Below, in pieces: positions 1-64,000 of a stretch of DNA of 64,000 bases (position 1 is the first letter of the stretch; every line of letters begins with the position of its first letter). A program made the position numbers and the translations under genes. The notes below the pieces were generated by a model. It was given only the letters and a program-made list of their open reading frames with translations. It ran no database searches and was not told the origin of the DNA. Source of the stretch: Hyphomicrobiales bacterium (GTDB lineage Bacteria > Pseudomonadota > Alphaproteobacteria > Rhizobiales > Aestuariivirgaceae); contig JANYHN010000070.1 of the NCBI GenBank assembly GCA_025359045.1, positions 62,001 through 126,000 on the forward strand, read 5' to 3'.

Positions 1-765
1 CACGATCAATGTGGGGCAGGAGGGGCCTTTTTTGCGCGGCCAACGGCGTAAGCGTGACATGCTGATCATGGCAGCACGGAGCCAGCTATAAGTTGGCCCG
101 CCAAGGCCAAGCTGTGGATGGGCTTCGAGAATAGTCACATCGCGCTCCCACCTGCCTTTGTCAGACATCAGTATATTACCCTCGAACTGGCTTTTTTGCA
201 CCACGGGCTTGGCGCTTGCACCGGGTATGTATATCCACCCAAAGCCGCAATATTTCACAATGAAAGTCAAAATGGGAACAAGCCATTTGGGCCATTTGCC
301 AAAGTGAAAGCCCAATAAAGGACCTGTCATTACGGCGCGGGTAAAATATTTATGGTCACGCAAAGCCCGCAGCAGAAGCTGCCCACCCATTGAATGTGCC
401 AAAGCATAATAGGGTTTGGGGCATTTCTGCTCAACCAGTTTTTCCATAATAGATTTCAAATCTTTGTCGTAATCAGCAAAGGATTTCACAAAGCCACGCA
501 GAGGGTTTTTCAAGAGCCGCTGAGAACCGCCTTGGCCGCGCCAATCAAAGCTGGCCACCGCGTAACCACGTTTGGTAAGATCGCCAAAAGTTTCGAAATA
601 ACGCTCAACGAATTCTGTGCGACCATTCAAGACAACCACTGTGCCACGCGTTGCGTTTTCAGGAACAATGATAATCGCGCGCAGACGAATGCCGTCCGCA
701 GTTAGAACCTCATGGCACTCACTGCCTGCGGGCTCGCGATTTTGAAGTGTAGGGTAAAACTGCAT
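1..765 (-). CDS. alpha/beta hydrolase, lysophospholipase-like (C-terminus cut by window edge)
   Basis: The frame reads without interruption from an ATG at 765 to the window start, giving 255 residues with no stop, so the 3' end lies outside. Residues near 45-85 hold the first strands of an alpha/beta hydrolase fold (VVVLNGRTEF, then SFDWRGQGGS), the pattern of lysophospholipase L2 (PldB) and monoglyceride lipases. The nucleophile elbow AHSMGG is present near residue 123. The likely role is hydrolysis of a lysophospholipid or monoacylglycerol, but substrate cannot be read from the sequence. There is no signal peptide. The Shine-Dalgarno sequence is weak, so the start is the first plausible ATG rather than a proven one. 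About 200 bases without a gene separate it from the methyltransferase upstream. Confidence 0.85.
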   Translation of the reverse strand, partial: MQFYPTLQNREPAGSECHEVLTADGIRLRAIIIVPENATRGTVVVLNGRTEFVERYFETFGDLTKRGYAVASFDWRGQGGSQRLLKNPLRGFVKSFADYDKDLKSIMEKLVEQKCPKPYYALAHSMGGQLLLRALRDHKYFTRAVMTGPLLGFHFGKWPKWLVPILTFIVKYCGFGWIYIPGASAKPVVQKSQFEGNILMSDKGRWERDVTILEAHPQLGLGGPTYSWLRAAMISMSRLRRWPRKKGPSCPTLIV

Positions 766-967
766 TGTGAGCGGGGGTTTATCCGTAAATGCCGACCGAT
801 AACAAGTGTTAGAGTTTTTTGCTTTCGATCAATTTAAATTTCCGCTTGTGGCGTTTTCATCCGGTGTGCACGGGACGATCACCAAATTACGGGTTTTGAC
901 CCAAGGCGGACTAACCGCCTTCGCCAGAAGTCTTCCCAACGATCTGAAGGCAAAACTTCTTTGAGGT

Positions 968-1540
968 TCACAATTTTTTTCTAACAATAGAATCACCCCC
1001 TTCGATGGATGGAAGCAATTGCCAGACTGATGGGTCATTAAGCATTGACCTCAACATTTGTGTCTCAGTTGGCGCGGCAAGACCAATATTAGCGCAGACC
1101 AGTACGCCCTCGGGTCTCAAAAGATACAACAAGCACTGCAGAACTTTTAGTGAAGGCGCAAATCCGTCAAAAAATGCCAAATCGTAGCCACTTACAAGCG
1201 TCCTCAGCACTGTTTCAAATTTTCCAAAGTGCACTGTCACACGACTTGAAAGACCAACTTCTGCGATGTTTTGGCGAGCCAGCTCGACATGGATCGGATC
1301 GCATTCGATTGTATCGACTTGCGTATTCGGCGAACCTGATGCAAGGCAACACGCAGTATAGCCCAAAGCTGTTCCAAGCTCGATCACGCGAGCGGGCCGA
1401 AGTTTCGCCGAAAGTGCGACCAAACCCTCGCCGTCTTCAAATGTATATGCCTCACAGCCGTGCGCTCGACGGTGTTCGCGCGTTTTAGCCTGAAGCGCTG
1501 CATAGGGATCCATGGGCCGATCTCGGATTGTGACAACCAT
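968..1540 (-). CDS. O-methyltransferase-like SAM-dependent methyltransferase
   Basis: This 190-residue protein has a Rossmann-type methyltransferase core. The SAM-binding motif I is VIELGTALGYTA (about residues 51-62), an acidic residue follows at the end of strand 2 (TIECDP), and LAFFDGFAP marks motif IV. The pattern resembles the COG4122 / caffeoyl-CoA O-methyltransferase-like family, whose members are about 200-220 residues, so the length is slightly short. Substrate is unknown. A second ATG at 1513 is a possible start. It lies between two alpha/beta hydrolase genes on the same strand, about 30 bases behind the upstream one, so co-transcription with it is plausible. Confidence 0.75.
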   Translation of the reverse strand: MVVTIRDRPMDPYAALQAKTREHRRAHGCEAYTFEDGEGLVALSAKLRPARVIELGTALGYTACCLASGSPNTQVDTIECDPIHVELARQNIAEVGLSSRVTVHFGKFETVLRTLVSGYDLAFFDGFAPSLKVLQCLLYLLRPEGVLVCANIGLAAPTETQMLRSMLNDPSVWQLLPSIEGGDSIVRKKL

Positions 1541-1573
1541 GCTGCGTACTGCGTATAGAAAAATTCCACTGGG

Positions 1574-2590
1574 TTATATTTTGTTTGGGGCGGAAACATC
1601 ACCTAGCAAGAAATCAGCGATGTGCTGAACTGAGAGGTCAATTGTAATTGGATCCTCATAAAACTGAATTTGCCCTTGCGGGCCAAGCCAAACCAAACGC
1701 TTACTAATAGAGGGAATTTTAGAGAACAATTCACGCGGAACATTGGAACCACTTGCTGCCCTGTCAGCGTGAATCATTAATATCGGCAGTTGGAGGTCGC
1801 GAATGGAAAGGTCTATCCTGTGGTTCCAAATCAAATGTTCACTCATCGCTGTGATGCAGTTTTCCCACAGGCCGCGATGGGAAAGCATAGAGTGGCGATC
1901 AGCCCAACGAATATAAAATGATTGTATGAAATTGGCACTAAGCAGAGCTTCTTTATCATAAGCTGCGAAAGACGATGAAACAATCGGTATATATTCGGTT
2001 TGTCCGCTTTCCTCAAAGCGGCCTGCAGCGGCAAAGCTTTTGGCTAATCGTTCGTCGACTTTTTCATGCCCTCCCAGATACATCTTGGCAACCTCAGGTG
2101 TCAAATAATGCCCTGCGACCAGACAGATTGATTTCACTCTGGTGTCAACACGCGCGGCCTCAATTGTCCAGTTCACTCCTTGGCAAATCCCGAGGACAGA
2201 AATTTGATCTTTGGCAACTTCTTTGCGTGTTGAAAGAAAGCTGATAGCCGCTGAAATATCTTCAATCTTCGCCAGTGGACTCTCGTATTGCCGTGGTAAA
2301 CCATCGCTTTCGCCAAAATGTCGGGGATCGAAAATGAGCGTAACATACCCCAATGTGGCCAACCTGCTAGCATACTGCAATGGTGCTTGTTCCTTGACAA
2401 AAGCGACCGGCCCGACAATTACGATTGTCGGCGCCGCGCCACTCAAGTTGGGTACAAATAGGTTTCCTACTAGGGCTAACCCTTGGGAAGCAAACGTAAT
2501 CCGGTGCACTGTATAGCTACGCGTCACGATAGATTGCGACGCTTCCCAAGGCTGGGTCATAAAAGCAGGGACTTCGGAGTTTCTGGTCAT
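1574..2590 (-). CDS. alpha/beta hydrolase, YcjY / dienelactone hydrolase-like
   Basis: This is a 338-residue cytoplasmic alpha/beta hydrolase. Visible features are the first core strand (PTIVIVGPVAF, about residue 55), the conserved FDPRHFGESDG turn near residue 88, and a nucleophile elbow LGICQG near residue 133 in which cysteine replaces the usual serine. Cysteine at this place is typical of dienelactone hydrolases and YcjY-like proteins, so the enzyme is probably active. A late strand with an acidic residue (ILMIHADRA) supplies the likely catalytic Asp. Substrate is unknown. It follows the secreted SnoaL-like gene on the same strand after 45 bases, which suggests joint transcription and possibly control by the LysR gene across the divergent promoter. 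Confidence 0.8.
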   Translation of the reverse strand: MTRNSEVPAFMTQPWEASQSIVTRSYTVHRITFASQGLALVGNLFVPNLSGAAPTIVIVGPVAFVKEQAPLQYASRLATLGYVTLIFDPRHFGESDGLPRQYESPLAKIEDISAAISFLSTRKEVAKDQISVLGICQGVNWTIEAARVDTRVKSICLVAGHYLTPEVAKMYLGGHEKVDERLAKSFAAAGRFEESGQTEYIPIVSSSFAAYDKEALLSANFIQSFYIRWADRHSMLSHRGLWENCITAMSEHLIWNHRIDLSIRDLQLPILMIHADRAASGSNVPRELFSKIPSISKRLVWLGPQGQIQFYEDPITIDLSVQHIADFLLGDVSAPNKI

Positions 2591-2635
2591 CTTTGTCTTC
2601 CAATTGTGCGGGCCGAAACCCCAAAGCCTAGAAAT

Positions 2636-3118
2636 CTATTTTTCGAAAGCACCCATTTGAAACAATCCACCCAACCAATTTTCAACATGCCAAGTCTTGA
2701 TGACCTTGCCGTCTTTAAATTCATGAATATCTATCGCCATGATAGTGAATGGCTTTCCCTTAGAAGGGAAACCCGCAAATGACGCAGCCTGCGTTCCTGA
2801 AAGTGTTGACCGCACGATAACTTTGTCGCCTGCGTCAATGATATCCTCGTTCACAACCTTCAAATCAGGGAACATTTTGTGAAATCCACCGACGAAGGGC
2901 TTGAAGGCATCGCGTCCGATTGCTTGGCCTTCATTTGGAGGAAGGTCTTCCCAGCTTGGTGCTAAGATATTATCCAATTGCTCCGGCTTGTTTTGACCAA
3001 ACGCCTCGTAGAATTGCTTGATCGCTTTTGCATCATCAGGATTGGCAAAAGCTGGAATATTTGTGAATAACAATGAGGCACCAATTGCTACTGCTTTAAG
3101 AGACGGAGTGATTTTCAT
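2636..3118 (-). CDS. exported SnoaL-like / ester cyclase family protein
   Basis: The protein is 160 residues from an ATG at 3118, chosen because AAAGGA lies at the right distance before it. A longer in-frame start at 3175 lacks such a site. The N-terminus (KITPSLKAVAIGASLLF..PAFAN) is a clear Sec signal peptide, so the protein should be periplasmic. The rest is a SnoaL/NTF2-like fold: an early helix with IKQFYEAFGQ, a central GRDAFKPFVGG segment and a C-terminal IHEFKDGKVIKTWHVENW strand pair typical of ester cyclase family proteins. Many of these bind small hydrophobic ligands; catalysis is not assured. It is transcribed away from the LysR gene, the usual arrangement for a LysR target. Confidence 0.75.
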   Translation of the reverse strand: MKITPSLKAVAIGASLLFTNIPAFANPDDAKAIKQFYEAFGQNKPEQLDNILAPSWEDLPPNEGQAIGRDAFKPFVGGFHKMFPDLKVVNEDIIDAGDKVIVRSTLSGTQAASFAGFPSKGKPFTIMAIDIHEFKDGKVIKTWHVENWLGGLFQMGAFEK

Positions 3119-3216
3119 TCTAGAATCCTTTAAAATTTTTGAGCCATTGATTAACAACGCTTCCTCCCGTAGCAACGAGCATGTAATTCAGGAAATGATT
3201 TAATGGAATTATTGCT

Positions 3217-4173
3217 ATGCAAAAATTGAATAGTTTTGATTTGGATTTTACTACTCTGAGAGTGCTTAATTCGCTTTTCGAAACACATAACACCACAAAA
3301 ACTGCCGAACGATTGAATCTGAGCCAACCCAGCGTCAGTCGAGCTCTTGCAAAACTTCGGCGGGCGCTCGGTGATCCAATTCTAGTAAAAGGGCCCGGAG
3401 GGCTAGTGCCGTCGGAACGAGCCGAAATCATCCGCACTCAATTGGTGGCAGTCATGGCAACTATGGATGCTTTCTTGACGCGTCCAACATTTGACGCCAA
3501 ATCTGCGTCACGTGTATTTCGTTTGAGTACGACCGATTATGGTGCTCTTGTGCTGCTACCGCGACTGATTCCGCTGTTGGCCAAATCGGCGCCCCACGTG
3601 GCGATTGAAATTCTTCCATTCTCCGCAGAGGTGTTCAGACATCTCGGTGATGGTCAAACCGATCTGGTGTTGTACAGCGATGACGAGGTACCGGCGCCAC
3701 TCAGATCACGCACGCTTTTTCGAGAAAACTATTCCTGCCTGGTGCGAAAGGGCCATCCCATACTTGATGGCGATTTAGGTTTGGATGATTTCCTCGCATG
3801 GCCTCACGCGTTAGTAAGCGTGCTGGGAGGAAGAGCAGGTGTTGTCGATGAAGCGCTTTTTGCACTTGGGCGGCGGCGCAACATCGCAATGTGGATTCCA
3901 TATTTTGCAACGACAGCATTGGTCATAGCCAAGTCAGACATGATTTTAACTGTGCCAAATCGAGCAGCAGAGGAACTAAAGCAAGTGGGAACTCTGGTGC
4001 TTTTCCCACCTCCTTTGGTTATAGAACCATTCGACTACCGCCTATTGTGGCATGAACGCAGCCATGCGGATTTGGGTCACAGTTGGTTACGAGAGGCCAT
4101 TGCTTCGAGCCTTTCGTCGTTATTGGTTTCAAAATTGCAGACATCACACATCCGTGGCGAAGGCACATTCTGA
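3217..4173 (+). CDS. LysR-family transcriptional regulator
   Basis: This 318-residue protein has the standard LysR layout. An N-terminal winged helix-turn-helix occupies about residues 10-70 (TTKTAERLNLSQPSVSRAL, then LRRALGDPILVK), and a periplasmic-binding-protein-like effector domain follows from about residue 95. The effector domain's RVFRLSTTDYGALVLLPRL opening resembles the NodD/SyrM/LeuO branch. Effector is unknown. It is divergent from the secreted SnoaL-like gene with 98 bases between the two starts, so that gene and the hydrolase behind it are the likely targets, and autoregulation is probable. Confidence 0.9.
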   Translation: MQKLNSFDLDFTTLRVLNSLFETHNTTKTAERLNLSQPSVSRALAKLRRALGDPILVKGPGGLVPSERAEIIRTQLVAVMATMDAFLTRPTFDAKSASRVFRLSTTDYGALVLLPRLIPLLAKSAPHVAIEILPFSAEVFRHLGDGQTDLVLYSDDEVPAPLRSRTLFRENYSCLVRKGHPILDGDLGLDDFLAWPHALVSVLGGRAGVVDEALFALGRRRNIAMWIPYFATTALVIAKSDMILTVPNRAAEELKQVGTLVLFPPPLVIEPFDYRLLWHERSHADLGHSWLREAIASSLSSLLVSKLQTSHIRGEGTF

Positions 4174-4187
4174 AAGCTAGGGTTGAC

Positions 4188-4850
4188 CTAAAGTTTCTTC
4201 ACCGCCGTCAGTTCGCCACTCGCCGCGCTCACTTGGATTTCAAAGTTTTTGCCGCTGCGGGTTGCACCATAAACAAAAGTACCGCCGACACAGGTTTTAG
4301 AAGTGACCGCACTGAAGCCATAGCTGGTGACAATCGATGCGCCTTTTGAGCAGCTTACAGAAGCTGATTTTGCAGGGGCGTCATTGATGATTTTTTCGAC
4401 ACCCTGCGGCGTGGCGCGTGGCGGTGCTTTTGTGGCCACTTGCGGGTTTGCGGGCTTCTTCATCATCGTTGGCGCTGGTTTTGCCACCGCGATATTTGGA
4501 TTGACAGGCTTCTTGAATTTTAGAACCTTGCGCTTTGGCGCGTGTGGCATGGGGTTATCGGGATTTTCGATCTGGGGATCATAATAGGATTGATCGTAAA
4601 TGCGGCGATGACGGCGGTGGTTCATCTCCTGCATATATTGGTCATATTGTTCTTGGTTGAAGAGATCTTGTGCAAAAGCATCTTGGCCATCATTCACATC
4701 CTGACCATCGCCATAAACATCATAGCCACCGCCATTTTCAGGCGGCATTTGTTGCCACCAGAACAGGCGGCGGGCTTGCGCCTCGGGTGCGGCCATTGTC
4801 AAACCAATCACTGTTGAAAAAACCGCAGCTGTCATCAGCTTTGCAAACAT
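4188..4850 (-). CDS. exported protein of unknown function with C-terminal Cys/Gly domain
   Basis: The protein is 220 residues from the ATG at 4850, preceded by GGAGAAG. A TTG codon five residues further upstream would put the start inside that ribosome site. The first 27 residues form a Sec signal peptide ending near APEAQA. The middle is low-complexity: Asp/Gly/Gln-rich, then a Lys/Pro/Ala-rich stretch (residues about 95-150), suggesting a flexible or cell-wall-spanning linker. The last 55 residues form a compact domain with CSKGASIV, TSKTCVGGTF and FEIQVSAASGELTAV. The same domain ends the next gene downstream on the map (4973-5386). I do not recognise a function. The domain recalls small exported alphaproteobacterial proteins with PepSY-like beta strands. 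Confidence 0.7.
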   Translation of the reverse strand: MFAKLMTAAVFSTVIGLTMAAPEAQARRLFWWQQMPPENGGGYDVYGDGQDVNDGQDAFAQDLFNQEQYDQYMQEMNHRRHRRIYDQSYYDPQIENPDNPMPHAPKRKVLKFKKPVNPNIAVAKPAPTMMKKPANPQVATKAPPRATPQGVEKIINDAPAKSASVSCSKGASIVTSYGFSAVTSKTCVGGTFVYGATRSGKNFEIQVSAASGELTAVKKL

Positions 4851-4972
4851 AACCCACTTCTCCAAAATCTAGCGTCCAACTTTAGACAATAATCATAGCA
4901 TAAAAGCGGCATCAATACGGCAAATGAAATGAGGGGCGGACGAGGAAATCCCCGGTCCGCCCGTTTTATAGC

Positions 4973-5386
4973 TCAATAGGCTGGATCAACCGAAATAATG
5001 CGGCCGCGGCTGCTCACTTGGACGTCAAATTGTTCGCCATGACGCCAAGCTTGATAGCTGTAAGTTGGCGCTGAGCAGTCATCAGCTTCCACACCGCGGA
5101 AACCGGCACGGCGCAGAATATTTGCACCACCTGAGCAGCTTACGCGTGAGTAATAACTATCTTCAAAGCGCGGACGATGGTGAGGGCGGTAGCCATAATC
5201 GTCACCCCAATACACAGGTTCTGGAGGAGGTGGAGGCGGAAAATAGCCGCCATGCGGATGATGGAAGCCTGGACCACCACCAAAACCGATACCAAAGAAG
5301 ATATCTGGATCGGCTTTTGCAGAGCCTGAGGCGAGCGTTACGACTGAGGCAACAGCGGCAGCAACAATGAGTGATTTATTTAACAT
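4973..5386 (-). CDS. small exported protein with His/Pro-rich linker and C-terminal Cys/Gly domain
   Basis: This 137-residue protein has a signal peptide (LIVAAAVASVVTLASGSAKA) and then a Gly/His/Pro/Tyr-rich segment with a run of seven prolines. The C-terminal domain of about 55 residues has two cysteines (SCSGGANIL and DDCSAP) that could form a disulfide, followed by YSYQAWRHGEQFDVQVSS and a GRIISV end. It matches the C-terminus of the neighbour at 4188-4850 in cysteine spacing and in the pattern R-x-G-x-x-F-x-I/V-Q-V. The two are probably paralogues with different linkers. The His-rich linker could bind metal, which is a guess. A good ribosome site (AGGAG) precedes the start. Confidence 0.7.
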   Translation of the reverse strand: MLNKSLIVAAAVASVVTLASGSAKADPDIFFGIGFGGGPGFHHPHGGYFPPPPPPEPVYWGDDYGYRPHHRPRFEDSYYSRVSCSGGANILRRAGFRGVEADDCSAPTYSYQAWRHGEQFDVQVSSRGRIISVDPAY

Positions 5387-5522
5387 GGCAAACTCCTAAC
5401 TGGTTTAGCGTCCCGAATATGACGGCCCCCGATTGGCCATCTTGAAAACGAGTTTAGACCCTCGAACTTGAACGGAACCGGAAGGCTTCGTTCATCTGGC
5501 GTTCATATTCGATTTTGGGCCC

Positions 5523-5550
5523 CTTGAAACCGTAAAACCCCTTCCTAACT
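5523..5550 (+). promoter_or_regulatory. RpoH (sigma-32)-type heat-shock promoter
   Basis: CTTG at 5523-5526 is followed, after 17 bases, by CCTAACT at 5544-5550. The alphaproteobacterial RpoH consensus is CTTG, 17-18 bases, then CYTATNT; six of the seven downstream positions fit. It lies about 70 bases before the small heat-shock gene, leaving room for the thermosensor leader. Confidence 0.55.
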
Positions 5551-5556
5551 ATTGCT

Positions 5557-5621
5557 GCGTGGATGCCATGTTGGGTTCACGAACGTAAAAGTCACTATTG
5601 CTTTAAGGAGAATATGACATG
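5557..5621 (+). promoter_or_regulatory. ROSE-like RNA thermometer
   Basis: Small heat-shock genes of rhizobia usually carry a ROSE leader in which a conserved UUGCU faces the Shine-Dalgarno sequence. Here TTGCT at 5598-5602 stands directly before AAGGAG at 5605-5610. Pairing them places G5600 opposite G5608, the G-G pair known from ROSE hairpins. The leader would melt on heating and free the ribosome site. The upstream stems were not resolved by eye. Confidence 0.6.
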
Positions 5622-6068
5622 TTTGACTATACCCCCCTCTATCGTTCCTCAGTTGGGTTTGACCGTTTGTTCCGCATGTTGGACGAGGCAGCCGCTGTGG
5701 AGCCAACCACTTATCCGCCCTACAATATTGAGCGTGTTGGCGATGATGAATACCGCATTACAATCGCCATTGCTGGCTTTGGCCCGCAGGATGTTAATAT
5801 TGAAGCCAAAGGCAATACTTTGACTGTGAGTGGCAAGAAAGCCGACAAACAACAGTCTGGTGAAGTTTTGCATCAGGGAATTGCGGCTCGTGGTTTTGAA
5901 CGCCGCTTCCAGCTTGCCGATCATGTTGAAGTGAAAGGCGCTGATATGGACAATGGTCTGCTTCATATCGCTTTGAAGCGTGAGGTGCCTGAGGCCTTGA
6001 AGCCACGCCAGATTCCGATTGGCAAGGGTGTTACATTGAAAGCGATTGATACAAGTAAGGCTGCTTAA
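5619..6068 (+). CDS. ibpA: small heat-shock protein, Hsp20 / IbpA type
   Basis: This 149-residue protein has an alpha-crystallin domain at about residues 33-130. Its start is PPYNIERVGDDEYRITIAIAG, the core is IEAKGNTLTVSGKK, and ARGFERRFQLADHVEVKGA leads into the last strands. The N-terminus (FDYTPLYRSSVGFDRLF) is the IbpA-like arm. It holds unfolding proteins in a refoldable state in the cytoplasm as an ATP-independent chaperone. Regulation is likely double: an RpoH-type promoter and a ROSE-like leader. It is a single-gene unit ending at a strong hairpin. The C-terminal I-x-I motif that docks into neighbouring subunits appears as IPI near residue 134. Confidence 0.93.
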   Translation: MFDYTPLYRSSVGFDRLFRMLDEAAAVEPTTYPPYNIERVGDDEYRITIAIAGFGPQDVNIEAKGNTLTVSGKKADKQQSGEVLHQGIAARGFERRFQLADHVEVKGADMDNGLLHIALKREVPEALKPRQIPIGKGVTLKAIDTSKAA

Positions 6069-6077
6069 AAAAACCGG

Positions 6078-6101
6078 GGGCGTTGTTTAAAGACAACGCC
6101 C
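6078..6101. terminator. bidirectional terminator hairpin
   Basis: A perfect 9-bp stem (GGGCGTTGT / ACAACGCCC) with a 6-base loop sits between the convergent ibpA and MFS genes. An A-run precedes it and a T-rich stretch follows, so it can serve both strands. Confidence 0.8.
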
Positions 6102-7253
6102 TTATCTTATGACGGCCGCATCAGCCTTTGCAAAGGTGCTGATGATTAAAATCAAAGCAGTTGAAGCGACAATAACACAGGCGCCGAACACGGCGCTTAG
6201 TGAATAATATTGTGCCAGAAAACCCAATATCCATGGCAATAAAATGCGCGGCAAACCGCCGACCATTGAAACATAGCCAAGTGCTGCTGCTCGAGCGTCT
6301 GGAACCAATTTAGCGGCTAAGGCAAACAGGCATGGGAACACGATCGAAAGCCCTGCACCAACGGCTGCAAAAGCAATAACCGAAATCCAGAAGCCGGGTT
6401 CAAAGCTTAATACTGCTAAGCCGATAATTCCAAAGCACAGCGATGTGACCATGGTGCGCTGATCGCCAAAGTGGGCGCGCAGGCCATCACCCGCAAAGCG
6501 CATGGAACCGCTGCACATGCCATAGAAGGCCAAGCCTAATCCAGAATATGCGGCCAGTTGCGGGGCAATTGATTCCAACAATTGCCCTGCCCATTGGATG
6601 GAGGCCACTTCGCAGGAAACATTCAAGCCAGCGGCGATACCTATGAAAGTTAGGAGTCTGCGTGGCAGGATAACTTTCTTTGGGTTTTCTTGATGACGCG
6701 CAATTGGTCTGTGTGGGATGGTGATGTAGACGGCATAAATTGCCAATAATACGCATGGGATTGCAACGATCCCTGCTGCCCATGGGCCATAGCATGTTGA
6801 AACCAGACTGCTGCATAATCCGCCAAAGGCGATGCCATACATGGCGCTGCCGTGGAAGGAACTGAAGATTGGTTTGCCAACATCCTGTTCGACGAATGAT
6901 GCTTCGGCATTCATGAAAATATCGGTGGTACCCAGAATGAAGCTGAACAGAATGACCGAGAGGCCATAACTCAGGGGTGATCCCACAATAAGCGTGTACC
7001 ATAAAGCCACCAAACCCAAGGGTAGCATCAACAACAACATCGTGCGGTGGTCAGCGTGGCGGTTGATAAATCCACCGAGCGATAACGCAACAATGTTTGC
7101 GAGCATGCCGAGGCCACCCATAAAGCCGAATGCCTCGCGCGATACGTCGGCTTGTTTTACCAGAACCGGAAATGAGCCCGCATTGCTGCCCACCAATATG
7201 CCAAACGCAGCAAAGACGATCAGAATCGTGAGACGTGGAGTTAGTTTGAGCAC
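6102..7253 (-). CDS. MFS transporter
   Basis: This 383-residue protein has about 12 hydrophobic segments in two halves separated by a charged loop near residue 190 (PHRPIARHQENPKK). The loop between helices 2 and 3 (GGFINRHADHRT) matches the MFS motif A position. The start is a GTG at 7253, four bases behind the SDR stop codon, which implies translational coupling. Substrate is unknown. Its place as the last gene of the sugar-acid operon suggests it carries a sugar, aldonate or related acid across the inner membrane. The absence of any ABC or TRAP genes in the operon supports this being the operon's transporter. Confidence 0.8.
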   Translation of the reverse strand: MLKLTPRLTILIVFAAFGILVGSNAGSFPVLVKQADVSREAFGFMGGLGMLANIVALSLGGFINRHADHRTMLLLMLPLGLVALWYTLIVGSPLSYGLSVILFSFILGTTDIFMNAEASFVEQDVGKPIFSSFHGSAMYGIAFGGLCSSLVSTCYGPWAAGIVAIPCVLLAIYAVYITIPHRPIARHQENPKKVILPRRLLTFIGIAAGLNVSCEVASIQWAGQLLESIAPQLAAYSGLGLAFYGMCSGSMRFAGDGLRAHFGDQRTMVTSLCFGIIGLAVLSFEPGFWISVIAFAAVGAGLSIVFPCLFALAAKLVPDARAAALGYVSMVGGLPRILLPWILGFLAQYYSLSAVFGACVIVASTALILIISTFAKADAAVIR

Positions 7254-7256
7254 AAT

Positions 7257-8000
7257 TTAGCCGCGACCGACCAGCGGCATCTTCGTTGCCATCACTGTCA
7301 TGGTGAGAACATTTGAATCGAGCGGTAGGGAAGCCATGAACACGATTGAGCGAGCCACATCTTCAACATCCATGGTTGGTTCTGGCATAATCGTGCCATT
7401 GGCTTGAGGAACACCGCCACTCATGCGGGCAGTCATATCCGATGCTGCGTTGCCGATGTCAATCTGACCACAGGCGATATTATATTTGCGGCCATCCAAG
7501 GATGCGGATTTGGTCAGGCCGGTGATGGCATGTTTAGTCGACGTATAAGGCGATGAATTGGGCCTTGGCGCATGCGCTGAGATCGAACCATTATTGATGA
7601 TGCGACCACCCATCGGCGTTTGGGCCTTCATGATTTTGAACGCTTGTTGGGTGCATAAGAAAGCGCCTGTGAGATTAGTGTTCACCACATTTTGCCACTG
7701 CTCAAACGTTAAATCTTCAAGCAGAATTGTGCCGGGTGCACCTGTGCCCGCATTGTTGAAGAGCACATCAAGGCGGCCAAATTTTTTATGGGTCGCCGCG
7801 AAAAGAGCAGCAACGGAATCAGGGTTAGTTATATCGGTTGCCACGCACAAGGTTTCGCCGCTCATGGTTGATGCCACAGCTTGCAACGCATCCTCGCGTC
7901 TGCCCGCCAGCACAACGGCATAGCCAGCTTTGCCCAATGCAATGGCACAAGCTTTGCCAATGCCTGATCCTGCACCTGTGACCAATGCTACTTTCATCAT
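7257..8000 (-). CDS. SDR-family NAD(P)-dependent oxidoreductase
   Basis: This is a classical short-chain dehydrogenase of about 247 residues. It has the nucleotide-binding motif TGAGSGIG (about residues 8-15), NNAG near residue 82, catalytic serine in NGSIS and the YTSTK (Y-x-x-x-K) pair near residue 150. Two adjacent ATGs (8000 and 7997) are possible starts; AAGGA fits the second better. The start overlaps the dgoA stop. In this operon it is a candidate for oxidation of a sugar or of a deoxy-keto sugar acid. Alternatives are L-fucose- or galactose-type dehydrogenase; the family alone does not settle it. Confidence 0.85.
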
Positions 8001-8629
8001 TATCCTTTTGCGCGTTTCCAAGCTGAAACCAGACTATGCGCTGATTCACTGATTTTCGCCATGCTCAAGCCCTGCTTATAAATGCTGGAACCTATGCCAA
8101 AACCAGAGGCCCCGGCGGCCAGCCAATCGCTCATGTTCTCAGGGGTAACGCCGCCAACGGCATAGATTTTCACATGTTTTGGCAAAACGGCTTTCCACGC
8201 TTTGATTGTGGCGGGGCTGGCCACTTCGGCGGGGAAAAGCTTTAGATGCTTGGCACCGGCGCGAATGGCTGCGAAGGCTTCGGTGGGCGTGAATACGCCG
8301 GGTAGGGGGATCATGCCCAATTCAATGGCGCGCGAAATTGTTGCTTCATTACAATCGGGCGAAACCGAAATCTGGCCGCCATGAGCTTTGAGCACATTGA
8401 CGTCTTGCACCGTTAAAACCGTGCCCGCGCCGACAATCATTTTATCTGCGAAGGCTATTGAAAGTTTTTCAATTGAAGCGAATGGCTCTGGTGAGTTGAG
8501 CGGCACCTCTACCACGCGAATGCCGGCATCATAAAGGGTTTGCGAAACTGCTACTACTTCATCTGGCGTGACCCCGCGCAGGATTGCGACGATGCCGCAA
8601 ACTTCCAATGCGTCTTCAAGTGTCATCAT
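8000..8629 (-). CDS. dgoA: 2-dehydro-3-deoxy-6-phosphogalactonate aldolase
   Basis: The 209-residue protein belongs to the KDPG/KDPGal aldolase family. It cleaves 2-keto-3-deoxy-6-phosphogalactonate to pyruvate and glyceraldehyde 3-phosphate. Visible marks are GIVAILRG (about residues 12-19), the glutamate in [14 protein letters not shown] near residue 67, and KLFPAE near residue 134, whose lysine forms the Schiff base. The PLNS segment is the DgoA pattern rather than the Eda pattern (usually TLRT). Its neighbour DgoK makes its substrate, and the two overlap at ATGA, so translational coupling is likely. Confidence 0.92.
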
Positions 8630-9519
8630 ATAATTCCTGCATATTTGGCGATCAGCGCTTCGCCTTTAACGATTGAAAGTGGATCACCATAATCCACATT
8701 AAGACCTGCTATCTTCATAGCACGCAAATAGCGCATACCGATATTGGCAGAAGCCAATACAACATATTTGGCCGAACGATCGTTACTCAAAGTGGCATGA
8801 GCTACTTCAGTTCCGATCACAATGCCTGAGAGATATGACGAGAGTTGTTCTGGCTTCAGCTCATCAAAGAGGCCGAGGCTGCGCACAGAGAAGAGCGAAT
8901 GCAATAATCCCGCTGGATCAGCAAAAGCTTTTTCAACACCTTGGTTGAAGGCTTGCTCATTATCAGCATCATCTTTCATCAAGCGACCTAGAATAGAGTG
9001 GTTGCGCATGAGCGAAAAGGTTTCGCCTGTCATATAGGTTGCGAAACTGGTGATGCTGTCACCTTCGACATCGATCCATTTGCTGTGCGTGCCGGGGGTG
9101 ACGAAATGATGTGCGCCTGTGTCCAAACTCCCAAACACTTGCACCTCTTCACTACGCATAACGTCATGGCCAATAGTCGGGCTTTTGAGATGAAGGCCAG
9201 TAATGAAGTGAATAAGGCGACCGGAACTGGTTTTGTGTCGGTAAATCGCTTTGGCTAAATCTGCCGCACTTGCAGGGCAATCAACATAGGGCCGTTCAAT
9301 CCAGCCTTGTCTCGATGTGATCATGCCCGATGCAATAACGGGCAATGATTTATCCCAACTGCCGATATGGCTTTCTAAAACAGCTTCAAACGCCCCATCT
9401 TTGACTGCCAAAATACCTTCGGCGTCAGCGAACTGGTTGATCACTTTGCCGCCTGCATCCACATGATAGGCGCGGAAGGAAGTGGTGCCCCAATCAAGAG
9501 CGATGAAAGGTCTGGTCAC
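8626..9519 (-). CDS. dgoK: 2-dehydro-3-deoxygalactonokinase
   Basis: The 297-residue protein matches the DgoK family, which phosphorylates 2-keto-3-deoxygalactonate at C6 with ATP. It opens with the phosphate-binding motif FIALDWGTTSFRAY. Further family marks are the ASGMITSRQGW segment, GHDVMRSEEVQ (usually MRGEE-x-Q; here Ser replaces Gly) and PGTHSKW near residue 143. The gene overlaps araD1 upstream and dgoA downstream by four bases each, so all three are translated as a unit. Confidence 0.92.
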   Translation of the reverse strand: MTRPFIALDWGTTSFRAYHVDAGGKVINQFADAEGILAVKDGAFEAVLESHIGSWDKSLPVIASGMITSRQGWIERPYVDCPASAADLAKAIYRHKTSSGRLIHFITGLHLKSPTIGHDVMRSEEVQVFGSLDTGAHHFVTPGTHSKWIDVEGDSITSFATYMTGETFSLMRNHSILGRLMKDDADNEQAFNQGVEKAFADPAGLLHSLFSVRSLGLFDELKPEQLSSYLSGIVIGTEVAHATLSNDRSAKYVVLASANIGMRYLRAMKIAGLNVDYGDPLSIVKGEALIAKYAGII

Positions 9520-10511
9520 AGTGCTTTGACACCATTTGGTTTGAAGGTTTGTTTCATGGCTTTGAGCGGATTGCGCAGCGCTGCACCAAAAGGCTTAGCT
9601 TCAATTTCAAAAACATCACCATCCTCTGTTTGGAAGCCATCAACAATGCTGAGCGTGGCGGTTCCGAAGAAATGAATATGCACATCACCCGGTACGCGGA
9701 AGCTGTCATATTTGAAATGATGATATTCCAGATTGGCGATTGTGTGAGACATATTGGCTTCACCCGTGAGGAATGGCTTTTGCCATACGACTTCACCTTT
9801 TCGGAGAATTTTGCTGACACCTTCGATGCTGGCGGGGATTGTGCCCGACACCATTTCAGGGCCGATTGCGCAGTGCCGCAATTTGGAATGAGCGAGCAGC
9901 AGATAGTTTTGACGCTCAGTGATATGATCGGAATATTCATTGCCAATGGCAAAACCCAAACGGACGGGGCGGCCCTTGGCGTCGATCATATAGAGGCCTG
10001 CAAGCTCTGGCTCTTCGCCGCCATCTAACGCGAATGATGGTTTGGGCAGTGTGCCACCGGGGGGCACGAGCCAACGGCCATCGCCTTTGTAAAACCATTC
10101 AGGTTGCACGCCCGCTTGGCCTTTGGCGGGCTTGCCACCTTCGATGCCGGCTTTGAACATCTTGAGCGAGTCGGTGAGAGTCGCTTCTCCACCGCCTAGT
10201 TTTTGATGCATCGAGTCTCGTGCGGAGGCAGAGCCTAAATGGGTGAGGCCTGTTCCGGAAATGATGCAATGTGCGGCATCATCATGGGTGAGGGGTGGCA
10301 GAACGCGTTTTTCTTTCAGGGCCGCAGCGTAATCTTCGGTTGTGGTTGTCGCCAAAGTTTTGGCCGTCACATTAAGCGATTTGCCATCTTTGAGGGCACG
10401 GGTTGCGAGCGACGTCATTGCCTCAACACTTTTTAATTTGATGATTTTACCGCCGCTGACAAGGCCAACGGCGCGTTTATTTTTAGCGTCGACAAATTGT
10501 ATGAGGTTCAT
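9516..10511 (-). CDS. AraD1 / GguC family fumarylacetoacetate hydrolase-like protein
   Basis: This 331-residue protein has an FAH-like C-terminal half with the metal-binding pattern HIHFFGTATLS and an acidic cluster (ELAGLYMIDAKG, GFAIGNEYSDH). The whole-length pattern, including TGLTHLGSASARD and GVQPEWFYKG, is that of the AraD1 family, which includes GguC next to Agrobacterium sugar-transport genes. Members are found with pentose and hexose oxidative pathways and are thought to act on 2-keto-3-deoxy sugar acids. The exact reaction here is not clear. A good ribosome site (GGGAG) precedes the start, and the gene overlaps dgoK by four bases. Confidence 0.82.
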   Translation of the reverse strand: MNLIQFVDAKNKRAVGLVSGGKIIKLKSVEAMTSLATRALKDGKSLNVTAKTLATTTTEDYAAALKEKRVLPPLTHDDAAHCIISGTGLTHLGSASARDSMHQKLGGGEATLTDSLKMFKAGIEGGKPAKGQAGVQPEWFYKGDGRWLVPPGGTLPKPSFALDGGEEPELAGLYMIDAKGRPVRLGFAIGNEYSDHITERQNYLLLAHSKLRHCAIGPEMVSGTIPASIEGVSKILRKGEVVWQKPFLTGEANMSHTIANLEYHHFKYDSFRVPGDVHIHFFGTATLSIVDGFQTEDGDVFEIEAKPFGAALRNPLKAMKQTFKPNGVKAL

Positions 10512-10540
10512 TTTAGATCGCTCCCTGATTTGTCATACAA

Positions 10541-11467
10541 TTAACCGCCGAAACGGTGTTTGGCAAAACCTTTTACGTGTGGATCAAAACAGAAAACGCC
10601 GCCTTGCAGTGGATATTGCTTCATCACCACGCCGCCGACATGAGCGTTTGACGAGGTGACATACATGGTATCAAGATTTGCGCCGCCAAAGCAGACGCAA
10701 GTGGGGCGTGTTGCCGGCATTTCAACAATGCGGTCAATGCGGCCTTTGGGGTCAATGCGCAGAACGCAGGAACCCTCCCAGCGGGCTGACCATAGGAAAC
10801 CTTCGGCATCGACCGTTGCGCCATCTGGATAGCCATGATCCTTCGTGTCGTTGTGGATGCGTTTATTGGAGAGTGAGCCTGTGCCTAAATCAAAATCAAA
10901 GGCCCAGATGATTTGGGCGCGAGAGTCTGAGAAATAGAAGACCTTATCATCAGGTGACCAGCAGGGACCATTGGAGACACCAACGTCTTCAAACATCTTT
11001 TTCGAAGTGCCATCCTCCTCAATGCGGTAAAGCGCACCAGAATTTCTTGTGATGTCGAGGTCTTCGCCCTTTGGCCCGATATTTTGCTGCATGGTTCCGA
11101 ACCAAAAACGGCCTGTTGCATCGGCCGCGCCATCATTGCCGCGATTGCCTATGACGTTTTCGGGTTGTATAAATTCTGTGAGCGCACCTGTGGCGGGACT
11201 GAAATGATAAAGTCCATTCTCGCCGCCCACTAGCAAATTGCCATCTGGCTTTAAGGCCATTGCCGTCAAGATCACATTGAACAGCCAACTGCGATGAGAA
11301 CCCGTTGCGGGATCAAGCTTGTGAATGCGCGAAGGTAGCGCAATATCGAGCCACCAGAGAACATGCTCCTTGTCATCCCACATGCAGCCTTCGCCGAGAC
11401 GGTCATTTGATTTAGCGATGCAGGTGATGGGGGTGGTCATAACAATTTGATTATCCATATGTTTCAT
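10541..11467 (-). CDS. SMP-30/gluconolactonase family lactonase
   Basis: This 308-residue protein is a six-bladed beta-propeller lactonase of the SMP-30/regucalcin family. The metal ligands fit the family pattern: Glu in RLGEGCMWD (about residue 26), Asn in SNGPCWSPD, and Asp in YPDGATVDAEG. NDGAADATGRFWFGTM is the family signature. It should hydrolyse an aldonolactone made from an aldose (galactose, arabinose or fucose). It is the first gene of the minus-strand sugar-acid operon, and 29 bases separate it from araD1. An ATG three codons in (11458) is an alternative start; neither has a clear ribosome site. Confidence 0.88.
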   Translation of the reverse strand: MKHMDNQIVMTTPITCIAKSNDRLGEGCMWDDKEHVLWWLDIALPSRIHKLDPATGSHRSWLFNVILTAMALKPDGNLLVGGENGLYHFSPATGALTEFIQPENVIGNRGNDGAADATGRFWFGTMQQNIGPKGEDLDITRNSGALYRIEEDGTSKKMFEDVGVSNGPCWSPDDKVFYFSDSRAQIIWAFDFDLGTGSLSNKRIHNDTKDHGYPDGATVDAEGFLWSARWEGSCVLRIDPKGRIDRIVEMPATRPTCVCFGGANLDTMYVTSSNAHVGGVVMKQYPLQGGVFCFDPHVKGFAKHRFGG

Positions 11468-11550
11468 GTTGAATAGCCGAGACTTATGGTTTTTTCAAAA
11501 AATTTTGCACTCTGCCCCTTGAACATTACATTTTGTCCACTATCTACGCA

Positions 11551-11640
11551 AGATCAGCGCCGGGCCCCTCTGGCGTAACGCTCTTTGGCGTTGCGCGATG
11601 TCGGAGCTGATTTGAGCAACATCAAATCAGAGGGCCGCAC
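11551..11640 (+). promoter_or_regulatory. structured 5' leader of terC, candidate riboswitch
   Basis: Four pairings are visible. A: 11551-11558 with 11606-11613 (8 bp, one G-U). B: 11607-11615 with 11622-11630 (perfect 9 bp, 6-base loop). C: 11563-11572 with 11628-11636, which covers the Shine-Dalgarno GAGG with one bulge. D: 11573-11581 with 11588-11596 (9 bp, one G-U). A and B share bases and exclude each other, while D fits with either. Mn-sensing yybP-ykoY leaders are known before TerC/Alx genes, but I do not see their conserved GGGGAGUAG-like element. Confidence 0.55.
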
Positions 11641-12630
11641 ATGGCATTAATCGAATCCATCATTACTGGCCAATTTCTTGGAACACCACTTTATTTCTGG
11701 TATGCATTTGTAGCCGTGGTTGTGGCATTGCTGGTTTTCGATCTGGGTGTACTGCACAAAAAGACAGGTGAGATTGCCGCCGCAGAAAGTTTCAAACTTT
11801 ATGCCTTCTATGTTGCTATCGCCGCCGCATTTGGCGGGTGGGTGTGGTGGGCCAGGGGCGCACAAAGTGGACTTGAATTTTATACGGGCTATTTGATCGA
11901 ACAATCCTTGGCGATGGATAATGTGTTTGTGATCGCCACAATTTTTACCTTCCTTGCAATTCCGCGCTCGTATCAACACAGGGTTTTGTTCTGGGGTATT
12001 TTGGGCGTGATCGTGTTTCGCGCCATATTGATTGGCGTGGGTGCCGCACTTGTTACGTCATTCTCTTGGATACTTCTATTGTTCGGTGCGTTTTTAATTT
12101 TCACCGGTATCAACATGTTTCGCAAGCAAGACCATGCGCCAGATATGGAAAATAATTTTGCGTTGAAATGGCTGCGGAAACGGTTTCCAATCAGCAACGA
12201 GTTAGATGGTGAAAAATTCACCACGCAGAAGATTGATCCGGCAACTGGTAAGCTTAAAACATATCTGACGCCGTTATTGGTCGCTTTGATCCTTGTTGAA
12301 ATCATCGATTTGGTTTTTGCGGTGGATTCGGTGCCAGCCGTGTTTGCTGTCACGCAGGATCCCTTCATTGTTTATACCTCTAACATCTTTGCGATATTGG
12401 GATTGCGCTCGCTCTATTTTGCTTTGGCCGTGGCTATCCACCGATTCAAATATTTGCAGACTTCGTTGGCGATTATTCTCACCCTCGTCGGCATAAAGAT
12501 TTTCTTGGTGCCGATGGGTGTGAAAATTGATACCGCAGTTTCGCTTTTTGTCACTGTTGCGATATTGGCGGGTGGTATTTTATACTCGCTTTGGAAAACC
12601 CGTAATGATGAGTCGGCACAACAATTATGA
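11641..12630 (+). CDS. TerC/Alx family integral membrane protein, probable manganese exporter
   Basis: This 329-residue inner-membrane protein has about nine hydrophobic segments. It carries the family's acidic membrane motifs, LIEQSLAMDNVFV (about residue 87) and VEIIDLVFAVDSVPA (about residue 219), which supply metal-coordinating Asp and Glu. The architecture and length match Alx of E. coli (about 320 residues), which exports Mn(II). A charged cytoplasmic loop of about 55 residues lies between the halves. The start overlaps nothing and follows a structured leader. It is coupled to yqhA by an ATGA overlap. Metal specificity is inferred from the family. Confidence 0.88.
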   Translation: MALIESIITGQFLGTPLYFWYAFVAVVVALLVFDLGVLHKKTGEIAAAESFKLYAFYVAIAAAFGGWVWWARGAQSGLEFYTGYLIEQSLAMDNVFVIATIFTFLAIPRSYQHRVLFWGILGVIVFRAILIGVGAALVTSFSWILLLFGAFLIFTGINMFRKQDHAPDMENNFALKWLRKRFPISNELDGEKFTTQKIDPATGKLKTYLTPLLVALILVEIIDLVFAVDSVPAVFAVTQDPFIVYTSNIFAILGLRSLYFALAVAIHRFKYLQTSLAIILTLVGIKIFLVPMGVKIDTAVSLFVTVAILAGGILYSLWKTRNDESAQQL

Positions 12631-13145
12631 AAAAACTTGAACACGCTGTTGAATATGTAATCCTCGCTTCGCGCTGGCTGTTGGTGGTTTTTTATCTGGG
12701 GCTTACGGCGGCGCTTGGCCTTTATGCAATTTCGTTTATGAAAAAACTTTGGGAATATTTCAGCCATGTGATGGATTTGGAAGAGACTGAAGCTATTCTC
12801 AAAATATTGAGCTTGATTGATGCAAGCTTGGTGGCCAGTCTAGTGGTGATGGTGATTATTTCTGGGTATGAAAATTTTGTGAGCAAGTTTGATAATGCCG
12901 AAGGTGGCGAGCTTTCTTTTCTTGGTAAAATTGATGCGAGCTCATTGAAGATTAAAGTGGCATCGACGATCGTTGCAATTTCTTCGATTCATCTTTTGCA
13001 GATATTTCTCAATGCTGACAAATATACTGAAAGCAAGATCATGTGGCTGACCATTGTGCACATGGCTTTTGTTTTGTCGGCTTTGTTGCTGGCTTATATT
13101 GACCGGGTGATGACTGCGACGAAGAAGGATAAAAAAGAGGATTGA
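12627..13145 (+). CDS. yqhA: YqhA family (TIGR00645) membrane protein
   Basis: This 172-residue protein has four hydrophobic segments and a strongly charged C-terminus (TATKKDKKED). Family marks are the N-terminal EHAVEYVILASRWLL and the ISGYENFVSKFD segment after helix 2. The family is conserved but its function is not known. Its start overlaps the terC stop in ATGA, so it is translated with the predicted manganese exporter; a role in metal or membrane stress is an inference from that pairing only. It ends three bases from the convergent exported-protein gene. Confidence 0.88.
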   Translation: MKKLEHAVEYVILASRWLLVVFYLGLTAALGLYAISFMKKLWEYFSHVMDLEETEAILKILSLIDASLVASLVVMVIISGYENFVSKFDNAEGGELSFLGKIDASSLKIKVASTIVAISSIHLLQIFLNADKYTESKIMWLTIVHMAFVLSALLLAYIDRVMTATKKDKKED

Positions 13146-13148
13146 GGA

Positions 13149-13739
13149 TCAATATTTTTCGCAATTATCATCAGCGATATCTGTTTGTTTTTTATCTGTC
13201 GTCGGCAGCGTAATAGCGGTTTGTCCACTTACCCCGCATTCAAATTTTTCGGCCAGTGTATCGGCGATCTCCCGCGCTTTTAGATTAGCATTTGGAAAAG
13301 CCCCTTCGACGACCGCCATATGACAGGAATTGTTAGATTCTAATCTGGTGACAACGAGCCAGGTTTTGGTTTTTGCTGAGTCCGCGGGATCGTAAGAGAC
13401 CGTCCAACGTTGAATGGCCGCAAATGGTTTGCCCTTGTTAAGGCGCCATTCAATTGTGTTATTTGCACTATTGAAGCCGCTGAAAGTTTGTTCTGCTGCG
13501 CAATGCTGTTTGGGCGATTTTCCGAAGGCTACAAATTGGCGTAGATCACCCTCGGCAAAATAGATTTTTAAATTGCCATAGCCTTTGCAGAGCCATGAGC
13601 CGCTATCACCCTCGTCGGTGTTACCAACATCGAGCTTTGGGCACTTTGCGATATCGTATTTTGTATACACACTGCTGTTGGCGCCCAGTGCCAAAGTGGG
13701 TGCCACCAAGAACAAAATAGTCGCAAGCAACTTTTCCAT
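13149..13739 (-). CDS. exported protein of unknown function
   Basis: The 196-residue protein starts with a typical Sec signal peptide (KLLATILFLVAPTLALGANS). The mature part has several cysteines (KCPKL, WLCKGY, QHCAAE, NSCHMA, FECGV, DNCEKY), an even number that could form disulfides in the periplasm. The WLCKGYGNLKIYFAEGDLRQFVAFG and TWLVVTRLE segments suggest a beta-rich fold. I recognise no family. It stands alone between yqhA (convergent) and yggT. Confidence 0.7.
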   Translation of the reverse strand: MEKLLATILFLVAPTLALGANSSVYTKYDIAKCPKLDVGNTDEGDSGSWLCKGYGNLKIYFAEGDLRQFVAFGKSPKQHCAAEQTFSGFNSANNTIEWRLNKGKPFAAIQRWTVSYDPADSAKTKTWLVVTRLESNNSCHMAVVEGAFPNANLKAREIADTLAEKFECGVSGQTAITLPTTDKKQTDIADDNCEKY

Positions 13740-13787
13740 TGTACCAAGCTATTTCAGATTTTTTCTAAAGTCTACGAAGCTCTTGCG

Positions 13788-14078
13788 CTAATAGAACAAT
13801 TTCGGCCAATATTCTTGGATAAGGATTTCCAAGAATTGTAGACCGATGAACACAAATATCGGAGATATATCCATCCCGCCCAAATCAGGTAACATGCGCC
13901 GGATAGGTCTTGAAACGGGCTCGGTTAAGCTGAGCAGCGTCCGGTAAATTTGTCTCACAGTTTGGTTGTTGTTGTTGATGATGTTGAACTGGAAAAGCCA
14001 GCTCATAACGATCATCGCAATGAAGACCCATTTATATAAGGATATGAGGGTGAGAATTAACCATTCTAACGCGTGCAT
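13788..14078 (-). CDS. yggT: YggT family membrane protein
   Basis: The 96-residue protein has two hydrophobic helices (about residues 5-30 and 72-90) joined by a loop with the family motif LLSLTEPVSRPIRRMLPDLGGMD, the most conserved part of YggT proteins. The family is linked to cell-envelope stress and, in some lineages, to osmotic uptake or organisation of the division region; its role here is not shown. It follows phoB after about 75 bases on the same strand and may be read through from the pho operon. Confidence 0.9.
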   Translation of the reverse strand: MHALEWLILTLISLYKWVFIAMIVMSWLFQFNIINNNNQTVRQIYRTLLSLTEPVSRPIRRMLPDLGGMDISPIFVFIGLQFLEILIQEYWPKLFY

Positions 14079-14152
14079 AACATTCTTTCATCTTTGTTTC
14101 GGACGAGATGTAATGCTCTCAGCGCTGACATGCAAGCCCGGTAGATGACATT

Positions 14153-14854
14153 TCAGGCGGTTCGGCCAAACCGCTCATCAAAAGCATAACCCATGGCGCG
14201 GATGGTGCGCACAGGGTCAGTCTCGCGGCCACGTGACAGAGATTTGCGGAGGCGGCCCACATGCACATCCACTGTGCGCTCATCAACAAACGCGTCGCGG
14301 CCCCACACGGTGTCAAGCAACTGGCTGCGCGAATAGACACGGCCGGGGTTTTTCATCAGCTGTTCGAGCAGGCGAAACTCTGTGGGAGAAAGATTGATAT
14401 CGCGAGGGCCACGGTTCACGCGGCGGGTTTTGCGGTCGAGCACCAAGTCTCCGGCCTTTAGTTGTTCGGCAACTGCATCGGGGTTCACACGGCGCAGAAT
14501 AGTTTTGATGCGGGCTAACAGTTCTGGAACTGAAAATGGTTTTACTAAATAATCATCTGCGCCAGTGGCAAGGCCGCGCACGCGTTCGGCTTCTTCGCTT
14601 CTGGCAGTTAGCATGATGATGGGAATGTCGCGGGCTTCGGGCTTGGCGCGGATGAGGCGGCACACTTCAATGCCGGAAATGCCTGGCAACATCCAATCGA
14701 GCAAAATCAAATCAGGCTTTTCTTCGCCGATGAGATAAAGTGCATCTTCACCTTGCGCAGAGTGGCGCACTTTATAACCTTCAGACTCCAAATTATAGCG
14801 CAACAGAACTTGCAGCGGTTCTTCATCTTCGATGACAAGAATCGACGCGCTCAT
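14153..14854 (-). CDS. phoB: phosphate regulon response regulator PhoB
   Basis: The 233-residue OmpR-type regulator has a receiver domain (residues about 4-120) with the acidic pair in IEDEE, the phosphorylated Asp in LILLDWMLPG, Thr in MLTARSE and Lys in DDYLVKPFS. The C-terminal winged helix (about 130-228) ends in the recognition part DERTVDVHVGRLRKSL. It binds Pho boxes such as the one before pstS and activates phosphate-starvation genes. It overlaps phoU by four bases and is the last pho gene of the operon. The receiver partner is the PhoR kinase at 20067-21092. Confidence 0.95.
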   Translation of the reverse strand: MSASILVIEDEEPLQVLLRYNLESEGYKVRHSAQGEDALYLIGEEKPDLILLDWMLPGISGIEVCRLIRAKPEARDIPIIMLTARSEEAERVRGLATGADDYLVKPFSVPELLARIKTILRRVNPDAVAEQLKAGDLVLDRKTRRVNRGPRDINLSPTEFRLLEQLMKNPGRVYSRSQLLDTVWGRDAFVDERTVDVHVGRLRKSLSRGRETDPVRTIRAMGYAFDERFGRTA

Positions 14855-15561
14855 TTCATATCCGACGTTGACATCATGGCTGTGACGTCTTTCTTCGGGC
14901 GGTCTTCGCCGATGGATTTTCCGTGGACGAGATAATAAGTGTTTTCAGCAATATTAGTCGTGTGATCGCCGATACGTTCCAGGTTTTTCGCGCCGAAAAG
15001 CAAGTGGGTGCAAAGGCCGATGTTGCGTGGGTCTTCCATCATATAGGTGAGAAGTTCGCGGAATATGGAATTATAAAGCGCGTCCAAATCTTCATCAGCG
15101 CGCCATACGGACAAGGCCTTAACATCGTCGCCATGGGTATAAGCATCTAGGATATTTTTTAGTTGCGCTTGGGCCATCTGGCCCATGCGCGTGAGGCCAG
15201 GGGAGAGCCTGCGCGGCAATGGTTCATTGATGGCGTGGGTGCGTTTGGCGGTATTTTTAGCAAGATCGCCGATGCGTTCAATATCACCAGCCACCCGAAT
15301 GGCCACCATGATCTCGCGCAGGTCGAGCGCCATGGGTTGGCGTTTGGCGATAGTGAGGATGGCCTTTTCCTCGATCTGGCGTTCAAGTTGATCCAACTTT
15401 TCATCGCGTGCAATCACTGAGTCCGCAAGCGTTACATCGCGCTTGGTCAAAGCAATAATCGCGTTATGAAGTTGTTCTTCTGCCAACCCACCCATTTCGG
15501 CGAGCATGGTTTTGAGCGACTGAATATCTTGGTCGTAGGCTTTGACGATGTGATCAGGCAT
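14851..15561 (-). CDS. phoU: phosphate signalling protein PhoU
   Basis: PhoU is 236 residues here, two repeats of a three-helix bundle. The acidic metal-binding stretches are visible in both halves (IRVAGDIERIGDLAKN near residue 75 and AKNLERIGDHTTNIAE near residue 195). It links the Pst transporter to PhoR and keeps the regulon off when phosphate is plentiful. The ATG at 15561 is chosen because GGAGG lies five bases before it; a TTG four codons upstream overlaps that site. It lies between pstB and phoB, the usual order. Confidence 0.95.
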   Translation of the reverse strand: MPDHIVKAYDQDIQSLKTMLAEMGGLAEEQLHNAIIALTKRDVTLADSVIARDEKLDQLERQIEEKAILTIAKRQPMALDLREIMVAIRVAGDIERIGDLAKNTAKRTHAINEPLPRRLSPGLTRMGQMAQAQLKNILDAYTHGDDVKALSVWRADEDLDALYNSIFRELLTYMMEDPRNIGLCTHLLFGAKNLERIGDHTTNIAENTYYLVHGKSIGEDRPKKDVTAMMSTSDMK

Positions 15562-15581
15562 TTTGGCCTCCAAATTTCATT

Positions 15582-16397
15582 TTAGCCGAAACGGCCTGTG
15601 ATGTAGTCTTGTGTGCGTTTATCTTGAGGATTGGTGAACATGGTATTGGTGTCACCGGTCTCGACCAATGTTCCCAAGTGGAAAAAAGCGGTGAGTTGTG
15701 AAACACGTGCCGCCTGTTGCATCGAGTGTGTAACGATGATGATGCAGTAGTTCTGGCGCAATTCGTCGATCAATTCTTCAATACGGGCTGTGGCGATGGG
15801 GTCAAGCGCTGAGCAAGGCTCATCCATCAAGATCACTTCGGGGTTTACAGCAATAGCACGGGCAATGCAGAGGCGTTGTTGCTGACCGCCCGAAAGGCCT
15901 GTGCCTGGAGAATTCAAGCGATCTTTTACTTCTTCAAAAAGGCCCGCCTTCTTCAAACTTGCAACTACCATCTCTTCCAAATCAGTCTTGTTCTTTGCTA
16001 GGCCATGAATGCGCGGGCCATAGGCCACGTTTTCGAAAATCGATTTTGGAAACGGATTTGGCTTTTGAAACACCATACCGACATGTGAACGCAGCTGCAC
16101 TACATCAACATCTTTGTCATATATGTTCTTGTCGTCCAAACGTACTTCACCGTCTACGCGGCAGCCATCAATCGTGTCGTTCATGCGGTTAATGGCGCGC
16201 AGAAATGTTGATTTTCCACAGCCCGATGGGCCAATGAATGCAGAAACCGAGCGATCTGGGATTTCGATTGAGAGATCTTTGATCGCATGTTTTTCGCTAT
16301 AATAGATATTGACCTTGCGCGCTGAAATGCGAGTTGACCTTTCGCCCACCATTTGGGTGTTCTTCTCGGTTGCTCTGGCTGTTGACATCTGGTTCAT
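15582..16397 (-). CDS. pstB: phosphate ABC transporter ATP-binding protein PstB
   Basis: This 271-residue ABC ATPase has Walker [10 protein letters not shown] (about residue 56), a Q-loop in [11 protein letters not shown], the signature LSGGQQQR, Walker [14 protein letters not shown] and the switch His in VTHSMQQA. The KPNPFPKSI and PCSALDP segments are characteristic of PstB. It powers high-affinity phosphate import through PstC and PstA. About 28 residues precede the ABC core, slightly longer than in E. coli. Confidence 0.96.
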
Positions 16398-16405
16398 GAT
16401 TTTCC

Positions 16406-17635
16406 TTACCAGCGACGCTCAAATTTGCGGCGCAAATAGATTGCGAGGGCATTAGCCAACATCAGTATACCAATGAGGATAATGATGGCGGCTGCAGTTT
16501 TCGATTTGAAAGCCAGTTCAGGTAAATCTGACCAAAGAAAGATTTGCACAGGCAACACCGTGGCCGCATCGGTCGGGCTTTGCGGCACATCAGCAATGAA
16601 GGCCACCATGCCGATCATCAACAAAGGGGCAGTTTCTCCGAAGGCGCGGGCTAGGGCCAATATCGTTCCGGTTAAAATTCCGGGTAGAGCCAAAGGCAAT
16701 ACGTGATGGAAAACCGCTTGTTGTTGTGATGCACCTACACCGAGTGCCGCCTCTTTGATTGATGGTGGCACAGCGCGCAGCGCGGCGCGTGACGCGATGA
16801 TGATTGTTGGCAAAACCAGCAAGGCTAGAACCAGACCACCAACAACCGGCGCAGAGCGCGGCAGGCCGAAGAAATTGAGGAACATGGCCAAGCCCAGCAA
16901 GCCGAAGATGATCGATGGCACGGCCGCTAGATTGTTGATGTTCACTTCAATTAAATCCGTCCAGCGGTTTCTGCGGGCAAATTGCTCGAGATAAATCGCA
17001 GCAAATACACCCAGAGGCAAGCCGATGAGGATGGCAATACCCACTGTAAACAACGAACCCTTTATAGCACCCAGTAGGCCAGCCAATTCAGGTTCGCGGC
17101 TATCGCCATTGGTCCAGAAGCGCCATGAGATCGATTGGGAGACGGGTAATTTTGCTTTAAACTTGTCGAGCAAAGGTTTGTCGTCGGTGTCAATGAGGCC
17201 TTTGTAATAGAGATCAGCCTCGGCAGAGAGCAACAAATCTGCTTTTACGGTTTGGCCGATCAATTCTGGCTTTGCCAAAACCATATTGCGCAAATCGTCG
17301 CCAGCAGCTTGCGATATGAAACTGGCGAGCGTTTTTTTATCTTCGCGAGATTGGATATCAGGAAACTGCTCGCGCACTGATTGTTTGATTATCGCAGCAA
17401 AATCACTATTGGCGATGTCTGATGCACCAACCTTCTCAGGATCGATTTTTATCTCGATACTGGAATGACTTTCGAAAAATGCGGGCCAACCTTTGCTAAT
17501 GATATCATAGAGCAGAAAACCTAAGAAAATGGTGGTGAGGGCAAGTGCAATGGCACCATAAGCGCGAAACCGCGTTTCTGACGCATAGCGTTTTGCGAGC
17601 AGGCCGTTTGAGCCTTTTGCAGAGAGTTCAATCAT
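16406..17635 (-). CDS. pstA: phosphate ABC transporter permease PstA
   Basis: The protein is 409 residues from the ATG at 17635, which overlaps the last codons of pstC. An in-frame start further upstream would lie deep inside pstC and was not used. A membrane anchor near residue 25 is followed by a periplasmic region of about 120 residues rich in charged residues, then the permease core with the EAA loop ([20 protein letters not shown]). The long periplasmic insert is common in alphaproteobacterial PstA and absent from the 296-residue E. coli protein. Its function there is unknown. Confidence 0.93.
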
Positions 17636-18806
17636 AGGCTTGCCTGTATCTTTGAACAACGCGAAGCGCGATGTAATTGAGTGCCAGAGTAATAAAGAAT
17701 AGGACAATACCCAAAGCAAATGCTGAAAGGGTTTTTGCGGAATCAAATTCTTGGTCGCCGACCAACAAGGTTGCGATTTGAACAGTAATGGTTGACACAG
17801 CCGCGAGCGGATTGAATGTCAAATTTGCAGCAAGACCCGCGGCCATGACCACAATCATGGTTTCGCCAATGGCACGCGATATTGCAAGCATGACCGCAGA
17901 CATAATGCCGGGCAGAGCCGCTGGCAAAACAACCCGTTTGACGGTTTCGGATTTGGTAGCACCCATGGCGTATGAACCATCGCGCAGGGATTGGGGCACA
18001 GCGTTGATAATATCATCTGATAAAGATGAAATAAGAGGCACAATCATCATGCCCATGACCAGGCCCGCTGCAAGCGCTGACTCTGAGGCCACATTGAGGC
18101 CGATGGCATTGCCACTGTGCTTGATCAAAGGGGCCACGGTTAAGGCCGCAAAGAAGCCCAGCACAACAGTTGGAATGCCGGCTAACATTTCGAGCACTGG
18201 CTTCATCCAGCGGCGTAATGTTGGTGAGGCATACTCTGCTAGATAGATCGCCGAAAACAATCCAAGAGGCGTTGCCACCGCAATAGCGATGAACGTAATC
18301 AGCAATGTGCCAGTCAGTAGGGGTATGAAACCGAATGAGGGCGGTGTTCCAGTTGGTGACCATTGGGTTGTGAACAAAAATTCGAATATATTGACCTGCC
18401 GGAAGAATGCGACAGATTCAAAAACTACAGAAGCAAAAATGCCGACGGTCGTTAGAATGGCGACAATCGAAGAGGCGATCAAAACACCCATCACGATGGC
18501 TTCAAACTTGTTGCGCGCGTGCCAGTTTGGTGTGATGCGAGAAATGGTGAAGAATGCAGCAATTGTTGCTGCTGCGACGCTCAGCGCAGGCATCATCCAT
18601 GCAAATGATGCGGAAAATGGAATGGAGACCACAATGCCTGCAAGACCCGCGAGAATTGCAACGGCAGCTGCGAGCAAACCGTGTTGGCCCGGCAAGGAGG
18701 CTAATCTTCCAGTATTATTCGTTTGAAGCGTCGTTGCCTGCGATTTTGCAAACAAAAATGCGCCTACCGCAGCGACGAGTATTATGAGCAGGCTCCACAA
18801 AATCAC
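17628..18806 (-). CDS. pstC: phosphate ABC transporter permease PstC
   Basis: This 392-residue permease starts at a GTG (18806) preceded by GAGAGGAA. Three hydrophobic segments fill the first 130 residues, more than in E. coli PstC, and the standard six-helix core follows with the EAA-type loop DGSYAMGATKSETVKRVVLP. The sequence QWSPTG near residue 146 is typical of the PstC periplasmic entry. It pairs with PstA to form the phosphate channel. A terminator-like hairpin separates it from pstS upstream. Confidence 0.93.
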   Translation of the reverse strand: MILWSLLIILVAAVGAFLFAKSQATTLQTNNTGRLASLPGQHGLLAAAVAILAGLAGIVVSIPFSASFAWMMPALSVAAATIAAFFTISRITPNWHARNKFEAIVMGVLIASSIVAILTTVGIFASVVFESVAFFRQVNIFEFLFTTQWSPTGTPPSFGFIPLLTGTLLITFIAIAVATPLGLFSAIYLAEYASPTLRRWMKPVLEMLAGIPTVVLGFFAALTVAPLIKHSGNAIGLNVASESALAAGLVMGMMIVPLISSLSDDIINAVPQSLRDGSYAMGATKSETVKRVVLPAALPGIMSAVMLAISRAIGETMIVVMAAGLAANLTFNPLAAVSTITVQIATLLVGDQEFDSAKTLSAFALGIVLFFITLALNYIALRVVQRYRQAYD

Positions 18807-18860
18807 AGAATCAGTTCCTCTCGGGTCAAATAGAAACGCACACGCAATTTACTTTCGGTA

Positions 18861-18894
18861 ACAAAAGAGAGAGCCGGTTCATCCGCGGACTCTC
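18861..18894 (-). terminator. attenuating hairpin between pstS and pstC
   Basis: On the minus-strand transcript, GAGAGUCCG (from 18894) pairs with CCGGCUCUC (to 18869) over seven to eight positions, and UCUUUUGU follows. It looks like a leaky Rho-independent terminator that lets PstS be made in excess over the membrane subunits, as is common for binding-protein genes. Confidence 0.6.
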
Positions 18895-18912
18895 CCCCTG
18901 TTCCACTCTCGT

Positions 18913-19953
18913 TTACTTCAAACCATCGGCAGAAATAATCGCTAGAGATTTAGCAGCTTCAACAGACTTAGCAGCTTGATCTTTTGGCAATGTGATAAGT
19001 CCTTTGGCCGCCAGATAACCATCTTCGCCCAAAGCTTTGTCTGATGTGTACTCGGCGATGAATTCCTTCATGCCGGGGATAACTTCCATGTGTTGCTTCT
19101 TGGCATAGATGAAGAGTGGGCGAGACATTTTATAGCTGCCATCGGCAATTGTTTCATAAGTCGCACCAACGCCATCAACCTTGATGTCGTTCAAAGCTTT
19201 GCTGTTTTGCTCGAGGAACGAATATCCGAAAATGCCAACAGCATCTGGATTTGCCTCAAGTTTTTGAACGATGAGATTGTCGTTCTCGCCGGCTTCAACA
19301 TAAGCGCCATCTTCGCGCATTGTCTTCCAGACCACGTCAAATGCCTTTGCATCTTTTTCCTTCATAGCTTTCATAGAAGGAATGGTTTCAGCGCCTGCAC
19401 CCATTGCAAGTTCAGCAAAGCTGTCGCGCGTGCCTGAAGTTGGAGGAGGACCCAGAACTTCAATCTTGGTTGCTGGCAATGAAGCATCGACATCGCTCCA
19501 CATCTTGTTGGGGTTGGCGATCAATTTGCCGTCCTTATCTGGAACCATTTTGGCCAGCGCCAAAAACACTTGTTGCTTTGTGAGAGCAAAGGGTTTGCCC
19601 TTGTTTGATTGAGCAATTGAAAGCCCGTCGAAGCCAACTTTGATTTCGACAATTTCTGTTACGCCATTCTTGACGCAATCGTCGAATTCAGATTTCTTGA
19701 TGCGGCGTGATGCGTTGGTAAAATCTGGCTTATCTTCGCCAAGGCCAGCGCAGAACAATTTCATGCCGCCACCCGTGCCTGTTGATTCAACAACAGGTGT
19801 CTTCATTTTTGCGGCTTTGCCGAAGGCTTCGGCAACAGCGGTGGTGAATGGATATACGGTGGACGAGCCAACGATGCGAATTTGGTCGCGGGCAGCAAAT
19901 GCTGGGCTGGCAATCATTGCCAAAACGCTTGCAGTCATCAGAATGCGGTTCAT
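18913..19953 (-). CDS. pstS: phosphate-binding protein PstS
   Basis: The 346-residue protein has a Sec signal peptide (cleaved near SPAFA-AR) and the phosphate-binding pattern of PstS: IVGSSTVYPFTTAVAEAF, ESTGTGGGMKLFCAG, FTNASRRI and the PTSGTRDSF turn. It captures phosphate in the periplasm and hands it to PstCA. GGAGAAAG precedes the ATG. The Pho box upstream makes it the first PhoB-controlled gene of the operon. The protein is of the longer alphaproteobacterial type with DGLSIAQS instead of the E. coli arrangement. Confidence 0.95.
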   Translation of the reverse strand: MNRILMTASVLAMIASPAFAARDQIRIVGSSTVYPFTTAVAEAFGKAAKMKTPVVESTGTGGGMKLFCAGLGEDKPDFTNASRRIKKSEFDDCVKNGVTEIVEIKVGFDGLSIAQSNKGKPFALTKQQVFLALAKMVPDKDGKLIANPNKMWSDVDASLPATKIEVLGPPPTSGTRDSFAELAMGAGAETIPSMKAMKEKDAKAFDVVWKTMREDGAYVEAGENDNLIVQKLEANPDAVGIFGYSFLEQNSKALNDIKVDGVGATYETIADGSYKMSRPLFIYAKKQHMEVIPGMKEFIAEYTSDKALGEDGYLAAKGLITLPKDQAAKSVEAAKSLAIISADGLK

Positions 19954-20012
19954 ACTGTCTTTCTCCTGTCAGTGTGACGAGTGGTTATCTAGGTTCGTCT
20001 ATTGACGCTTTT

Positions 20013-20041
20013 GCGACAATTAAATAACATTTATATGACAA
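20013..20041 (-). promoter_or_regulatory. Pho box, three direct repeats
   Basis: Read on the minus strand, TTGTCAT, ATGTTAT and TTGTCGC follow each other with 4-base AT spacers, an exact 11-base period. The PhoB consensus is CTGTCAT, 4 bases, CTGTCAT. The site ends about 60 bases before the pstS start. The third copy is the weakest. Confidence 0.75.
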
Positions 20042-20066
20042 TATAAAATATTGAAAATGTTATATA

Positions 20067-21092
20067 TTATGAACTTGGGAGATGAATTGAGAACTGACTG
20101 CCTTGGCCGACGACAGATTCTATTAATAACTTGCCGCGGTGTCTGTTGATAATGTGTTTGGCGATGGCAAGGCCAAGGCCTGTGCCACCACGCATACGGC
20201 TATCTTGTACGTTCACACGGTAAAATCGTTCAGTCAAACGAGGTAGGTGTTGTGGTGCGATACCTGGGCCATGGTCGCGTACCATTAGATGCACTGAGCC
20301 ATTTTGTTCCGATCCTTCGATATCGATAAACTTGCCAGAGGCAGCATATTTCAGAGCATTCTCGATCAAGTTGATGATTACTTGCGATAGTTGACTTTCA
20401 TCACCCGTGACTGCGAGGGTGTTTGGCATGTCAATGCGCACTTCGCAATTTTGCTCTTTTGAAACAGGCGACAAGAGATCTTTGGCTTTTTTGACGACAT
20501 CCACCAGATTGACCCGACCGGAAGGTGCGAGATGTTCGTTGATCTCAATGCGGCTGAGCGACAGTAGGTCATCTATCAAACTTGACATGCGGTCAGCTTG
20601 AACTTTCATAACATCTAAAAATTTGGCTTGCGCTTTCGGATCGTTTTTTGCTGCACCCTGCATGGTTTCGATGAAGCCCGAGATCGAAGCGAGAGGTGTG
20701 CGCAGTTCATGGCTGGCATTGGCCACGAAATCAGCCCGCATGCGTTCCAGCTGTTGCTCATAGGTAAGATCACGCAGAATGATGAGTGCTATTTTTGCTT
20801 TACCGTTTTGCTCGCCCAGCGGCGAGACATAAACTTCTAACGTGCGCGGCACTGTTGCGCTGATAATATGTTCGACCTGTGAAGACGTTTGCTTGATGAT
20901 TGCATCATTGACCGCTTGCAAAACAACAGGCGCGCGCAATGCCAAGGTGAGATGTTTACCAACGGGTGACACCTCAAGAAGCGCGCAAGCAGGTTCATTG
21001 GCGCTTATAACTTCACCCGTTTCAACGACAACAATTGCCGGATCCGGCAGCGCACTCACGAGAGAGTCGAGCTGCGATGTATCAAAATTCAT
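20067..21092 (-). CDS. phoR: phosphate regulon sensor histidine kinase PhoR
   Basis: The protein is 341 residues from the ATG at 21092, with AAGG seven bases before it; a GTG two codons upstream is possible, and a stop codon just above excludes a longer form. Residues about 5-105 form a PAS-like domain (LPDPAIVVVETGEVISANEPA). The HisKA helix has the phosphorylated His in NASHELRTPLAS, and the ATPase domain has the N-box NLIENALKYA, DHGPGIA and GTGLGLAIAKH. No transmembrane helix is present, unlike typical PhoR proteins, so it should work from the cytoplasm or attached to the Pst-PhoU complex. It heads the operon and its partner is PhoB. Confidence 0.88.
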   Translation of the reverse strand: MNFDTSQLDSLVSALPDPAIVVVETGEVISANEPACALLEVSPVGKHLTLALRAPVVLQAVNDAIIKQTSSQVEHIISATVPRTLEVYVSPLGEQNGKAKIALIILRDLTYEQQLERMRADFVANASHELRTPLASISGFIETMQGAAKNDPKAQAKFLDVMKVQADRMSSLIDDLLSLSRIEINEHLAPSGRVNLVDVVKKAKDLLSPVSKEQNCEVRIDMPNTLAVTGDESQLSQVIINLIENALKYAASGKFIDIEGSEQNGSVHLMVRDHGPGIAPQHLPRLTERFYRVNVQDSRMRGGTGLGLAIAKHIINRHRGKLLIESVVGQGSQFSIHLPSS

Positions 21093-21152
21093 GTTCACGC
21101 CTTAGCTGGTAGCGATGAATTAGATCAATACTGTGAAGATGAATGTCTTGCA

Positions 21153-22298
21153 TCATGACAAGCCGTTTAGGGCCTGTTCAATATCACTGACAAGGTCATT
21201 TACATTTTCAATGCCAATTGAGAAGCGCACAAGATTATCGGGTGTGGGACTTGTCGTGCCTTCTACGGTTTTGCGGTGTTCGGCTAAGGATTCAACACCG
21301 CCTAAAGATGTCGCGGCGGTTATTACTTCCAGTCTGGTGCAGAATTTTTGTGATCCTGCAAAATCGGCTTTGAGCAACAGAGACATCATGCCGCCATAGC
21401 CATTGATCATCTGGCGTTTAGCGATGTCATGGCTGGGGTGCGTGCTGAGACCGGGATACAAAACTTTTTCGACTTTTGGATGATTGGAGAAATGTCGTGC
21501 AATGGCCAACGCATTAGCTGAGGCTTGCGCGTAGCGTATGTGCAAAGTGCGCATGCCACGCATCAGGAGGAAGCATTCGAAAGGTGGGAGTGGGGATGAA
21601 GTTTTACTGCGTATGGAAGCGATCTCGGCCCAGCGTGCATTCACATCACGCGTGGTGAGCACGCCGCCCAAAACATCCGAGTGGCCGTTGAGATATTTTG
21701 TGACAGAGTGGAAAACGATATCGGCACCCAATGTGAGTGGCTGCGTGGTGACGGCAGCTGTGGTTGTTGCGTCAACAGCAAGAATTGCGCCTACCTTATG
21801 GGCGGCTTTTGCGGCAGCTTCGATATCAATCACATCCCAGGTGGGGTTAGACGGGGTTTCGATCCAAACGAGATCGGTGTTGGGTCGCAGCGCATTGGCA
21901 AGCGCTGACCTGTCACTGGCATCAAACAATGTGAGCGTGATGCGGTTTTTTTCAGCAAGGCGTTCTAACCAATTGCGTGTGCCATAATACATTGATTGTT
22001 GTGCCGCCACGTGTCCACCAAGGGGGACTGTCTCAAGCAAGATGCTGATCGCCGACATGCCGGAAACAAAGAGCAGAGAGGCCGCACCTTTTTCGAGAGC
22101 AGTTATGGTGTCTTCAGCCTGCCAAACATTGGGACTGCCGGAGCGGACGTAATTTTCCTTTAAAAGCGGCGCATAGTTTTCATCGCGCGCGTATGTGGTG
22201 GATAAGTATATGGGTGGTACGACGGCGCCCGTTGCGGCGTCAATTGCACGAAGGGCGTGGGCGGCGATGGTTTCAGGACGAAGGGTGCGGTTGGACAT
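21153..22298 (-). CDS. Cys/Met metabolism PLP-dependent enzyme (trans-sulfuration type)
   Basis: This 381-residue protein belongs to the fold-type I trans-sulfuration family (cystathionine beta-lyase, gamma-synthase, gamma-lyase, methionine gamma-lyase). It shows VVPPIYLSTTYA, ALEKGAASLLFVSGMSAI, the substrate-phosphate YYGTRNW, DATTTAA and the PLP lysine in HSVTKYLNGHSDV. The C-terminus has SLGGVESLAEHR and VRFSIGIENVNDLV. Which reaction it carries out is not clear from these motifs; the MetB/MetC-like groups are the best candidates. It is a single gene, with an inverted-repeat region before its start. Confidence 0.88.
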   Translation of the reverse strand: MSNRTLRPETIAAHALRAIDAATGAVVPPIYLSTTYARDENYAPLLKENYVRSGSPNVWQAEDTITALEKGAASLLFVSGMSAISILLETVPLGGHVAAQQSMYYGTRNWLERLAEKNRITLTLFDASDRSALANALRPNTDLVWIETPSNPTWDVIDIEAAAKAAHKVGAILAVDATTTAAVTTQPLTLGADIVFHSVTKYLNGHSDVLGGVLTTRDVNARWAEIASIRSKTSSPLPPFECFLLMRGMRTLHIRYAQASANALAIARHFSNHPKVEKVLYPGLSTHPSHDIAKRQMINGYGGMMSLLLKADFAGSQKFCTRLEVITAATSLGGVESLAEHRKTVEGTTSPTPDNLVRFSIGIENVNDLVSDIEQALNGLS

Positions 22299-22372
22299 TT
22301 ACGTTCTCAGTCTAATTGCATCGTCCTCTACCGCAAAGCTGGAGAGGAAAGTGGCCCATTAGCGCAAGCGAA

Positions 22373-22426
22373 ATGGGATAGGTGAGGGGCTGTGACTTAC
22401 GGAAATAAGGCCCTCATCTATCCCAT
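22373..22426. repeat. intergenic inverted repeat, possible dispersed palindromic element
   Basis: 22373-22390 pairs with 22410-22426 over about 16 positions with one mismatch and one bulge. A shorter hairpin (CCCATT / AATGGG) overlaps its left arm, and TTCTCCCGC / GCGGGTGAA follows at 22463-22483. Such nested palindromes between genes look like a small dispersed repeat. Only one copy was noticed in this window. Confidence 0.45.
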
Positions 22427-22495
22427 CCGTCTTCGCTACGCTACATCGGACGGGTGCCTTTCTTCTCCCGCTGTCGCGGGTGAAGACGTTATGAC

Positions 22496-23128
22496 TTAAG
22501 GGTAAAGCTTTGCCTTTGTCCATGGCGAGCTTTGATTGGCGCGGCCGAAAACCACTCGGTCATGCAGTCGAAATGGGCGGTCGTGCCAGAATTCGATGCT
22601 GAGGGGAAGGATGCGAAAACCGCTCCAATGGGGCGGGCGGGGCACATCACCGATGGCAAATTTTGCAGCGTAGGTGGCCACGGCTGCTGGCAATGCAAAG
22701 GGGCCTTCAAGCGGACGTGACTGTTGCGAAGCCCAAGCACCAATGCGGCTGTCACGCGGGCGGGATTTGAAATATTCATCGGCTTCGGCCCCGGTTACTT
22801 TTTCAACCAAGCCACGCACACGCACTTGGCGGCGCAGCGACTTCCAATGGAAATTCACAGCTGCCTTCATGGCGCTCTGCACTTCCTGGCCTTTTTGACT
22901 TTCAAAATTTGTGTAAAATATAAAACCACGATCATCAAAGCCCTTAAGCAAAACCATGCGCACATTCGGCAGGCCTTCTTCATCGACTGTGGCCAAGGAC
23001 ATGGCGTTGGGATCATTGATCTCTTTTGCCTCAGCCTCTTTCAACCATTCAGCAAACAAATTGAAAGGGTCGTCGCGCTCGGTGAAACCTGCGGACGCGG
23101 TGAGAATGCTCATATCTTTGAATGCCAT
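22496..23128 (-). CDS. pdxH: pyridoxamine 5'-phosphate oxidase
   Basis: The 210-residue protein oxidises pyridoxine or pyridoxamine 5'-phosphate to PLP with FMN and oxygen. Family marks are [26 protein letters not shown] (early half), [10 protein letters not shown], the FMN/PLP-binding [22 protein letters not shown] and the C-terminal [14 protein letters not shown] with PWTKAKLYP. The length is normal (about 205-220). It is the last gene of a minus-strand group with two SRPBCC proteins and an ArsR regulator, though its housekeeping role makes a functional link doubtful. Confidence 0.95.
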
Positions 23129-23137
23129 AATGTCGCT

Positions 23138-23662
23138 TTAACGTTCTACAATTGATTTTAGATTAGCGAGGCCCGCGTCAAAATCTTTACCGACCATAGA
23201 GTCCATATTCATGAACATATGCATGATTTTCATCATCAGGTTCAGGTGCCCCCGCATTTCCCAATGTATAGTTGTCATGCTGCCATTTGGCGTGATTTTG
23301 AATTCGGTTACATTACTAGCTTTAAAAGGCTTCAGGAAATTGAGATTCAGTTCAATGTTCGAAGATGGAACCGAGCGGGTGATTTCCATATTGCCTTCAC
23401 CAACTTTCTTGTTGCCAATCCACGAATAATAGGCGCCTTTGCCAGAAGCTGAACCTGAAAAATTGCGCTTCATATCCGGATCCATTTTCTCCCACGGTGA
23501 CCAGGCACCCCAGTTTTTGAAATCATTCAGATGCGTGAAAATTTTTTCTGGTGACGCCTTAACATCGATGTTGCGCTGCAAGCTGAACGTACTTGGCCGC
23601 ATGCTGGCGATGACCAGAAACGCGATGATTACGATCGCGATGATGATGAGAGCGGTGAACAT
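23138..23662 (-). CDS. SRPBCC-family (polyketide cyclase-like) membrane-anchored protein
   Basis: The 174-residue protein starts with one transmembrane helix (residues about 2-20) and then a START/Bet v1-like domain: RNIDVKASPEKIFTHLNDFKNWGAWSPWEKMD is the common opening of the family, and TTIHWEMRGHLNL sits on a late strand. Such domains bind hydrophobic ligands; no ligand can be named. It follows the AHSA1 double-domain gene by 11 bases and is probably co-transcribed. Confidence 0.8.
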   Translation of the reverse strand: MFTALIIIAIVIIAFLVIASMRPSTFSLQRNIDVKASPEKIFTHLNDFKNWGAWSPWEKMDPDMKRNFSGSASGKGAYYSWIGNKKVGEGNMEITRSVPSSNIELNLNFLKPFKASNVTEFKITPNGSMTTIHWEMRGHLNLMMKIMHMFMNMDSMVGKDFDAGLANLKSIVER

Positions 23663-23673
23663 GACGCGTTTCC

Positions 23674-24639
23674 TCAGCTTTTTGTCAGATATTCATAGAG
23701 CTTATCCAAGCTGCCCGTCCAGCCTTGATTCATGCCAGGATGGGCATCAGCAAATGTTTTGGCTTCTTCGTCAGAAATGCGCGCGTTGATCCACGTTACT
23801 TTCAAACGGGTCTGGTTTGTACCTTCATCAATAAAATCAAATATCGTTATCATTTCCATTGGCCAGTTTGGTGCCATTGGGTGGGCAGTAACACCGCCGT
23901 CTTTGTCGGAGAAATTTTGGGTATAAACCAAACGTGAATTTGGGGTTATCTCCTTGTAATTGACCATGCCCCACATTTCATGGCCGTCAGGGGAAGCGAT
24001 GCCATAGTGATAATGACCACCTGGTTTAAAGTCCTGTACAGCCTTTATGGTTGTCATTCCCGCAGGTGACATCCAATGTTTGAGATGTTCGACTTGGCTG
24101 CAAACTTCAAACAAGCGCTGTTGTGAAACTGGGAAGACACGTTCGATTTCAAATTTGTTTAAAGGGTCTGCCATAGGCGCCACATAAGCGGCGAGGCGTT
24201 CGATGTTTTGAATACCGCCTACAATGGCATATTTTCCAATCGCGTCACGCGCCTCAATGCTGGCTTCGTTCAATAGCAGTTCAATGCGGGTTTTGCCGCT
24301 CTCTTCCCAAAGCTCGAGCTCTCCCCGGAAGCGATGACCATCGTCATTCCCGCCATCATGATCCCAGACTAAAAGATGTGGTGGGTCGATGGTGCGAAAC
24401 TTGAAGCGATTGGGCCAATCCTTGCCGTCTGGGCCGTGCATAGTGAACAGCGCCTCGCCGCCGACGCGCAAATCATATTTTGTAAATGTATTGGTGAACC
24501 CGTCGGGCCCCCAGAAATGTTTCAAGTGTTCTGGCGTGGTCAAAACTTTCCAAACAAGTTTTCGCGGTGCCGCGATCACGCGCGTGGTGATAATTTGCGG
24601 TTTGTCTTTTGGTAAAATAGACTGAGCAAGATTTGGCAT
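23674..24639 (-). CDS. tandem AHSA1/SRPBCC double-domain protein
   Basis: The 321-residue protein holds two AHSA1-type (Aha1 C-terminal-like) domains. The first runs from about 15 to 155 (RVIAAPRKLVWKVLTTPEHLKHFWGP), the second from about 165 to 318 (ERVFPVSQQRLFEVCSQVEHLKHWMSP). Both carry the LKHxW/MxP turn and a GG segment (LRVGGEA, FKPGGHY). Single-domain relatives are usually paired with an ArsR repressor, as here, with five bases between the two genes. The fused form would act as a built-in dimer. Function is unknown; ligand binding is the best guess. Confidence 0.8.
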   Translation of the reverse strand: MPNLAQSILPKDKPQIITTRVIAAPRKLVWKVLTTPEHLKHFWGPDGFTNTFTKYDLRVGGEALFTMHGPDGKDWPNRFKFRTIDPPHLLVWDHDGGNDDGHRFRGELELWEESGKTRIELLLNEASIEARDAIGKYAIVGGIQNIERLAAYVAPMADPLNKFEIERVFPVSQQRLFEVCSQVEHLKHWMSPAGMTTIKAVQDFKPGGHYHYGIASPDGHEMWGMVNYKEITPNSRLVYTQNFSDKDGGVTAHPMAPNWPMEMITIFDFIDEGTNQTRLKVTWINARISDEEAKTFADAHPGMNQGWTGSLDKLYEYLTKS

Positions 24640-24644
24640 GATTT

Positions 24645-24965
24645 TTATTCCTTGATAGATTCTATATAAGTTCCGAGACGGTCAAGCCGCTGCTCCCACA
24701 TCACACGATAATTATTTAGCCAGTCATCGACTTCTCTGAGACCTTCAGTTGCTAGTAAGCAGGGGCGCTGTTGGGCATTGCGGCTGCGCGTAATGAGGCC
24801 TGCGGTTTCCAGCACTTTAATGTGTTTTGAAATCGCAGGCAGGGTCATGGCGAAAGGTTCAGCCAAGTCATTCACTGTGGCTTGGCCAAACGTCAACTTC
24901 GCCAAAATAGCCCGACGCGTTGGGTCGGATAGCGCTTGAAGTTTAAGACTGAGTGGGTCAATCAT
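24645..24965 (-). CDS. ArsR-family transcriptional regulator
   Basis: This 106-residue winged-helix repressor has the ArsR pattern: LQALSDPTRRAILAKLTFG, then DLAEPFAMTLPAISKHIKVLETAGLI as the helix-turn-helix, and a wing with RSRNAQQRPCLL. No metal-binding ELCVC motif is present, so it belongs to the non-metal group that partners AHSA1 proteins. It is the first gene of the operon with the AHSA1 gene and probably represses itself. Confidence 0.88.
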   Translation of the reverse strand: MIDPLSLKLQALSDPTRRAILAKLTFGQATVNDLAEPFAMTLPAISKHIKVLETAGLITRSRNAQQRPCLLATEGLREVDDWLNNYRVMWEQRLDRLGTYIESIKE

Positions 24966-25117
24966 TATTCAATCATTCATTTAATTAACTTAATGGTTAA
25001 ATACATAATCAGTAACAATTTGTCAATTAGGCTTCCCTTTATTTCAAAGATTAACTGTGCCATTAGCCACAGAAGGGCTTGGGCGGATTCTGCCTTTAAT
25101 TTGGGTGCTAATTAAAA

Positions 25118-25942
25118 ATGAGCGAAAACAAGGGCATAATGGCTGGTAAACGCGGCCTGATTATGGGTGTTGCCAATAACCGATCAATTGCTTGGGGCAT
25201 TGCAAAGTCTTGCGCTCAACACGGCGCGGAATTGGCTTTCACCTATCAGGGTGATGCGTTGAAAAAACGGGTTGAGCCATTGGCTGCCGAAGTGAATTCG
25301 CCTTTAGTTTTGCCATGCGATGTGAGCGATATGGCTTCCATTGATGCCACATTTGAGGCGATCAAAGAAAAATGGGGTTCGCTGGATTTTGTGGTTCATG
25401 CCATCGGATTTTCTGATAAGAATGAACTGAGCGGTCGTTATGTTGATACGTCGGCTGCAAATTTCACGAACACCATGTTTATCAGCGTTTACAGTTTCAC
25501 AGCAGTTGCCCAACGCGCCGAGAAAATGATGCCCAATGGTGGTTCGCTTTTAACGCTGACATATTATGGCGCTGAAAAATGGATGCCGCATTATAACGTG
25601 ATGGGTGTGGCTAAGGCAGGCCTTGAAGCATCAGTGCGTTACATGGCAGCTGATTTGGGCGTTAAGAATATTCGTGTGAACGCGATTTCTGCAGGGCCGA
25701 TCAAGACGCTTGCTGCCTCAGGAATCAGCGACTTCCGCTATATCTTGAAATGGAATGAATATAATTCACCGCTGCGCCGCACGGTGACCACTGAAGAAGT
25801 GGGCGATGCTGGCATGTATTTCCTGTCGGATTTGTCGCGTGGTGTGACGGGTGAAATTCATCATGTCGATTCAGGCTATCATGTGGTTGGTATGAAGAAT
25901 CCTGACGCGCCTGATATGTCGGTTGATAATGCCCCTGAGTAA
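25118..25942 (+). CDS. fabI: enoyl-[acyl-carrier-protein] reductase (NADH)
   Basis: The 274-residue protein performs the last reduction of each fatty acid elongation cycle. FabI marks are the nucleotide-binding GLIMGVANNRSIAWGIAK, DFVVHAIGFS, the catalytic Tyr and Lys spaced by six (YNVMGVAK) and NAISAGPIKTLAASGI. The nearby ATG at 25139 would give a shorter form starting at the same fold edge; the first ATG is kept because the extra residues resemble other FabI N-termini. It overlaps the histidine phosphatase gene by 14 bases. Confidence 0.95.
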   Translation: MSENKGIMAGKRGLIMGVANNRSIAWGIAKSCAQHGAELAFTYQGDALKKRVEPLAAEVNSPLVLPCDVSDMASIDATFEAIKEKWGSLDFVVHAIGFSDKNELSGRYVDTSAANFTNTMFISVYSFTAVAQRAEKMMPNGGSLLTLTYYGAEKWMPHYNVMGVAKAGLEASVRYMAADLGVKNIRVNAISAGPIKTLAASGISDFRYILKWNEYNSPLRRTVTTEEVGDAGMYFLSDLSRGVTGEIHHVDSGYHVVGMKNPDAPDMSVDNAPE

Positions 25943-26540
25943 AAATCTGCCCGTCATCTATTTTATTCGTCACGGCGAGACCGATTGGAACCGCATGGGT
26001 TTGGTGCAAGGTTCCATCGAAACTGATTTGAATGCACATGGCCAGCAGCAGGCGCTAGATGTGGCGCGGGCCTTATCTGAAAAGCACCAGGAGTTAGCCG
26101 GATTTCAATATGTGTGTTCGCCACAGAGGCGCGCGCAACAGACTATGGGCTATATCACCACCGCACTTGGTGTTTCGATGGACGTTGTCAAAACCGAGCC
26201 TCGCGTTCGCGAATTGGGCTTTGGAGTTTGGGAGGGGAAACCTTTTTGGGAACTGAAAGACTCACCCATTTATCCTGCTGACGCCGAGTCGCGCTATGAT
26301 TGGCGTCCTGTTGGTGGCGAGAGTTATGCTGATGGTGTGGCGCGGGTGGATGATTGGTTGTCAACTCTGACGTTGCCGACACTGGTTGTTGCGCATGGCG
26401 CAGTCGGGCGATGTTTGATGGGCTATGTGGCGGGCATGAAGCCTGCGGATATTGTTGGGTTGAGAACGCCGCAAGGCTGTTATTGCCGATTGCAAAATGG
26501 CCAGATTGATTGGTTTGACGCAAATCATAATGCGGCTTAA
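25929..26540 (+). CDS. histidine phosphatase family protein (GpmB/cofactor phosphatase-like)
   Basis: The protein is 203 residues from the ATG at 25929. It has the phosphohistidine motif YFIRHGETDWNRMGLVQG, CSPQRRAQQT with the second Arg, RELGFGVWEG, and the second His in VVAHGAVGR. The branch includes bacterial phosphoglycerate mutase-like phosphatases such as GpmB and CobC-like enzymes. The substrate is not readable. Translation is probably coupled to fabI through the 14-base overlap, and aroC follows after ten bases, so it belongs to a fabI-phosphatase-aroC unit. Confidence 0.85.
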   Translation: MPLSKNLPVIYFIRHGETDWNRMGLVQGSIETDLNAHGQQQALDVARALSEKHQELAGFQYVCSPQRRAQQTMGYITTALGVSMDVVKTEPRVRELGFGVWEGKPFWELKDSPIYPADAESRYDWRPVGGESYADGVARVDDWLSTLTLPTLVVAHGAVGRCLMGYVAGMKPADIVGLRTPQGCYCRLQNGQIDWFDANHNAA

Positions 26541-26550
26541 TTAGTGTCTC

Positions 26551-27642
26551 ATGTCACACAACACATTCGGCCATCTCTTCCGGGTTACAACATTTGGTGA
26601 AAGCCATGGACCAGCCATTGGCTGCGTGGTGGATGGTTGCCCGCCCGGCATCGCGCTGACGCCTGAAGATATTCAAGGTTTTCTGGACAAGCGCAAGCCC
26701 GGCACATCGCGTTTTACAACGCAGCGGCAGGAAGCAGATCTGGTCAAAATTCTATCGGGTGTATTTGAAGATGAACGCACGAATGGGCCGCGCACAACGG
26801 GTGCACCCATTATGCTGCAGATTGAAAATACCGATCAACGTTCAAAAGACTATTCCGAAATTCGCGACACCTTTCGTCCGGGCCATGCTGATCTGACATA
26901 TCAAGCCAAATACGGCATTCGTGATTATCGCGGTGGCGGGCGCTCCTCGGCACGTGAAACAGCGTCGCGTGTGGCGGCTGGCGCTGTAGCGCGAAAGGTC
27001 ATTCCAAGCGTTAGCATTCGTGGTTGCATGATCCAGATGGGCGACCAGAAGATTGATAACAAGAATTGGGATTGGGCTGAGGTTGAGCGTAATCCATTTT
27101 TCTGCCCTGATGCGAAGGCAGCGAAACATTGGGAGACTTATCTTGATGGCATTCGCAAATTGGGTTCGTCAATTGGCGCAATCATTGAAGTGACGGCTTC
27201 TGGCGTTCCTGCTGGTTGGGGCGCACCGCTATACGCCAAGCTCGATTCTGAACTGGCCGCAGCGATGATGAGCATTAATGCCGTGAAGGGCGTTGAAATT
27301 GGCGCTGGCTTTGCGTCGGCTGCTTTGCACGGCGAAGATAATGCTGATGAAATCCGCATGCGTCACGGCAAGCCTGAATTTATGTCAAATCATGCTGGTG
27401 GCATTTTGGGCGGCATATCGACGGGGCAGGATGTTGTGGTGCGCTTTGCGGTGAAGCCGACATCTTCCATTTTGCAATCGCGCAAAACGATCACGGCGCA
27501 AGGCGCTGATGCTGATATCATCACTAAAGGCCGCCATGATCCATGTGTTGGAATTCGCGCAGTTCCGGTGGGTGAGGCGATGATGGCATGTGTATTGGCA
27601 GATCAGTTTTTACGGCATCGTGGGCAAGTGGGCGGGCTTTAG
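26551..27642 (+). CDS. aroC: chorismate synthase
   Basis: The 363-residue protein converts 5-enolpyruvylshikimate 3-phosphate to chorismate, with reduced FMN. All signatures are present: [18 protein letters not shown] at the N-terminus, [32 protein letters not shown] near residue 110 (family pattern), and [21 protein letters not shown] in the second half. The length is normal (about 360). It ends the fabI-phosphatase-aroC run. Confidence 0.97.
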
Positions 27643-27721
27643 GCCGCTTCAAAAATCTGCTGACAAACAAAGTAATTTTTAGCATAAGGCAGTTGGGGGC
27701 ATATTTTGAGGAATTCAAATT

Positions 27722-28036
27722 ATGCGCAAAATGTTCATTCTATTTTCTGCGGTGGCCATTCTGGCCGTTTTCAATTCCGACGTTGCCTTTGCCCAATATT
27801 GCGAGGGCACAGTGCACGGTCTTTCAGGCCGTTATAACCCTGCAAGCGGCTCTGGCTTTCTGGCGGTACGTGCTGGGCCAAAGGCTTCGGCCTCGCAGGT
27901 GGGCGAATTGTTTAATGGCGATACGGTGGAAGTTTTTGATCGTCGTGGCAACTGGTATAAGGTTGCTTCAACGGCTGATGCAAGAATCGATGGTTGGGTT
28001 AGTGCGCGCTATCTGCACAACGATTGCAGATATTGA
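27722..28036 (+). CDS. exported SH3b-domain protein
   Basis: The 104-residue protein has a signal peptide (cleaved near DVAFA-QY) and one bacterial SH3 domain from about residue 44: SGFLAVRAGPKASASQVGELFNGDTVEVFDRRGNWYKV, then WVSARYLH. Such domains often bind peptidoglycan. Two cysteines (YCEG and NDCRY) may form a disulfide. It overlaps the convergent deacetylase gene at the 3' ends by 38 bases, so the two transcripts can pair. The peptidoglycan link with that neighbour is suggestive only. Confidence 0.8.
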   Translation: MRKMFILFSAVAILAVFNSDVAFAQYCEGTVHGLSGRYNPASGSGFLAVRAGPKASASQVGELFNGDTVEVFDRRGNWYKVASTADARIDGWVSARYLHNDCRY

Positions 28037-28760
28037 TTTGAGGCGTTGGCCGCTCAAAAGCATCCTGCAATTTTACAAACACAAAACCATTGGCTTTCAA
28101 TTTGAGAATGCCTTCGACCACGCCCGCACCAGCGGGTTTTGATGGTTGGTTGATGTGGGCAATAATCACATCACCATTTTTGGCCGCGCCAAAAGTGCTT
28201 GCCGTTCTTCGGGTTGAGAAGCTGGCGCCGCCATCACCATGCACGGAATAGCCAGCAAGTTTGTAATCCATTTCGGCGATGGTTTTTTCAGCTGACGCCG
28301 AATAGAGCCCCGTTGCACCACGAAACCATTTGGGTTTGATACCAAATGCGGCTTCAATGGCTTTTGCGCCGCCCTCAATTTCAGCCCGAACGGCTTCAGG
28401 TGAGCCTGCTGCTTCTAAGCCAAAAACTTTGATTGGGAAATCAATGACCGGAACATGCTTGGCCCCATGGTTTTCAATTTCGAACAAATCGGCATTGGCT
28501 TTGAGTTCGACGATGGCTTGCGGATTGCGTTTGATCCAACGTGCGGTGACGAAAATTGTAGCGCTAATTTTATTGTCGATCAGTGTTTGCAAAATGCGTT
28601 CGTCGGTCTTGCCACTGCAGGCATCAAAGGTGAGCGCCACGCGTGGGGGATTATTTGGAAAGATGTTTAGACGTAACTCTGGTTCCAATAAAGGTTGAGC
28701 GATGCAAGTGGAAAACGTCATGGCAATTGTTGCCGCAGCGATTGCGAAGATTGATCTCAT
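27999..28760 (-). CDS. exported polysaccharide deacetylase (NodB-like)
   Basis: The 253-residue protein has a signal peptide (AIAAATIAMTFSTCIAQP) and a NodB-like domain. The metal-binding motif 1 is ALTFDACSG, where the usual second Asp is Ala, as in one recognised branch of the family. Motif 2 is ENHGAKHV, with the two His three apart, and GATGLYS resembles motif 3 (RxPxG/Y). It should remove acetyl groups from a cell-wall or surface glycan in the periplasm. The substrate is unknown. Confidence 0.82.
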   Translation of the reverse strand: MRSIFAIAAATIAMTFSTCIAQPLLEPELRLNIFPNNPPRVALTFDACSGKTDERILQTLIDNKISATIFVTARWIKRNPQAIVELKANADLFEIENHGAKHVPVIDFPIKVFGLEAAGSPEAVRAEIEGGAKAIEAAFGIKPKWFRGATGLYSASAEKTIAEMDYKLAGYSVHGDGGASFSTRRTASTFGAAKNGDVIIAHINQPSKPAGAGVVEGILKLKANGFVFVKLQDAFERPTPQINICNRCADSAH

Positions 28761-28905
28761 GGCCGTGCAACTAGATTGAAATTATGAATAAAGTGTGGGG
28801 TATTTGGTTTTCAAGTGTCACTTTAAGTGCTTATGTAGGCGCATGAATTGCACTTTGTTACTGATCAAAGTATGAGCCTAACCTATTGAATATGGAGTAT
28901 TAAAC

Positions 28906-30015
28906 TTGAAAACACGTGCCGCAGTTGCCTTTGAAGCTGGAAAACCTCTGGAAATTGTTGAGGTGGACTTGGAGGGGCCGCGCGAGGGCGAAGTTCTGGT
29001 CGAGATCAAAGCCACAGGCGTTTGCCACACGGACGAGTTTACGATTTCCGGTTCTGATCCTGAAGGATTATTCCCGGCCATCATGGGCCACGAGGGTGCG
29101 GGCGTGGTTGTTGATGTGGGGCCTGGCGTTAGGTCCCTCCAAAAGGGTGATCATGTGATTCCGCTTTATACGCCAGAGTGCCGCGAGTGCGACTATTGCC
29201 TCAATCCAAAAACTAATCTCTGCCAAAAAATTCGCACCACGCAGGGCAAGGGTTTGATGCCGGATGGCACGTCACGTTTCTCATACAAGGGCCAGATGAT
29301 TCATCACTATATGGGATGTTCGACCTTCTCGAATTTTACAGTCTTACCTGAAATTGCTTTGGCTAAAGTGCGCAGCGACGCCCCATTTGACAAGATTTGT
29401 TACATTGGTTGCGGTGTTACAACTGGTGTTGGCGCCGTGATCAACACGGCGAAAGTTGAAATTGGCTCGACAGCGATTGTGTTTGGTTTGGGTGGCATTG
29501 GCCTTAACGTGATCCAGGGCCTGCGCCTGGCGGGTGCGCGTCAGATTGTTGGCGTTGATATGAATGACGACAAGGAAGCGTGGGGCCGCAAATTTGGCAT
29601 GACGCATTTTGTGAATCCTTCCAAAGTCACAGGCGATATGGTGGTTCATCTGGTGGAACTGACGGGTGGTGGCGCTGATTATACTTTTGAATGCATTGGG
29701 AACGTTAAGGTGATGCGCATTGCACTTGAGGCTGCGCATAAGGGCTGGGGGCAGTCGATCATTATTGGTGTTGCAGGTGCCGGCCAGGAGATTTCAACAC
29801 GGCCATTCCAATTGGTCACAGGTCGTTCATGGCGAGGCACTGCCTTTGGTGGTGCACGAGGCCGCACTGATGTGCCTAAAATTGTTGACTGGTATATGGA
29901 GGGCAAAATTGAGATCGATCCTATGATCACCCATATTTTGCCGCTTGAGAAAATCAATGATGCGTTTGATTTGATGCATAAGGGTGAATCGATTCGGAGT
30001 GTGGTTGTGTTTTGA
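28906..30015 (+). CDS. frmA: S-(hydroxymethyl)glutathione dehydrogenase / class III alcohol dehydrogenase
   Basis: The 369-residue zinc enzyme oxidises S-hydroxymethylglutathione in formaldehyde detoxification and also reduces S-nitrosoglutathione. It has the catalytic zinc ligands [12 protein letters not shown] and GHEGAGVV, the structural zinc cysteines in [29 protein letters not shown] and the NAD motif [14 protein letters not shown]. It starts at TTG (28906), preceded by GGAG. Gfa follows after 24 bases, which completes the glutathione-dependent pathway. Two short palindromes lie upstream (28819-28829 and 28852-28871). Confidence 0.95.
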
Positions 30016-30039
30016 GTTCAACTTAACAGGAGGAAGGAT

Positions 30040-30696
30040 ATGGCCAAAAAAGCAGTTAAAAAAGCCGTTAAGAAGGCGGTGAAGAAGAAGACCGTGAAGG
30101 CGAAGAATGCGAGTGCGCCTTTAATTAAATTGCATCCGTCAATTGATAAAGGAATTGCAAAAGCTGGAGCTAAGAATTTTGCCGGTGGTACGCTCACCTG
30201 CAATTGCGCAACAGACCCTGTGACCGTGGCACTTCATTCACAATCGGCACATAATCATGCCTGCGGCTGCACGAAATGCTGGAAGCCAGAGGGTGCAATA
30301 CTCTCAGTTGTCGCTGTGGTTCCGAGCGAAAAAGTTGAAGTGATGGCCAATGGTCATAAATTGCATGTGATCGATACGTCAGCTTTGATTTTGCGCCATG
30401 CTTGCTCTGGCTGTGGTGCTCATATGCACGGGCCAGTGCGCAGAGAGGGCCATCCCTTCCAAGGCCTCACTTTTGTGCACACAGAGCTTTCGAAGAATAA
30501 GGGTTGGTCGCCTCCGGGCTTTGCGGCTTTTGTTTCTTCAGTGATTGAAAGCGGTGTGCCACCTTCCAAAATGCCTGCCATTCGCAAGCGTTTGAAGGCT
30601 TTGGGGCTGGAGCCATATGATGCGCTCAATCCGGGTTTGATGGATTATTTGGCCACAGCGGCGGCAAAGAAGTCGGGCACTTACCGCGAGGCCTAA
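30040..30696 (+). CDS. gfa: glutathione-dependent formaldehyde-activating enzyme with Lys-rich N-terminus
   Basis: The 218-residue protein joins formaldehyde and glutathione. The Gfa core runs from about residue 30 to the end: [20 protein letters not shown], zinc ligands in [14 protein letters not shown] and [13 protein letters not shown], and [20 protein letters not shown]. The first 25 residues are extra and consist of AKK/AVKK repeats, a histone H1-like basic tail not usual in Gfa. The ribosome site is good (AGGAGG), so this is the real start. It forms an operon with frmA and ends at a strong terminator. Confidence 0.93.
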
Positions 30697-30703
30697 TCAT
30701 CGG

Positions 30704-30736
30704 GGCGGCTGTGTGATTTCACAGAGCCGCCTTTTT
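30704..30736 (+). terminator. Rho-independent terminator of frmA-gfa
   Basis: GGCGGCT at 30704-30710 pairs with AGCCGCC at 30725-30731, with further pairing inside, and five T follow. Confidence 0.85.
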
Positions 30737-31684
30737 CTAATTGATAGGTGCTGGTTGTTCGATATTTTTCACGCCAGCGCGCAGAGCTAATACTCCAGCT
30801 GCCGCGATGAGGGTCATGCCGATAAAGGTTGTGGCGCGTGGCACTTCGCCAAAAAAAGCAAAGCCGAACACCACCGCCCAGATCATTCCTGTATATTCGA
30901 AAGGTGTTATGATATTGGCCTGGCCTTTGCGATAGGCGTGGGTGAGCAAAGTCATGCCCACTGCGGCAATCACGCCACATGCGCCCATGAGCAATAGATC
31001 GTGATTGTTAGGCCAACCCCATTTGCGAAACAGAAAATCAAAACTGGGATGGCCGGGGGGTTTCATGCCGAGGATTGCGGCTATGGCGGCAAAGGCTGCT
31101 GCACCGATCAAATATACAATGTTCTGGTAGAATGACATGACGGATGATGGCGTTTCGCTGCCATATTTACGTGCCAAGATCATTGAGAGTGCATATGTTG
31201 CGGCACTGATGAGGCTGAGCAAAGCGGCTGGATTAAACAGGGCGCTGCCAGGTTGCAGAATAACGAAGACGCCGACGAGGCCTATGGCGACGGCGCCCCA
31301 AGCAAGGGCTGTTACTCTTTCGCCCAGCATTGGCCCTGACATTATGGTGACCAGCAAGGGCACCATAAAGAACAGAGCGATGGCTTCAGCCAAGGGCAAA
31401 GCCGGGAAGGCCATAAAGTAGGTTGTGTAAGCGCACAGCAAAATACAGCCGCGCCAAACCAACACGCGCCACTGTTTTGTGATAATGCCTTTTAGCCCAC
31501 ACTCAAAATGTACCATGGCGAGCAACACCGGAAACGCCACCACGGCGCGGATGAAGATTGCCAGTGTTACAGCATGCTCTCCGCTGATGGATTTGATAAT
31601 TGCGTCCTGGATTGAAAATACGAAGATGCCAAGGATTAGTGCGAAGATGCCGATGAGGTTGTTGCGGTGGGTGGGGGAGGTCAT
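30737..31684 (-). CDS. DMT superfamily transporter, EamA type
   Basis: The protein is 315 residues with ten hydrophobic helices in two EamA repeats (first from residue 5, second from about 150). The opening LIGIFALILGIFVFSIQDAIIKSISGEHAV is typical of EamA transporters. Substrates of the group are mainly amino acids or metabolites moved outward; none can be named here. A start at 31714 would overlap the metallopeptidase gene; the ATG at 31684, six bases after that gene, is preferred. Confidence 0.82.
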   Translation of the reverse strand: MTSPTHRNNLIGIFALILGIFVFSIQDAIIKSISGEHAVTLAIFIRAVVAFPVLLAMVHFECGLKGIITKQWRVLVWRGCILLCAYTTYFMAFPALPLAEAIALFFMVPLLVTIMSGPMLGERVTALAWGAVAIGLVGVFVILQPGSALFNPAALLSLISAATYALSMILARKYGSETPSSVMSFYQNIVYLIGAAAFAAIAAILGMKPPGHPSFDFLFRKWGWPNNHDLLLMGACGVIAAVGMTLLTHAYRKGQANIITPFEYTGMIWAVVFGFAFFGEVPRATTFIGMTLIAAAGVLALRAGVKNIEQPAPIN

Positions 31685-31689
31685 GGCTC

Positions 31690-32376
31690 TTAAAATCTCA
31701 TTATTCGCAGCCATCTGCCAACACTGATTAAACTAACCAATGCTCCAGCCACATAAGTGTAGGCTGCGGCACGCAACACTTTTCTTGCTCCCTCCATTTC
31801 CTGTTCCGGCAAATATTGGCGCAGTATGGGCAGAGCTTTTTTGAAGCTTGCATCATATTCAGTGGGCAATGTGAAGATGTGAATGACAATCGAAATTGCC
31901 AAAATGCCCAGAGCTGCTGCCAATTCAAGTAGCAAGATCACGGGTGATCTTGTGAGAGCAAAAACCAATGGCGAAGCCATCAATATGGTGCTTCCGACTT
32001 TTTCAAACACCACAACATTCTTGGCGAGTTTTTGGCGCATCGATAGTGGCCAATATCCATCCCGGTCTTGGATGGCGTGGCCGACTTCATGCGCGGCCAC
32101 TGCGACTGCTGTAACAGACTTTCCTTCAAAGTTTTCTTTTGAAAGCCGAATTGTTTTTTTATCTGGAGCATAATGATCGCGCATCGGTTCAACAATTTCG
32201 ATCTTCACGCTTTGAAGGCCAGCATCATCTAAGAGCTGACGCGCCATTTCCCCGCCCGTACCCGGAAAATCGGCGCGTTCGGTCGCATAGGTTTTCATCG
32301 TCCAATTGATCCAGAACTGCGGACCGAAGATGAGGCCAATGAATGCTAGGAGGCCGAGAGCTGCCAGTATAACCAT
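31690..32376 (-). CDS. membrane zinc metallopeptidase, YugP family
   Basis: The 228-residue protein has an N-terminal membrane helix and two or three further helices after residue 125. Its active-site motif AAHEVGHAIQDRDGY (HExxH) near residue 95 and the YAPDKKTIRLS segment before it are the marks of YugP-type zinc peptidases. It is likely a membrane-protein quality-control protease; targets are unknown. The EYDASF segment fits the family's C-terminal conserved Glu/Asp region. Confidence 0.88.
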   Translation of the reverse strand: MVILAALGLLAFIGLIFGPQFWINWTMKTYATERADFPGTGGEMARQLLDDAGLQSVKIEIVEPMRDHYAPDKKTIRLSKENFEGKSVTAVAVAAHEVGHAIQDRDGYWPLSMRQKLAKNVVVFEKVGSTILMASPLVFALTRSPVILLLELAAALGILAISIVIHIFTLPTEYDASFKKALPILRQYLPEQEMEGARKVLRAAAYTYVAGALVSLISVGRWLRIMRF

Positions 32377-32395
32377 GGTTCAGCCCTCGATGCCT

Positions 32396-33703
32396 TTAAT
32401 TCCCCACAATCGCCGCTTCCAGAATATCCAAACCTTCCTTCATGATCATCTCAGATGCCGTCAGCGGGGTCAGCAAACGCACCACATCGCCATAAACGCC
32501 GCATGTCAATATCAGCAAACCACGTTCTAAGCATTTGGCCGCCAGTGCTTTGGCGCCACCTGCGTCTGGCTTGTTGCCTCCGTGTTCGGTGACCATTTCG
32601 AAGGCGCACATTGCGCCGAGGCCGCGGATGTCGCCAATCGGCATGCCCTGCTTTTTGGCTTTGATGGCATGCATGCGCTTCATAATCATAGCACCTTGGG
32701 CGACTGATTTTTCGAGCAGGTTTTCAGTTTCAAAAGCTTCGAACACGCCCAGTGCTGCGGCGCAGGCGACGGCGTTGCCAGCATAGGTGCCGCCAATGCC
32801 GCCTGGGTCTGGTGCGTCCATGACTTTGGCGCGGCCTGTGACGGCGGCAAGCGGGAAGCCACCTGCGAGGGATTTTGCCGTGGTCAATAAATCCGGCTCC
32901 ACGCCATAATGTTCCATGGCGAAGAATTTTCCGGTGCGGCCAAAGCCCGATTGAATTTCATCGGCAATCAGCAAAATACCATGCTCATCGCAAAGCTGGC
33001 GCAAGCGCACCATCAATTCTTTTGGTGCAATGTAAAAACCACCTTCGCCTTGCACAGGTTCGATGATGATGGCGGCCACGCGCGCTGGCTCCACATCACA
33101 TTTGAATAACAACTCAATGGCATGGATTGAATCTTCAACGCTGATTCCCTTGTGTTCAACAGGGAATGGCACATGCCAAATGCCTGCGGGCATGGGGCCA
33201 AACATGGCTTTATAGGGCAAGACTTTTCCCGTTAATGCCATGCCCAGCAATGTGCGGCCATGGAACCCGCCGTGAAAGGCAATGACGTCAGAGCGGCCTG
33301 TGTAGCAACGGGCATATTTGATTGCGTTTTCGACGGCTTCGGCGCCTGTAGTGACCAAGGCTGATTTGACTTCGCCCTTAATGGGCGCTTTCTCATTCAG
33401 CTTTTCACACACTTCAATGAAGGGCGCATAGGGCATGACCATGGCGCAGGTGTGGGTGAAGGCTTCGAGTTGTTCGTAAACCCGCTTCATTACGAGCGGA
33501 TGCCGGTGGCCTGTGTTAACCACGGCAATGCCTCCGCCAAAATCAACATAGCGATGGCCTTCAATATCCCAGATTTCGGCGTTCTCAGCTTTTGCCGCCA
33601 TCACAGGAGCACCCATGCCAATGCCGCGCGAAACGGCCTTGGCGCGGCGTTCAACCCAGGCTTTGTTTGAACCAGCGGGTTGGTGTCTGATGGGTGCGTT
33701 CAT
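32396..33703 (-). CDS. gabT: 4-aminobutyrate--2-oxoglutarate aminotransferase-like class III aminotransferase
   Basis: The 435-residue PLP enzyme has the class III pattern: VWDIEGHRYVDF-like opening (IWDIEGHRYVDFGGGI), NTGHRHP, TTGAEAVENAIK, FHGGFHGRT, EPVQGEGG and DEIQSGFGRTG, with the PLP lysine in TTAKSLAGG. The pattern matches GabT most closely, the enzyme that converts GABA to succinate semialdehyde. No gabD lies next to it, so a related omega-amino acid substrate is possible. Confidence 0.88.
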   Translation of the reverse strand: MNAPIRHQPAGSNKAWVERRAKAVSRGIGMGAPVMAAKAENAEIWDIEGHRYVDFGGGIAVVNTGHRHPLVMKRVYEQLEAFTHTCAMVMPYAPFIEVCEKLNEKAPIKGEVKSALVTTGAEAVENAIKYARCYTGRSDVIAFHGGFHGRTLLGMALTGKVLPYKAMFGPMPAGIWHVPFPVEHKGISVEDSIHAIELLFKCDVEPARVAAIIIEPVQGEGGFYIAPKELMVRLRQLCDEHGILLIADEIQSGFGRTGKFFAMEHYGVEPDLLTTAKSLAGGFPLAAVTGRAKVMDAPDPGGIGGTYAGNAVACAAALGVFEAFETENLLEKSVAQGAMIMKRMHAIKAKKQGMPIGDIRGLGAMCAFEMVTEHGGNKPDAGGAKALAAKCLERGLLILTCGVYGDVVRLLTPLTASEMIMKEGLDILEAAIVGN

Positions 33704-33805
33704 TGGTATTCTCCGAATATTGATGTTAGATCATCATAGACTGGTTGACCTTTGCCTCGCAAACGGATTCAGTGGGGCCAGATATGACATGAAGAGAGCC
33801 GCACC

Positions 33806-35185
33806 ATGCGTCAGCCACACTACACCGAAGTTTCGTTGCCGGAGTTTGGATTTGCAGGGCCAGAACCAATGCTTTCGCCTGCTCACTATCTGCAAAGGCA
33901 TGACGATCTTTTGCGCCGCATGGTCGATCATAAACTGGATGCGATGGTGATTTATGGTGACCGGGAGCATGTGGCGAATATCAGTTGGGCCACCGGCTAT
34001 GACCCCCGCTTTGAGGAAGCGCTTTATATTGTGGTGCCAAATCGCAAGCCCCTGCTGCTGGCTGGCAATGAGGGCTATCCTTATGCCGAGCTTGCTCAAG
34101 GGCATTTTGAGCGGGAACTTTGGCAACAGTTAAGTCTGATGGGGCAACCCCGTGATAAAGACAAATGCCTAGAAAGCCTGCTAAAAAAAGCCGGGCTGAA
34201 AGCCGGAATGAAGATTGGACTGGCTGGCTGGAAGGGCTTTGAGACAGAGGATGGGGCGTTTGATTCTGATTGGTTTGAAACGCCACATTATCTCGTAGAG
34301 GCGTTGCGTAAATTTGGTGATGTAACGAATGCCGCGCAAATTTTTATGCATCCTGTTTCAGGTTTGCGGGTGATTAACGAAGCCGCGCAATTGATGCGGT
34401 TTGAATATGCCTCGTGCTTGTCTTCGACGGCGATCAAAAACTTTGTTCTGGGAGCCAAGCCTGGCATCTCTGAATATGACGCTTGTCGCAATCTCAATCT
34501 TAATGGGTTTCCGCAATCCATTCATATCAACATGTGTTCGGGGCCGCGTGCTAAATATGGTTTGCCCAGCCCGAGTGAGCGGATTATTGAGCGGGGTGAT
34601 CCGATTGTCGTTGGTCACGGGCTTATGGGCTCACTCAATTGCCGCGCTGGTTTTATGGTGGAAAGTGCCAGTGAACTTCCCACCCATATTTCAGACTATG
34701 TGGACAAATTGGTGGCACCCTATTTTCGCTCAGCTGTTGCTTGGTATGAAACCATTGGCATTGGTGTTGAAGGAGGTGCAGTTTATGAAGCGGTTATGGC
34801 GCATGTGGAAGCCCCTTTTTTTGGGATTGGACTGAACCCGGGGCATCTTATTCATCTTGATGAATGGGTGAATTCACCGATTAAGAAAAATTCCAAGATG
34901 AAATTTGTGTCTGGCATGGCCTTGCAATGCGATATTATTCCCGCCACCGGAACAGATTATTTCATGTCGAACATTGAAGATGGAATCGCTTTGGCTGACG
35001 CGGATTTGCGGGCCGAAATACAGCAAAGCTTTCCTGACGCATGGGCGCGGATTGAAGCCAGACGAAATTTCATGACTGATGTATTGGGAATTCGCTTGAA
35101 GTCAGAAGTTTTGCCTCTCAGCAACATGGCGGCATGGCTGCCTCCTTTCTGGCTGGCCCCGCACAAAGCTATGACTATGAGATAG
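33806..35185 (+). CDS. M24 (Xaa-Pro peptidase / creatinase fold) family protein with altered metal site
   Basis: The 459-residue protein has a creatinase-like N-terminal domain (about 25-180) and a pita-bread C-terminal domain (about 200-420). In M24 peptidases five ligands (Asp, Asp, His, Glu, Glu) bind two metals. Here the region expected to carry the first two (GSLNCRAGFMVES) has none at the usual spacing, the His is present in NPGHLIHLDEW, the first Glu appears as Asp in LQCDIIP and the last Glu remains in SNIEDGIAL. It may bind one metal or be a non-peptidase such as a creatinase-like hydrolase. It is a single gene. Confidence 0.75.
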   Translation: MRQPHYTEVSLPEFGFAGPEPMLSPAHYLQRHDDLLRRMVDHKLDAMVIYGDREHVANISWATGYDPRFEEALYIVVPNRKPLLLAGNEGYPYAELAQGHFERELWQQLSLMGQPRDKDKCLESLLKKAGLKAGMKIGLAGWKGFETEDGAFDSDWFETPHYLVEALRKFGDVTNAAQIFMHPVSGLRVINEAAQLMRFEYASCLSSTAIKNFVLGAKPGISEYDACRNLNLNGFPQSIHINMCSGPRAKYGLPSPSERIIERGDPIVVGHGLMGSLNCRAGFMVESASELPTHISDYVDKLVAPYFRSAVAWYETIGIGVEGGAVYEAVMAHVEAPFFGIGLNPGHLIHLDEWVNSPIKKNSKMKFVSGMALQCDIIPATGTDYFMSNIEDGIALADADLRAEIQQSFPDAWARIEARRNFMTDVLGIRLKSEVLPLSNMAAWLPPFWLAPHKAMTMR

Positions 35186-35347
35186 TGTCTTGCCTTCCGC
35201 ACCAATCGGTAGGTGATTTTGTGCTTGCTAAATATATGGTGCTAATGGCAACCTGCTACTAACAATATCTCATACAAGTCTAGGCACCGAAATTGGTGTG
35301 ATCGGCACTGTCGAACCGATAGTCTGAAATCAAAGGAAACACTTAAG

Positions 35348-36529
35348 ATGCATTTTGTCCGAACAGTCTTTTTTGCCACATCAGTTTTAGCGCTGTCGCT
35401 CGCCACGCCAGCATTTGCAGCTGTGGATGCCCAGAAGTTCATGGATACTTTAACTGCAAAGCTTGCTCCTTACGGGATGAGTGCAAAAGCAGACTCGGTT
35501 GAAGGCCAAGGTGAAGATATTATTCTGAAAGGATTTAAAATTGGGCCGGCATCGGCGGCTGATCCGGTTACTGTTGCTGAATTGAAGCTTGAAGGCGTTA
35601 CGGAAAAAGATGGTGGTTATGTGATCGCACTGATTGAAGCACCCGCCGCTCAATATCCCGTGCCAGAAGGTGTGTGGGATTTTGGAGGGGCGGCGGTTAA
35701 AAATCTTAGCATTCCAGCCGTAGATTCAAACGACCCATCTGGTGGGCTTATTATTTATGAATCAATTACAATGAGCCCTTCAAAATTTATGACTACTGCA
35801 GGCGATGAAATCGTCCGGCTCGGAAATCTTGAAGCAACGGTTTCGCCCTATACCGCTGATCAACCTATGACATTCTCAATGAAACCATTCGACATGTATA
35901 TCAATGCTATCGCTGCCGCTAAAGATGATGCAGCGAACAAAGAGATTATGACCACTTTAGGCTTGGCTGAGATTAATACCAAAATTGCAATGGATGGGAC
36001 ATGGAACCCTGCTGATGGAAAGCTTACGATTTCTGAAGAGTCCTTTGATGTTCAGAACGCAGGCAAGCTGAATCTTAAATTTGATATTTCGGGTTATACG
36101 CCGGCTCTGCTTAAACAGATGCAAGATATGGCCAAACAGAATGCAGGAAAACCCGATGCTGCAAGTGGCATGATGATGATGGGCCTGATGCAACAGTTGA
36201 CCTTAAATTCAATCAGCCTTCGTTTTGATGATGCCTCGCTCACTGGCAAGTTATTGGATCTTGCGTCCAAACAAATGGGCCAACCGAAGGAGGCTATTAT
36301 CAATCAATATAAAGGTATGCTGCCGATGATGGCGGCACAGTTACAAGATCCAGAATTTGTAACCATGCTTTCTAATGCGGCCAATGCTTATCTCGACAAC
36401 CCTAAAAACATCGAGATTAAAACTGCCCCACCTGCTCCTGTTCCTTTTGCGCAAATAATGGCAACAGGCATGGCCCAACCTCAGGCTCTGATCAAAACAT
36501 TGGGTGTGCAGGTGATTGCGAACCAATAA
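35348..36529 (+). CDS. exported protein of unknown function
   Basis: The 393-residue protein has a clear signal peptide (cleaved near TPAFA-AV) and AAAGGA before the start. The mature part shows alternating beta-rich repeats (GEDIILKGFKIGPASAAD, GGAAVKNLSIPAV, SGGLIIYESITMSP) and later an Ala/Met/Gln-rich helical part (QMQDMAKQ, MMMMGLMQQL). The beta repeats recall lipid-transfer or AsmA/DUF945-like periplasmic proteins, but I cannot place it in a family. The amidase gene begins three bases after its stop. Confidence 0.72.
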   Translation: MHFVRTVFFATSVLALSLATPAFAAVDAQKFMDTLTAKLAPYGMSAKADSVEGQGEDIILKGFKIGPASAADPVTVAELKLEGVTEKDGGYVIALIEAPAAQYPVPEGVWDFGGAAVKNLSIPAVDSNDPSGGLIIYESITMSPSKFMTTAGDEIVRLGNLEATVSPYTADQPMTFSMKPFDMYINAIAAAKDDAANKEIMTTLGLAEINTKIAMDGTWNPADGKLTISEESFDVQNAGKLNLKFDISGYTPALLKQMQDMAKQNAGKPDAASGMMMMGLMQQLTLNSISLRFDDASLTGKLLDLASKQMGQPKEAIINQYKGMLPMMAAQLQDPEFVTMLSNAANAYLDNPKNIEIKTAPPAPVPFAQIMATGMAQPQALIKTLGVQVIANQ

Positions 36530-36532
36530 TTT

Positions 36533-37954
36533 ATGGAAAGTACTGGTAGCGATTTAATCAACTGGACTGCCTTAGATGTTGTTTCAGCACTGAAATCAAA
36601 AACCATAACGCCGCTTGAGTGCCTTGATGCGCTTGAGCGGCGCATCTCCGACGTTAACCCAAGTATCAATGCACTCGTGACATTGTGTTTTGAACGCGCC
36701 CGCGGCCATGCAACTGAATTGATGCAGAACCCGGTTTCTGAACGCGGATTGCTGGCTGGCCTGCCACTTCCTATCAAAGATCTGACGGATGTAGCAGGTG
36801 TTCGTTCCACACAGGGTTCGCCGATTTTCGCACATAAGATTGCAACAGAGTCAGATATTCTGGTTCGCCATTTGGAAGGCGAAGGTGGCATCATTTATGC
36901 GATGTCGAATACGCCAGAGTTTGGCGCAGGCGCACACACTTTCAATGAGGTGTTCGGCGTTACGCGCAATCCTTGGAATTTAAAGCTTTCTGCATCGGGT
37001 TCATCGGGGGGTGCGGCAGCTGCACTTGCGAGCGGCATGGCGTGGTTAGCGCATGGGTCTGATATGGGCGGTTCGCTTCGTAACCCTGCCAGTTTCTGTG
37101 GTGTGGTGGGCATGCGGCCTTCGCCGGGCCGGGTTGCATCATCCGTGTACGGAAAGATTGATGGCACGCTTGGTTTAGAAGGGCCGATGGCGCGGAACGT
37201 TTCTGATCTTGCCTTGCTGTTTGATGCAATGGTTGATGCGGAGGCGGGCGATCCATTGTCGCTGCCGCGCGAGGATAATTATTCATACGCCATTTCGAAA
37301 GGCTGGAAGCCTAAGAAAGTTGCAATCAGCCGCAATCTGGGCATCACTCCTGTTGATCCAGAAGTAGCCGAGATTGTTATGGCAGCAGGCGCCAAGCTGC
37401 AAGCTGCTGGCGTAATCGTTGAAGAAGCGCATCCTGATCTTTCCGAGATGATGAATTGTTTTCAAATTTTACGAGCCCTCGGCTTTGCAGTGGGCATGCG
37501 TCAGCTGCTGATTGATCATCGTGATTTGCTCAAACCCGAAGTGATTTGGAACATCGAAAAAGGTTTAGCACTTTCGGTCGATGATATTGCCAAGGCCGAA
37601 GCACAGCGTGGAATGCTGTTTCACCGTATGCGTAAGTTTCTCAACGAATATGATTTTCTGTTATGCCCTGCAACGATTGTGCAGCCGTTTCCGGTTGAAC
37701 AGCGCTATCCAACCCATTGCAATGGCGTTGAATTTGAAACTTACGTCGATTGGTTGCTTATTGTGGGTGTGGCCACAATGTGTGCGTGCCCAGCGATTTC
37801 AATTCCGTGTGGCTTTACAAAATCCAAATTACCGGTGGGCCTGCAAATCATCGCGGCTAATCGCGGCGAAGCGAAGTTGTTAGCGGGTGCGAAGTTTATG
37901 GAGGATGTGTTTGCATTAGGCGCGATCACTCCGATTGACCCAAGGCGTGTTTGA
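36533..37954 (+). CDS. amidase (amidase signature family)
   Basis: The 473-residue protein has the Ser-cisSer-Lys triad: Lys in LPLPIKDLTDV (about residue 82), the first Ser in ASGSSGGAAAALASG and the nucleophile Ser in GSDMGGSLRNPASFCGVVG. It hydrolyses a carboxamide. Aryl or aliphatic preference is not clear from these motifs. It overlaps the following alpha/beta hydrolase gene in TGATG, so the two are translated together and may act on one substrate. Confidence 0.88.
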   Translation: MESTGSDLINWTALDVVSALKSKTITPLECLDALERRISDVNPSINALVTLCFERARGHATELMQNPVSERGLLAGLPLPIKDLTDVAGVRSTQGSPIFAHKIATESDILVRHLEGEGGIIYAMSNTPEFGAGAHTFNEVFGVTRNPWNLKLSASGSSGGAAAALASGMAWLAHGSDMGGSLRNPASFCGVVGMRPSPGRVASSVYGKIDGTLGLEGPMARNVSDLALLFDAMVDAEAGDPLSLPREDNYSYAISKGWKPKKVAISRNLGITPVDPEVAEIVMAAGAKLQAAGVIVEEAHPDLSEMMNCFQILRALGFAVGMRQLLIDHRDLLKPEVIWNIEKGLALSVDDIAKAEAQRGMLFHRMRKFLNEYDFLLCPATIVQPFPVEQRYPTHCNGVEFETYVDWLLIVGVATMCACPAISIPCGFTKSKLPVGLQIIAANRGEAKLLAGAKFMEDVFALGAITPIDPRRV

Positions 37955-38787
37955 TGACCGAACATAATTGGCACGAGCTGCAATATAATCCGCGCACAAC
38001 AGTCGCCAATGCGAGTGAGATTATTCCCGCATGGAAAATTCGGGCGGCGGAGACACGTGAGAAATTTTTATTTGATGCTGATATTTTCTACGGGCCGCAT
38101 CCGCGTGAAGTGTTGGATTTCTATCGCGCACCAAATTCTAAAGCCACGATGATTTATATTCATGGCGGGTATTGGCGGATGCTGTCGAAGGTCGAGACAT
38201 CTTGGGTGGCGGATGGTTTTGTGGGGCAAGGTGTTTCTGTGGCGCTCATCAACTATCCGCTTTGCCCCGACGTTTCGTTGGGCGACATTCGCGGCAGCAT
38301 CATTAGCGCCTTTGTCCATGTTTATAAAGATGTACTAAATGATGAAGAGCGGGCAAATATTATTGTGGCTGGCCATTCTGCGGGCGGGCATTTGGCAGCC
38401 TTGCATTTGGCCACGGATTGGGCGGCTTATGGCATGCCAGAAAATCCGGTTGCTGGGGTCATCGCTATTTCAGGTATCTATGATGTAGCGCCATTGATCC
38501 ATACCAGTATGAATGCCGATATTTGCCTTACTGAAGAATCTGCACCTGCGCTAAATCTGATGGCATCTGAGATTAAATCGCGAGCGCCCATTGTTTTTGT
38601 TGTTGGAGGTGATGAACCTTCAGAATTTCACCGACAGGCGGCAGACCTTGCGAAAGCTTGGGCATCGCTGCATCCCAAAATTCTCAATTTGCCCCATACC
38701 AACCATTTTACAGTTGTTGATTCATTGGCTGATCCTCAAGGCGAGCTCAATAAGGTCGCTTTGGCCATGTTATCCAGACGATTTTAA
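37954..38787 (+). CDS. alpha/beta hydrolase, arylformamidase/esterase-like
   Basis: The 277-residue protein has an HGGYW oxyanion motif (IYIHGGYWRM, about residue 65), the elbow AGHSAGGHLAA and a C-terminal His in PHTNHFTVVD. This set is typical of kynurenine formamidase-like (arylformamidase) and carboxylesterase proteins. The next-door amidase suggests a joint amide or ester degradation step. The ATG at 37954 overlaps the amidase stop codon; a TTG just before was not used. Confidence 0.82.
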   Translation: MTEHNWHELQYNPRTTVANASEIIPAWKIRAAETREKFLFDADIFYGPHPREVLDFYRAPNSKATMIYIHGGYWRMLSKVETSWVADGFVGQGVSVALINYPLCPDVSLGDIRGSIISAFVHVYKDVLNDEERANIIVAGHSAGGHLAALHLATDWAAYGMPENPVAGVIAISGIYDVAPLIHTSMNADICLTEESAPALNLMASEIKSRAPIVFVVGGDEPSEFHRQAADLAKAWASLHPKILNLPHTNHFTVVDSLADPQGELNKVALAMLSRRF

Positions 38788-38849
38788 AGCGGGTTGCCAT
38801 AGGGCAATTGCTGCATTATTCATGCATCACAACAACAAGGAATGGGACT

Positions 38850-39467
38850 ATGAACGCAACATTGGCATCGAAGCTCTGGCCACAAACACAATCTTCAAAT
38901 GTGGTTCGCAATATCGTTTTAGCTGTTATCGGCAGCTTGATTGTTGCTGGTGCGGCGCAAATCACGATTCCAATGTATCCGGTGCCCATGACTTTACAGA
39001 CTTTAGCTGTTCTTGGCATTGGTGCTGCTTATGGCGCACGTTTGGGCGCTGCAACACTGATGCTTTATGCAATTGAAGGGGCTGTGGGCCTGCCATTTTT
39101 TGCTGGTGGAAAATCGGGGCTTTTTGATGCCAAGCTTGATTATATGTTTCCGTCGGGCTCGATGGGTTATGTGGTCGGGTTCATCTTGGCAGCATGGTTG
39201 GTTGGTAAGCTGATTGAGAGCGGTTGGGCAAAATCTTTACCGAAAAGCGCAATGGCTGCTTTGATCGGCGGTGCTTTGCTTTATGTGCCTGGCATCATCT
39301 GGCTCGCGATATGGGCGTCTAAGACTATGAATATGGATGCTGCGACGGCAACGACATCAGCATTATCGTGGGGGCTTTATCCTTTCATCGTCGGTGATGT
39401 GATAAAAGCTGTACTTGCCGGAGTTGGTGTGCCCGCGATTGCAAGCTTGTTCAACCGCAAGGCCTAA
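38850..39467 (+). CDS. bioY: biotin transporter BioY
   Basis: The 205-residue membrane protein has about six helices and the BioY signature: QITIPMYPVPMTLQTLAVLGIGAAYG, AIEGAVGLPFFAGGKSG and the C-terminal YPFIVGDVIKAVLAG (GDxxK). It is the substrate-binding S component of biotin import, working alone or with an ECF module; no bioM or bioN is near. AAGGA supports the ATG at 38850. I saw no BioR site upstream. A terminator follows. Confidence 0.93.
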   Translation: MNATLASKLWPQTQSSNVVRNIVLAVIGSLIVAGAAQITIPMYPVPMTLQTLAVLGIGAAYGARLGAATLMLYAIEGAVGLPFFAGGKSGLFDAKLDYMFPSGSMGYVVGFILAAWLVGKLIESGWAKSLPKSAMAALIGGALLYVPGIIWLAIWASKTMNMDAATATTSALSWGLYPFIVGDVIKAVLAGVGVPAIASLFNRKA

Positions 39468-39489
39468 CTGATCTCACTTTCGTTCTAAA

Positions 39490-39527
39490 GGCCCGTCCGC
39501 TCATGATTTGAGTGGCGCGGGCTTTTT
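39490..39527 (+). terminator. Rho-independent terminator after bioY
   Basis: A hairpin with a GCCCG..CTCA arm from 39491 and a TGAG..GCGGGC arm to 39522 is followed by five T. It also lies at the end of the convergent SorC gene. Confidence 0.8.
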
Positions 39528-40528
39528 CAATCCCCAACCTTCTTCAACAGGGCTAAAGCTGTTTCTTCATTGGTGATCAAAACATTGCAGTTGATCAGTT
39601 TGATTGCGCCATAAATGGCTTCGATTTTGTCCGCACCGCCAGCAGAGATTACGCGCAGTGGCACGTCGCGCAGTTGGTCGAGCGGTATAGACATAATGCG
39701 TTTGTTCACTGGGTGATCAACAAGTTTACCGTTGATATCAAAAAAATTATATAGCAAGTCACCCACAGCACCCGCTTGGATCAAAGCGAGGCGATCTGCT
39801 TCTGGCAACATTTCAAACCGAAACGCGGTTGACTTTGGTTCCATATTACCACAGCTCAGCATGGCGATATCAAGCTTCTCTGCGCGCTTGAAAACATCAC
39901 GCAGACCGCAGCGCTCAACAAGGGCTTCACGTGTGGCTGGTGAATCGACCACAGCGGGGGCTTGTAGCAAATAACAATCAGCGCCAACGGCCCGCGCAAA
40001 CTGCCAGGCAAACTCTGCCGGATTAAACTTTCGCGCTTGAACAATGCCACCGAGCAAGGAGATCACCTGTACATTGTTTAATTCGCGCGTGGTCAAAGTG
40101 GCGAGTGACTCATAGAGTGTTGCACCCCAGCCCACGCCGACTGACATTCCGTCTTTCAATGTATCAGACACAAACATGCCAGCCGCATTGCCTATGGATT
40201 TGGCAATGTTTGCTGAATTATTAGGTTCTGGAACGACAATTGCGTCCTGCAAATTGAACGCCTTTTTCAACGCGTCTTCAATCTCAATGCATTCTGCAAT
40301 ATCGCCTTCAATGCGGATTTTCACTTCGCGTTGTTTGATGGCCTCATTGATATTTCGCACAACAGTCACGCGGCCAATACCCAGCTTTTCGGCTATTTCG
40401 TTCTGCGTCAAGCCTTCAACATAATACATCCATGCAATGCGCATACGGTTGCGAGCTATACGGCCCGCACCACGGTCCACTGGGGTGACTGCAATTGACC
40501 TGATATGGCCGTCGTCATGCTTTGGCAT
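39527..40528 (-). CDS. SorC-family sugar-binding transcriptional regulator
   Basis: The protein is 333 residues. The N-terminal helix-turn-helix is about residues 35-60 ([22 protein letters not shown]), followed by the SorC C-terminal sugar-phosphate-binding domain ([44 protein letters not shown]). Members bind phosphorylated sugars or polyol phosphates; EryD of the Brucella erythritol operon is one. The start overlaps the end of dxs, and two ATGs (40534, 40528) are possible; GGAAAG fits the second. It is transcribed with dxs, an unusual pairing. Likely operators are the palindromes at 42534-42560 and 48481-48516. Confidence 0.9.
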
Positions 40529-42467
40529 ACACATTCTTTCCGTTGGCTGCCAATGCAGACATCACTGTGGTAACGATGCCGGCACGATCAAGACCGTTGC
40601 GTGCATACATCGTTTCAGGTTTGGCCTGATCTGTAAATTCATCTTTCAGTGTTAAGCACCGAATTTTCAAGCCACGGTCAAGCAAGCCAAGGTTTGCAAG
40701 AGCGTGCAAAACTTGGCCATCAAAGCCGCCCGTCGCACCTTCTTCAACAGTTACCAGCACCTCGTGTTCCAAGGCTAGTCGTTGCAGCAAAGCTAAATCT
40801 AAAGGCTTTGCAAATCGCGCATCAGCCACAGTTGTTGACAAGCCCGCCGCATCCAAATCTTGCGCCGCTAAAATACAATCAGCCAGACGTGTTCCAAAAG
40901 AAAGCAGCGCAATTTTACTTCCCTCTTTAACGATACGGCCTTTGCCAATTACCAAAATTTCTCCGCGCTCTGGCAGGTCAACCCCCACACCGTCACCGCG
41001 CGGAAAGCGAAATGAAATAGGCCCTTCGTCATAGGCCGCAGCCGTGCGCACCATATGCTTGAGTTCTGCTTCGTCCGATGCCGCCATCACCACAAAATTT
41101 GGCAGCGATGCCAAGAAGCCTATATCGAAGGCTCCACAATGGGTTGGGCCATCGGCGCCCACATAACCCGCACGGTCAATCGGAAAGCGCACGGGCAGTT
41201 TTTGAATGGCTACATCATGCACGATCTGGTCATAGGCGCGTTGCAGGAAGGTGGAATAGATTGCAACAAACGGCTTCATGCCTTCGGTGGCCATTCCTGC
41301 AGCAAATGTCACAGCGTGCTGTTCGGCAATGCCAACATCAAATACCCGTGTTGGAAAAATCTCACCAAAAAGATCAAGCCCTGTGCCAGTCGGCATAGCG
41401 GCAGTTATGCCCACTATGCGGTCGTCAAGCTGGGCTTCTTGAATAAGGCTCTGTGCAAAGACTTTCGTGTAAGCTGGTGCATTGGATGTGGCCTTGCTTT
41501 GGGTGCCTGTGATCACATCAAATTTATTCACGCCATGATATTTGTCAGCTGCCTTCTCAGCAGGCGCATAACCCTTACCCTTTTTGGTGACGACATGAAT
41601 GAGAATGGGTTCATTACCATGGTCACGCACATTGCTGAGTACGGGGATCAGATCATCAAAATTATGTCCGTCAATCGGGCCGATGTAATGAAACCCTAAC
41701 TCTTCAAACATAGTGCCACCGGTCACGTAGCCGCGCGCATGACCCACAGCACGGGTGATTGCACGGTCAGCCCGCTTACCCAAACGCGAGGATAGTTTTT
41801 TGCTGAGATCGCGGAAGTCATTATAAAATTTTCCCGATGCTAGACGCGCAAGATATGAACTGAGCGCACCAGACGGTGGAGCGATCGACATATCATTGTC
41901 GTTGAGGATGACGATCAACCGCGCATCCATTGCCCCTGCGTTGTTTAGCGCTTCAAACGCCATGCCAGCCGACATTGCGCCATCGCCAATCACTGAGATA
42001 ACGTTGTTGGATCTATTTTTCAGATCGCGCGCCACAGCCATACCAAGACCAGCTGAAATGGAAGTCGATGAATGCGCTGCACCAAACGGATCAAACTCGC
42101 TTTCGGCGCGTTTGGTAAATCCAGAAATTCCATTCTCTTGTCGAAGTGTTTTAAAGCGATCCCGTCTGCCAGTGAGTATTTTATGCGGATAGCTTTGATG
42201 TCCCACATCCCAAATCACACGGTCTTCGGGTGTGTTGAAGATATAATGCAAAGCAATTGTCAGTTCGACAACGCCAAGGCCAGCGCCCAAATGCCCACCG
42301 GTTTTGGAGACGGCGCTGATCATATCTTCGCGGAGTTCGGCGGCGAGCTGTGGCAGCTGGTTCACATGTAATTTTTTCAAGTTAATAGGAAAATCCGCCA
42401 TATCAAGCAGCGGCGTAGGGTTTGGAGTGTTCAAAATTCTGTTCCTCGCAGTCACGCCCAACTGCAT
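40515..42467 (-). CDS. dxs: 1-deoxy-D-xylulose-5-phosphate synthase
   Basis: The protein is 650 residues from the ATG at 42467. The frame stays open further upstream, but the Dxs match begins only here ([16 protein letters not shown]). It condenses pyruvate with glyceraldehyde 3-phosphate to DXP, with TPP. Marks are [35 protein letters not shown], the TPP motif [27 protein letters not shown], and [19 protein letters not shown] near residue 430. The transketolase C-terminal domain is complete. The context differs from the usual xseB-ispA neighbours: here a SorC regulator follows and a sugar transporter faces it. This may be a second, inducible copy or the only one. Confidence 0.92.
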
Positions 42468-42533
42468 TACACCGTCTGTTTTCTGATCGCCAAGAGAAAT
42501 TGAAAATTTGATAACGAAACATTTGCATTTCAA

Positions 42534-42560
42534 ATTGTTATTTAGTATGCTAATTAGAAT
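42534..42560. promoter_or_regulatory. candidate SorC operator between dxs and the ABC importer
   Basis: The segment has ATTGTTAT at 42534-42541 next to a near-palindrome (TTAG, 4 bases, CTAA). The same elements, ATAACAAT beside a TAGTA/TACTA palindrome, occur at 48481-48516. A shared pattern in both divergent promoters of the cluster suggests one regulator. The 326-base gap around it otherwise holds only the small frame at 42612. Confidence 0.35.
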
Positions 42561-42611
42561 ATACAAAAAAGCGCTGCCAATAAAATCATGCGGCCAATAA
42601 GGGAGGTTACA

Positions 42612-42683
42612 ATGGGTATTAACGGCAACGACCTTTTTCTGAAAATCGCCCTGATTTCGCGACGATCTATCCATTTATTCTGA
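42612..42683 (+). CDS. possible 23-residue leader peptide
   Basis: A short frame begins with ATG six bases after the strong ribosome site GGGAGG and ends in TGA: residues [20 protein letters not shown] and three more. It lies 110 bases before the binding-protein gene. The strong ribosome site makes translation likely; a regulatory leader, a small membrane peptide or a gene remnant are all possible. No known family is recognised. Confidence 0.3.
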
Positions 42684-42793
42684 TTTCTCGGTTGCTTCAC
42701 GCATGAGGTAACACCGAAAAAATGTGCCGTGCTCAAGGCCAAGCACACGCGCAACGCCAAATCAGGCCACAAAAATATTGAGGAGGAAATAGA

Positions 42794-44356
42794 ATGCTCT
42801 TGACCAATAAATTATCCCGCCGATCGCTTTTGAAAGCCACGGCTGCCACGGGGGCTTTTGCAGCCGTCGGTGGTGTGAACATGTTCAACATCAACAGCGC
42901 ATTTGCTGCGATGAAAGACCCCGCTGACGTTCTGAAAACCATCAATGTCGGCAAATATGTGAAGAAGGAATATCGCGAGCAATATAAGCTTGGTGATAAT
43001 GATGAACTTTGGGATTCAAAGAAAGACTGGATCCGTACCGTAGATTGGGAAGCTGTTCGTAAAGAACATGCGGGCAAAACAGTGCGCTTTGCCATCGGTG
43101 CTGCCGATAAGGAATCAGCTCAGGATGGCGTGGCGCCATTTGCAGAACTCTCAGGCATTAAGGTTGAACTCGTCCCAATTCCTGACGACTCAATGTATGA
43201 TAAGGTTGTCGCTGAATTCTTGTCAGGCACCGCCTCATTTGATGCCATTCAGTTCTTCTCACCTTGGCTTGGCGATTTTGGTGCGCAAGGCTTTGTAAAG
43301 CCATTGGATGAATATATCGCCAAGTGGAAACTTCCCTTTGATGATTTCTATGAAACCTATCAGTTAAATTATGGGCATTGGAGCGACAAGGGCATTCTGG
43401 GTATTCCATTCGATTGCGATATTCAACAAGTGCACGTTCGTCCATCGATCATGAAGAAAGTTCTGGGCGGCGAAGTCGACCGTGTGAAATCAATTGCCAC
43501 TTATGATGATATGATCCGCTTGGCACCTGAACTCAACAAAGTTGAAAAAGGTGTGAATGCTATCGGCATGATGTGCGGCCGTGGCTTCTGGGCAACCTAT
43601 ACGTGGCAACACATTGCGGCTCAATATGGCATGCAAATGTTTAACGATAAGTGGGAGCCAACAATCAATAGTGATGCAGGCATCAAAGGTCTCGAAACCA
43701 TTGTTGCTCTGTCAAAGAACGCTATTGAGGGTGTTGCAGCTGCTGACTGGCCAACCAATCGTGCCGCTTGGTTGGGCGGTCAAATCGCCTGCAATATTTC
43801 TTGGCAAGATTCGGGCACCCAAGCCACGCGCCCTGATCAATCGAAGATTGGTGATGACGTCATGACAATCTATGAACCACGCGTTGCTGGTGGCACTTAT
43901 GCGCCGCCAAATATTGCAGGTTCAACATCATGCGTCACAGCCACATCACCAGAGCCAGAAGCTGCATTCTTGATGCTGGCTTTCTTAACCTCGGCATCGA
44001 TTATGGCCATGAACGAAGCTAATGCGAATGGTGTAGCGCCTGGTTACAAATCAGTGCTTGCCAATGAAAAATTGCGTGCAGTATCACAGCCTGCAAAGGT
44101 TTGGTCTGAAGCTTTAGATTATGCATGGTGTGCACCACGTCTTCCACAAGGCTTCCAGATGGATCAGGAAATCGGTTTCCTTATTAATAAAGTTGTCGTG
44201 GGCGAATTGAAGCCAAAGGACGCGCTTGATCAAGCTGCCGTGAAAGTCAAAGAAATCATGACCAAGAATGGTTTCTACAAAGGCAAAGACCCAATGAACT
44301 TTGCAGCTGTTGAACCTGGCATGTGGATCGGCAAAGGTAAGAAGGCACCTTTCTGA
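42794..44356 (+). CDS. sugar ABC transporter, substrate-binding protein (Tat-exported)
   Basis: The 520-residue protein is an extracellular solute-binding protein of the family 1 (maltose/glycerol-3-phosphate) type. Its N-terminus has the twin-arginine signal LSRRSLLKATAATGAF. The pattern GKTVRFAIGAADKE, then FAELSGIKVELVPI, SFDAIQFFSPWLGDFG and the WPTNRAAWLGGQIACNISWQ segment form the two-lobe fold. Tat export means it folds before leaving the cytoplasm. Length (520) is larger than usual (about 420). GAGGAGGAAA is a very strong ribosome site. Substrate is unknown; a polyol or sugar is expected. Confidence 0.9.
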   Translation: MLLTNKLSRRSLLKATAATGAFAAVGGVNMFNINSAFAAMKDPADVLKTINVGKYVKKEYREQYKLGDNDELWDSKKDWIRTVDWEAVRKEHAGKTVRFAIGAADKESAQDGVAPFAELSGIKVELVPIPDDSMYDKVVAEFLSGTASFDAIQFFSPWLGDFGAQGFVKPLDEYIAKWKLPFDDFYETYQLNYGHWSDKGILGIPFDCDIQQVHVRPSIMKKVLGGEVDRVKSIATYDDMIRLAPELNKVEKGVNAIGMMCGRGFWATYTWQHIAAQYGMQMFNDKWEPTINSDAGIKGLETIVALSKNAIEGVAAADWPTNRAAWLGGQIACNISWQDSGTQATRPDQSKIGDDVMTIYEPRVAGGTYAPPNIAGSTSCVTATSPEPEAAFLMLAFLTSASIMAMNEANANGVAPGYKSVLANEKLRAVSQPAKVWSEALDYAWCAPRLPQGFQMDQEIGFLINKVVVGELKPKDALDQAAVKVKEIMTKNGFYKGKDPMNFAAVEPGMWIGKGKKAPF

Positions 44357-44369
44357 ATTTGATATTGAA

Positions 44370-44396
44370 CGGCAGGGGAAACTCTGCTGTTTTTTT
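44370..44396 (+). terminator. attenuating hairpin after the binding-protein gene
   Basis: CGGCAG at 44370-44375 pairs with CTGCTG at 44384-44389 (one G-U), and seven T follow. It should lower expression of the permease genes relative to the binding protein. Confidence 0.65.
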
Positions 44397-44416
44397 GACG
44401 TTTACGGACTAAATCA

Positions 44417-45313
44417 ATGACTGCTATTCAGCCCGCCATCATCCGCCGCCGCAGTCCATTCATGCGCAAGGCATTCCCGTATTTTCTACTCGCTCCAGCG
44501 ATGATCTATCTGCTGGGCATCACGCTTTATCCCGGTATTTATGCGCTCTATCGCAGCACGATGACGGGCAAGTTCAAGTTGGAATTTGTCGGTCTTGATA
44601 ATTACAGAGAACTCATTGTCGACAACGCATTTTGGGAAAGCCTTTACAATACGCTTGTCCTTGGCTCAATCACGCTCGTCATAGAATTCACGATTGCCAT
44701 GGCACTGGCTGCACTTGTCTACCGTGACCCATGGGTGAAAGCCTGGCGCATTATTTTTCTATTGCCAATGTTGTTCATGCCATCTGCCGTTTCGTTTTTG
44801 TGGAAGTTGATCTTTAACGATGGCCGCATTATCAGCGATTTGTTGACGAGGCTTGGCTCAACTTTCGGCAACATTGATTTTATGGGGTCTTCCGGCTTTG
44901 CGCGAAGTGTTCTCGTTGTCACCGATGTTTGGCAGTGGACTCCGTTTCTCTTTATTATTTTTGTGGCCGGCCTGCAGGGCATGGACAAGGAAGTTGAAGA
45001 AGCCGCACGCCTTGATGGCGCATCATGGAGTAGCATTTTCTTCAACATCTCGTTGCCCATGATCCGCCCGGTGATTGCCATCGGATTAGTGTTGCGTGGT
45101 ATTGATATTTTAACAATGTTCACGCCGGTGCATGTTATCACCCAGGGCTCTCCGGGTGGTGCTACTGAAACGCTCAGTTATTTTATTTATCGAACAGCGT
45201 TCAAAAGTTTTGAGCAGGGCTATGCCTCAGCTGCATCGGTTCTATTGTTGATCGCAACGATTGTGGTTTCACAGACGCTGGTGCGCCGCTTCTTCAAATC
45301 GGGAACTGAATAA
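44417..45313 (+). CDS. sugar ABC transporter permease (MalF type)
   Basis: The 298-residue permease has six hydrophobic helices and the EAA loop EVEEAARLDGASWSSIFFNISLPM near residue 190. The opening AFPYFLLAPAMIYLLGITLYPGIYALYRS is typical of MalF/UgpA-like sugar permeases. It forms a heterodimer with the next gene, with which it shares a TAATG overlap. Confidence 0.92.
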   Translation: MTAIQPAIIRRRSPFMRKAFPYFLLAPAMIYLLGITLYPGIYALYRSTMTGKFKLEFVGLDNYRELIVDNAFWESLYNTLVLGSITLVIEFTIAMALAALVYRDPWVKAWRIIFLLPMLFMPSAVSFLWKLIFNDGRIISDLLTRLGSTFGNIDFMGSSGFARSVLVVTDVWQWTPFLFIIFVAGLQGMDKEVEEAARLDGASWSSIFFNISLPMIRPVIAIGLVLRGIDILTMFTPVHVITQGSPGGATETLSYFIYRTAFKSFEQGYASAASVLLLIATIVVSQTLVRRFFKSGTE

Positions 45314-46143
45314 TGAAGAACAAAGTTACGTCAGGAACCTGGGTTGCTAAATTTATTTTATCGTTGTGGGCGGCGGCTTGCCTTTTGCCAATTATATTCT
45401 TCGCTTCAATTGCTTTGCGCCCGCGAAATGAAATCATTGCGCCTACGCCCATTTATTTTCCAACACTTACAACTGAAACATGGAGCAAGATATGGGATGA
45501 GTGGCCCATCGGCACTTATTTTGCTAATTCTGTGATGGCGGTTTTTGGCAGTGTTGTGATCTGCTTGTTGTTGGGCGTGCCTGCGGCTTATGCTCTGGCG
45601 CGCTATAGGTTCAAAGGCCGCGAAGATATTGGGTTTTATATTCTTTCAACAAAAATGATGGCGCCTGCTGCCGTGGCAATTCCGATGTTTGTGTTGTTCG
45701 GACGCTTGCATATTCTTGATACAGTTTGGGCACTTATGTTGATCTATGCTGCAGCAAATCTTTCCATCGTGGTGTGGATTATCCGTTCCTACATGGTCGA
45801 CATTCCTCACGAGATTGAAGACGCAGCCCGCACTGATGGTGCATCAGATTTGCGCATCATGTGGTCGATCATCATCCCGATGTGTCTGCCGGGCATCATT
45901 ACCGCCGCTGTGATTGCTGCAATTTTTGCAATGAACGAATATTTGTTCACGCTGATCATCGCTTCGAAGAATGCTTATCCATTGTCAGTGGCATTGGCGA
46001 ATTTTAGCGGCGGTAGTGATGGCATTATTTATAATGCGATTGCACTGGTCTCGTTCTTGGCGTTCTTTCCGGCGCTATTGCTCGTGATATCCATTCAAAA
46101 TCACTTGTCTCGCGGGCTGACGATGGGGGCGGTGAAGGGTTAG
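45313..46143 (+). CDS. carbohydrate ABC transporter permease (MalG type)
   Basis: The 276-residue permease has six helices and the EAA loop EIEDAARTDGASDLRIMW near residue 175. It is the second subunit of the sugar importer. Its 3' end overlaps the convergent PfkB kinase gene by four bases. The matching ATPase lies at 48616-49674 rather than in this run. Confidence 0.92.
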   Translation: MKNKVTSGTWVAKFILSLWAAACLLPIIFFASIALRPRNEIIAPTPIYFPTLTTETWSKIWDEWPIGTYFANSVMAVFGSVVICLLLGVPAAYALARYRFKGREDIGFYILSTKMMAPAAVAIPMFVLFGRLHILDTVWALMLIYAAANLSIVVWIIRSYMVDIPHEIEDAARTDGASDLRIMWSIIIPMCLPGIITAAVIAAIFAMNEYLFTLIIASKNAYPLSVALANFSGGSDGIIYNAIALVSFLAFFPALLLVISIQNHLSRGLTMGAVKG

Positions 46144-47087
46144 CGCTTCACTTTCGTTGTTTTCATAAAATTCAGCGTGTGTTCGAAACTTTCAACACCT
46201 GCCTGAGAACCAAGCCCCGTTGCATTCAGCGCTGATGTTGCTTGCGCAAAACGCACGTTGGTTTCGGGGTCAAAATCTTTCACCAAGCCAACAGCAAAGC
46301 CAGCATTAAATGCATCACCACAGCCGCACGTACACTTCACTCTAATATCATAGGCTGGTACTTTAAATGAAATGCCGTCGCGGTCGTGATAATATGCGCC
46401 GTCGCCACCAAGGGTCAGCACGCAGGCTTTTACACCCATATCCAAAAAGAATTTGGCTGTGTCGCCATAATCGCTGCGGCCACATAATGCCTGGGCTTCT
46501 TCAATTGATGGCATGAAATAATCAGTATACGGAAGAACCGAAGCAATGGCGGGCAGGTCTTTGGGCGAGCCAGCGAAGACATCGAGGGTTGTGATCGCAC
46601 CACCAGCTTTGGCTGCTTTCATCACAACAGTGTTCTGGCCACTATCCATGGCGCTCATCAAGCCGACGCCACCGATGTGAAACACTTTCGCATCAATCAC
46701 GCGTGGGATCATGGCATCATCAACGAAAAAATCTTTGGTTGCACCCAACATATGCAGGGCGGGGCGCGAACCATCAGCGCGTGTTGTAACGATTGATGAT
46801 GATGTGCGCCATTCAGGTTTATGCTGCACACCCCAAGTGTCAACTCCGAAGTGGGCCAAGCGTTGCAACACCCAATCGCCCATTAAATCTTCACCAACAC
46901 CGGCCACCGCTAGCGTTTTTAAACCCATTTTTGCGGCTGCAATGGCCGCTGTGCCACCCGCGCCAGAAACCGCCAATGTTAGATCATCAATAAAAACCGT
47001 GCCGCCACCGGGCGGAATTTCTGTGAATGGCCAGCCCAAGCAATCATAGGTGTAGAACCCCATGGATGTGTAATCATAGCGTGGCAT
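46140..47087 (-). CDS. PfkB-family carbohydrate kinase
   Basis: The 315-residue kinase has the PfkB signatures: the N-terminal GGGTVFIDDLTLAVSGAGGTAAIAAAKMG (binding-site Gly run near residue 42) and the C-terminal CGCGDAFNAGFAVGL, with the catalytic Asp. The usual DTTGAGDAF is changed to CTCGCGDAF, with Cys in two places. It should phosphorylate the sugar or polyol brought in by the ABC transporter. The DRL-like gene ends at the base just before its start, so the two are a unit. Substrate is not known. Confidence 0.88.
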   Translation of the reverse strand: MPRYDYTSMGFYTYDCLGWPFTEIPPGGGTVFIDDLTLAVSGAGGTAAIAAAKMGLKTLAVAGVGEDLMGDWVLQRLAHFGVDTWGVQHKPEWRTSSSIVTTRADGSRPALHMLGATKDFFVDDAMIPRVIDAKVFHIGGVGLMSAMDSGQNTVVMKAAKAGGAITTLDVFAGSPKDLPAIASVLPYTDYFMPSIEEAQALCGRSDYGDTAKFFLDMGVKACVLTLGGDGAYYHDRDGISFKVPAYDIRVKCTCGCGDAFNAGFAVGLVKDFDPETNVRFAQATSALNATGLGSQAGVESFEHTLNFMKTTKVKR

Positions 47088-48440
47088 TTAGGCGGCTGCG
47101 ACTTTCAACATATCATCCTGTCGCTTTCTCAGCGTGAAAATTTTAGCAGTCGTATCAACTGCGATATTTTCAGTGGTCAGCAATTCGCCTTTCTTAATTG
47201 CCTTGGTCACTTTGCCTTCTTCAATCAAACCGCACGGAACAGCTTTGGCAGCAACTGCTTCGGCAACACTCATAATCCACGCGCGATAGGTATATTCGCC
47301 AATCGCATCGAGCCTTTCGCCTGGCACAAGATCTTTTTTTGCCACTGCACAGACTTCGGATGTTGGCACATCGCGCGGCTGCATGTCTGGAATTCCGTAG
47401 AGCACGGCGCGCGCACATGACAGCGGCACTTCAAGCGATGTCAAATGATAGGGCCTGAAGAAACGGTAATATGGCCCGGCACCCAATTTCAAATCATGCA
47501 TGCGTTCACGCACGCGCGGGTGTGACATTTCCGCAATGACAAAAACGCCCGGGGCCACACCTTTGCCAATTGAGAAATCAACAACTCCTTTGCGCGAAAG
47601 AATGCCGCCATCAGCTATGGGGCAAAGAACATGTTCAAGTTCGGTCATTGAGCAATTGGGGCCATGCATACCCGCCTTGTCGGGGACCAATCCGGTGGCG
47701 TTGGATATCGCCGCCATTTCAACCATGGTCTTTGAACCATCAACAAATTCTACGAGCATGCGCACATTCATGTTGCGGCGTTTTGCTTCTTCAGCATATT
47801 CATCTGGTGTAGCATCAATCTTCAACGGATTGTTCTTGCCCTTGCCTGCAGCCACGATGGGATAGCCCATGCCGGTTACGAAATTCACAAGTTCCATGCA
47901 GCTTGATGGTTCATCGCCCGCGCCCAAAGTGTAAACCACACCAAGCCTGGACGCCTCGCGCTTTAAATAAGCCCCGATGCAAACATCACCTTCCACATTC
48001 ATCATCACCATGTGCTTGCCATGTTCCATGGAGGTCAAAGCAATTTCGGCACCAGCGGCAGGTCTGCCCGTAGCGTCAATCACCACGTCAATTTGGGGGT
48101 CAGTGCAGATCAGTTGTGAATCTTCTGTGATTGCTGTTTTGCCTGTGCTGATACAGCTTGAAAGAGCCGCAGCCGTATTGACCAGCTGATAGTCACCTTC
48201 GTCGCGTCCGGAGATCAAAACAGCGCGTTTTGCGTTTTCAATGCGGCGATCAGCAATTGCAGCAACGGTAATGCCAGTCATTTGCTCGCACTGGGTTACA
48301 ATGTCGGTGCCCATTTCGCCAGAACCAATCAGACCTACGCGAATCGGCTTGCCGGTTTCGGCAAAACGCCGCGCTAAATCAGCGGCAAGACCGTGGGCGG
48401 GGGCTTGGGAGTTAATAGGCAGGTAGGATTTCTTCGACAT
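47088..48440 (-). CDS. NAD(P)-dependent oxidoreductase with SAF domain (COG4091, DXR-like DRL family)
   Basis: The 450-residue protein has a Rossmann domain with VGLIGSGEMGTDIV (about residue 36), IDVVIDATG and LGAGDEPSSCMELV, a long middle part rich in conserved charged residues (AGKGKNNPLKIDATPDEY, KRRNMNVRMLVEFVDGSKTM) and a C-terminal SAF-like domain (LVPGERLDAIGEY, IKKGELLTTENI). The family includes the Brucella enzyme DRL, which replaces Dxr and turns DXP into methylerythritol 4-phosphate, but also proteins with other roles. The dxs gene five kilobases away supports the DRL role. This is family membership plus context, not proof. Confidence 0.72.
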   Translation of the reverse strand: MSKKSYLPINSQAPAHGLAADLARRFAETGKPIRVGLIGSGEMGTDIVTQCEQMTGITVAAIADRRIENAKRAVLISGRDEGDYQLVNTAAALSSCISTGKTAITEDSQLICTDPQIDVVIDATGRPAAGAEIALTSMEHGKHMVMMNVEGDVCIGAYLKREASRLGVVYTLGAGDEPSSCMELVNFVTGMGYPIVAAGKGKNNPLKIDATPDEYAEEAKRRNMNVRMLVEFVDGSKTMVEMAAISNATGLVPDKAGMHGPNCSMTELEHVLCPIADGGILSRKGVVDFSIGKGVAPGVFVIAEMSHPRVRERMHDLKLGAGPYYRFFRPYHLTSLEVPLSCARAVLYGIPDMQPRDVPTSEVCAVAKKDLVPGERLDAIGEYTYRAWIMSVAEAVAAKAVPCGLIEEGKVTKAIKKGELLTTENIAVDTTAKIFTLRKRQDDMLKVAAA

Positions 48441-48480
48441 TTGCGCTTCCTGTTCGGAAAAGTTAAAAGATACATTTGAT

Positions 48481-48516
48481 CTTCTGATATAACAATAGTA
48501 CTATAATTGACAGAAG
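48481..48516. promoter_or_regulatory. 36-base imperfect palindrome, candidate SorC operator
   Basis: CTTCTG at 48481-48486 mirrors CAGAAG at 48511-48516, and the core ATAGTACTAT at 48495-48504 is a perfect palindrome. It lies in the divergent promoter of the DRL-like and ATPase genes and contains ATAACAAT, also found in reverse before the binding-protein gene. Confidence 0.45.
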
Positions 48517-48615
48517 CCCAACTTGCAAGAAATTGCTTGCGGCTTTGAACCTAAAACCACCAACTTTACAAGAGTGGTTGTTGGGCTAATCTGGTGAGGA
48601 AGGACGAAAATCTAA

Positions 48616-49674
48616 ATGGCTTCAATCAGTCTGAAAAAAGTGTCTAAAGCTTGGGGTGCTGTGGTGGGTGTGGATGCCATTGATCTTGAGATTAGAGACA
48701 AAGAATTCATGGTATTTCTTGGGCCTTCAGGCTGCGGCAAAACCACAACAATGCGGATGATTGCGGGGCTCGAAATGCCAACGGGTGGCGAAATTGATAT
48801 CGCTGGACAGCGCATGACTGATGTGGACGCCCGCGACCGAGATGTGGCCATGGTATTTCAGAGCTATGCACTTTACCCAAATATGTCGATTTATGAGAAT
48901 ATTCGCTTTCCATTGCGCATGCGCGGCGTTCCCAAAGCTGACCAGGAAGGTTTGGTGCGAAAAGCGGCTGAGATGGTGGAGCTGGGTGATTTGTTAGAGC
49001 GCAAACCCAAAGCGCTTTCGGGCGGTCAACGCCAGCGCGCTGCCTTGGCCCGCGCTATTGTGCGCCAGCCGCAAGTGTTTTTGATGGATGAGCCGTTATC
49101 GAACTTGGATGCAAAATTGCGCTTGTCGATGCGCGCTCAACTCAAACACATCCAAAAGCGATTGGAGACAACAACTGTCTATGTGACTCATGATCAGATC
49201 GAAGCTATGACTTTGGCTGATCGTATTGCGATTATGAATAAGGGTAAAATCCAACAGCTTGGAACGCCTGATGAGATTTACAACAATCCGGCCAATATGT
49301 TTGTAGCTGGATTTATTGGTTCAACGCCGATGAATTTGATTAAGGGGTCGATTTCCAAGGGCGTTTTCACTGGGCCGGGTGTGAGCGTATCTGATTTGAA
49401 ATATGCTGATCATTCAAAGGTGGTTTTTGGGATCAGGCCAGAGGATGTGGCGATTGTTGCCAAATCAAAAGCACATCTGACTGCGCCGCTTTATTCATTG
49501 GAGCCTACAGGTGATCAAACATTGGTTGCCGTCAAAAATGGGGAACAGTTGATTGTGGCGCGTGCCGCAAGGGATTACCGTGCGGCTGTTGATATGCCTT
49601 TGTCACTACAGTTTGATTTGGTTCGCGCGTTTATTTTTGACGGTGAGACAGGTGCGCGGGTGGGATTACGTTAA
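48616..49674 (+). CDS. sugar ABC transporter ATP-binding protein (UgpC/MsmK type)
   Basis: The 352-residue ATPase has Walker A GPSGCGKTT, the Q-loop VFQSYALYPNMS, signature LSGGQRQR, Walker B FLMDEPLSNLDAKLR, the switch His in YVTHDQIEAMTLADR and a C-terminal TOBE-like domain (RPEDVAIV). It should power the importer at 42794-46143, although it is split from it by the kinase and oxidoreductase genes. GGAAGGA precedes the start. Its end overlaps the next convergent gene by four bases. Confidence 0.92.
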   Translation: MASISLKKVSKAWGAVVGVDAIDLEIRDKEFMVFLGPSGCGKTTTMRMIAGLEMPTGGEIDIAGQRMTDVDARDRDVAMVFQSYALYPNMSIYENIRFPLRMRGVPKADQEGLVRKAAEMVELGDLLERKPKALSGGQRQRAALARAIVRQPQVFLMDEPLSNLDAKLRLSMRAQLKHIQKRLETTTVYVTHDQIEAMTLADRIAIMNKGKIQQLGTPDEIYNNPANMFVAGFIGSTPMNLIKGSISKGVFTGPGVSVSDLKYADHSKVVFGIRPEDVAIVAKSKAHLTAPLYSLEPTGDQTLVAVKNGEQLIVARAARDYRAAVDMPLSLQFDLVRAFIFDGETGARVGLR

Positions 49675-50288
49675 CTTTTTAAAAGCTCGCGTTTTTGCTT
49701 TAAAGCCTTCCTCATCCACGGCACATCGGGTGCATCCCAGTTTGGCTCTTGACCACAAACGAGGTCAAAGAAAGCGATTGCTGAAGCTGGACTTTCCATC
49801 GTGTTTTCTTTGAAGGTGTCCCAGAATGCCGGATCGTCCGAAGGGCCGCTGGTTTCCGGTTCGGTCTCGCCCATTTCGCGCAAGATTGCTCCGGCGACGG
49901 ATAAGCAAAAACTTGTATAGGCATAACCTTCAGGCCAGCGGGTTAGCAATTGATCTGTTGAAGCGATCGCAACAGCGCTCTCACTTGGCTTGCGTTGCTG
50001 GGTTTTCAATGGGGATGCCGCAACCAATTCTTTCAACATGAGCCCGGCAGCAAAAATAACGAAGTCGTGGCGATTGGTATCAGCCAGATATTTCGTTTGA
50101 TCAAAGCGCTGACGCCAATTTGAAAAGGCGGTGGCCAATGCGGCGTGATCCACCACAGTTGAAAGCGACGAATTTTTGAACAGCAAATCCAGATTGGTTT
50201 CGAACATCTGCAACACCGTGCGAAAGCGTCTGGCCGCGTGGGCCAAATCATCGATTTTCGAAACATCGGATGTTAACGGTGTTTTCAT
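49671..50288 (-). CDS. protein of unknown function
   Basis: The 205-residue protein is mostly helical by composition (HAARRFRTVLQMFETNLDLLF, SNWRQRFDQTKYL) with a HDFVIFAAGLMLKELV segment near the middle. No signal peptide, membrane helix or known motif is seen. It is transcribed away from the gene at 50341, another protein of unknown function, with their start regions almost touching. The two may form a conserved pair, which only comparison can show. Confidence 0.6.
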   Translation of the reverse strand: MKTPLTSDVSKIDDLAHAARRFRTVLQMFETNLDLLFKNSSLSTVVDHAALATAFSNWRQRFDQTKYLADTNRHDFVIFAAGLMLKELVAASPLKTQQRKPSESAVAIASTDQLLTRWPEGYAYTSFCLSVAGAILREMGETEPETSGPSDDPAFWDTFKENTMESPASAIAFFDLVCGQEPNWDAPDVPWMRKALKQKRELLKS

Positions 50289-50340
50289 GCGACCATATCA
50301 TCGCTTGACGAAGCGGCTGTGGCAAGGCTCAATTGGCCGC

Positions 50341-51117
50341 ATGAGCATTGCATTTAAAACTGCTGAACGGCTGTCCGATCATGCTTGGTGTATGGCGGCG
50401 GGGTTTCGCGATAGTTTACGCACCGCACAATTTTATGTGCGTGATATGCGCAATGCTGATGGGCAGGGCACGTCGTTTCCGAGGCAGTCGACTTTTCTGT
50501 CGCGCATGGTTGCCGGACTGGCCCGTGTGGTTGATGATGTGATGACGAAAGGTGGCAATCTTTCGATCAGATTGTTGCTGCCCAATTGGCGCAAATTACC
50601 TTCGCCTTTTACCGCTGGTTTTATGGATGAAGTGCAGACCGCCATCAGCCATAATAAGTTGGTCGAGAATCCGATTTTCAACGCCTACTTTTTTCGGAGT
50701 TGCCAAAACATCCTTTCACGCTGGGCTGAGCCGCCTTATCTGGTGCTCGAACACCGTATCGATGCCGCACGGCGCGATTTAGCTTTGGCAAAAGCGCCAG
50801 CCGATAAGCTTGAGTTTCTAAGTCAGACTCTTTTGGCATTGGTTGAAGCAGCGCCGATTGCACGGCATGGACCGCTGCGTGACAATGGCAAGCTTCTTGG
50901 CGACGGCGATCCTAATGTTGCAGTGTGCGCCACGGCCTGCTTGGCGTTGCTATTGGCTGAAGAGGGCGGTGCAATCAGTGGAATTGGCGATGATGAATTT
51001 TTCGCCATTGTCGGCGCGTTGATGTTGCCGCGCTTAAATTCTATGCAACAAGCAGTGAGTGAACGGGATTCGAAGAAGTTAGCGAGAGAACTTTCAGCCA
51101 TCCGTGACCAATACTAG
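50341..51117 (+). CDS. protein of unknown function
   Basis: The protein is 258 residues from the ATG at 50341. An earlier in-frame ATG (50287) shares bases with the start codon of the divergent gene at 49671-50288, and neither has a clear ribosome site. It is helical and basic (AERLSDHAWCMAAGFRDSLRTA, LARVVDDVMTKG) without membrane segments. I recognise no family. The C-terminus has LLLAEEGGAISGIGDDEF and a charged end. Context: unknown partner gene on the left and the E1/E2 operon on the right. Confidence 0.6.
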   Translation: MSIAFKTAERLSDHAWCMAAGFRDSLRTAQFYVRDMRNADGQGTSFPRQSTFLSRMVAGLARVVDDVMTKGGNLSIRLLLPNWRKLPSPFTAGFMDEVQTAISHNKLVENPIFNAYFFRSCQNILSRWAEPPYLVLEHRIDAARRDLALAKAPADKLEFLSQTLLALVEAAPIARHGPLRDNGKLLGDGDPNVAVCATACLALLLAEEGGAISGIGDDEFFAIVGALMLPRLNSMQQAVSERDSKKLARELSAIRDQY

Positions 51118-51384
51118 ACGTATTGTCTTGGCGTAGCATTTAAATCGTTTTTAAGAGCCGCCGCAGGCTTTTGTAGGTCTGGCTGCTATGGGGGTAGCTT
51201 ACACCCATGAATCGCGCGTGCGGGGCATTTAAGCGGAATAGAATTGATTTCTATTTATAGGTTTATGTTCATTTTGTTTTAACTTGGGGTTGAGTAAGGG
51301 TAGGTTTTGTCTGCTCTTTACGCAAGTCTTATTGTGTTACATATTGACTTTTTAAACCGCAAAAGTATAAATAAGCGTCTCAGG

Positions 51385-51436
51385 GCGTGGCCTACTCCTC
51401 CCCGGTTTTCCCTAACCGTGGCCACGCTCGTTTTTA
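51385..51436 (+). promoter_or_regulatory. terminator-like hairpin in the leader of the E1/E2 operon
   Basis: GCGTGGCC (51385-51392) pairs perfectly with GGCCACGC (51420-51427). An inner hairpin CGGTT/AACCG lies in the loop, and a T-run follows at 51431-51435. It ends 25 bases before the first gene. The gap 51118-51460 (343 bases) holds no gene I can support; a small inverted repeat (ATGGG/CCCAT) lies near 51188-51208. Confidence 0.5.
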
Positions 51437-51460
51437 TCATTTTGAATCGAAACAGGCCTC

Positions 51461-52486
51461 ATGAATTCCTCACCCAAAAAAGCCACCATCGGTAAAAATC
51501 AACGCCCATTTTATGCCAACAATTCTGCCGCTGCGTTAAAGGAAGCGTTGCGGAAAATGCATTTGGTGAGGATGTTTGAGGAAATGGCTGAGGACTCCTA
51601 CATTCGTGGCCTCACCCATGGCACTATGCATTTATCAATCGGCCAAGAAGCTTCGGCGGTTGGCATCACGATGGGTCTGCGTAAAACTGATTACATCACC
51701 TCGACCCACCGTGGCCACGGCCACTGCATTGGCAAAGGGGCAGAAGCCAAATACATGTTCGCTGAATTTTTTGGTAAAGAAGAAGGCTATTGCAAGGGGC
51801 GCGGTGGCTCGATGCACATCGCTGATCCTGAAACTGGCAATCTTGGCGCAAATGGAATCGTGGGCGGTGGCTTGCCGTTGGCCACCGGGGCCGCACTTGC
51901 CATCAAACAACAAAAGCGTGACGATGTTGCGGTGTGTTTTTTTGGTGATGGCGCATCCAATGAAGGTGCATTTCATGAATCACTGAATCTCGCGGCGGTT
52001 TGGAAATTACCTGTGGTCTATGTTTGCGAAAACAACGGATATGGCATGTCAGTCTCGACTGATCGTTCAATGTCTGTGCCTAATGTGGCTGACCGAGCGC
52101 CAGCCTATAACATGCCGGGCGTAATTGTAGATGGCAACAACATAGCCGATGTCGCTGAAGCCATGGCGGTGGCCACCGAACGCGCACGCCGCGGCGAAGG
52201 CCCCACACTTATCGAGTGCAAAACCTATCGCACACGCGGCCACTCACGCAGCGACCGTAATAAATATCGCACGAAGGAGGAAATTGAAGAGTGGAAGGCG
52301 CGTGACCCAATTCCTCTTTTTGAAAAAGAACTCCTGGATATGGGCATTTTTGTGCAAGCCGATATTGACGCCGTGTTGGCCAATGCGAAAGCAGAAATTG
52401 AAGATGGTTTTAATTTTGCACGCGGCGGAACCGACCCAGTGCCTGAGGATGTGACACGTGATGTCTATGCAAGGGAGATTGCATAA
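51461..52486 (+). CDS. TPP-dependent dehydrogenase E1 component, alpha subunit (acetoin/pyruvate type)
   Basis: The 341-residue protein has the TPP motif [19 protein letters not shown] with ENNGYG, and [28 protein letters not shown] and [12 protein letters not shown] resemble acetoin dehydrogenase E1 alpha (AcoA) more than the PdhA of alphaproteobacteria, though both share them. With E1 beta it decarboxylates acetoin or a 2-oxoacid and passes the acyl group to the lipoyl E2. The stop overlaps the next start (TAATG). Confidence 0.85.
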
Positions 52487-53472
52487 TGCGTGAACTGTCT
52501 TTTGCGCAGGCTTTGCACGAAGCTTTGGATATTGCCATGGAAGCTGACGAGCGGGTTTTCATCATGGGCGAAGATATTGGCGTTTATGGCGGTGCTTTTG
52601 GGGTGACTGGTGATCTGGTTCATAAATTTGGCGAAGACCGTGTTATGGATACGCCGATTGCCGAATTGGGCACCGCAGGTGCTGCCGTGGGTGCCGCCGT
52701 TGCAGGCTCGCGCCCTATTCTGGAATTTCAGTTTTCGGATTTTTCGGGTTTGGCCATGGAACAGATTGTCAACCAAGCCGCCAAGATGCGTTATATGCTG
52801 GGCGGAAAAGTAAACGTACCAGTGGTATTCCGCATGCCCTGCGGTTCAGGCACGGGCGCTGCTGCGCAACATTCGCAATCGCTGGAAGCATGGTTTGCCC
52901 ATGTGCCTGGCCTCAAGGTGATTGAGCCTTCAACACCCGCTGATGCCAAGGGCATGTTGTTGGCCGCCATAGAAGACCCGGATCCGGTTTTGATTTTTGA
53001 ACACAAACTTCTCTATAAAATTAAAGGGGATGTTCCTGAAGGTCATTATTTGACCCCGATCGGCAAGGCGCATGTTGCACGCGAGGGCCGCGATGTTACT
53101 GTGGTTGCTGCTGCCATCATGGTGCATAAGGCTTTAGAGGCCGCCGAGATTTTGAAGGCTGAAGGCATTGAGGTAGAAGTGGTTGACCTTCGCTCTATCC
53201 GTCCGATTGATACAGGCACAATCATTGCCAGTGTTAAAAAGACCACGCGGCTGGCCTGCATTTATGAAGGTGTTAAAACCCTTGGCATCGGTGCTGAGAT
53301 CAGCGCATTAGTCGCCGAAAGTGAGGCTTTTGATTATCTTGATGCGCCAATCCTGCGCTTGGGTGGTGCCGAAAGCCCAATCCCTTACAGCCCGATTTTG
53401 GAAAAGGCCGCTGTGCCACAAGTTGAAGGTATTGTTGAGGCATTGCGCAATTTGGTGAAGGGCCGCATTTAA
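52486..53472 (+). CDS. 2-oxoacid / acetoin dehydrogenase E1 component, beta subunit
   Basis: The 328-residue protein has [20 protein letters not shown] near residue 25, [28 protein letters not shown] near 125 and the C-terminal transketolase domain ([11 protein letters not shown]). It has no N-terminal lipoyl domain. The principal PdhB of alphaproteobacteria usually has one, which argues that this is a second, catabolic complex such as acetoin dehydrogenase. It pairs with the E1 alpha gene before it. Confidence 0.87.
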
Positions 53473-54711
53473 ATGGCCGTCGAAGTTATTCTCCCAAAAG
53501 TCGATATGGATATGGCCACTGGCATTATTTCCAAGTGGCATGTGAAAAACGGTGACACCGTTAAAAAGGGCCAAGTGCTTTTTGAAATGGAAACCGATAA
53601 ATCTGCAATCGAGATTGATGCACCAGCAGACGGTGTGATCAATAATATCGAAGCGCAATCGGGTGCTGCCACGCCCATTGGTGCAAAGGTAGCGATGATT
53701 TATGCGGTGGGTGAATCTGTGCAAGCAACGAAAGCTGCTGCCCCAGTCGTTGAATCTGCTCAAGTTTTAAAATCGGTTATGCTCGAAAAAATAGCAACCA
53801 TTGATCAAAGCTCTTCGTCAGGGACTCGGGCAACACCTTTGGCACGGCGCTTGGCGCGGCAAAAGAAAGTGGATTTGGCTTCGGTCAAAGGCTCTGGCCC
53901 ACGTGGTCGGATTATCGCTCAGGATGTTGAAAGTTATAAATCCGTTGCAGCAGTAGTTGCAGCCCCAGCGCCCGACGCATCGGCCACCATGGCCATGTAT
54001 CAGGCTGGATATTATGATGTGAAACCCCTCGATGGCATGCGCCGCATTATTGCGCAGCGACTCACACACTCTAAACAAACTGTTCCGCATTTTTATCTTT
54101 CTGCTAAATGCGATCTTACACAGCTGATATTAGTCCGTGAACGGATTAATATGGCGGCACCGCTTGACGAGTCCAAGAAGCCGAAATGGAAGCTTTCAAT
54201 TAATGACTATGTGATCAAGGCTTTGGCGCTTGCCTTGCAACGTGTGCCAGCTGCGAATGTGACTTACACGGATGCAGGCATTCTGCAACACCATGTTAGT
54301 GATGTGGGTGTCGCCGTTTCCGTTGAGGGCGGTTTGTTTACGCCAATTGTTCGCGGAGCTGAAAATAAATCATTATCGCAAATTTCAATCGAAATGAAAG
54401 ATTTGGCTGCGCGTGCTCGGGCGCGCAAATTGCAACCATCTGATTATTCAGGCGGCACGACTGCAGTGTCCAATCTTGGCATGTATGGCATTGAGCAATT
54501 CACCGCCATCATTAATCCACCACAAGCCACAATTCTGGCAGTGGGGACGGGGATTGATCAGTTTGTGCCTTTAAACAAGCAGCCGGTTCTGAAAACATTA
54601 ATGGAATGCACGTTGTCTTGCGATCACCGCGCAGTCGACGGGGCAGTGGGCGCGGAATTGTTGCAGGCTTTTAGGGCCTTTATTGAAGAGCCCGCATTGA
54701 TGCTGGCTTAA
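53473..54711 (+). CDS. dihydrolipoamide acyltransferase E2 (acetoin/pyruvate type)
   Basis: The 412-residue protein has one lipoyl domain (about 1-80, lipoylated Lys in ETDKSAIEI), a linker, a peripheral subunit-binding domain (about 117-155, ATPLARRLARQKKVDL) and the catalytic domain from about 180 to the end, with the active His and Asp in CDHRAVDG. It transfers the acyl group to CoA. No E3 gene is near, so lipoamide dehydrogenase from another locus must be shared. Confidence 0.9.
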   Translation: MAVEVILPKVDMDMATGIISKWHVKNGDTVKKGQVLFEMETDKSAIEIDAPADGVINNIEAQSGAATPIGAKVAMIYAVGESVQATKAAAPVVESAQVLKSVMLEKIATIDQSSSSGTRATPLARRLARQKKVDLASVKGSGPRGRIIAQDVESYKSVAAVVAAPAPDASATMAMYQAGYYDVKPLDGMRRIIAQRLTHSKQTVPHFYLSAKCDLTQLILVRERINMAAPLDESKKPKWKLSINDYVIKALALALQRVPAANVTYTDAGILQHHVSDVGVAVSVEGGLFTPIVRGAENKSLSQISIEMKDLAARARARKLQPSDYSGGTTAVSNLGMYGIEQFTAIINPPQATILAVGTGIDQFVPLNKQPVLKTLMECTLSCDHRAVDGAVGAELLQAFRAFIEEPALMLA

Positions 54712-54812
54712 GGCAAAAAACGAGCAATTCACCGTGTTTTTACTCGGACAAAACGCCGCGAGCCAAAGTGTTTGCGCTCCCTAAAGTTAGCAGCTATAGA
54801 CCGCTTCGCTGT

Positions 54813-54887
54813 TGGGGCGTCGCCAAGCGGTAAGGCACCGGATTTTGATTCCGGCATTCGGAGGTTCGATCCCTCCCGCCCCAGCCA
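54813..54887 (+). tRNA. tRNA-Gln (anticodon UUG)
   Basis: A complete cloverleaf: acceptor TGGGGCG (54813-54819) with CGCCCCA (54877-54883), discriminator G and encoded CCA at 54885-54887. The anticodon stem CCGGA/TCCGG encloses the loop TTTTGAT, giving anticodon UUG. The T-arm is GGAGGTTCGATCCCTCC. The U1-A72 pair is typical of bacterial tRNA-Gln. Confidence 0.95.
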
Positions 54888-54921
54888 ACCTTCTGAAATA
54901 TATTCGTTCAATATTTCGCGA

Positions 54922-56835
54922 TTAGACGAATGTGAATGTTGTTACCTGCTTGAGGCTGCCTTCAATCGTACCCGTCAGATGAAGCAACTGTATTGGAACG
55001 CGAACGCCCATATGATCTGAATAGAAACCTGATTGGGGAGCGGATTGATTTTCATCAACCACCCAGAAAAGTGGACCTTCAGTCTGTGCCTTCAGAATCA
55101 ATTGGCCGTTTCTTAAAACATTATACCCAGTCATGGTCTTTTGCGCTTCAAGATCGGGGGCGAGATGAAAACGAACACTGATGTGTTGGCCTCTTTGAAC
55201 ATTCGAAAGATGGTCAACAACTGCAAGTTTTTGTTCACTGAGAGTTATTTGACGTTGGTGCATGCTGGGCGCGAAACCATCATGGCTGGCAGTGATCGAC
55301 CAATTTTTTTCATCAAATTTTTCGAGTGAGGCCTTGGCTCGCTTTGACCAGTTAAAGGGTCCGGTCATTTGACTTGAGTCTCTATCGTCAATCGTCAAGG
55401 TATTATGTGCTTTGGTGCTGCGGAAGTAATCGCGCGCGGCAAGATCTGCGCCATAACAATAAGTGCCGCTATCAACAAAAATGGGTTGGCCATCGCGGTG
55501 AAGCCAAATTGATAAAGTATCGGCGTGGCCATGTGCAGCAATTGAGAGATAGCCAAGTGGCCCATGGTCGAAGACCACCATGGTTTCTTGTTTAAGTTGA
55601 TTGCGTCTTAAAATGCTAAGGCCTGTGTCTGGCAACAGTGTCATGCCTTCGTGGTGTGATTTAACTGGCGCGGCCCAGCCAAACGCAGATAGGAGCTGCG
55701 GTGGCGCTTCGCTTTCATTTTTGTTGCTCAATGATTTTGCCAAACCAATAACGGAAGCCATCCAGTCTTTGCGTGATCCTTCAAAAGCTATTGATGTTGC
55801 ATCATCGTCATCTCCTATATGTGGAAAATTACCGTTTTGATCGCGGATCATTTCCAAAGTTTCTGAGGCTTGGATGAGACGGTCAATTGTTGCACGCGTG
55901 AATGCTGCGTTTTTGTGGGCGGCAATTTTGGCGCAAAGACAAAGCCATTCGAGTGACCAAGTGCCATAAGTTGGTGATTGTTCTCTGTTACCGCCATCGG
56001 GTGCAAACTGCAGCAGCGTTTCACGTTCAAGATATTTACTGGCTTGGTCGCGCCATGATTTTGCCTGCGGCAAATATGGGCACATATGACCGAGGATGAA
56101 CATGCCAGCCAGTTCAACAACCAAATGGTTGTTGGCTGATGAATGCAATGAAAGATTTTTGGCAAGCCAATAACCATGAGCCGACAAGCTGTTGTTCAAC
56201 AGGCGCAGTGTTTCTGGTTTCCAATGTTCGGAGGTTATCAGGCTGCAGATAATTCCGAGAGAAACAACACGGCTGGTACATTCCACACCCGATGCCCAAT
56301 TAATCCCTAAAAATGGGGGATTGGCGTTGAGCCAGCTTTCAACCTCGCTCACGCAATATCTCGCACTTGTCTGATCTGCTGTGATGGTAAAATGGGCGGC
56401 CACCCATTGAAGGTGTTGGAGTTTGTTAAGCTCCCAAACAAATTTGGGATCGCCAAGTGCTGAGCGATGGCGCGATTCAATCGAAAAACAAAAAATATCT
56501 TGTGGCCAGAGGTCATGGCTTTCAGGGTCGCGGTGCCAGCGCTGATCAGTGGTTTCAGTTACCCACGTTTTCCCATGTGCAGAGAAGGGCTTTGATTTTA
56601 TGGAATTTACTTTTGCATTGAGGAGCGTTTGTAACGCCTTGTTGACTTTTAATTTTTCTATCCCTGCCAAAACCCCCGGCAGAATGGGCAACTTCGCTTC
56701 ATCGACTGAAGTGTAACCCACCAATCCGCGTTTTGCCAATTGACGAAAGGAGGCTTGACGGATGCGGTAGACAACTTCTGCTGGAGACATGGCCGCAAAG
56801 CGATTTACCAGCCACAGGATTTTATCCTTCCGCAT
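54922..56835 (-). CDS. heparinase II/III-family polysaccharide lyase-like protein
   Basis: The 637-residue protein has a helical toroid N-terminal part (RFAAMSPAEVVYRIRQASFRQL, the usual family opening) and a C-terminal beta-sandwich. The conserved AAHGHADTLSIWLHRDG and IFVDSGTYCYG near residue 435 hold the catalytic His region. AHNTLTIDDRDSSQM follows. Such proteins often sit in capsule or exopolysaccharide loci and cleave or trim uronic acid polymers. No signal peptide was seen. It shares the minus-strand unit with asnB, wecC and wecB. Confidence 0.85.
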   Translation of the reverse strand: MRKDKILWLVNRFAAMSPAEVVYRIRQASFRQLAKRGLVGYTSVDEAKLPILPGVLAGIEKLKVNKALQTLLNAKVNSIKSKPFSAHGKTWVTETTDQRWHRDPESHDLWPQDIFCFSIESRHRSALGDPKFVWELNKLQHLQWVAAHFTITADQTSARYCVSEVESWLNANPPFLGINWASGVECTSRVVSLGIICSLITSEHWKPETLRLLNNSLSAHGYWLAKNLSLHSSANNHLVVELAGMFILGHMCPYLPQAKSWRDQASKYLERETLLQFAPDGGNREQSPTYGTWSLEWLCLCAKIAAHKNAAFTRATIDRLIQASETLEMIRDQNGNFPHIGDDDDATSIAFEGSRKDWMASVIGLAKSLSNKNESEAPPQLLSAFGWAAPVKSHHEGMTLLPDTGLSILRRNQLKQETMVVFDHGPLGYLSIAAHGHADTLSIWLHRDGQPIFVDSGTYCYGADLAARDYFRSTKAHNTLTIDDRDSSQMTGPFNWSKRAKASLEKFDEKNWSITASHDGFAPSMHQRQITLSEQKLAVVDHLSNVQRGQHISVRFHLAPDLEAQKTMTGYNVLRNGQLILKAQTEGPLFWVVDENQSAPQSGFYSDHMGVRVPIQLLHLTGTIEGSLKQVTTFTFV

Positions 56836-56841
56836 CGCTGG

Positions 56842-58725
56842 CTAGCTCAGCGCAAGTTTTGATTGGCGTAAGAACATTTCAAGATTAATTAGCATCCAAA
56901 GAAGTTTTTCATTGTCTTGTCTGCCATTCGTATGGTCACGCACCGCAGTTTCGACAGACTGACGATTGAGGAAAGTCGAAGTGATCGATTGGTTTGATAA
57001 CAGCAAATCTTCCATGTGACCCGATAAACGATCTTGCAGCCAGCTGCGCATGGGTGTGCTGAAGCCCAATTTTTGGCGCCAAGCAATTTCTTTTGGGAGC
57101 ATGCCTTCGGCAAGTTTGCGCAGACAATATTTTTGATTTTTGCCGCGAATGCGCATGTTGTCGGATAGGCCCGCCACGGTCTCTGCCAGCTGATGATCCA
57201 TGAATGGCATGCGCGCTTCAATTGAGGCGCCCATGGTCATGCGGTCACCGCGTTCCAAGAGATTATCTGGCAGAAGCAGGCTCTGATCAAAGTAAAGTGC
57301 TTTGCGCAATGCAGATTGATCAGCTTCAGCTGAGAAAGGTGTAGGATCCAATGGGCGCGTGGGTTGCTTGTGGCTCAGCAGTTCATCACGCTGTGCAAAA
57401 GTCAGCGCACCGAACCAACGGATCAAACGTTCTTGATCACCGCGAAGACCGATTGTATCGAGCAGCGTTTTTACGCGCCTGGCACCGAAAGGTAATTTGG
57501 AAGCGGCGCGGCCGATAACGCCGTTATGAATCATCTCTGGCACAAACATCTGATAGTTTTTGGCAAAGCGTTCGAAATAATGTTTTGGATATCCACCCAG
57601 CATTTCATCAGCACCTTCGCCAGTCAGCACCATTTTTACCGATTGGCCAGCGGCTTTGGCCATTAAGTAGACCATAATGCTGCCGGGTTCAGCCAAGGGG
57701 CTGTCGCTTAAATGAATGGCGTGGGGTAGAGCATCCAAAACATCATCTGGCTTTACGATGATTGATTGATGATCAGTTTTTAAATGACGCGATACAATTT
57801 CAGCAAATGGTGCTTCAGAATATCTGGCATCATCAAAGCCAATTGAAAATGATTTGACGGCTGAGCTCATGTGGCGGCCCATCAAAGCCGTAACAACGGA
57901 TGAATCCAACCCGCCAGATAGAAATACGCCAAACGGCACATCAGAAACCATCCTGATACGGACGGCTTCCTCAAGGGCGGATGCGAAAACAGCTTCCGGG
58001 TCTTGAGGCTGTGGCGAGGCAGGCTTCATCCATGCATCTGCAAGTCTGTAATATGAGGTTTGTTCAAGCTTACCATAGCTATAGGTAGCATAGTGGCCTG
58101 GCTTTAACTTAGTTACGCCTTTAAAGAATGTGTTGGGAGATGGCACATAGCGCATCAAGAGATAGTCCTGGACAGAGTTAAAATCGAGTTGGCGTTCAAA
58201 CCCCGGCACTGCGAGCAAAGCCTTTATTTCGGACGCAAAGAACAATCCTTCCTGGTTTTCATACAGAAACAGTGGCTTTTTGCCATAACGATCACGTGCC
58301 AAAAACAAGCCATCTTTTGTGCTGTCATGAACCGCAAAGGCAAACATGCCGCGCAGTTTTGGTAAGCATTTTTCGCCCCAATGGATATAGCTGAGGAGCA
58401 CTACTTCGGTGTCTGACGCGGTACGAAATTTAACACCGGCGCTTTGAAGCTCTGATCTCAATTCTTTATAGTTATAAAGCTCGCCGTTATAGACGATAGT
58501 GTAACGGCCGGTTGCATCTTTCATCGGTTGGTCACCGGTCGAAAGATCGATAATGGCGAGGCGCAAATGGCCTAACCCTACTGTTGGTTTCCTGATGCCG
58601 CCTTCAGAAATATATATGCCGATACCGTCGGGTCCACGATGCGACATCGGATCGAGCATTGCGCCCAAACGCTGCTTTGCTGATTTGGGATCAAGCTTGG
58701 CAAGCCAACCAGCAATTCCACACAT
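56842..58725 (-). CDS. asnB: asparagine synthase-type amidotransferase of a polysaccharide locus
   Basis: The 627-residue protein has the N-terminal nucleophile Cys2 in MCGIAGWL and the glutaminase domain to about 210, then the synthetase domain with the ATP-binding SGGLDSSVVTALMG near residue 268. The domain order matches AsnB. In surface-polysaccharide clusters such proteins, like WbpS, turn the carboxyl of a uronic acid into an amide. The neighbours WecB and WecC make such an acid. Start is three bases after wecC. Confidence 0.88.
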   Translation of the reverse strand: MCGIAGWLAKLDPKSAKQRLGAMLDPMSHRGPDGIGIYISEGGIRKPTVGLGHLRLAIIDLSTGDQPMKDATGRYTIVYNGELYNYKELRSELQSAGVKFRTASDTEVVLLSYIHWGEKCLPKLRGMFAFAVHDSTKDGLFLARDRYGKKPLFLYENQEGLFFASEIKALLAVPGFERQLDFNSVQDYLLMRYVPSPNTFFKGVTKLKPGHYATYSYGKLEQTSYYRLADAWMKPASPQPQDPEAVFASALEEAVRIRMVSDVPFGVFLSGGLDSSVVTALMGRHMSSAVKSFSIGFDDARYSEAPFAEIVSRHLKTDHQSIIVKPDDVLDALPHAIHLSDSPLAEPGSIMVYLMAKAAGQSVKMVLTGEGADEMLGGYPKHYFERFAKNYQMFVPEMIHNGVIGRAASKLPFGARRVKTLLDTIGLRGDQERLIRWFGALTFAQRDELLSHKQPTRPLDPTPFSAEADQSALRKALYFDQSLLLPDNLLERGDRMTMGASIEARMPFMDHQLAETVAGLSDNMRIRGKNQKYCLRKLAEGMLPKEIAWRQKLGFSTPMRSWLQDRLSGHMEDLLLSNQSITSTFLNRQSVETAVRDHTNGRQDNEKLLWMLINLEMFLRQSKLALS

Positions 58726-58728
58726 ATT

Positions 58729-59967
58729 TTACCAGACTCCGCGCGTGTCGATAATGATTTTTTCTTTCAACATCTCGCGATCAAATTTCAGGAATGCCTT
58801 GTGATCGACGAGTAATACAACAATATCTGAATCACGAATAGCATTGTGCAATGACGTTAGCGTGGCATCTGAACCTTGCAAAGCCTTTGGCAATTCTTTG
58901 ATATGAGGTTCGACGATTTTGATCTCACCGAGTTTTTGGTGCACAATTGCTTCAACGATTTCAAGGGCAGGGCTTTCGCGGAAATCATCGATATCGGCCT
59001 TGTAGGAAAGTCCTAAGCAGGCAATGCGTGGTGATTTTAATTTTTCTGCGGCATGCTTTACTTTTTCGACGATGTAATGAGGCTTACGGTTGTTGATTTC
59101 GCGCGCTGACTTTATGAGTTTGGCGTTTGCAGGATCTGCCGCAACGATAAACCATGGATCAACAGCGATGCAGTGGCCGCCCACGCCCGGGCCAGGCCTC
59201 AAGATATTTACACGCGGATGGAGGTTGGCAAGACGGATCAGCTCCCATACGTCGATTTTAAGCGAGTCACAGATATAGCTAAGTTCATTAGCGTATGCGA
59301 TGTTTACATCGCGAAATGAATTCTCAGAAAGTTTGCAAAGTTCTGCGGTGCGCGCGTTAGTGATGTGGCATTCCGCTTTACTGATCAATTGATAAAGGTT
59401 AAGCGCAGCATTGGCGCACTCTGCGGTGATGCCACCAATAATGCGGGCGTTATGAACCACTTCATATAGAATTTTACCGGGCAACACGCGCTCAGGGCAA
59501 TGCGCCACATGAACGTCGGGAATGCCGATGTTGGTGTGCGGGAAGTTTAGGTCAGGGCGCTCTTCTGCGAGGATTTCGCTCAGTCGTTCTGTTGTGCCAA
59601 CGGGTGAAGTTGATTCCAGCACCACTAAATTGCCACGTTCCAGTACTGGCGCAATCGAACGGGCGGCTTTTTCAATGTAAGAAATATCTGGGATGAAACC
59701 ATCTTTGAATGGTGTCGGCACTGCAAGGATAAAGGCATCTGCCTTTTCTGGCTTCGTTGATGCTTTGAATTTGCCTGCGGAAATTACCCGGCGCAAAATC
59801 ACATCTAATTCTGGTTCCGTGATATGTGGATTGCCGCTGTTAATCTCTTTGACGGCCCGCTCATTCACGTCGACGCCATGAACTGCGATTCCTTGATCAG
59901 CAAATACTGTGGCCGTGGGCAAACCAATGTAACCTAAACCGACGACACAAATTTTGTTGAACTTCAT
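58729..59967 (-). CDS. wecC: UDP-N-acetyl-D-mannosamine dehydrogenase
   Basis: The 412-residue enzyme oxidises UDP-ManNAc to UDP-ManNAcA with two NAD. Marks are VVGLGYIGLPTATVFADQG at the N-terminus, ESTSPVGTTERL, the conserved FRDVNIAYANE segment and the catalytic Cys in GPGVGGHCIAVDPWF. FVVA-type binding follows. The start overlaps the wecB stop (TAATG). It makes the acidic sugar for the polymer. Confidence 0.93.
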   Translation of the reverse strand: MKFNKICVVGLGYIGLPTATVFADQGIAVHGVDVNERAVKEINSGNPHITEPELDVILRRVISAGKFKASTKPEKADAFILAVPTPFKDGFIPDISYIEKAARSIAPVLERGNLVVLESTSPVGTTERLSEILAEERPDLNFPHTNIGIPDVHVAHCPERVLPGKILYEVVHNARIIGGITAECANAALNLYQLISKAECHITNARTAELCKLSENSFRDVNIAYANELSYICDSLKIDVWELIRLANLHPRVNILRPGPGVGGHCIAVDPWFIVAADPANAKLIKSAREINNRKPHYIVEKVKHAAEKLKSPRIACLGLSYKADIDDFRESPALEIVEAIVHQKLGEIKIVEPHIKELPKALQGSDATLTSLHNAIRDSDIVVLLVDHKAFLKFDREMLKEKIIIDTRGVW

Positions 59968-61094
59968 TACGTTTTTTTCCCTTTTAAAAGATATTCGACA
60001 ATTCGTGCTGAGGCTTTGCCGTCACCAAATGGATTTTGGGCAGTCGCCATTTTTTTGTAAGTGGCTTCGTCGTCAAGAAGCTTGTTAGCGTGATGCAATA
60101 ATTCTTCCTTGCTCGTGCCCACCAAAAGTGCTGTTCCAGCTTCGATTGCTTCTGGTCGTTCAGTCGTGTTGCGTGTGACCAACACAGGTTTGGCAAGAGC
60201 AGGGGCTTCCTCTTGAATGCCTCCGCTGTCAGTGACCACCAGATGCGATTTCGATAGCATGTAAACAAAGGGCACATATTCTAACGGGTCGATGAGGTGA
60301 ATGTTTGGAACACCTTTTAGAACTTCCTGTACTTGGTTCTGAACGTTGGGATTAAGATGCACAGGAAATACAATTTGAACATCGCCGCGCGCTGCAATTT
60401 CTTTCAAGGCTTGGCACATGTTGATCAGGCCGCCTTCTTGCAAATTTTCACGACGGTGTCCTGTGACCAATATAATTTTGCGACCGTCGAGGAATTTAAA
60501 TTGTGTGCCTAGATTTTGTCTGATTGCTTGATCAGTTTCAAAGCGACCCGCAACACTTTGCAGAGCGTCGATCACGGTGTTGCCGGTAATTAAAATTTGA
60601 TCAGCAGAAATATTTTCTTTTAAAAGATTATCGGCAGAGGTTTTTGTTGGTGCGAAATGCACATTGGCAACCACGCTCACAAAACGGCGATTGGCCTCTT
60701 CAGGCCATGGTGATTGAAGGTCACCTGTGCGCAGACCTGCTTCGACATGGGCCACCTTCACGCGGTTATAAAATGCTGAGAGTGCACCAGCAAAAGCTGT
60801 TGTGGTATCTCCTTGGACCACGATCCAATCGGGACGCCACTTTGCAATTACTTCGGAAATGCCGTTGAGTGCAGCCGTGGTTATGCTGGCTAAGGTTTGA
60901 TCTTTGGTCATGAGGTTGAGGTCATGATCTGGTTTGATTTGGAATGTGTCCAAAACTTGATCCAGCATTTGCCTATGTTGGCCGGTCACGCAGCAAAAAT
61001 GTTCGATGCCTTCTGTTTTGTTCAACATTCCAACGACGGGTGCCATCTTTATGGCCTCAGGCCTGGTGCCGAAAACGGTGAGTACACGTACCAA
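59967..61094 (-). CDS. wecB: UDP-N-acetylglucosamine 2-epimerase (non-hydrolysing)
   Basis: The 375-residue enzyme converts UDP-GlcNAc to UDP-ManNAc. Motifs are VFGTRPEAIKMAPV at the N-terminus, VQGDTTTAFAG, HVEAGLRTGDLQSPWPEE, VTGHRRENLQEG and VVTDSGGIQEEAPAL. The length is normal. It is the first gene of the minus-strand group and is divergent from the polymerase gene across 184 bases. Confidence 0.95.
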   Translation of the reverse strand: MVRVLTVFGTRPEAIKMAPVVGMLNKTEGIEHFCCVTGQHRQMLDQVLDTFQIKPDHDLNLMTKDQTLASITTAALNGISEVIAKWRPDWIVVQGDTTTAFAGALSAFYNRVKVAHVEAGLRTGDLQSPWPEEANRRFVSVVANVHFAPTKTSADNLLKENISADQILITGNTVIDALQSVAGRFETDQAIRQNLGTQFKFLDGRKIILVTGHRRENLQEGGLINMCQALKEIAARGDVQIVFPVHLNPNVQNQVQEVLKGVPNIHLIDPLEYVPFVYMLSKSHLVVTDSGGIQEEAPALAKPVLVTRNTTERPEAIEAGTALLVGTSKEELLHHANKLLDDEATYKKMATAQNPFGDGKASARIVEYLLKGKKT

Positions 61095-61278
61095 TGGAAC
61101 AACCTCTTTATCTAGCCTTAATCACAGGATATCTGTTGCCCCCAACCAGATGCATTCAACTAGTTCATTGCAGACATATATTGCAATTGTTTAATGGTCT
61201 TCGGACTGACTTTTTTGAAATTGACTTAATGCATCTCACTAAGTTAAAAGTTTAACAATTCGCAAGCTTGGAGAAAAT

Positions 61279-62631
61279 ATGCCGCCGATTGTAAATAAGT
61301 TGCGGGGCATGGCTGCGGTAAATCAATTTGGTTTTGCCTTTCTTGCTTTGTTGACAATCAGTGCCGGCATTCCATTCATGGTCCGTAGCATGGTGGGGTT
61401 TGGTCTTTTGGCCGCTGTTTTTCTTTGCTTTATAGTTGCGCCGCCTAGGCTGAAAAGTCAGCCGTGGACGAAATTGTTTCTGGCCTTGAATGTGATGTTT
61501 GTCATCTTTGGTTCGTTCGTCGTTGTCCTTAGTTTTCTGGGTTATTACGACGGGTTTACACTTTGGCCTGTGGAACAGAAATTTATCGGAAGACAAGCTT
61601 ACTTCATATTTTTGTGGTTGCCGATTGGTTATGCATCTCTATGTTTTTGGGCTTGGAATAAAGAAGCCATATTTAATTTTTTTGGGCGTTACGGATTGTT
61701 GGTATGCATAGGAGTTATTGTTGCAGATCTTGTCACATCGAAATTATTAGGAGACCCACGCACCGTTGAATGGGTGCAGTATCAATTTTTTCTCGACAAA
61801 TTGATCTTGGCATTTATTTTTGTACTTTCAGCGTCATGTTACATTGCTCAGAACCCCACATCTTTGTCATTTATAGGCATGTTGCTGATATCAGCCGTAC
61901 TTTATCATATTTTAAAGCTCGGCATTTTATTCAATGCGCAAACTGGAACAATTCTTACGCTCATATTGATAATCGCTTGGTTTCCTTTGTTTCCATTACA
62001 GATGAGAGCAATTTCTGTCTGCTGTCTTGTGCTCGCTCTGCATGTTGTGTTGACGGCGGGGATGTTTAACAAAGCTGCATTCAAAGATGATGCAAATACG
62101 TTATGGCGTTTGAACGCTTGGACAAACAACTGGTCTATGGTGTGGGAAACAAATTTTATGGGGATGGGGTTCGGAACCCCTTATCATCAAAGGTCGGCTG
62201 AAAACTTGCGCAATTCTGCGATGAATGAGGGTGACCTTATGCAGAACGGGCCAGTTTCATTAGAAGACACGCAATATTTTCGCGGGCAGCACTCGAGTGT
62301 AGTTAATATTTTTTATAGGTTAGGCTTGGTGGGAGGGATATTGTTTGTCTTGATCAACGCATTCGCCTTGGGTCGGTGTTGTGTTGGCATCAAGAATGCA
62401 CATGATCCAACAACTCAAAAGCTTTTTTTTGTAGGTGCCATGGTGTTGAGTGTGCAAATTGTGCAGATGTCTTTGCATGTTGGTTTGGAAACACCCCGCT
62501 TTCTTGTGGTTTATATGCTCAGTCTAGGGTTGTGCGCTGTTTCACCTAGGTTCTTGCTGGGATCTAATTATTTGCCTGAAACATCGTTGGAGTTACTTCC
62601 AGCATTTTTAAAGGGTAACAGCGAAGTGTAA
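61279..62631 (+). CDS. O-antigen ligase/polymerase (Wzy-like) membrane protein
   Basis: The 450-residue protein has about eleven hydrophobic helices and one larger periplasmic loop of roughly 65 residues (about 285-355), which includes MGMGFGTPYH and HSSVVNIFYRLGLVGG. This topology is that of Wzy polymerases and O-antigen ligases. GGAGAAAAT precedes the ATG. By eye the sequence is more AT-rich than the genes to the left, common for polysaccharide loci. Its 3' end overlaps the convergent flippase by 64 bases. Confidence 0.8.
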   Translation: MPPIVNKLRGMAAVNQFGFAFLALLTISAGIPFMVRSMVGFGLLAAVFLCFIVAPPRLKSQPWTKLFLALNVMFVIFGSFVVVLSFLGYYDGFTLWPVEQKFIGRQAYFIFLWLPIGYASLCFWAWNKEAIFNFFGRYGLLVCIGVIVADLVTSKLLGDPRTVEWVQYQFFLDKLILAFIFVLSASCYIAQNPTSLSFIGMLLISAVLYHILKLGILFNAQTGTILTLILIIAWFPLFPLQMRAISVCCLVLALHVVLTAGMFNKAAFKDDANTLWRLNAWTNNWSMVWETNFMGMGFGTPYHQRSAENLRNSAMNEGDLMQNGPVSLEDTQYFRGQHSSVVNIFYRLGLVGGILFVLINAFALGRCCVGIKNAHDPTTQKLFFVGAMVLSVQIVQMSLHVGLETPRFLVVYMLSLGLCAVSPRFLLGSNYLPETSLELLPAFLKGNSEV

Positions 62632-63854
62632 AGGCAGCACGACAATAGACCAAACCAATTGGCAATTTGTCCGGCGACCATTCCAGCCAGAAGCCCTTTT
62701 AATCCGAAAGATGTGAGCAACAGCAACGCAAGAATAACGGCAACACTGCCGCCAAAAGCTTTGCTATAAAATACAAGTTGTGGCTTCTTGACTGCAAGTA
62801 GCCAGGCGCCGAATGGTTGACATAGCGCAAAAACACACGCGCCGATAACCCAAAGATGTAGTTCGCCGATATGCCCGTTAAATTTTGTGCCATAGGTCAA
62901 GTGTAATGCTTCGTCGCCCAGAAGGGCCGCAGCAGTTCCCGTTATTCCAACGAGTAAGATGTGCAGGATCATTGCTGAGCGGAATGCGGCCCTCAGTCCG
63001 GGCAATCCTTTTTCATTGAGCTGGCGGGCAAAGCGTGGTGGCTCAACCGTTCCAAGTGCGGAGGTGATGGCATAAATTGGAGCAACAACGTTGCGCGTTG
63101 CAGCAAAGGCAGCACTTCCGATAGGTCCAAAATATGCCGATGCAATGCCGCCCAGTCCGTAACCTACAGAGAGATCCGCCATATACTCAGCAAAACCCCA
63201 AACGCACATGTTTATGTGGGTTCTCCAAGACGCAACTGCGCCTGCGAAGTCTAATTTCGTTTTGGCCTTCCAAAGCTGTAAACCAACCAGTGCGCCAACT
63301 ATGTAAGGTACTGAGAAGCTTGCGATAGCAAGCGGAACTGATGCAAAATAATATGCGCTGGGCAAAAGCGTCATGGTCAGAATGTTAAAAGTCAAAACTT
63401 GAGCGATGCTCAACTTGATATTGCGCTCTTGAATGACTTGTCGTCTGACATACTCGTAGATAATTGCAGAGGGGCAAAGAAAAGACGACCAAATGGCTGC
63501 GTTTCCCAGCCAATATGTTGTTTGATTTTGATAAAAAAGCCAAGCGGAAAGTAATAGTAGCGATGTGAATACGAAAGCTACAATCAATGTTCCAGTCATC
63601 CACTTCGGGCTGTTTTTTTTTGCAAGTTCGAATGATCCAGATTCAAATACAAAAGGTAAAACCACGATTGCGCGATTGAGGCCCACTGCGACATAACTCA
63701 TGGTTACGGCCAAAGCGATCTCGCCAAATACATCTTGCTGAAATGTGCGGGCAAATACGACCATGGCAATAAAGCGGGTAATTGCCAAAAGGCCTTGGTC
63801 AACAAGCGCAACCGCTCTGTCTGACGAACCTGTCGCTGCTATTTTCTTAAGCAT
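62568..63854 (-). CDS. oligosaccharide flippase (Wzx-like, MOP superfamily)
   Basis: The 428-residue protein has about 12 hydrophobic helices. The first segment (ALVDQGLLAITRFIAMVVFARTF) and the later AYFGPIGSAAFAATRNVVAPIYAI are the pattern of Wzx/polysaccharide translocases. It flips lipid-linked repeat units across the inner membrane for the polymerase. It overlaps the polymerase gene tail to tail by 64 bases. Confidence 0.82.
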   Translation of the reverse strand: MLKKIAATGSSDRAVALVDQGLLAITRFIAMVVFARTFQQDVFGEIALAVTMSYVAVGLNRAIVVLPFVFESGSFELAKKNSPKWMTGTLIVAFVFTSLLLLSAWLFYQNQTTYWLGNAAIWSSFLCPSAIIYEYVRRQVIQERNIKLSIAQVLTFNILTMTLLPSAYYFASVPLAIASFSVPYIVGALVGLQLWKAKTKLDFAGAVASWRTHINMCVWGFAEYMADLSVGYGLGGIASAYFGPIGSAAFAATRNVVAPIYAITSALGTVEPPRFARQLNEKGLPGLRAAFRSAMILHILLVGITGTAAALLGDEALHLTYGTKFNGHIGELHLWVIGACVFALCQPFGAWLLAVKKPQLVFYSKAFGGSVAVILALLLLTSFGLKGLLAGMVAGQIANWFGLLSCCLYTSLLPFKNAGSNSNDVSGK

Positions 63855-63874
63855 AAAACAGATCAGGCCCTGCG

Positions 63875-64000
63875 TTATTTTGGTGTTCTATTCTGGTCTT
63901 TAAACAGATGACTGGGGGCACCAGTCCAATATGCCCGACCATAAAACTTAATTGCTTCGAAAAAGCCGAACCGGGTGTTGCTTCGAAGAATGTTGTAGCC
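63875..64000 (-). CDS. C-terminal end of a gene of the polysaccharide locus
   Basis: An open frame runs from the window edge to a TAA at 63875, giving 41 residues including FFEAIKFYGRAYWTGAPSHL. It ends 20 bases before the flippase start on the same strand, so it is probably the gene ahead of it in the same operon. A glycosyltransferase is plausible from position. The fragment is too short for a family. Confidence 0.5.
   Translation of the reverse strand, partial: GYNILRSNTRFGFFEAIKFYGRAYWTGAPSHLFKDQNRTPK

Follow-up and report, generated by a model that had tools for sequence, protein, structure and literature searches.

A putative SorC-controlled regulon of a Hyphomicrobiales bacterium combines dxs and a Brucella-type DXR-II with genes that probably import and utilise a branched C5 sugar alcohol

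The window, by which we mean the whole stretch of 64,000 nucleotides analysed here, carries at positions 39527-54711 a gene cluster which is best explained as one SorC-controlled regulon. On the minus strand lie the gene for a SorC/DeoR-family sugar-sensing regulator (sorC, 39527-40534), identified by N-terminal HTH-type matches together with a C-terminal PF04198 domain (212 bits), and whose nearest solved relatives are DeoR, LsrR and SorC, and dxs, encoding 1-deoxyxylulose 5-phosphate (DXP) synthase (40515-42467), assigned to the DXS family by its TIGR00204 score of 806 bits (cut-off 466). The gene coordinates bear out the overlap between the sorC start and the dxs end described in an earlier, sequence-only reading; it amounts to 20 bp, and an overlap of the same kind, of 14 bp, exists in a sister genome. 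The ORF caller placed the dxs start at 42674, which is probably too early; the ATG at 42467 (651 aa) is the more likely start owing to a predicted operator at 42513-42552 (plus strand), between dxs-sorC and the importer genes. The latter, on the plus strand, specify the periplasmic binding protein (SBP) of a CUT1-type importer (42794-44356; PF01547, 86 bits), ABC permeases A (44417-45313) and B (45313-46143; both PF00528) and, further on, a UgpC/MalK-type importer ATPase (48616-49674; NF008653, 426 bits against a cut-off of 432). Between permease B and the ATPase gene, the minus strand encodes a PfkB-family kinase, proposed to be a methylerythritol kinase (46140-47087; PF00294, 123 bits), and DRL (47088-48440; PF21135 DRL_cat, 228 bits, cut-off 27), with a second predicted operator between DRL-pfkB and the ATPase gene (48466-48505, plus strand). 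All genes named in the sequence-only reading, which spanned 39527-49674, were recovered by ORF positions and profile scans at the coordinates it gave; its cluster end was too short, as a conserved accessory gene (49671-50288, minus strand) and three genes it had overlooked also belong to the cluster. The accessory gene has homologues in clusters with either an ABC importer or a PTS; its 205-aa product gave no Pfam match in our profile scan, and its predicted model is confident, yet a fold search of the PDB returned nothing with E <1. The overlooked genes, preceded by a third predicted operator (51333-51372, minus strand), encode on the plus strand E1alpha (51461-52486; PF00676, 296 bits) and E1beta (52486-53472; PF02779/PF02780) of a thiamine-diphosphate dehydrogenase complex, and an E2 acyltransferase (53473-54711; PF00198, 248 bits, PF00364, PF02817). 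As the cluster recurs in many genomes, and as dxs is placed between sorC and the SBP gene in two more species (L054 and L189), it is real and not an assembly artefact.

DRL was assigned by the Pfam DRL_cat profile and by a tree. It is identical to the DXR-II of Brucella abortus (PDB 3upy, which we take to be the same protein as 3upl) at 261 of 412 aligned columns (63%). Among ten residues named for that enzyme nine are retained, namely Lys191, Lys193, Thr229, His250 and Arg320 (Brucella numbering, PMC3847144) as well as Gly121, Glu174, Phe178 and Tyr322, while Val351 is replaced by Thr. In a quick tree of 130 rows with 3upy, rooted with two distant homologues and constructed with the DLO1 and DLO2 reference sequences left out, the product of 47088-48440 groups with the Brucella protein and not outside the DXR-II clade. 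Judged by its sequence, the window DRL is a true DXR-II. It is the one DRL match in the genome, and no other DXP reductoisomerase was detected in the assembly (93% complete), where profile searches revealed neither dxr nor a second full dxs (a single strong PF13292 match genome-wide), and where ispG and ispF are present and HMG-CoA reductase was not found. The sequence-only reading had named an oxidoreductase outside the DRL clade, together with an ordinary dxr and a second housekeeping dxs, as evidence that would count against it; none of these was observed. The regulon seems to hold the only copies found of both isoprenoid entry genes, dxs and DRL; given this level of completeness, and the occurrence of another E1b-E2-pfkB set on contig C10 (3.5 kb) of the same assembly, an additional DRL or dxs may have escaped assembly.

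The arrangement of E1alpha, E1beta and E2 in one gene row, with lipoyl, E3-binding and catalytic domains, is that of a thiamine-dependent E1/E2 complex, and structure comparison identified ordinary pyruvate dehydrogenase (PDH) E1 as the nearest solved relative. The three genes likely encode a second, PDH- or acetoin-dehydrogenase-like complex, and a loss of E1/E2 from the window, with dxs as its replacement, is ruled out by their presence at 51461-54711. PDH has been reported to make 1-deoxyxylulose out of pyruvate and glyceraldehyde (PMC3424233), which brings 1-deoxyketoses within the reach of E1 chemistry. As regards the importer and kinase, both SBP and PfkB are distant from characterised proteins. 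SBP has a possible Tat signal (TAT_signal 20.9 bits, below the cut-off of 22.7) and its predicted structure (mean pLDDT 47) is too poor for use, while PfkB is far from any solved kinase and remained under the cut-off of all 19 named sugar-kinase NCBIfam families listed (best 106.6 versus 299.65 bits).

The generality of this arrangement was assessed in 130 non-redundant DRL neighbourhoods, in which E1alpha was counted as present at no less than 60% identity and within 14 kb of DRL. By this measure E1alpha accompanies DRL in 73 neighbourhoods, with none within 14 kb in the other 57, and in 72 of the 73 it follows DRL directly on the same strand; DRL-E1a-E1b-E2 is complete in 58. Named examples are S. 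meliloti Rm41 and Rhizobium N324 (both with lpdA), R. rhododendri and Aminobacter, and in several rhizobia the operon is located on plasmids, the collection searched consisting of plasmids only. Within the 73 E1 loci, PfkB (with an ABC importer) occurs in 22 and a sorbitol-type (Gut-type) PTS in 26, and the two are never found together as compared to 7.8 co-occurrences expected under independence. Neither was present within 14 kb at 25 loci, 15 of which are shorter than 15 kb, leaving 10 that are not explained by short contigs. The kinase plus ABC importer and the polyol PTS seem to substitute for each other, suggesting that a phosphorylated polyol is what both deliver; no match to erythritol kinase or erythritol-phosphate dehydrogenase was obtained among the scanned cluster genes. 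The scheme of the sequence-only reading, in which the importer takes up 1-deoxyxylulose or methylerythritol, the kinase phosphorylates it and DRL interconverts the products, fits the survey, and the partner systems favour methylerythritol, since a polyol-type PTS replaces ABC importer and kinase and since the E1/E2 genes start directly after DRL in 72 of 73 loci. Deoxyxylulose as the sole substrate is less likely, as the alternative uptake system is of polyol type and DRL would be superfluous for its breakdown. The co-location of the first two steps of the MEP pathway, to which that reading had drawn attention, holds for a small clade and not for the cluster in general, as dxs lies near DRL in just 3 of the 130 neighbourhoods besides the window. 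Trees place dxs in a xenologous lineage; it is a late, horizontally acquired arrival in the regulon.

When the regions upstream of dxs/SBP, DRL/ATPase and E1alpha in the window were compared, no shared 16-base word (with up to three mismatches) was found, and the predicted operator emerged only through cross-species comparison. With a matrix derived from 17 other genomes, the top three matches of the 64 kb correspond to the three promoters of the regulon, i.e. those upstream of E1alpha (rank 1, 27.2 bits), between dxs and SBP (rank 2) and between DRL and the ATPase gene (rank 3), and a pattern drawn from these three sites has no match elsewhere in the genome. The conserved predicted operator precedes all three operon groups, dxs-sorC included. 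Outside the family, the Aestuariivirga matrix detected a strong site in 1 of 10 ABC plus PfkB clusters. A matrix trained on promoters of the ABC version and applied at a threshold of at least 15 bits located sites in 17 of 26 PTS clusters (9 of 26 being without a strong site); it gave none in 73 loci (22, 27 and 24) of three groups that have neither PTS nor PfkB, and a site in 1 of 130 loci after shuffling. ABC and PTS clusters are thus predicted to be governed by a regulator of the same type, in which case the inducer is probably also the same.

We infer that the bacterium probably takes up and metabolises a branched C5 sugar alcohol by means of this regulon, the best candidate being 2-C-methyl-D-erythritol (ME) or one of its derivatives. 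ME would be imported by the ABC system (SBP, two permeases and ATPase) and phosphorylated by PfkB to MEP, which is the entry metabolite of isoprenoid synthesis. DRL and DXR may be able to run in reverse, and DRL acting in the oxidative direction would convert MEP to DXP, an acyloin like acetoin, which E1alpha/E1beta/E2 with a shared E3 would cleave to acetyl-CoA and glyceraldehyde 3-phosphate (GAP), providing the system with a catabolic exit. Since the assembly yielded neither dxr nor another full dxs, DRL operating forwards should, together with the dxs of the regulon, also provide a route from pyruvate and GAP to MEP for isoprenoids. Acetoin dehydrogenase (Aco) systems employ E1alpha, E1beta, E2 and E3 to cleave an acyloin to acetyl-CoA and an aldehyde, and the present cluster resembles them in its E1alpha, E1beta and E2 genes, as well as in an E3 gene in S. 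meliloti Rm41 and Rhizobium N324; it differs in that the proposed acyloin is DXP, formed from MEP via DRL, and in that its E1 is nearest to PDH among solved structures. Erythritol and threitol catabolic operons of Rhizobiales likewise unite a SorC-type regulator, an importer and a kinase for a tetritol-like polyol in one regulon, as is proposed for the window cluster, but the latter has PfkB, DRL and E1/E2. Although it belongs to the same family as the window DRL, the Brucella DXR-II is described as biosynthetic (PMC3847144), whereas DRL is here part of an uptake and E1/E2 regulon.

The bacterium seems related to Aestuariivirga, and the inventory of isoprenoid entry genes was extended to 37 assemblies of the genus, assigned by inference to Aestuariivirga. 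No dxr was detected in any of the 37, and full dxs is absent from 14, as compared to 2.5 absences expected from stated incompleteness; these 14 retain ispG (14 of 14) and ispF (12 of 14), give no match for dxr or HMG-CoA reductase, and have an E1 gene in 13 cases. The association between E1 presence and dxs absence (Fisher p 0.027 for 37 genomes, 0.096 for the 29 of at least 90% completeness and 0.32 for the 20 of at least 95%; sign test on the species tree, median p 0.125, range 0.016-0.375) is suggestive only. E1 is not invariably a neighbour of DRL in dxs-less genomes, as some 14 kb separate the two in G006 and G032 and they are on different contigs in G003. One further assembly (G012) has kept PTS and SorC with DRL and E2 only as remnants. 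Such gene contents, and the finding of the only full DXS and only DXR within the regulon, would suit a salvage function, in which imported ME or 1-deoxyxylulose feeds isoprenoid synthesis, E1 makes DXP or only removes an excess, and dxs was recruited to the regulon since import and synthesis can each supply one and the same metabolite. We consider this explanation unlikely, as the lipoyl and E3-binding domains of the complex represent an oxidative, acyl-CoA-forming layout, isoprenoids could be made from imported ME without DRL, and the operon is plasmid-borne in several rhizobia, as is often so for catabolic operons.

The presence of dxs in the cluster may alternatively be neutral, the transferred gene having landed in the sorC operon without regulatory meaning; five genomes (G015, G027, G036, G019 and G033) have the related dxs elsewhere, and no operator-like site was found in the stretches of 3.2-19.9 kb analysed there. 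Against this, which we also regard as unlikely, the order sorC-dxs-SBP recurs in G020 and G007, which together with the window genome encompass the root of a 16-genome clade, and with dxs 72% identical between the window genome and G007 the arrangement seems to have been retained over long divergence. The degradation of another branched or deoxy sugar alcohol by a DRL and E1 of altered specificity, with dxs a chance neighbour, would suit the distance of PfkB and SBP from known proteins but is improbable, since DRL retains substrate-site and dimer residues, groups with the Brucella enzyme and should be the housekeeping DXR, no other having been found, and since dxs is preceded by the regulon operator and occupies the same place in three species.

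We further put forward, tentatively, that in Aestuariivirga the catabolic regulon could have taken over the isoprenoid entrance, dxr having been lost genus-wide, and that in dxs-less lineages E1 could make DXP, perhaps reversibly, from pyruvate and GAP for conversion to MEP by DRL, with imported ME as an additional or sole source. A parallel is offered by E. coli aceE suppressors of dxs loss, where a PDH-type E1 becomes a DXP source without DXS (PMC3424233); those are laboratory mutations, whereas here natural genomes without full dxs carry a special E1.

ME is usually regarded as a by-product of the MEP pathway. A literature search covering few subscription journals yielded no account of bacteria growing on methylerythritol and none of an operon composed of DRL, E1 and E2, and the terms isopren-, MEP and erythritol are absent from the Aestuariivirga genome paper (PMC8555084). 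ME and its glucosides accumulate in plants (PMC11192765), and bacteria possessing DXR-II in addition to classical DXR have been reported (PMC3847144). If the proposed use of ME is true, it would represent a widespread bacterial route from ME via DXP to central metabolites, i.e. the entrance of the MEP pathway in reverse, would offer a role for DXR-II genes in bacteria also bearing classical DXR and could hint at the origin of the Brucella-type DXR-II. With genomes that possess ispF and ispG and are without full dxs or dxr, natural replacement of DXP synthase becomes testable, which bears on the robustness of the MEP pathway as an antibiotic target. Should E1 indeed make DXP, these would be natural bacteria with an MEP pathway that lack both DXS and classical DXR, and some dxs-less bacteria may possibly be methylerythritol auxotrophs.

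By gene calls and family searches, all the genes named in the sequence-only reading were recovered in the window, and the start of sorC (39527-40534, reverse strand) does lie inside the end of dxs (40515). The cluster continues beyond the limit set by that reading, with a conserved gene of unknown function (49671-50288) and the E1alpha, E1beta and E2 genes of a thiamine-dependent dehydrogenase complex (51461-54711). The presumed housekeeping pyruvate dehydrogenase (PDH) is a separate set on contig C42, its E1alpha being 38% identical to that of the cluster. The 205-aa protein encoded at 49671-50288 has homologues in both the ABC and the PTS versions of the cluster (loci L180, L094, L095, L096, L101, L124 and others), and its confident model (pLDDT 85) gave no PDB match. 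A 313-aa ORF at 50176-51117 (forward strand), partly antisense to this gene and without a Pfam match, may be a real cluster gene; the sister locus L054 has an equally long ORF at the corresponding place (4294-5235). Judged from translations, genes at 54922-63854 resemble those for polysaccharide synthesis and export (asparagine-synthase-like, UDP-sugar dehydrogenase-like, UDP-GlcNAc epimerase-like, polymerase-like and flippase-like).

The oxidoreductase at 47088-48440 (reverse strand), previously called DRL-like, is by sequence a DXR-II, as judged from its PDB match, conserved residues and tree placement. In the PDB it matches 3upy and 3upl alone (E about 1e-177), the former being the Brucella DXR-II according to PMC3847144, with 261 of 412 aligned columns identical (query 16-427). 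Nine of the ten important or diagnostic residues named in that paper are the same in the window protein, the exception being Val351, which is replaced by Thr. A quick tree was made from 130 rows, comprising 128 loci rows plus the window and 3upy, with two internal-stop loci excluded; it has some long branches and was built without DLO family reference sequences. In this tree 3upy is the sister of 57 rows, 49 of them E1-linked (SH-aLRT 98 for the 58), and the window DRL clusters with those of the relatives' genomes G015, G020, G021, G027 and G036 (support 99).

The window is part of contig C59 of a 3.18-Mb assembly that is 93% complete, and we infer the genus to be Aestuariivirga. A search for dxr and for another dxs, as the sequence-only reading proposed, found no dxr (PF02670) and one full dxs in the assembly, the second dxs match (E 7e-5) coinciding with the PDH E1alpha of C42. 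One DRL, ispG and ispF are present, and HMG-CoA reductase was not found in the assembly. Given the 93% completeness and the presence on the 3.5-kb contig C10 (G000:C10:1-3466, locus L178) of a second E1b-E2-pfkB in the relatives' usual order, its PfkB 88% identical, "only copy" here means only copy found; C10 is either a truncated second cluster copy or a contaminant. The sister genome G020, stated to be 100% complete, has one cluster-type E1alpha, one close pfkB, one DRL, one full dxs and no dxr. As dxr, present in 91 of all 150 relatives, was found in none of the 37 genus genomes, the reductoisomerase of the genus should be a DRL.

The setting of DRL was surveyed in 145 neighbourhoods: 60 of the 117 DRL matches in relatives' genomes outside the window (mainly those without an insertion in the domain, and including the distant homologues L091 and L092), 5 regions from plasmids, and the 80 best of 573 confirmed named loci. 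Dropping 15 duplicates left 130, which were read by tblastn with the cluster genes. An E1alpha gene (at least 60% identity, within 14 kb of DRL) occurred in 73 of the 130, directly after DRL in all but L054, and the complete row DRL-E1a-E1b-E2 was found in 58. These 73 loci carried PfkB in 22 cases, a Gut (sorbitol/glucitol)-type PTS in 26, both in none and neither in 25, of which 15 are shorter than 15 kb; 7.8 co-occurrences would be expected under independence (hypergeometric 6e-6, which is no true probability as the loci are related). No PTS locus lacked E1, and six PfkB loci did. In S. meliloti Rm41 and Rhizobium N324 an operon DRL-E1a-E1b-E2-lpdA adjoins sorC, an ABC importer and a kinase; in R. 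rhododendri and Aminobacter the DRL operon lies near glucitol-type PTS genes; and in Phyllobacterium sp. 628 DRL occurs with a different ABC importer, without E1. In the Phyllobacterium loci L097, L143 and L157, DRL adjoins a ribose-type ABC importer and an aldose epimerase gene, also without E1. A second DRL clade (L067, L070, L078-L081) is accompanied by a sugar ABC importer other than that of the cluster, to which its permeases are 29-34% and its ATPase 48-49% identical; this is possibly a second DRL-linked uptake system.

Of 21 aligned loci, 20, including the window, had a conserved 40-bp element in the divergent DRL/ATPase promoter. An operator matrix built from 17 other genomes and scanned on both strands of the window had its three best matches before E1alpha (51333, 27.2 bits), between dxs-sorC and the binding protein gene (42513, 11.4 bits) and between DRL and the ATPase gene (48466, 10.0 bits), regions that together make up 1.4% of the window; ranks 4 and 5 scored 6.8 and -2.1 bits. 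The pattern KAWACWTTTR-N17-WWGTA, drawn from these three sites and the relatives' promoters, occurred 45 times, in 28 of 43 genomes (reversed control 9), and its only matches in the window assembly were the three cluster sites (control 1); all 30 loci inspected were at cluster promoters, the remaining 15 matches being judged by coordinate only. A second matrix, from 28 sites in ABC-type promoters of the family, matched at 15 bits or more in 17 of 26 PTS clusters. Outside the family it did so in 1 of 10 ABC and PfkB clusters and in none of 22 other E1 loci; the two sets of loci lacking E1 gave 0 of 27 and 0 of 24, and the shuffled loci 1 of 130. Left out of these groups were 21 loci of the family that have E1 or PfkB and are largely the training set. 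Since a matrix of ABC-type promoters finds matches in PTS clusters, both versions seem, on this sequence evidence, to respond to a single type of regulator.

A strong dxs match was missing in 14 of the 37 genus genomes (G003, G006, G008, G009, G011, G012, G016, G021, G022, G024, G029, G031, G032 and G034) as compared to about 2.5 predicted from stated incompleteness, and also in the family genomes G040 and G041; G031 retains a dxs remnant with a stop. The 14 have ispG (14/14) and ispF (12/14). Cluster E1alpha (at least 66% identity, one partial match counted) occurred in 13 of these 14 as compared to 13 of the 23 other genus genomes (Fisher p 0.027, weaker in more complete genomes at 0.096 and 0.32), and the association was not significant in a tree-based test (median p 0.125). 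G012 (L180, G012:C71; 99% complete) has the Gut-type PTS, HAD and SorC, with DRL and E2 only as fragments, no full dxs and no dxr match, and is possibly a methylerythritol auxotroph or the product of an assembly deletion.

A 29-row tree places the window dxs with the dxs genes of G020, G015, G007, G019, G027, G033 and G036 and of G090, which belongs to a different family within the order (100/100), and separates it from the family's native dxs. The window genome, the seven listed carriers other than G090 and eight dxs-less genomes form one 16-genome clade (100/99) in an ispG and ispDF tree, to which G007 and G022 contribute fewer than half of the columns, and native dxs is absent throughout that clade. 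The acquired-dxs tree does not conflict with the species tree, with G007 outermost (that fork 86/63 only), and dxs lies between sorC and the binding protein gene in G007 and in the window organism and G020. This is most simply explained by a single xenologous replacement that put dxs into the regulon at the clade's base, with later moves out and losses. The retrieved stretches around the related dxs of G015, G027, G036, G019 and G033 showed no operator-like site. In nine genomes (G001, G005, G010, G017, G018, G025, G028, G030 and G035) a variant dxs match skips about 40 N-terminal profile positions (about 194-232), and eight of the nine also have a DRL of the second clade, with 53-55% identity to that of the window.

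The two substrates of DXR-II are MEP and DXP. The latter, like acetoin, is an alpha-hydroxy methyl ketone, and acetoin-type E1/E2/E3 complexes cleave such ketones to acetyl-CoA and an aldehyde. 2-C-methylerythritol (ME) might be converted to MEP, DXP and finally acetyl-CoA and glyceraldehyde 3-phosphate, each catalytic step being putative. According to PMC3424233, PDH is reported to make 1-deoxyxylulose from pyruvate and glyceraldehyde, and E. coli can live without dxs given aceE mutations, not with wild-type aceE; ME and its glucosides accumulate in plants (PMC11192765). The proposed chain would employ all enzyme types of the cluster but dxs and the unknown gene, and, because a polyol PTS replaces the ABC importer and PfkB, ME fits better than deoxyxylulose as the compound taken up.
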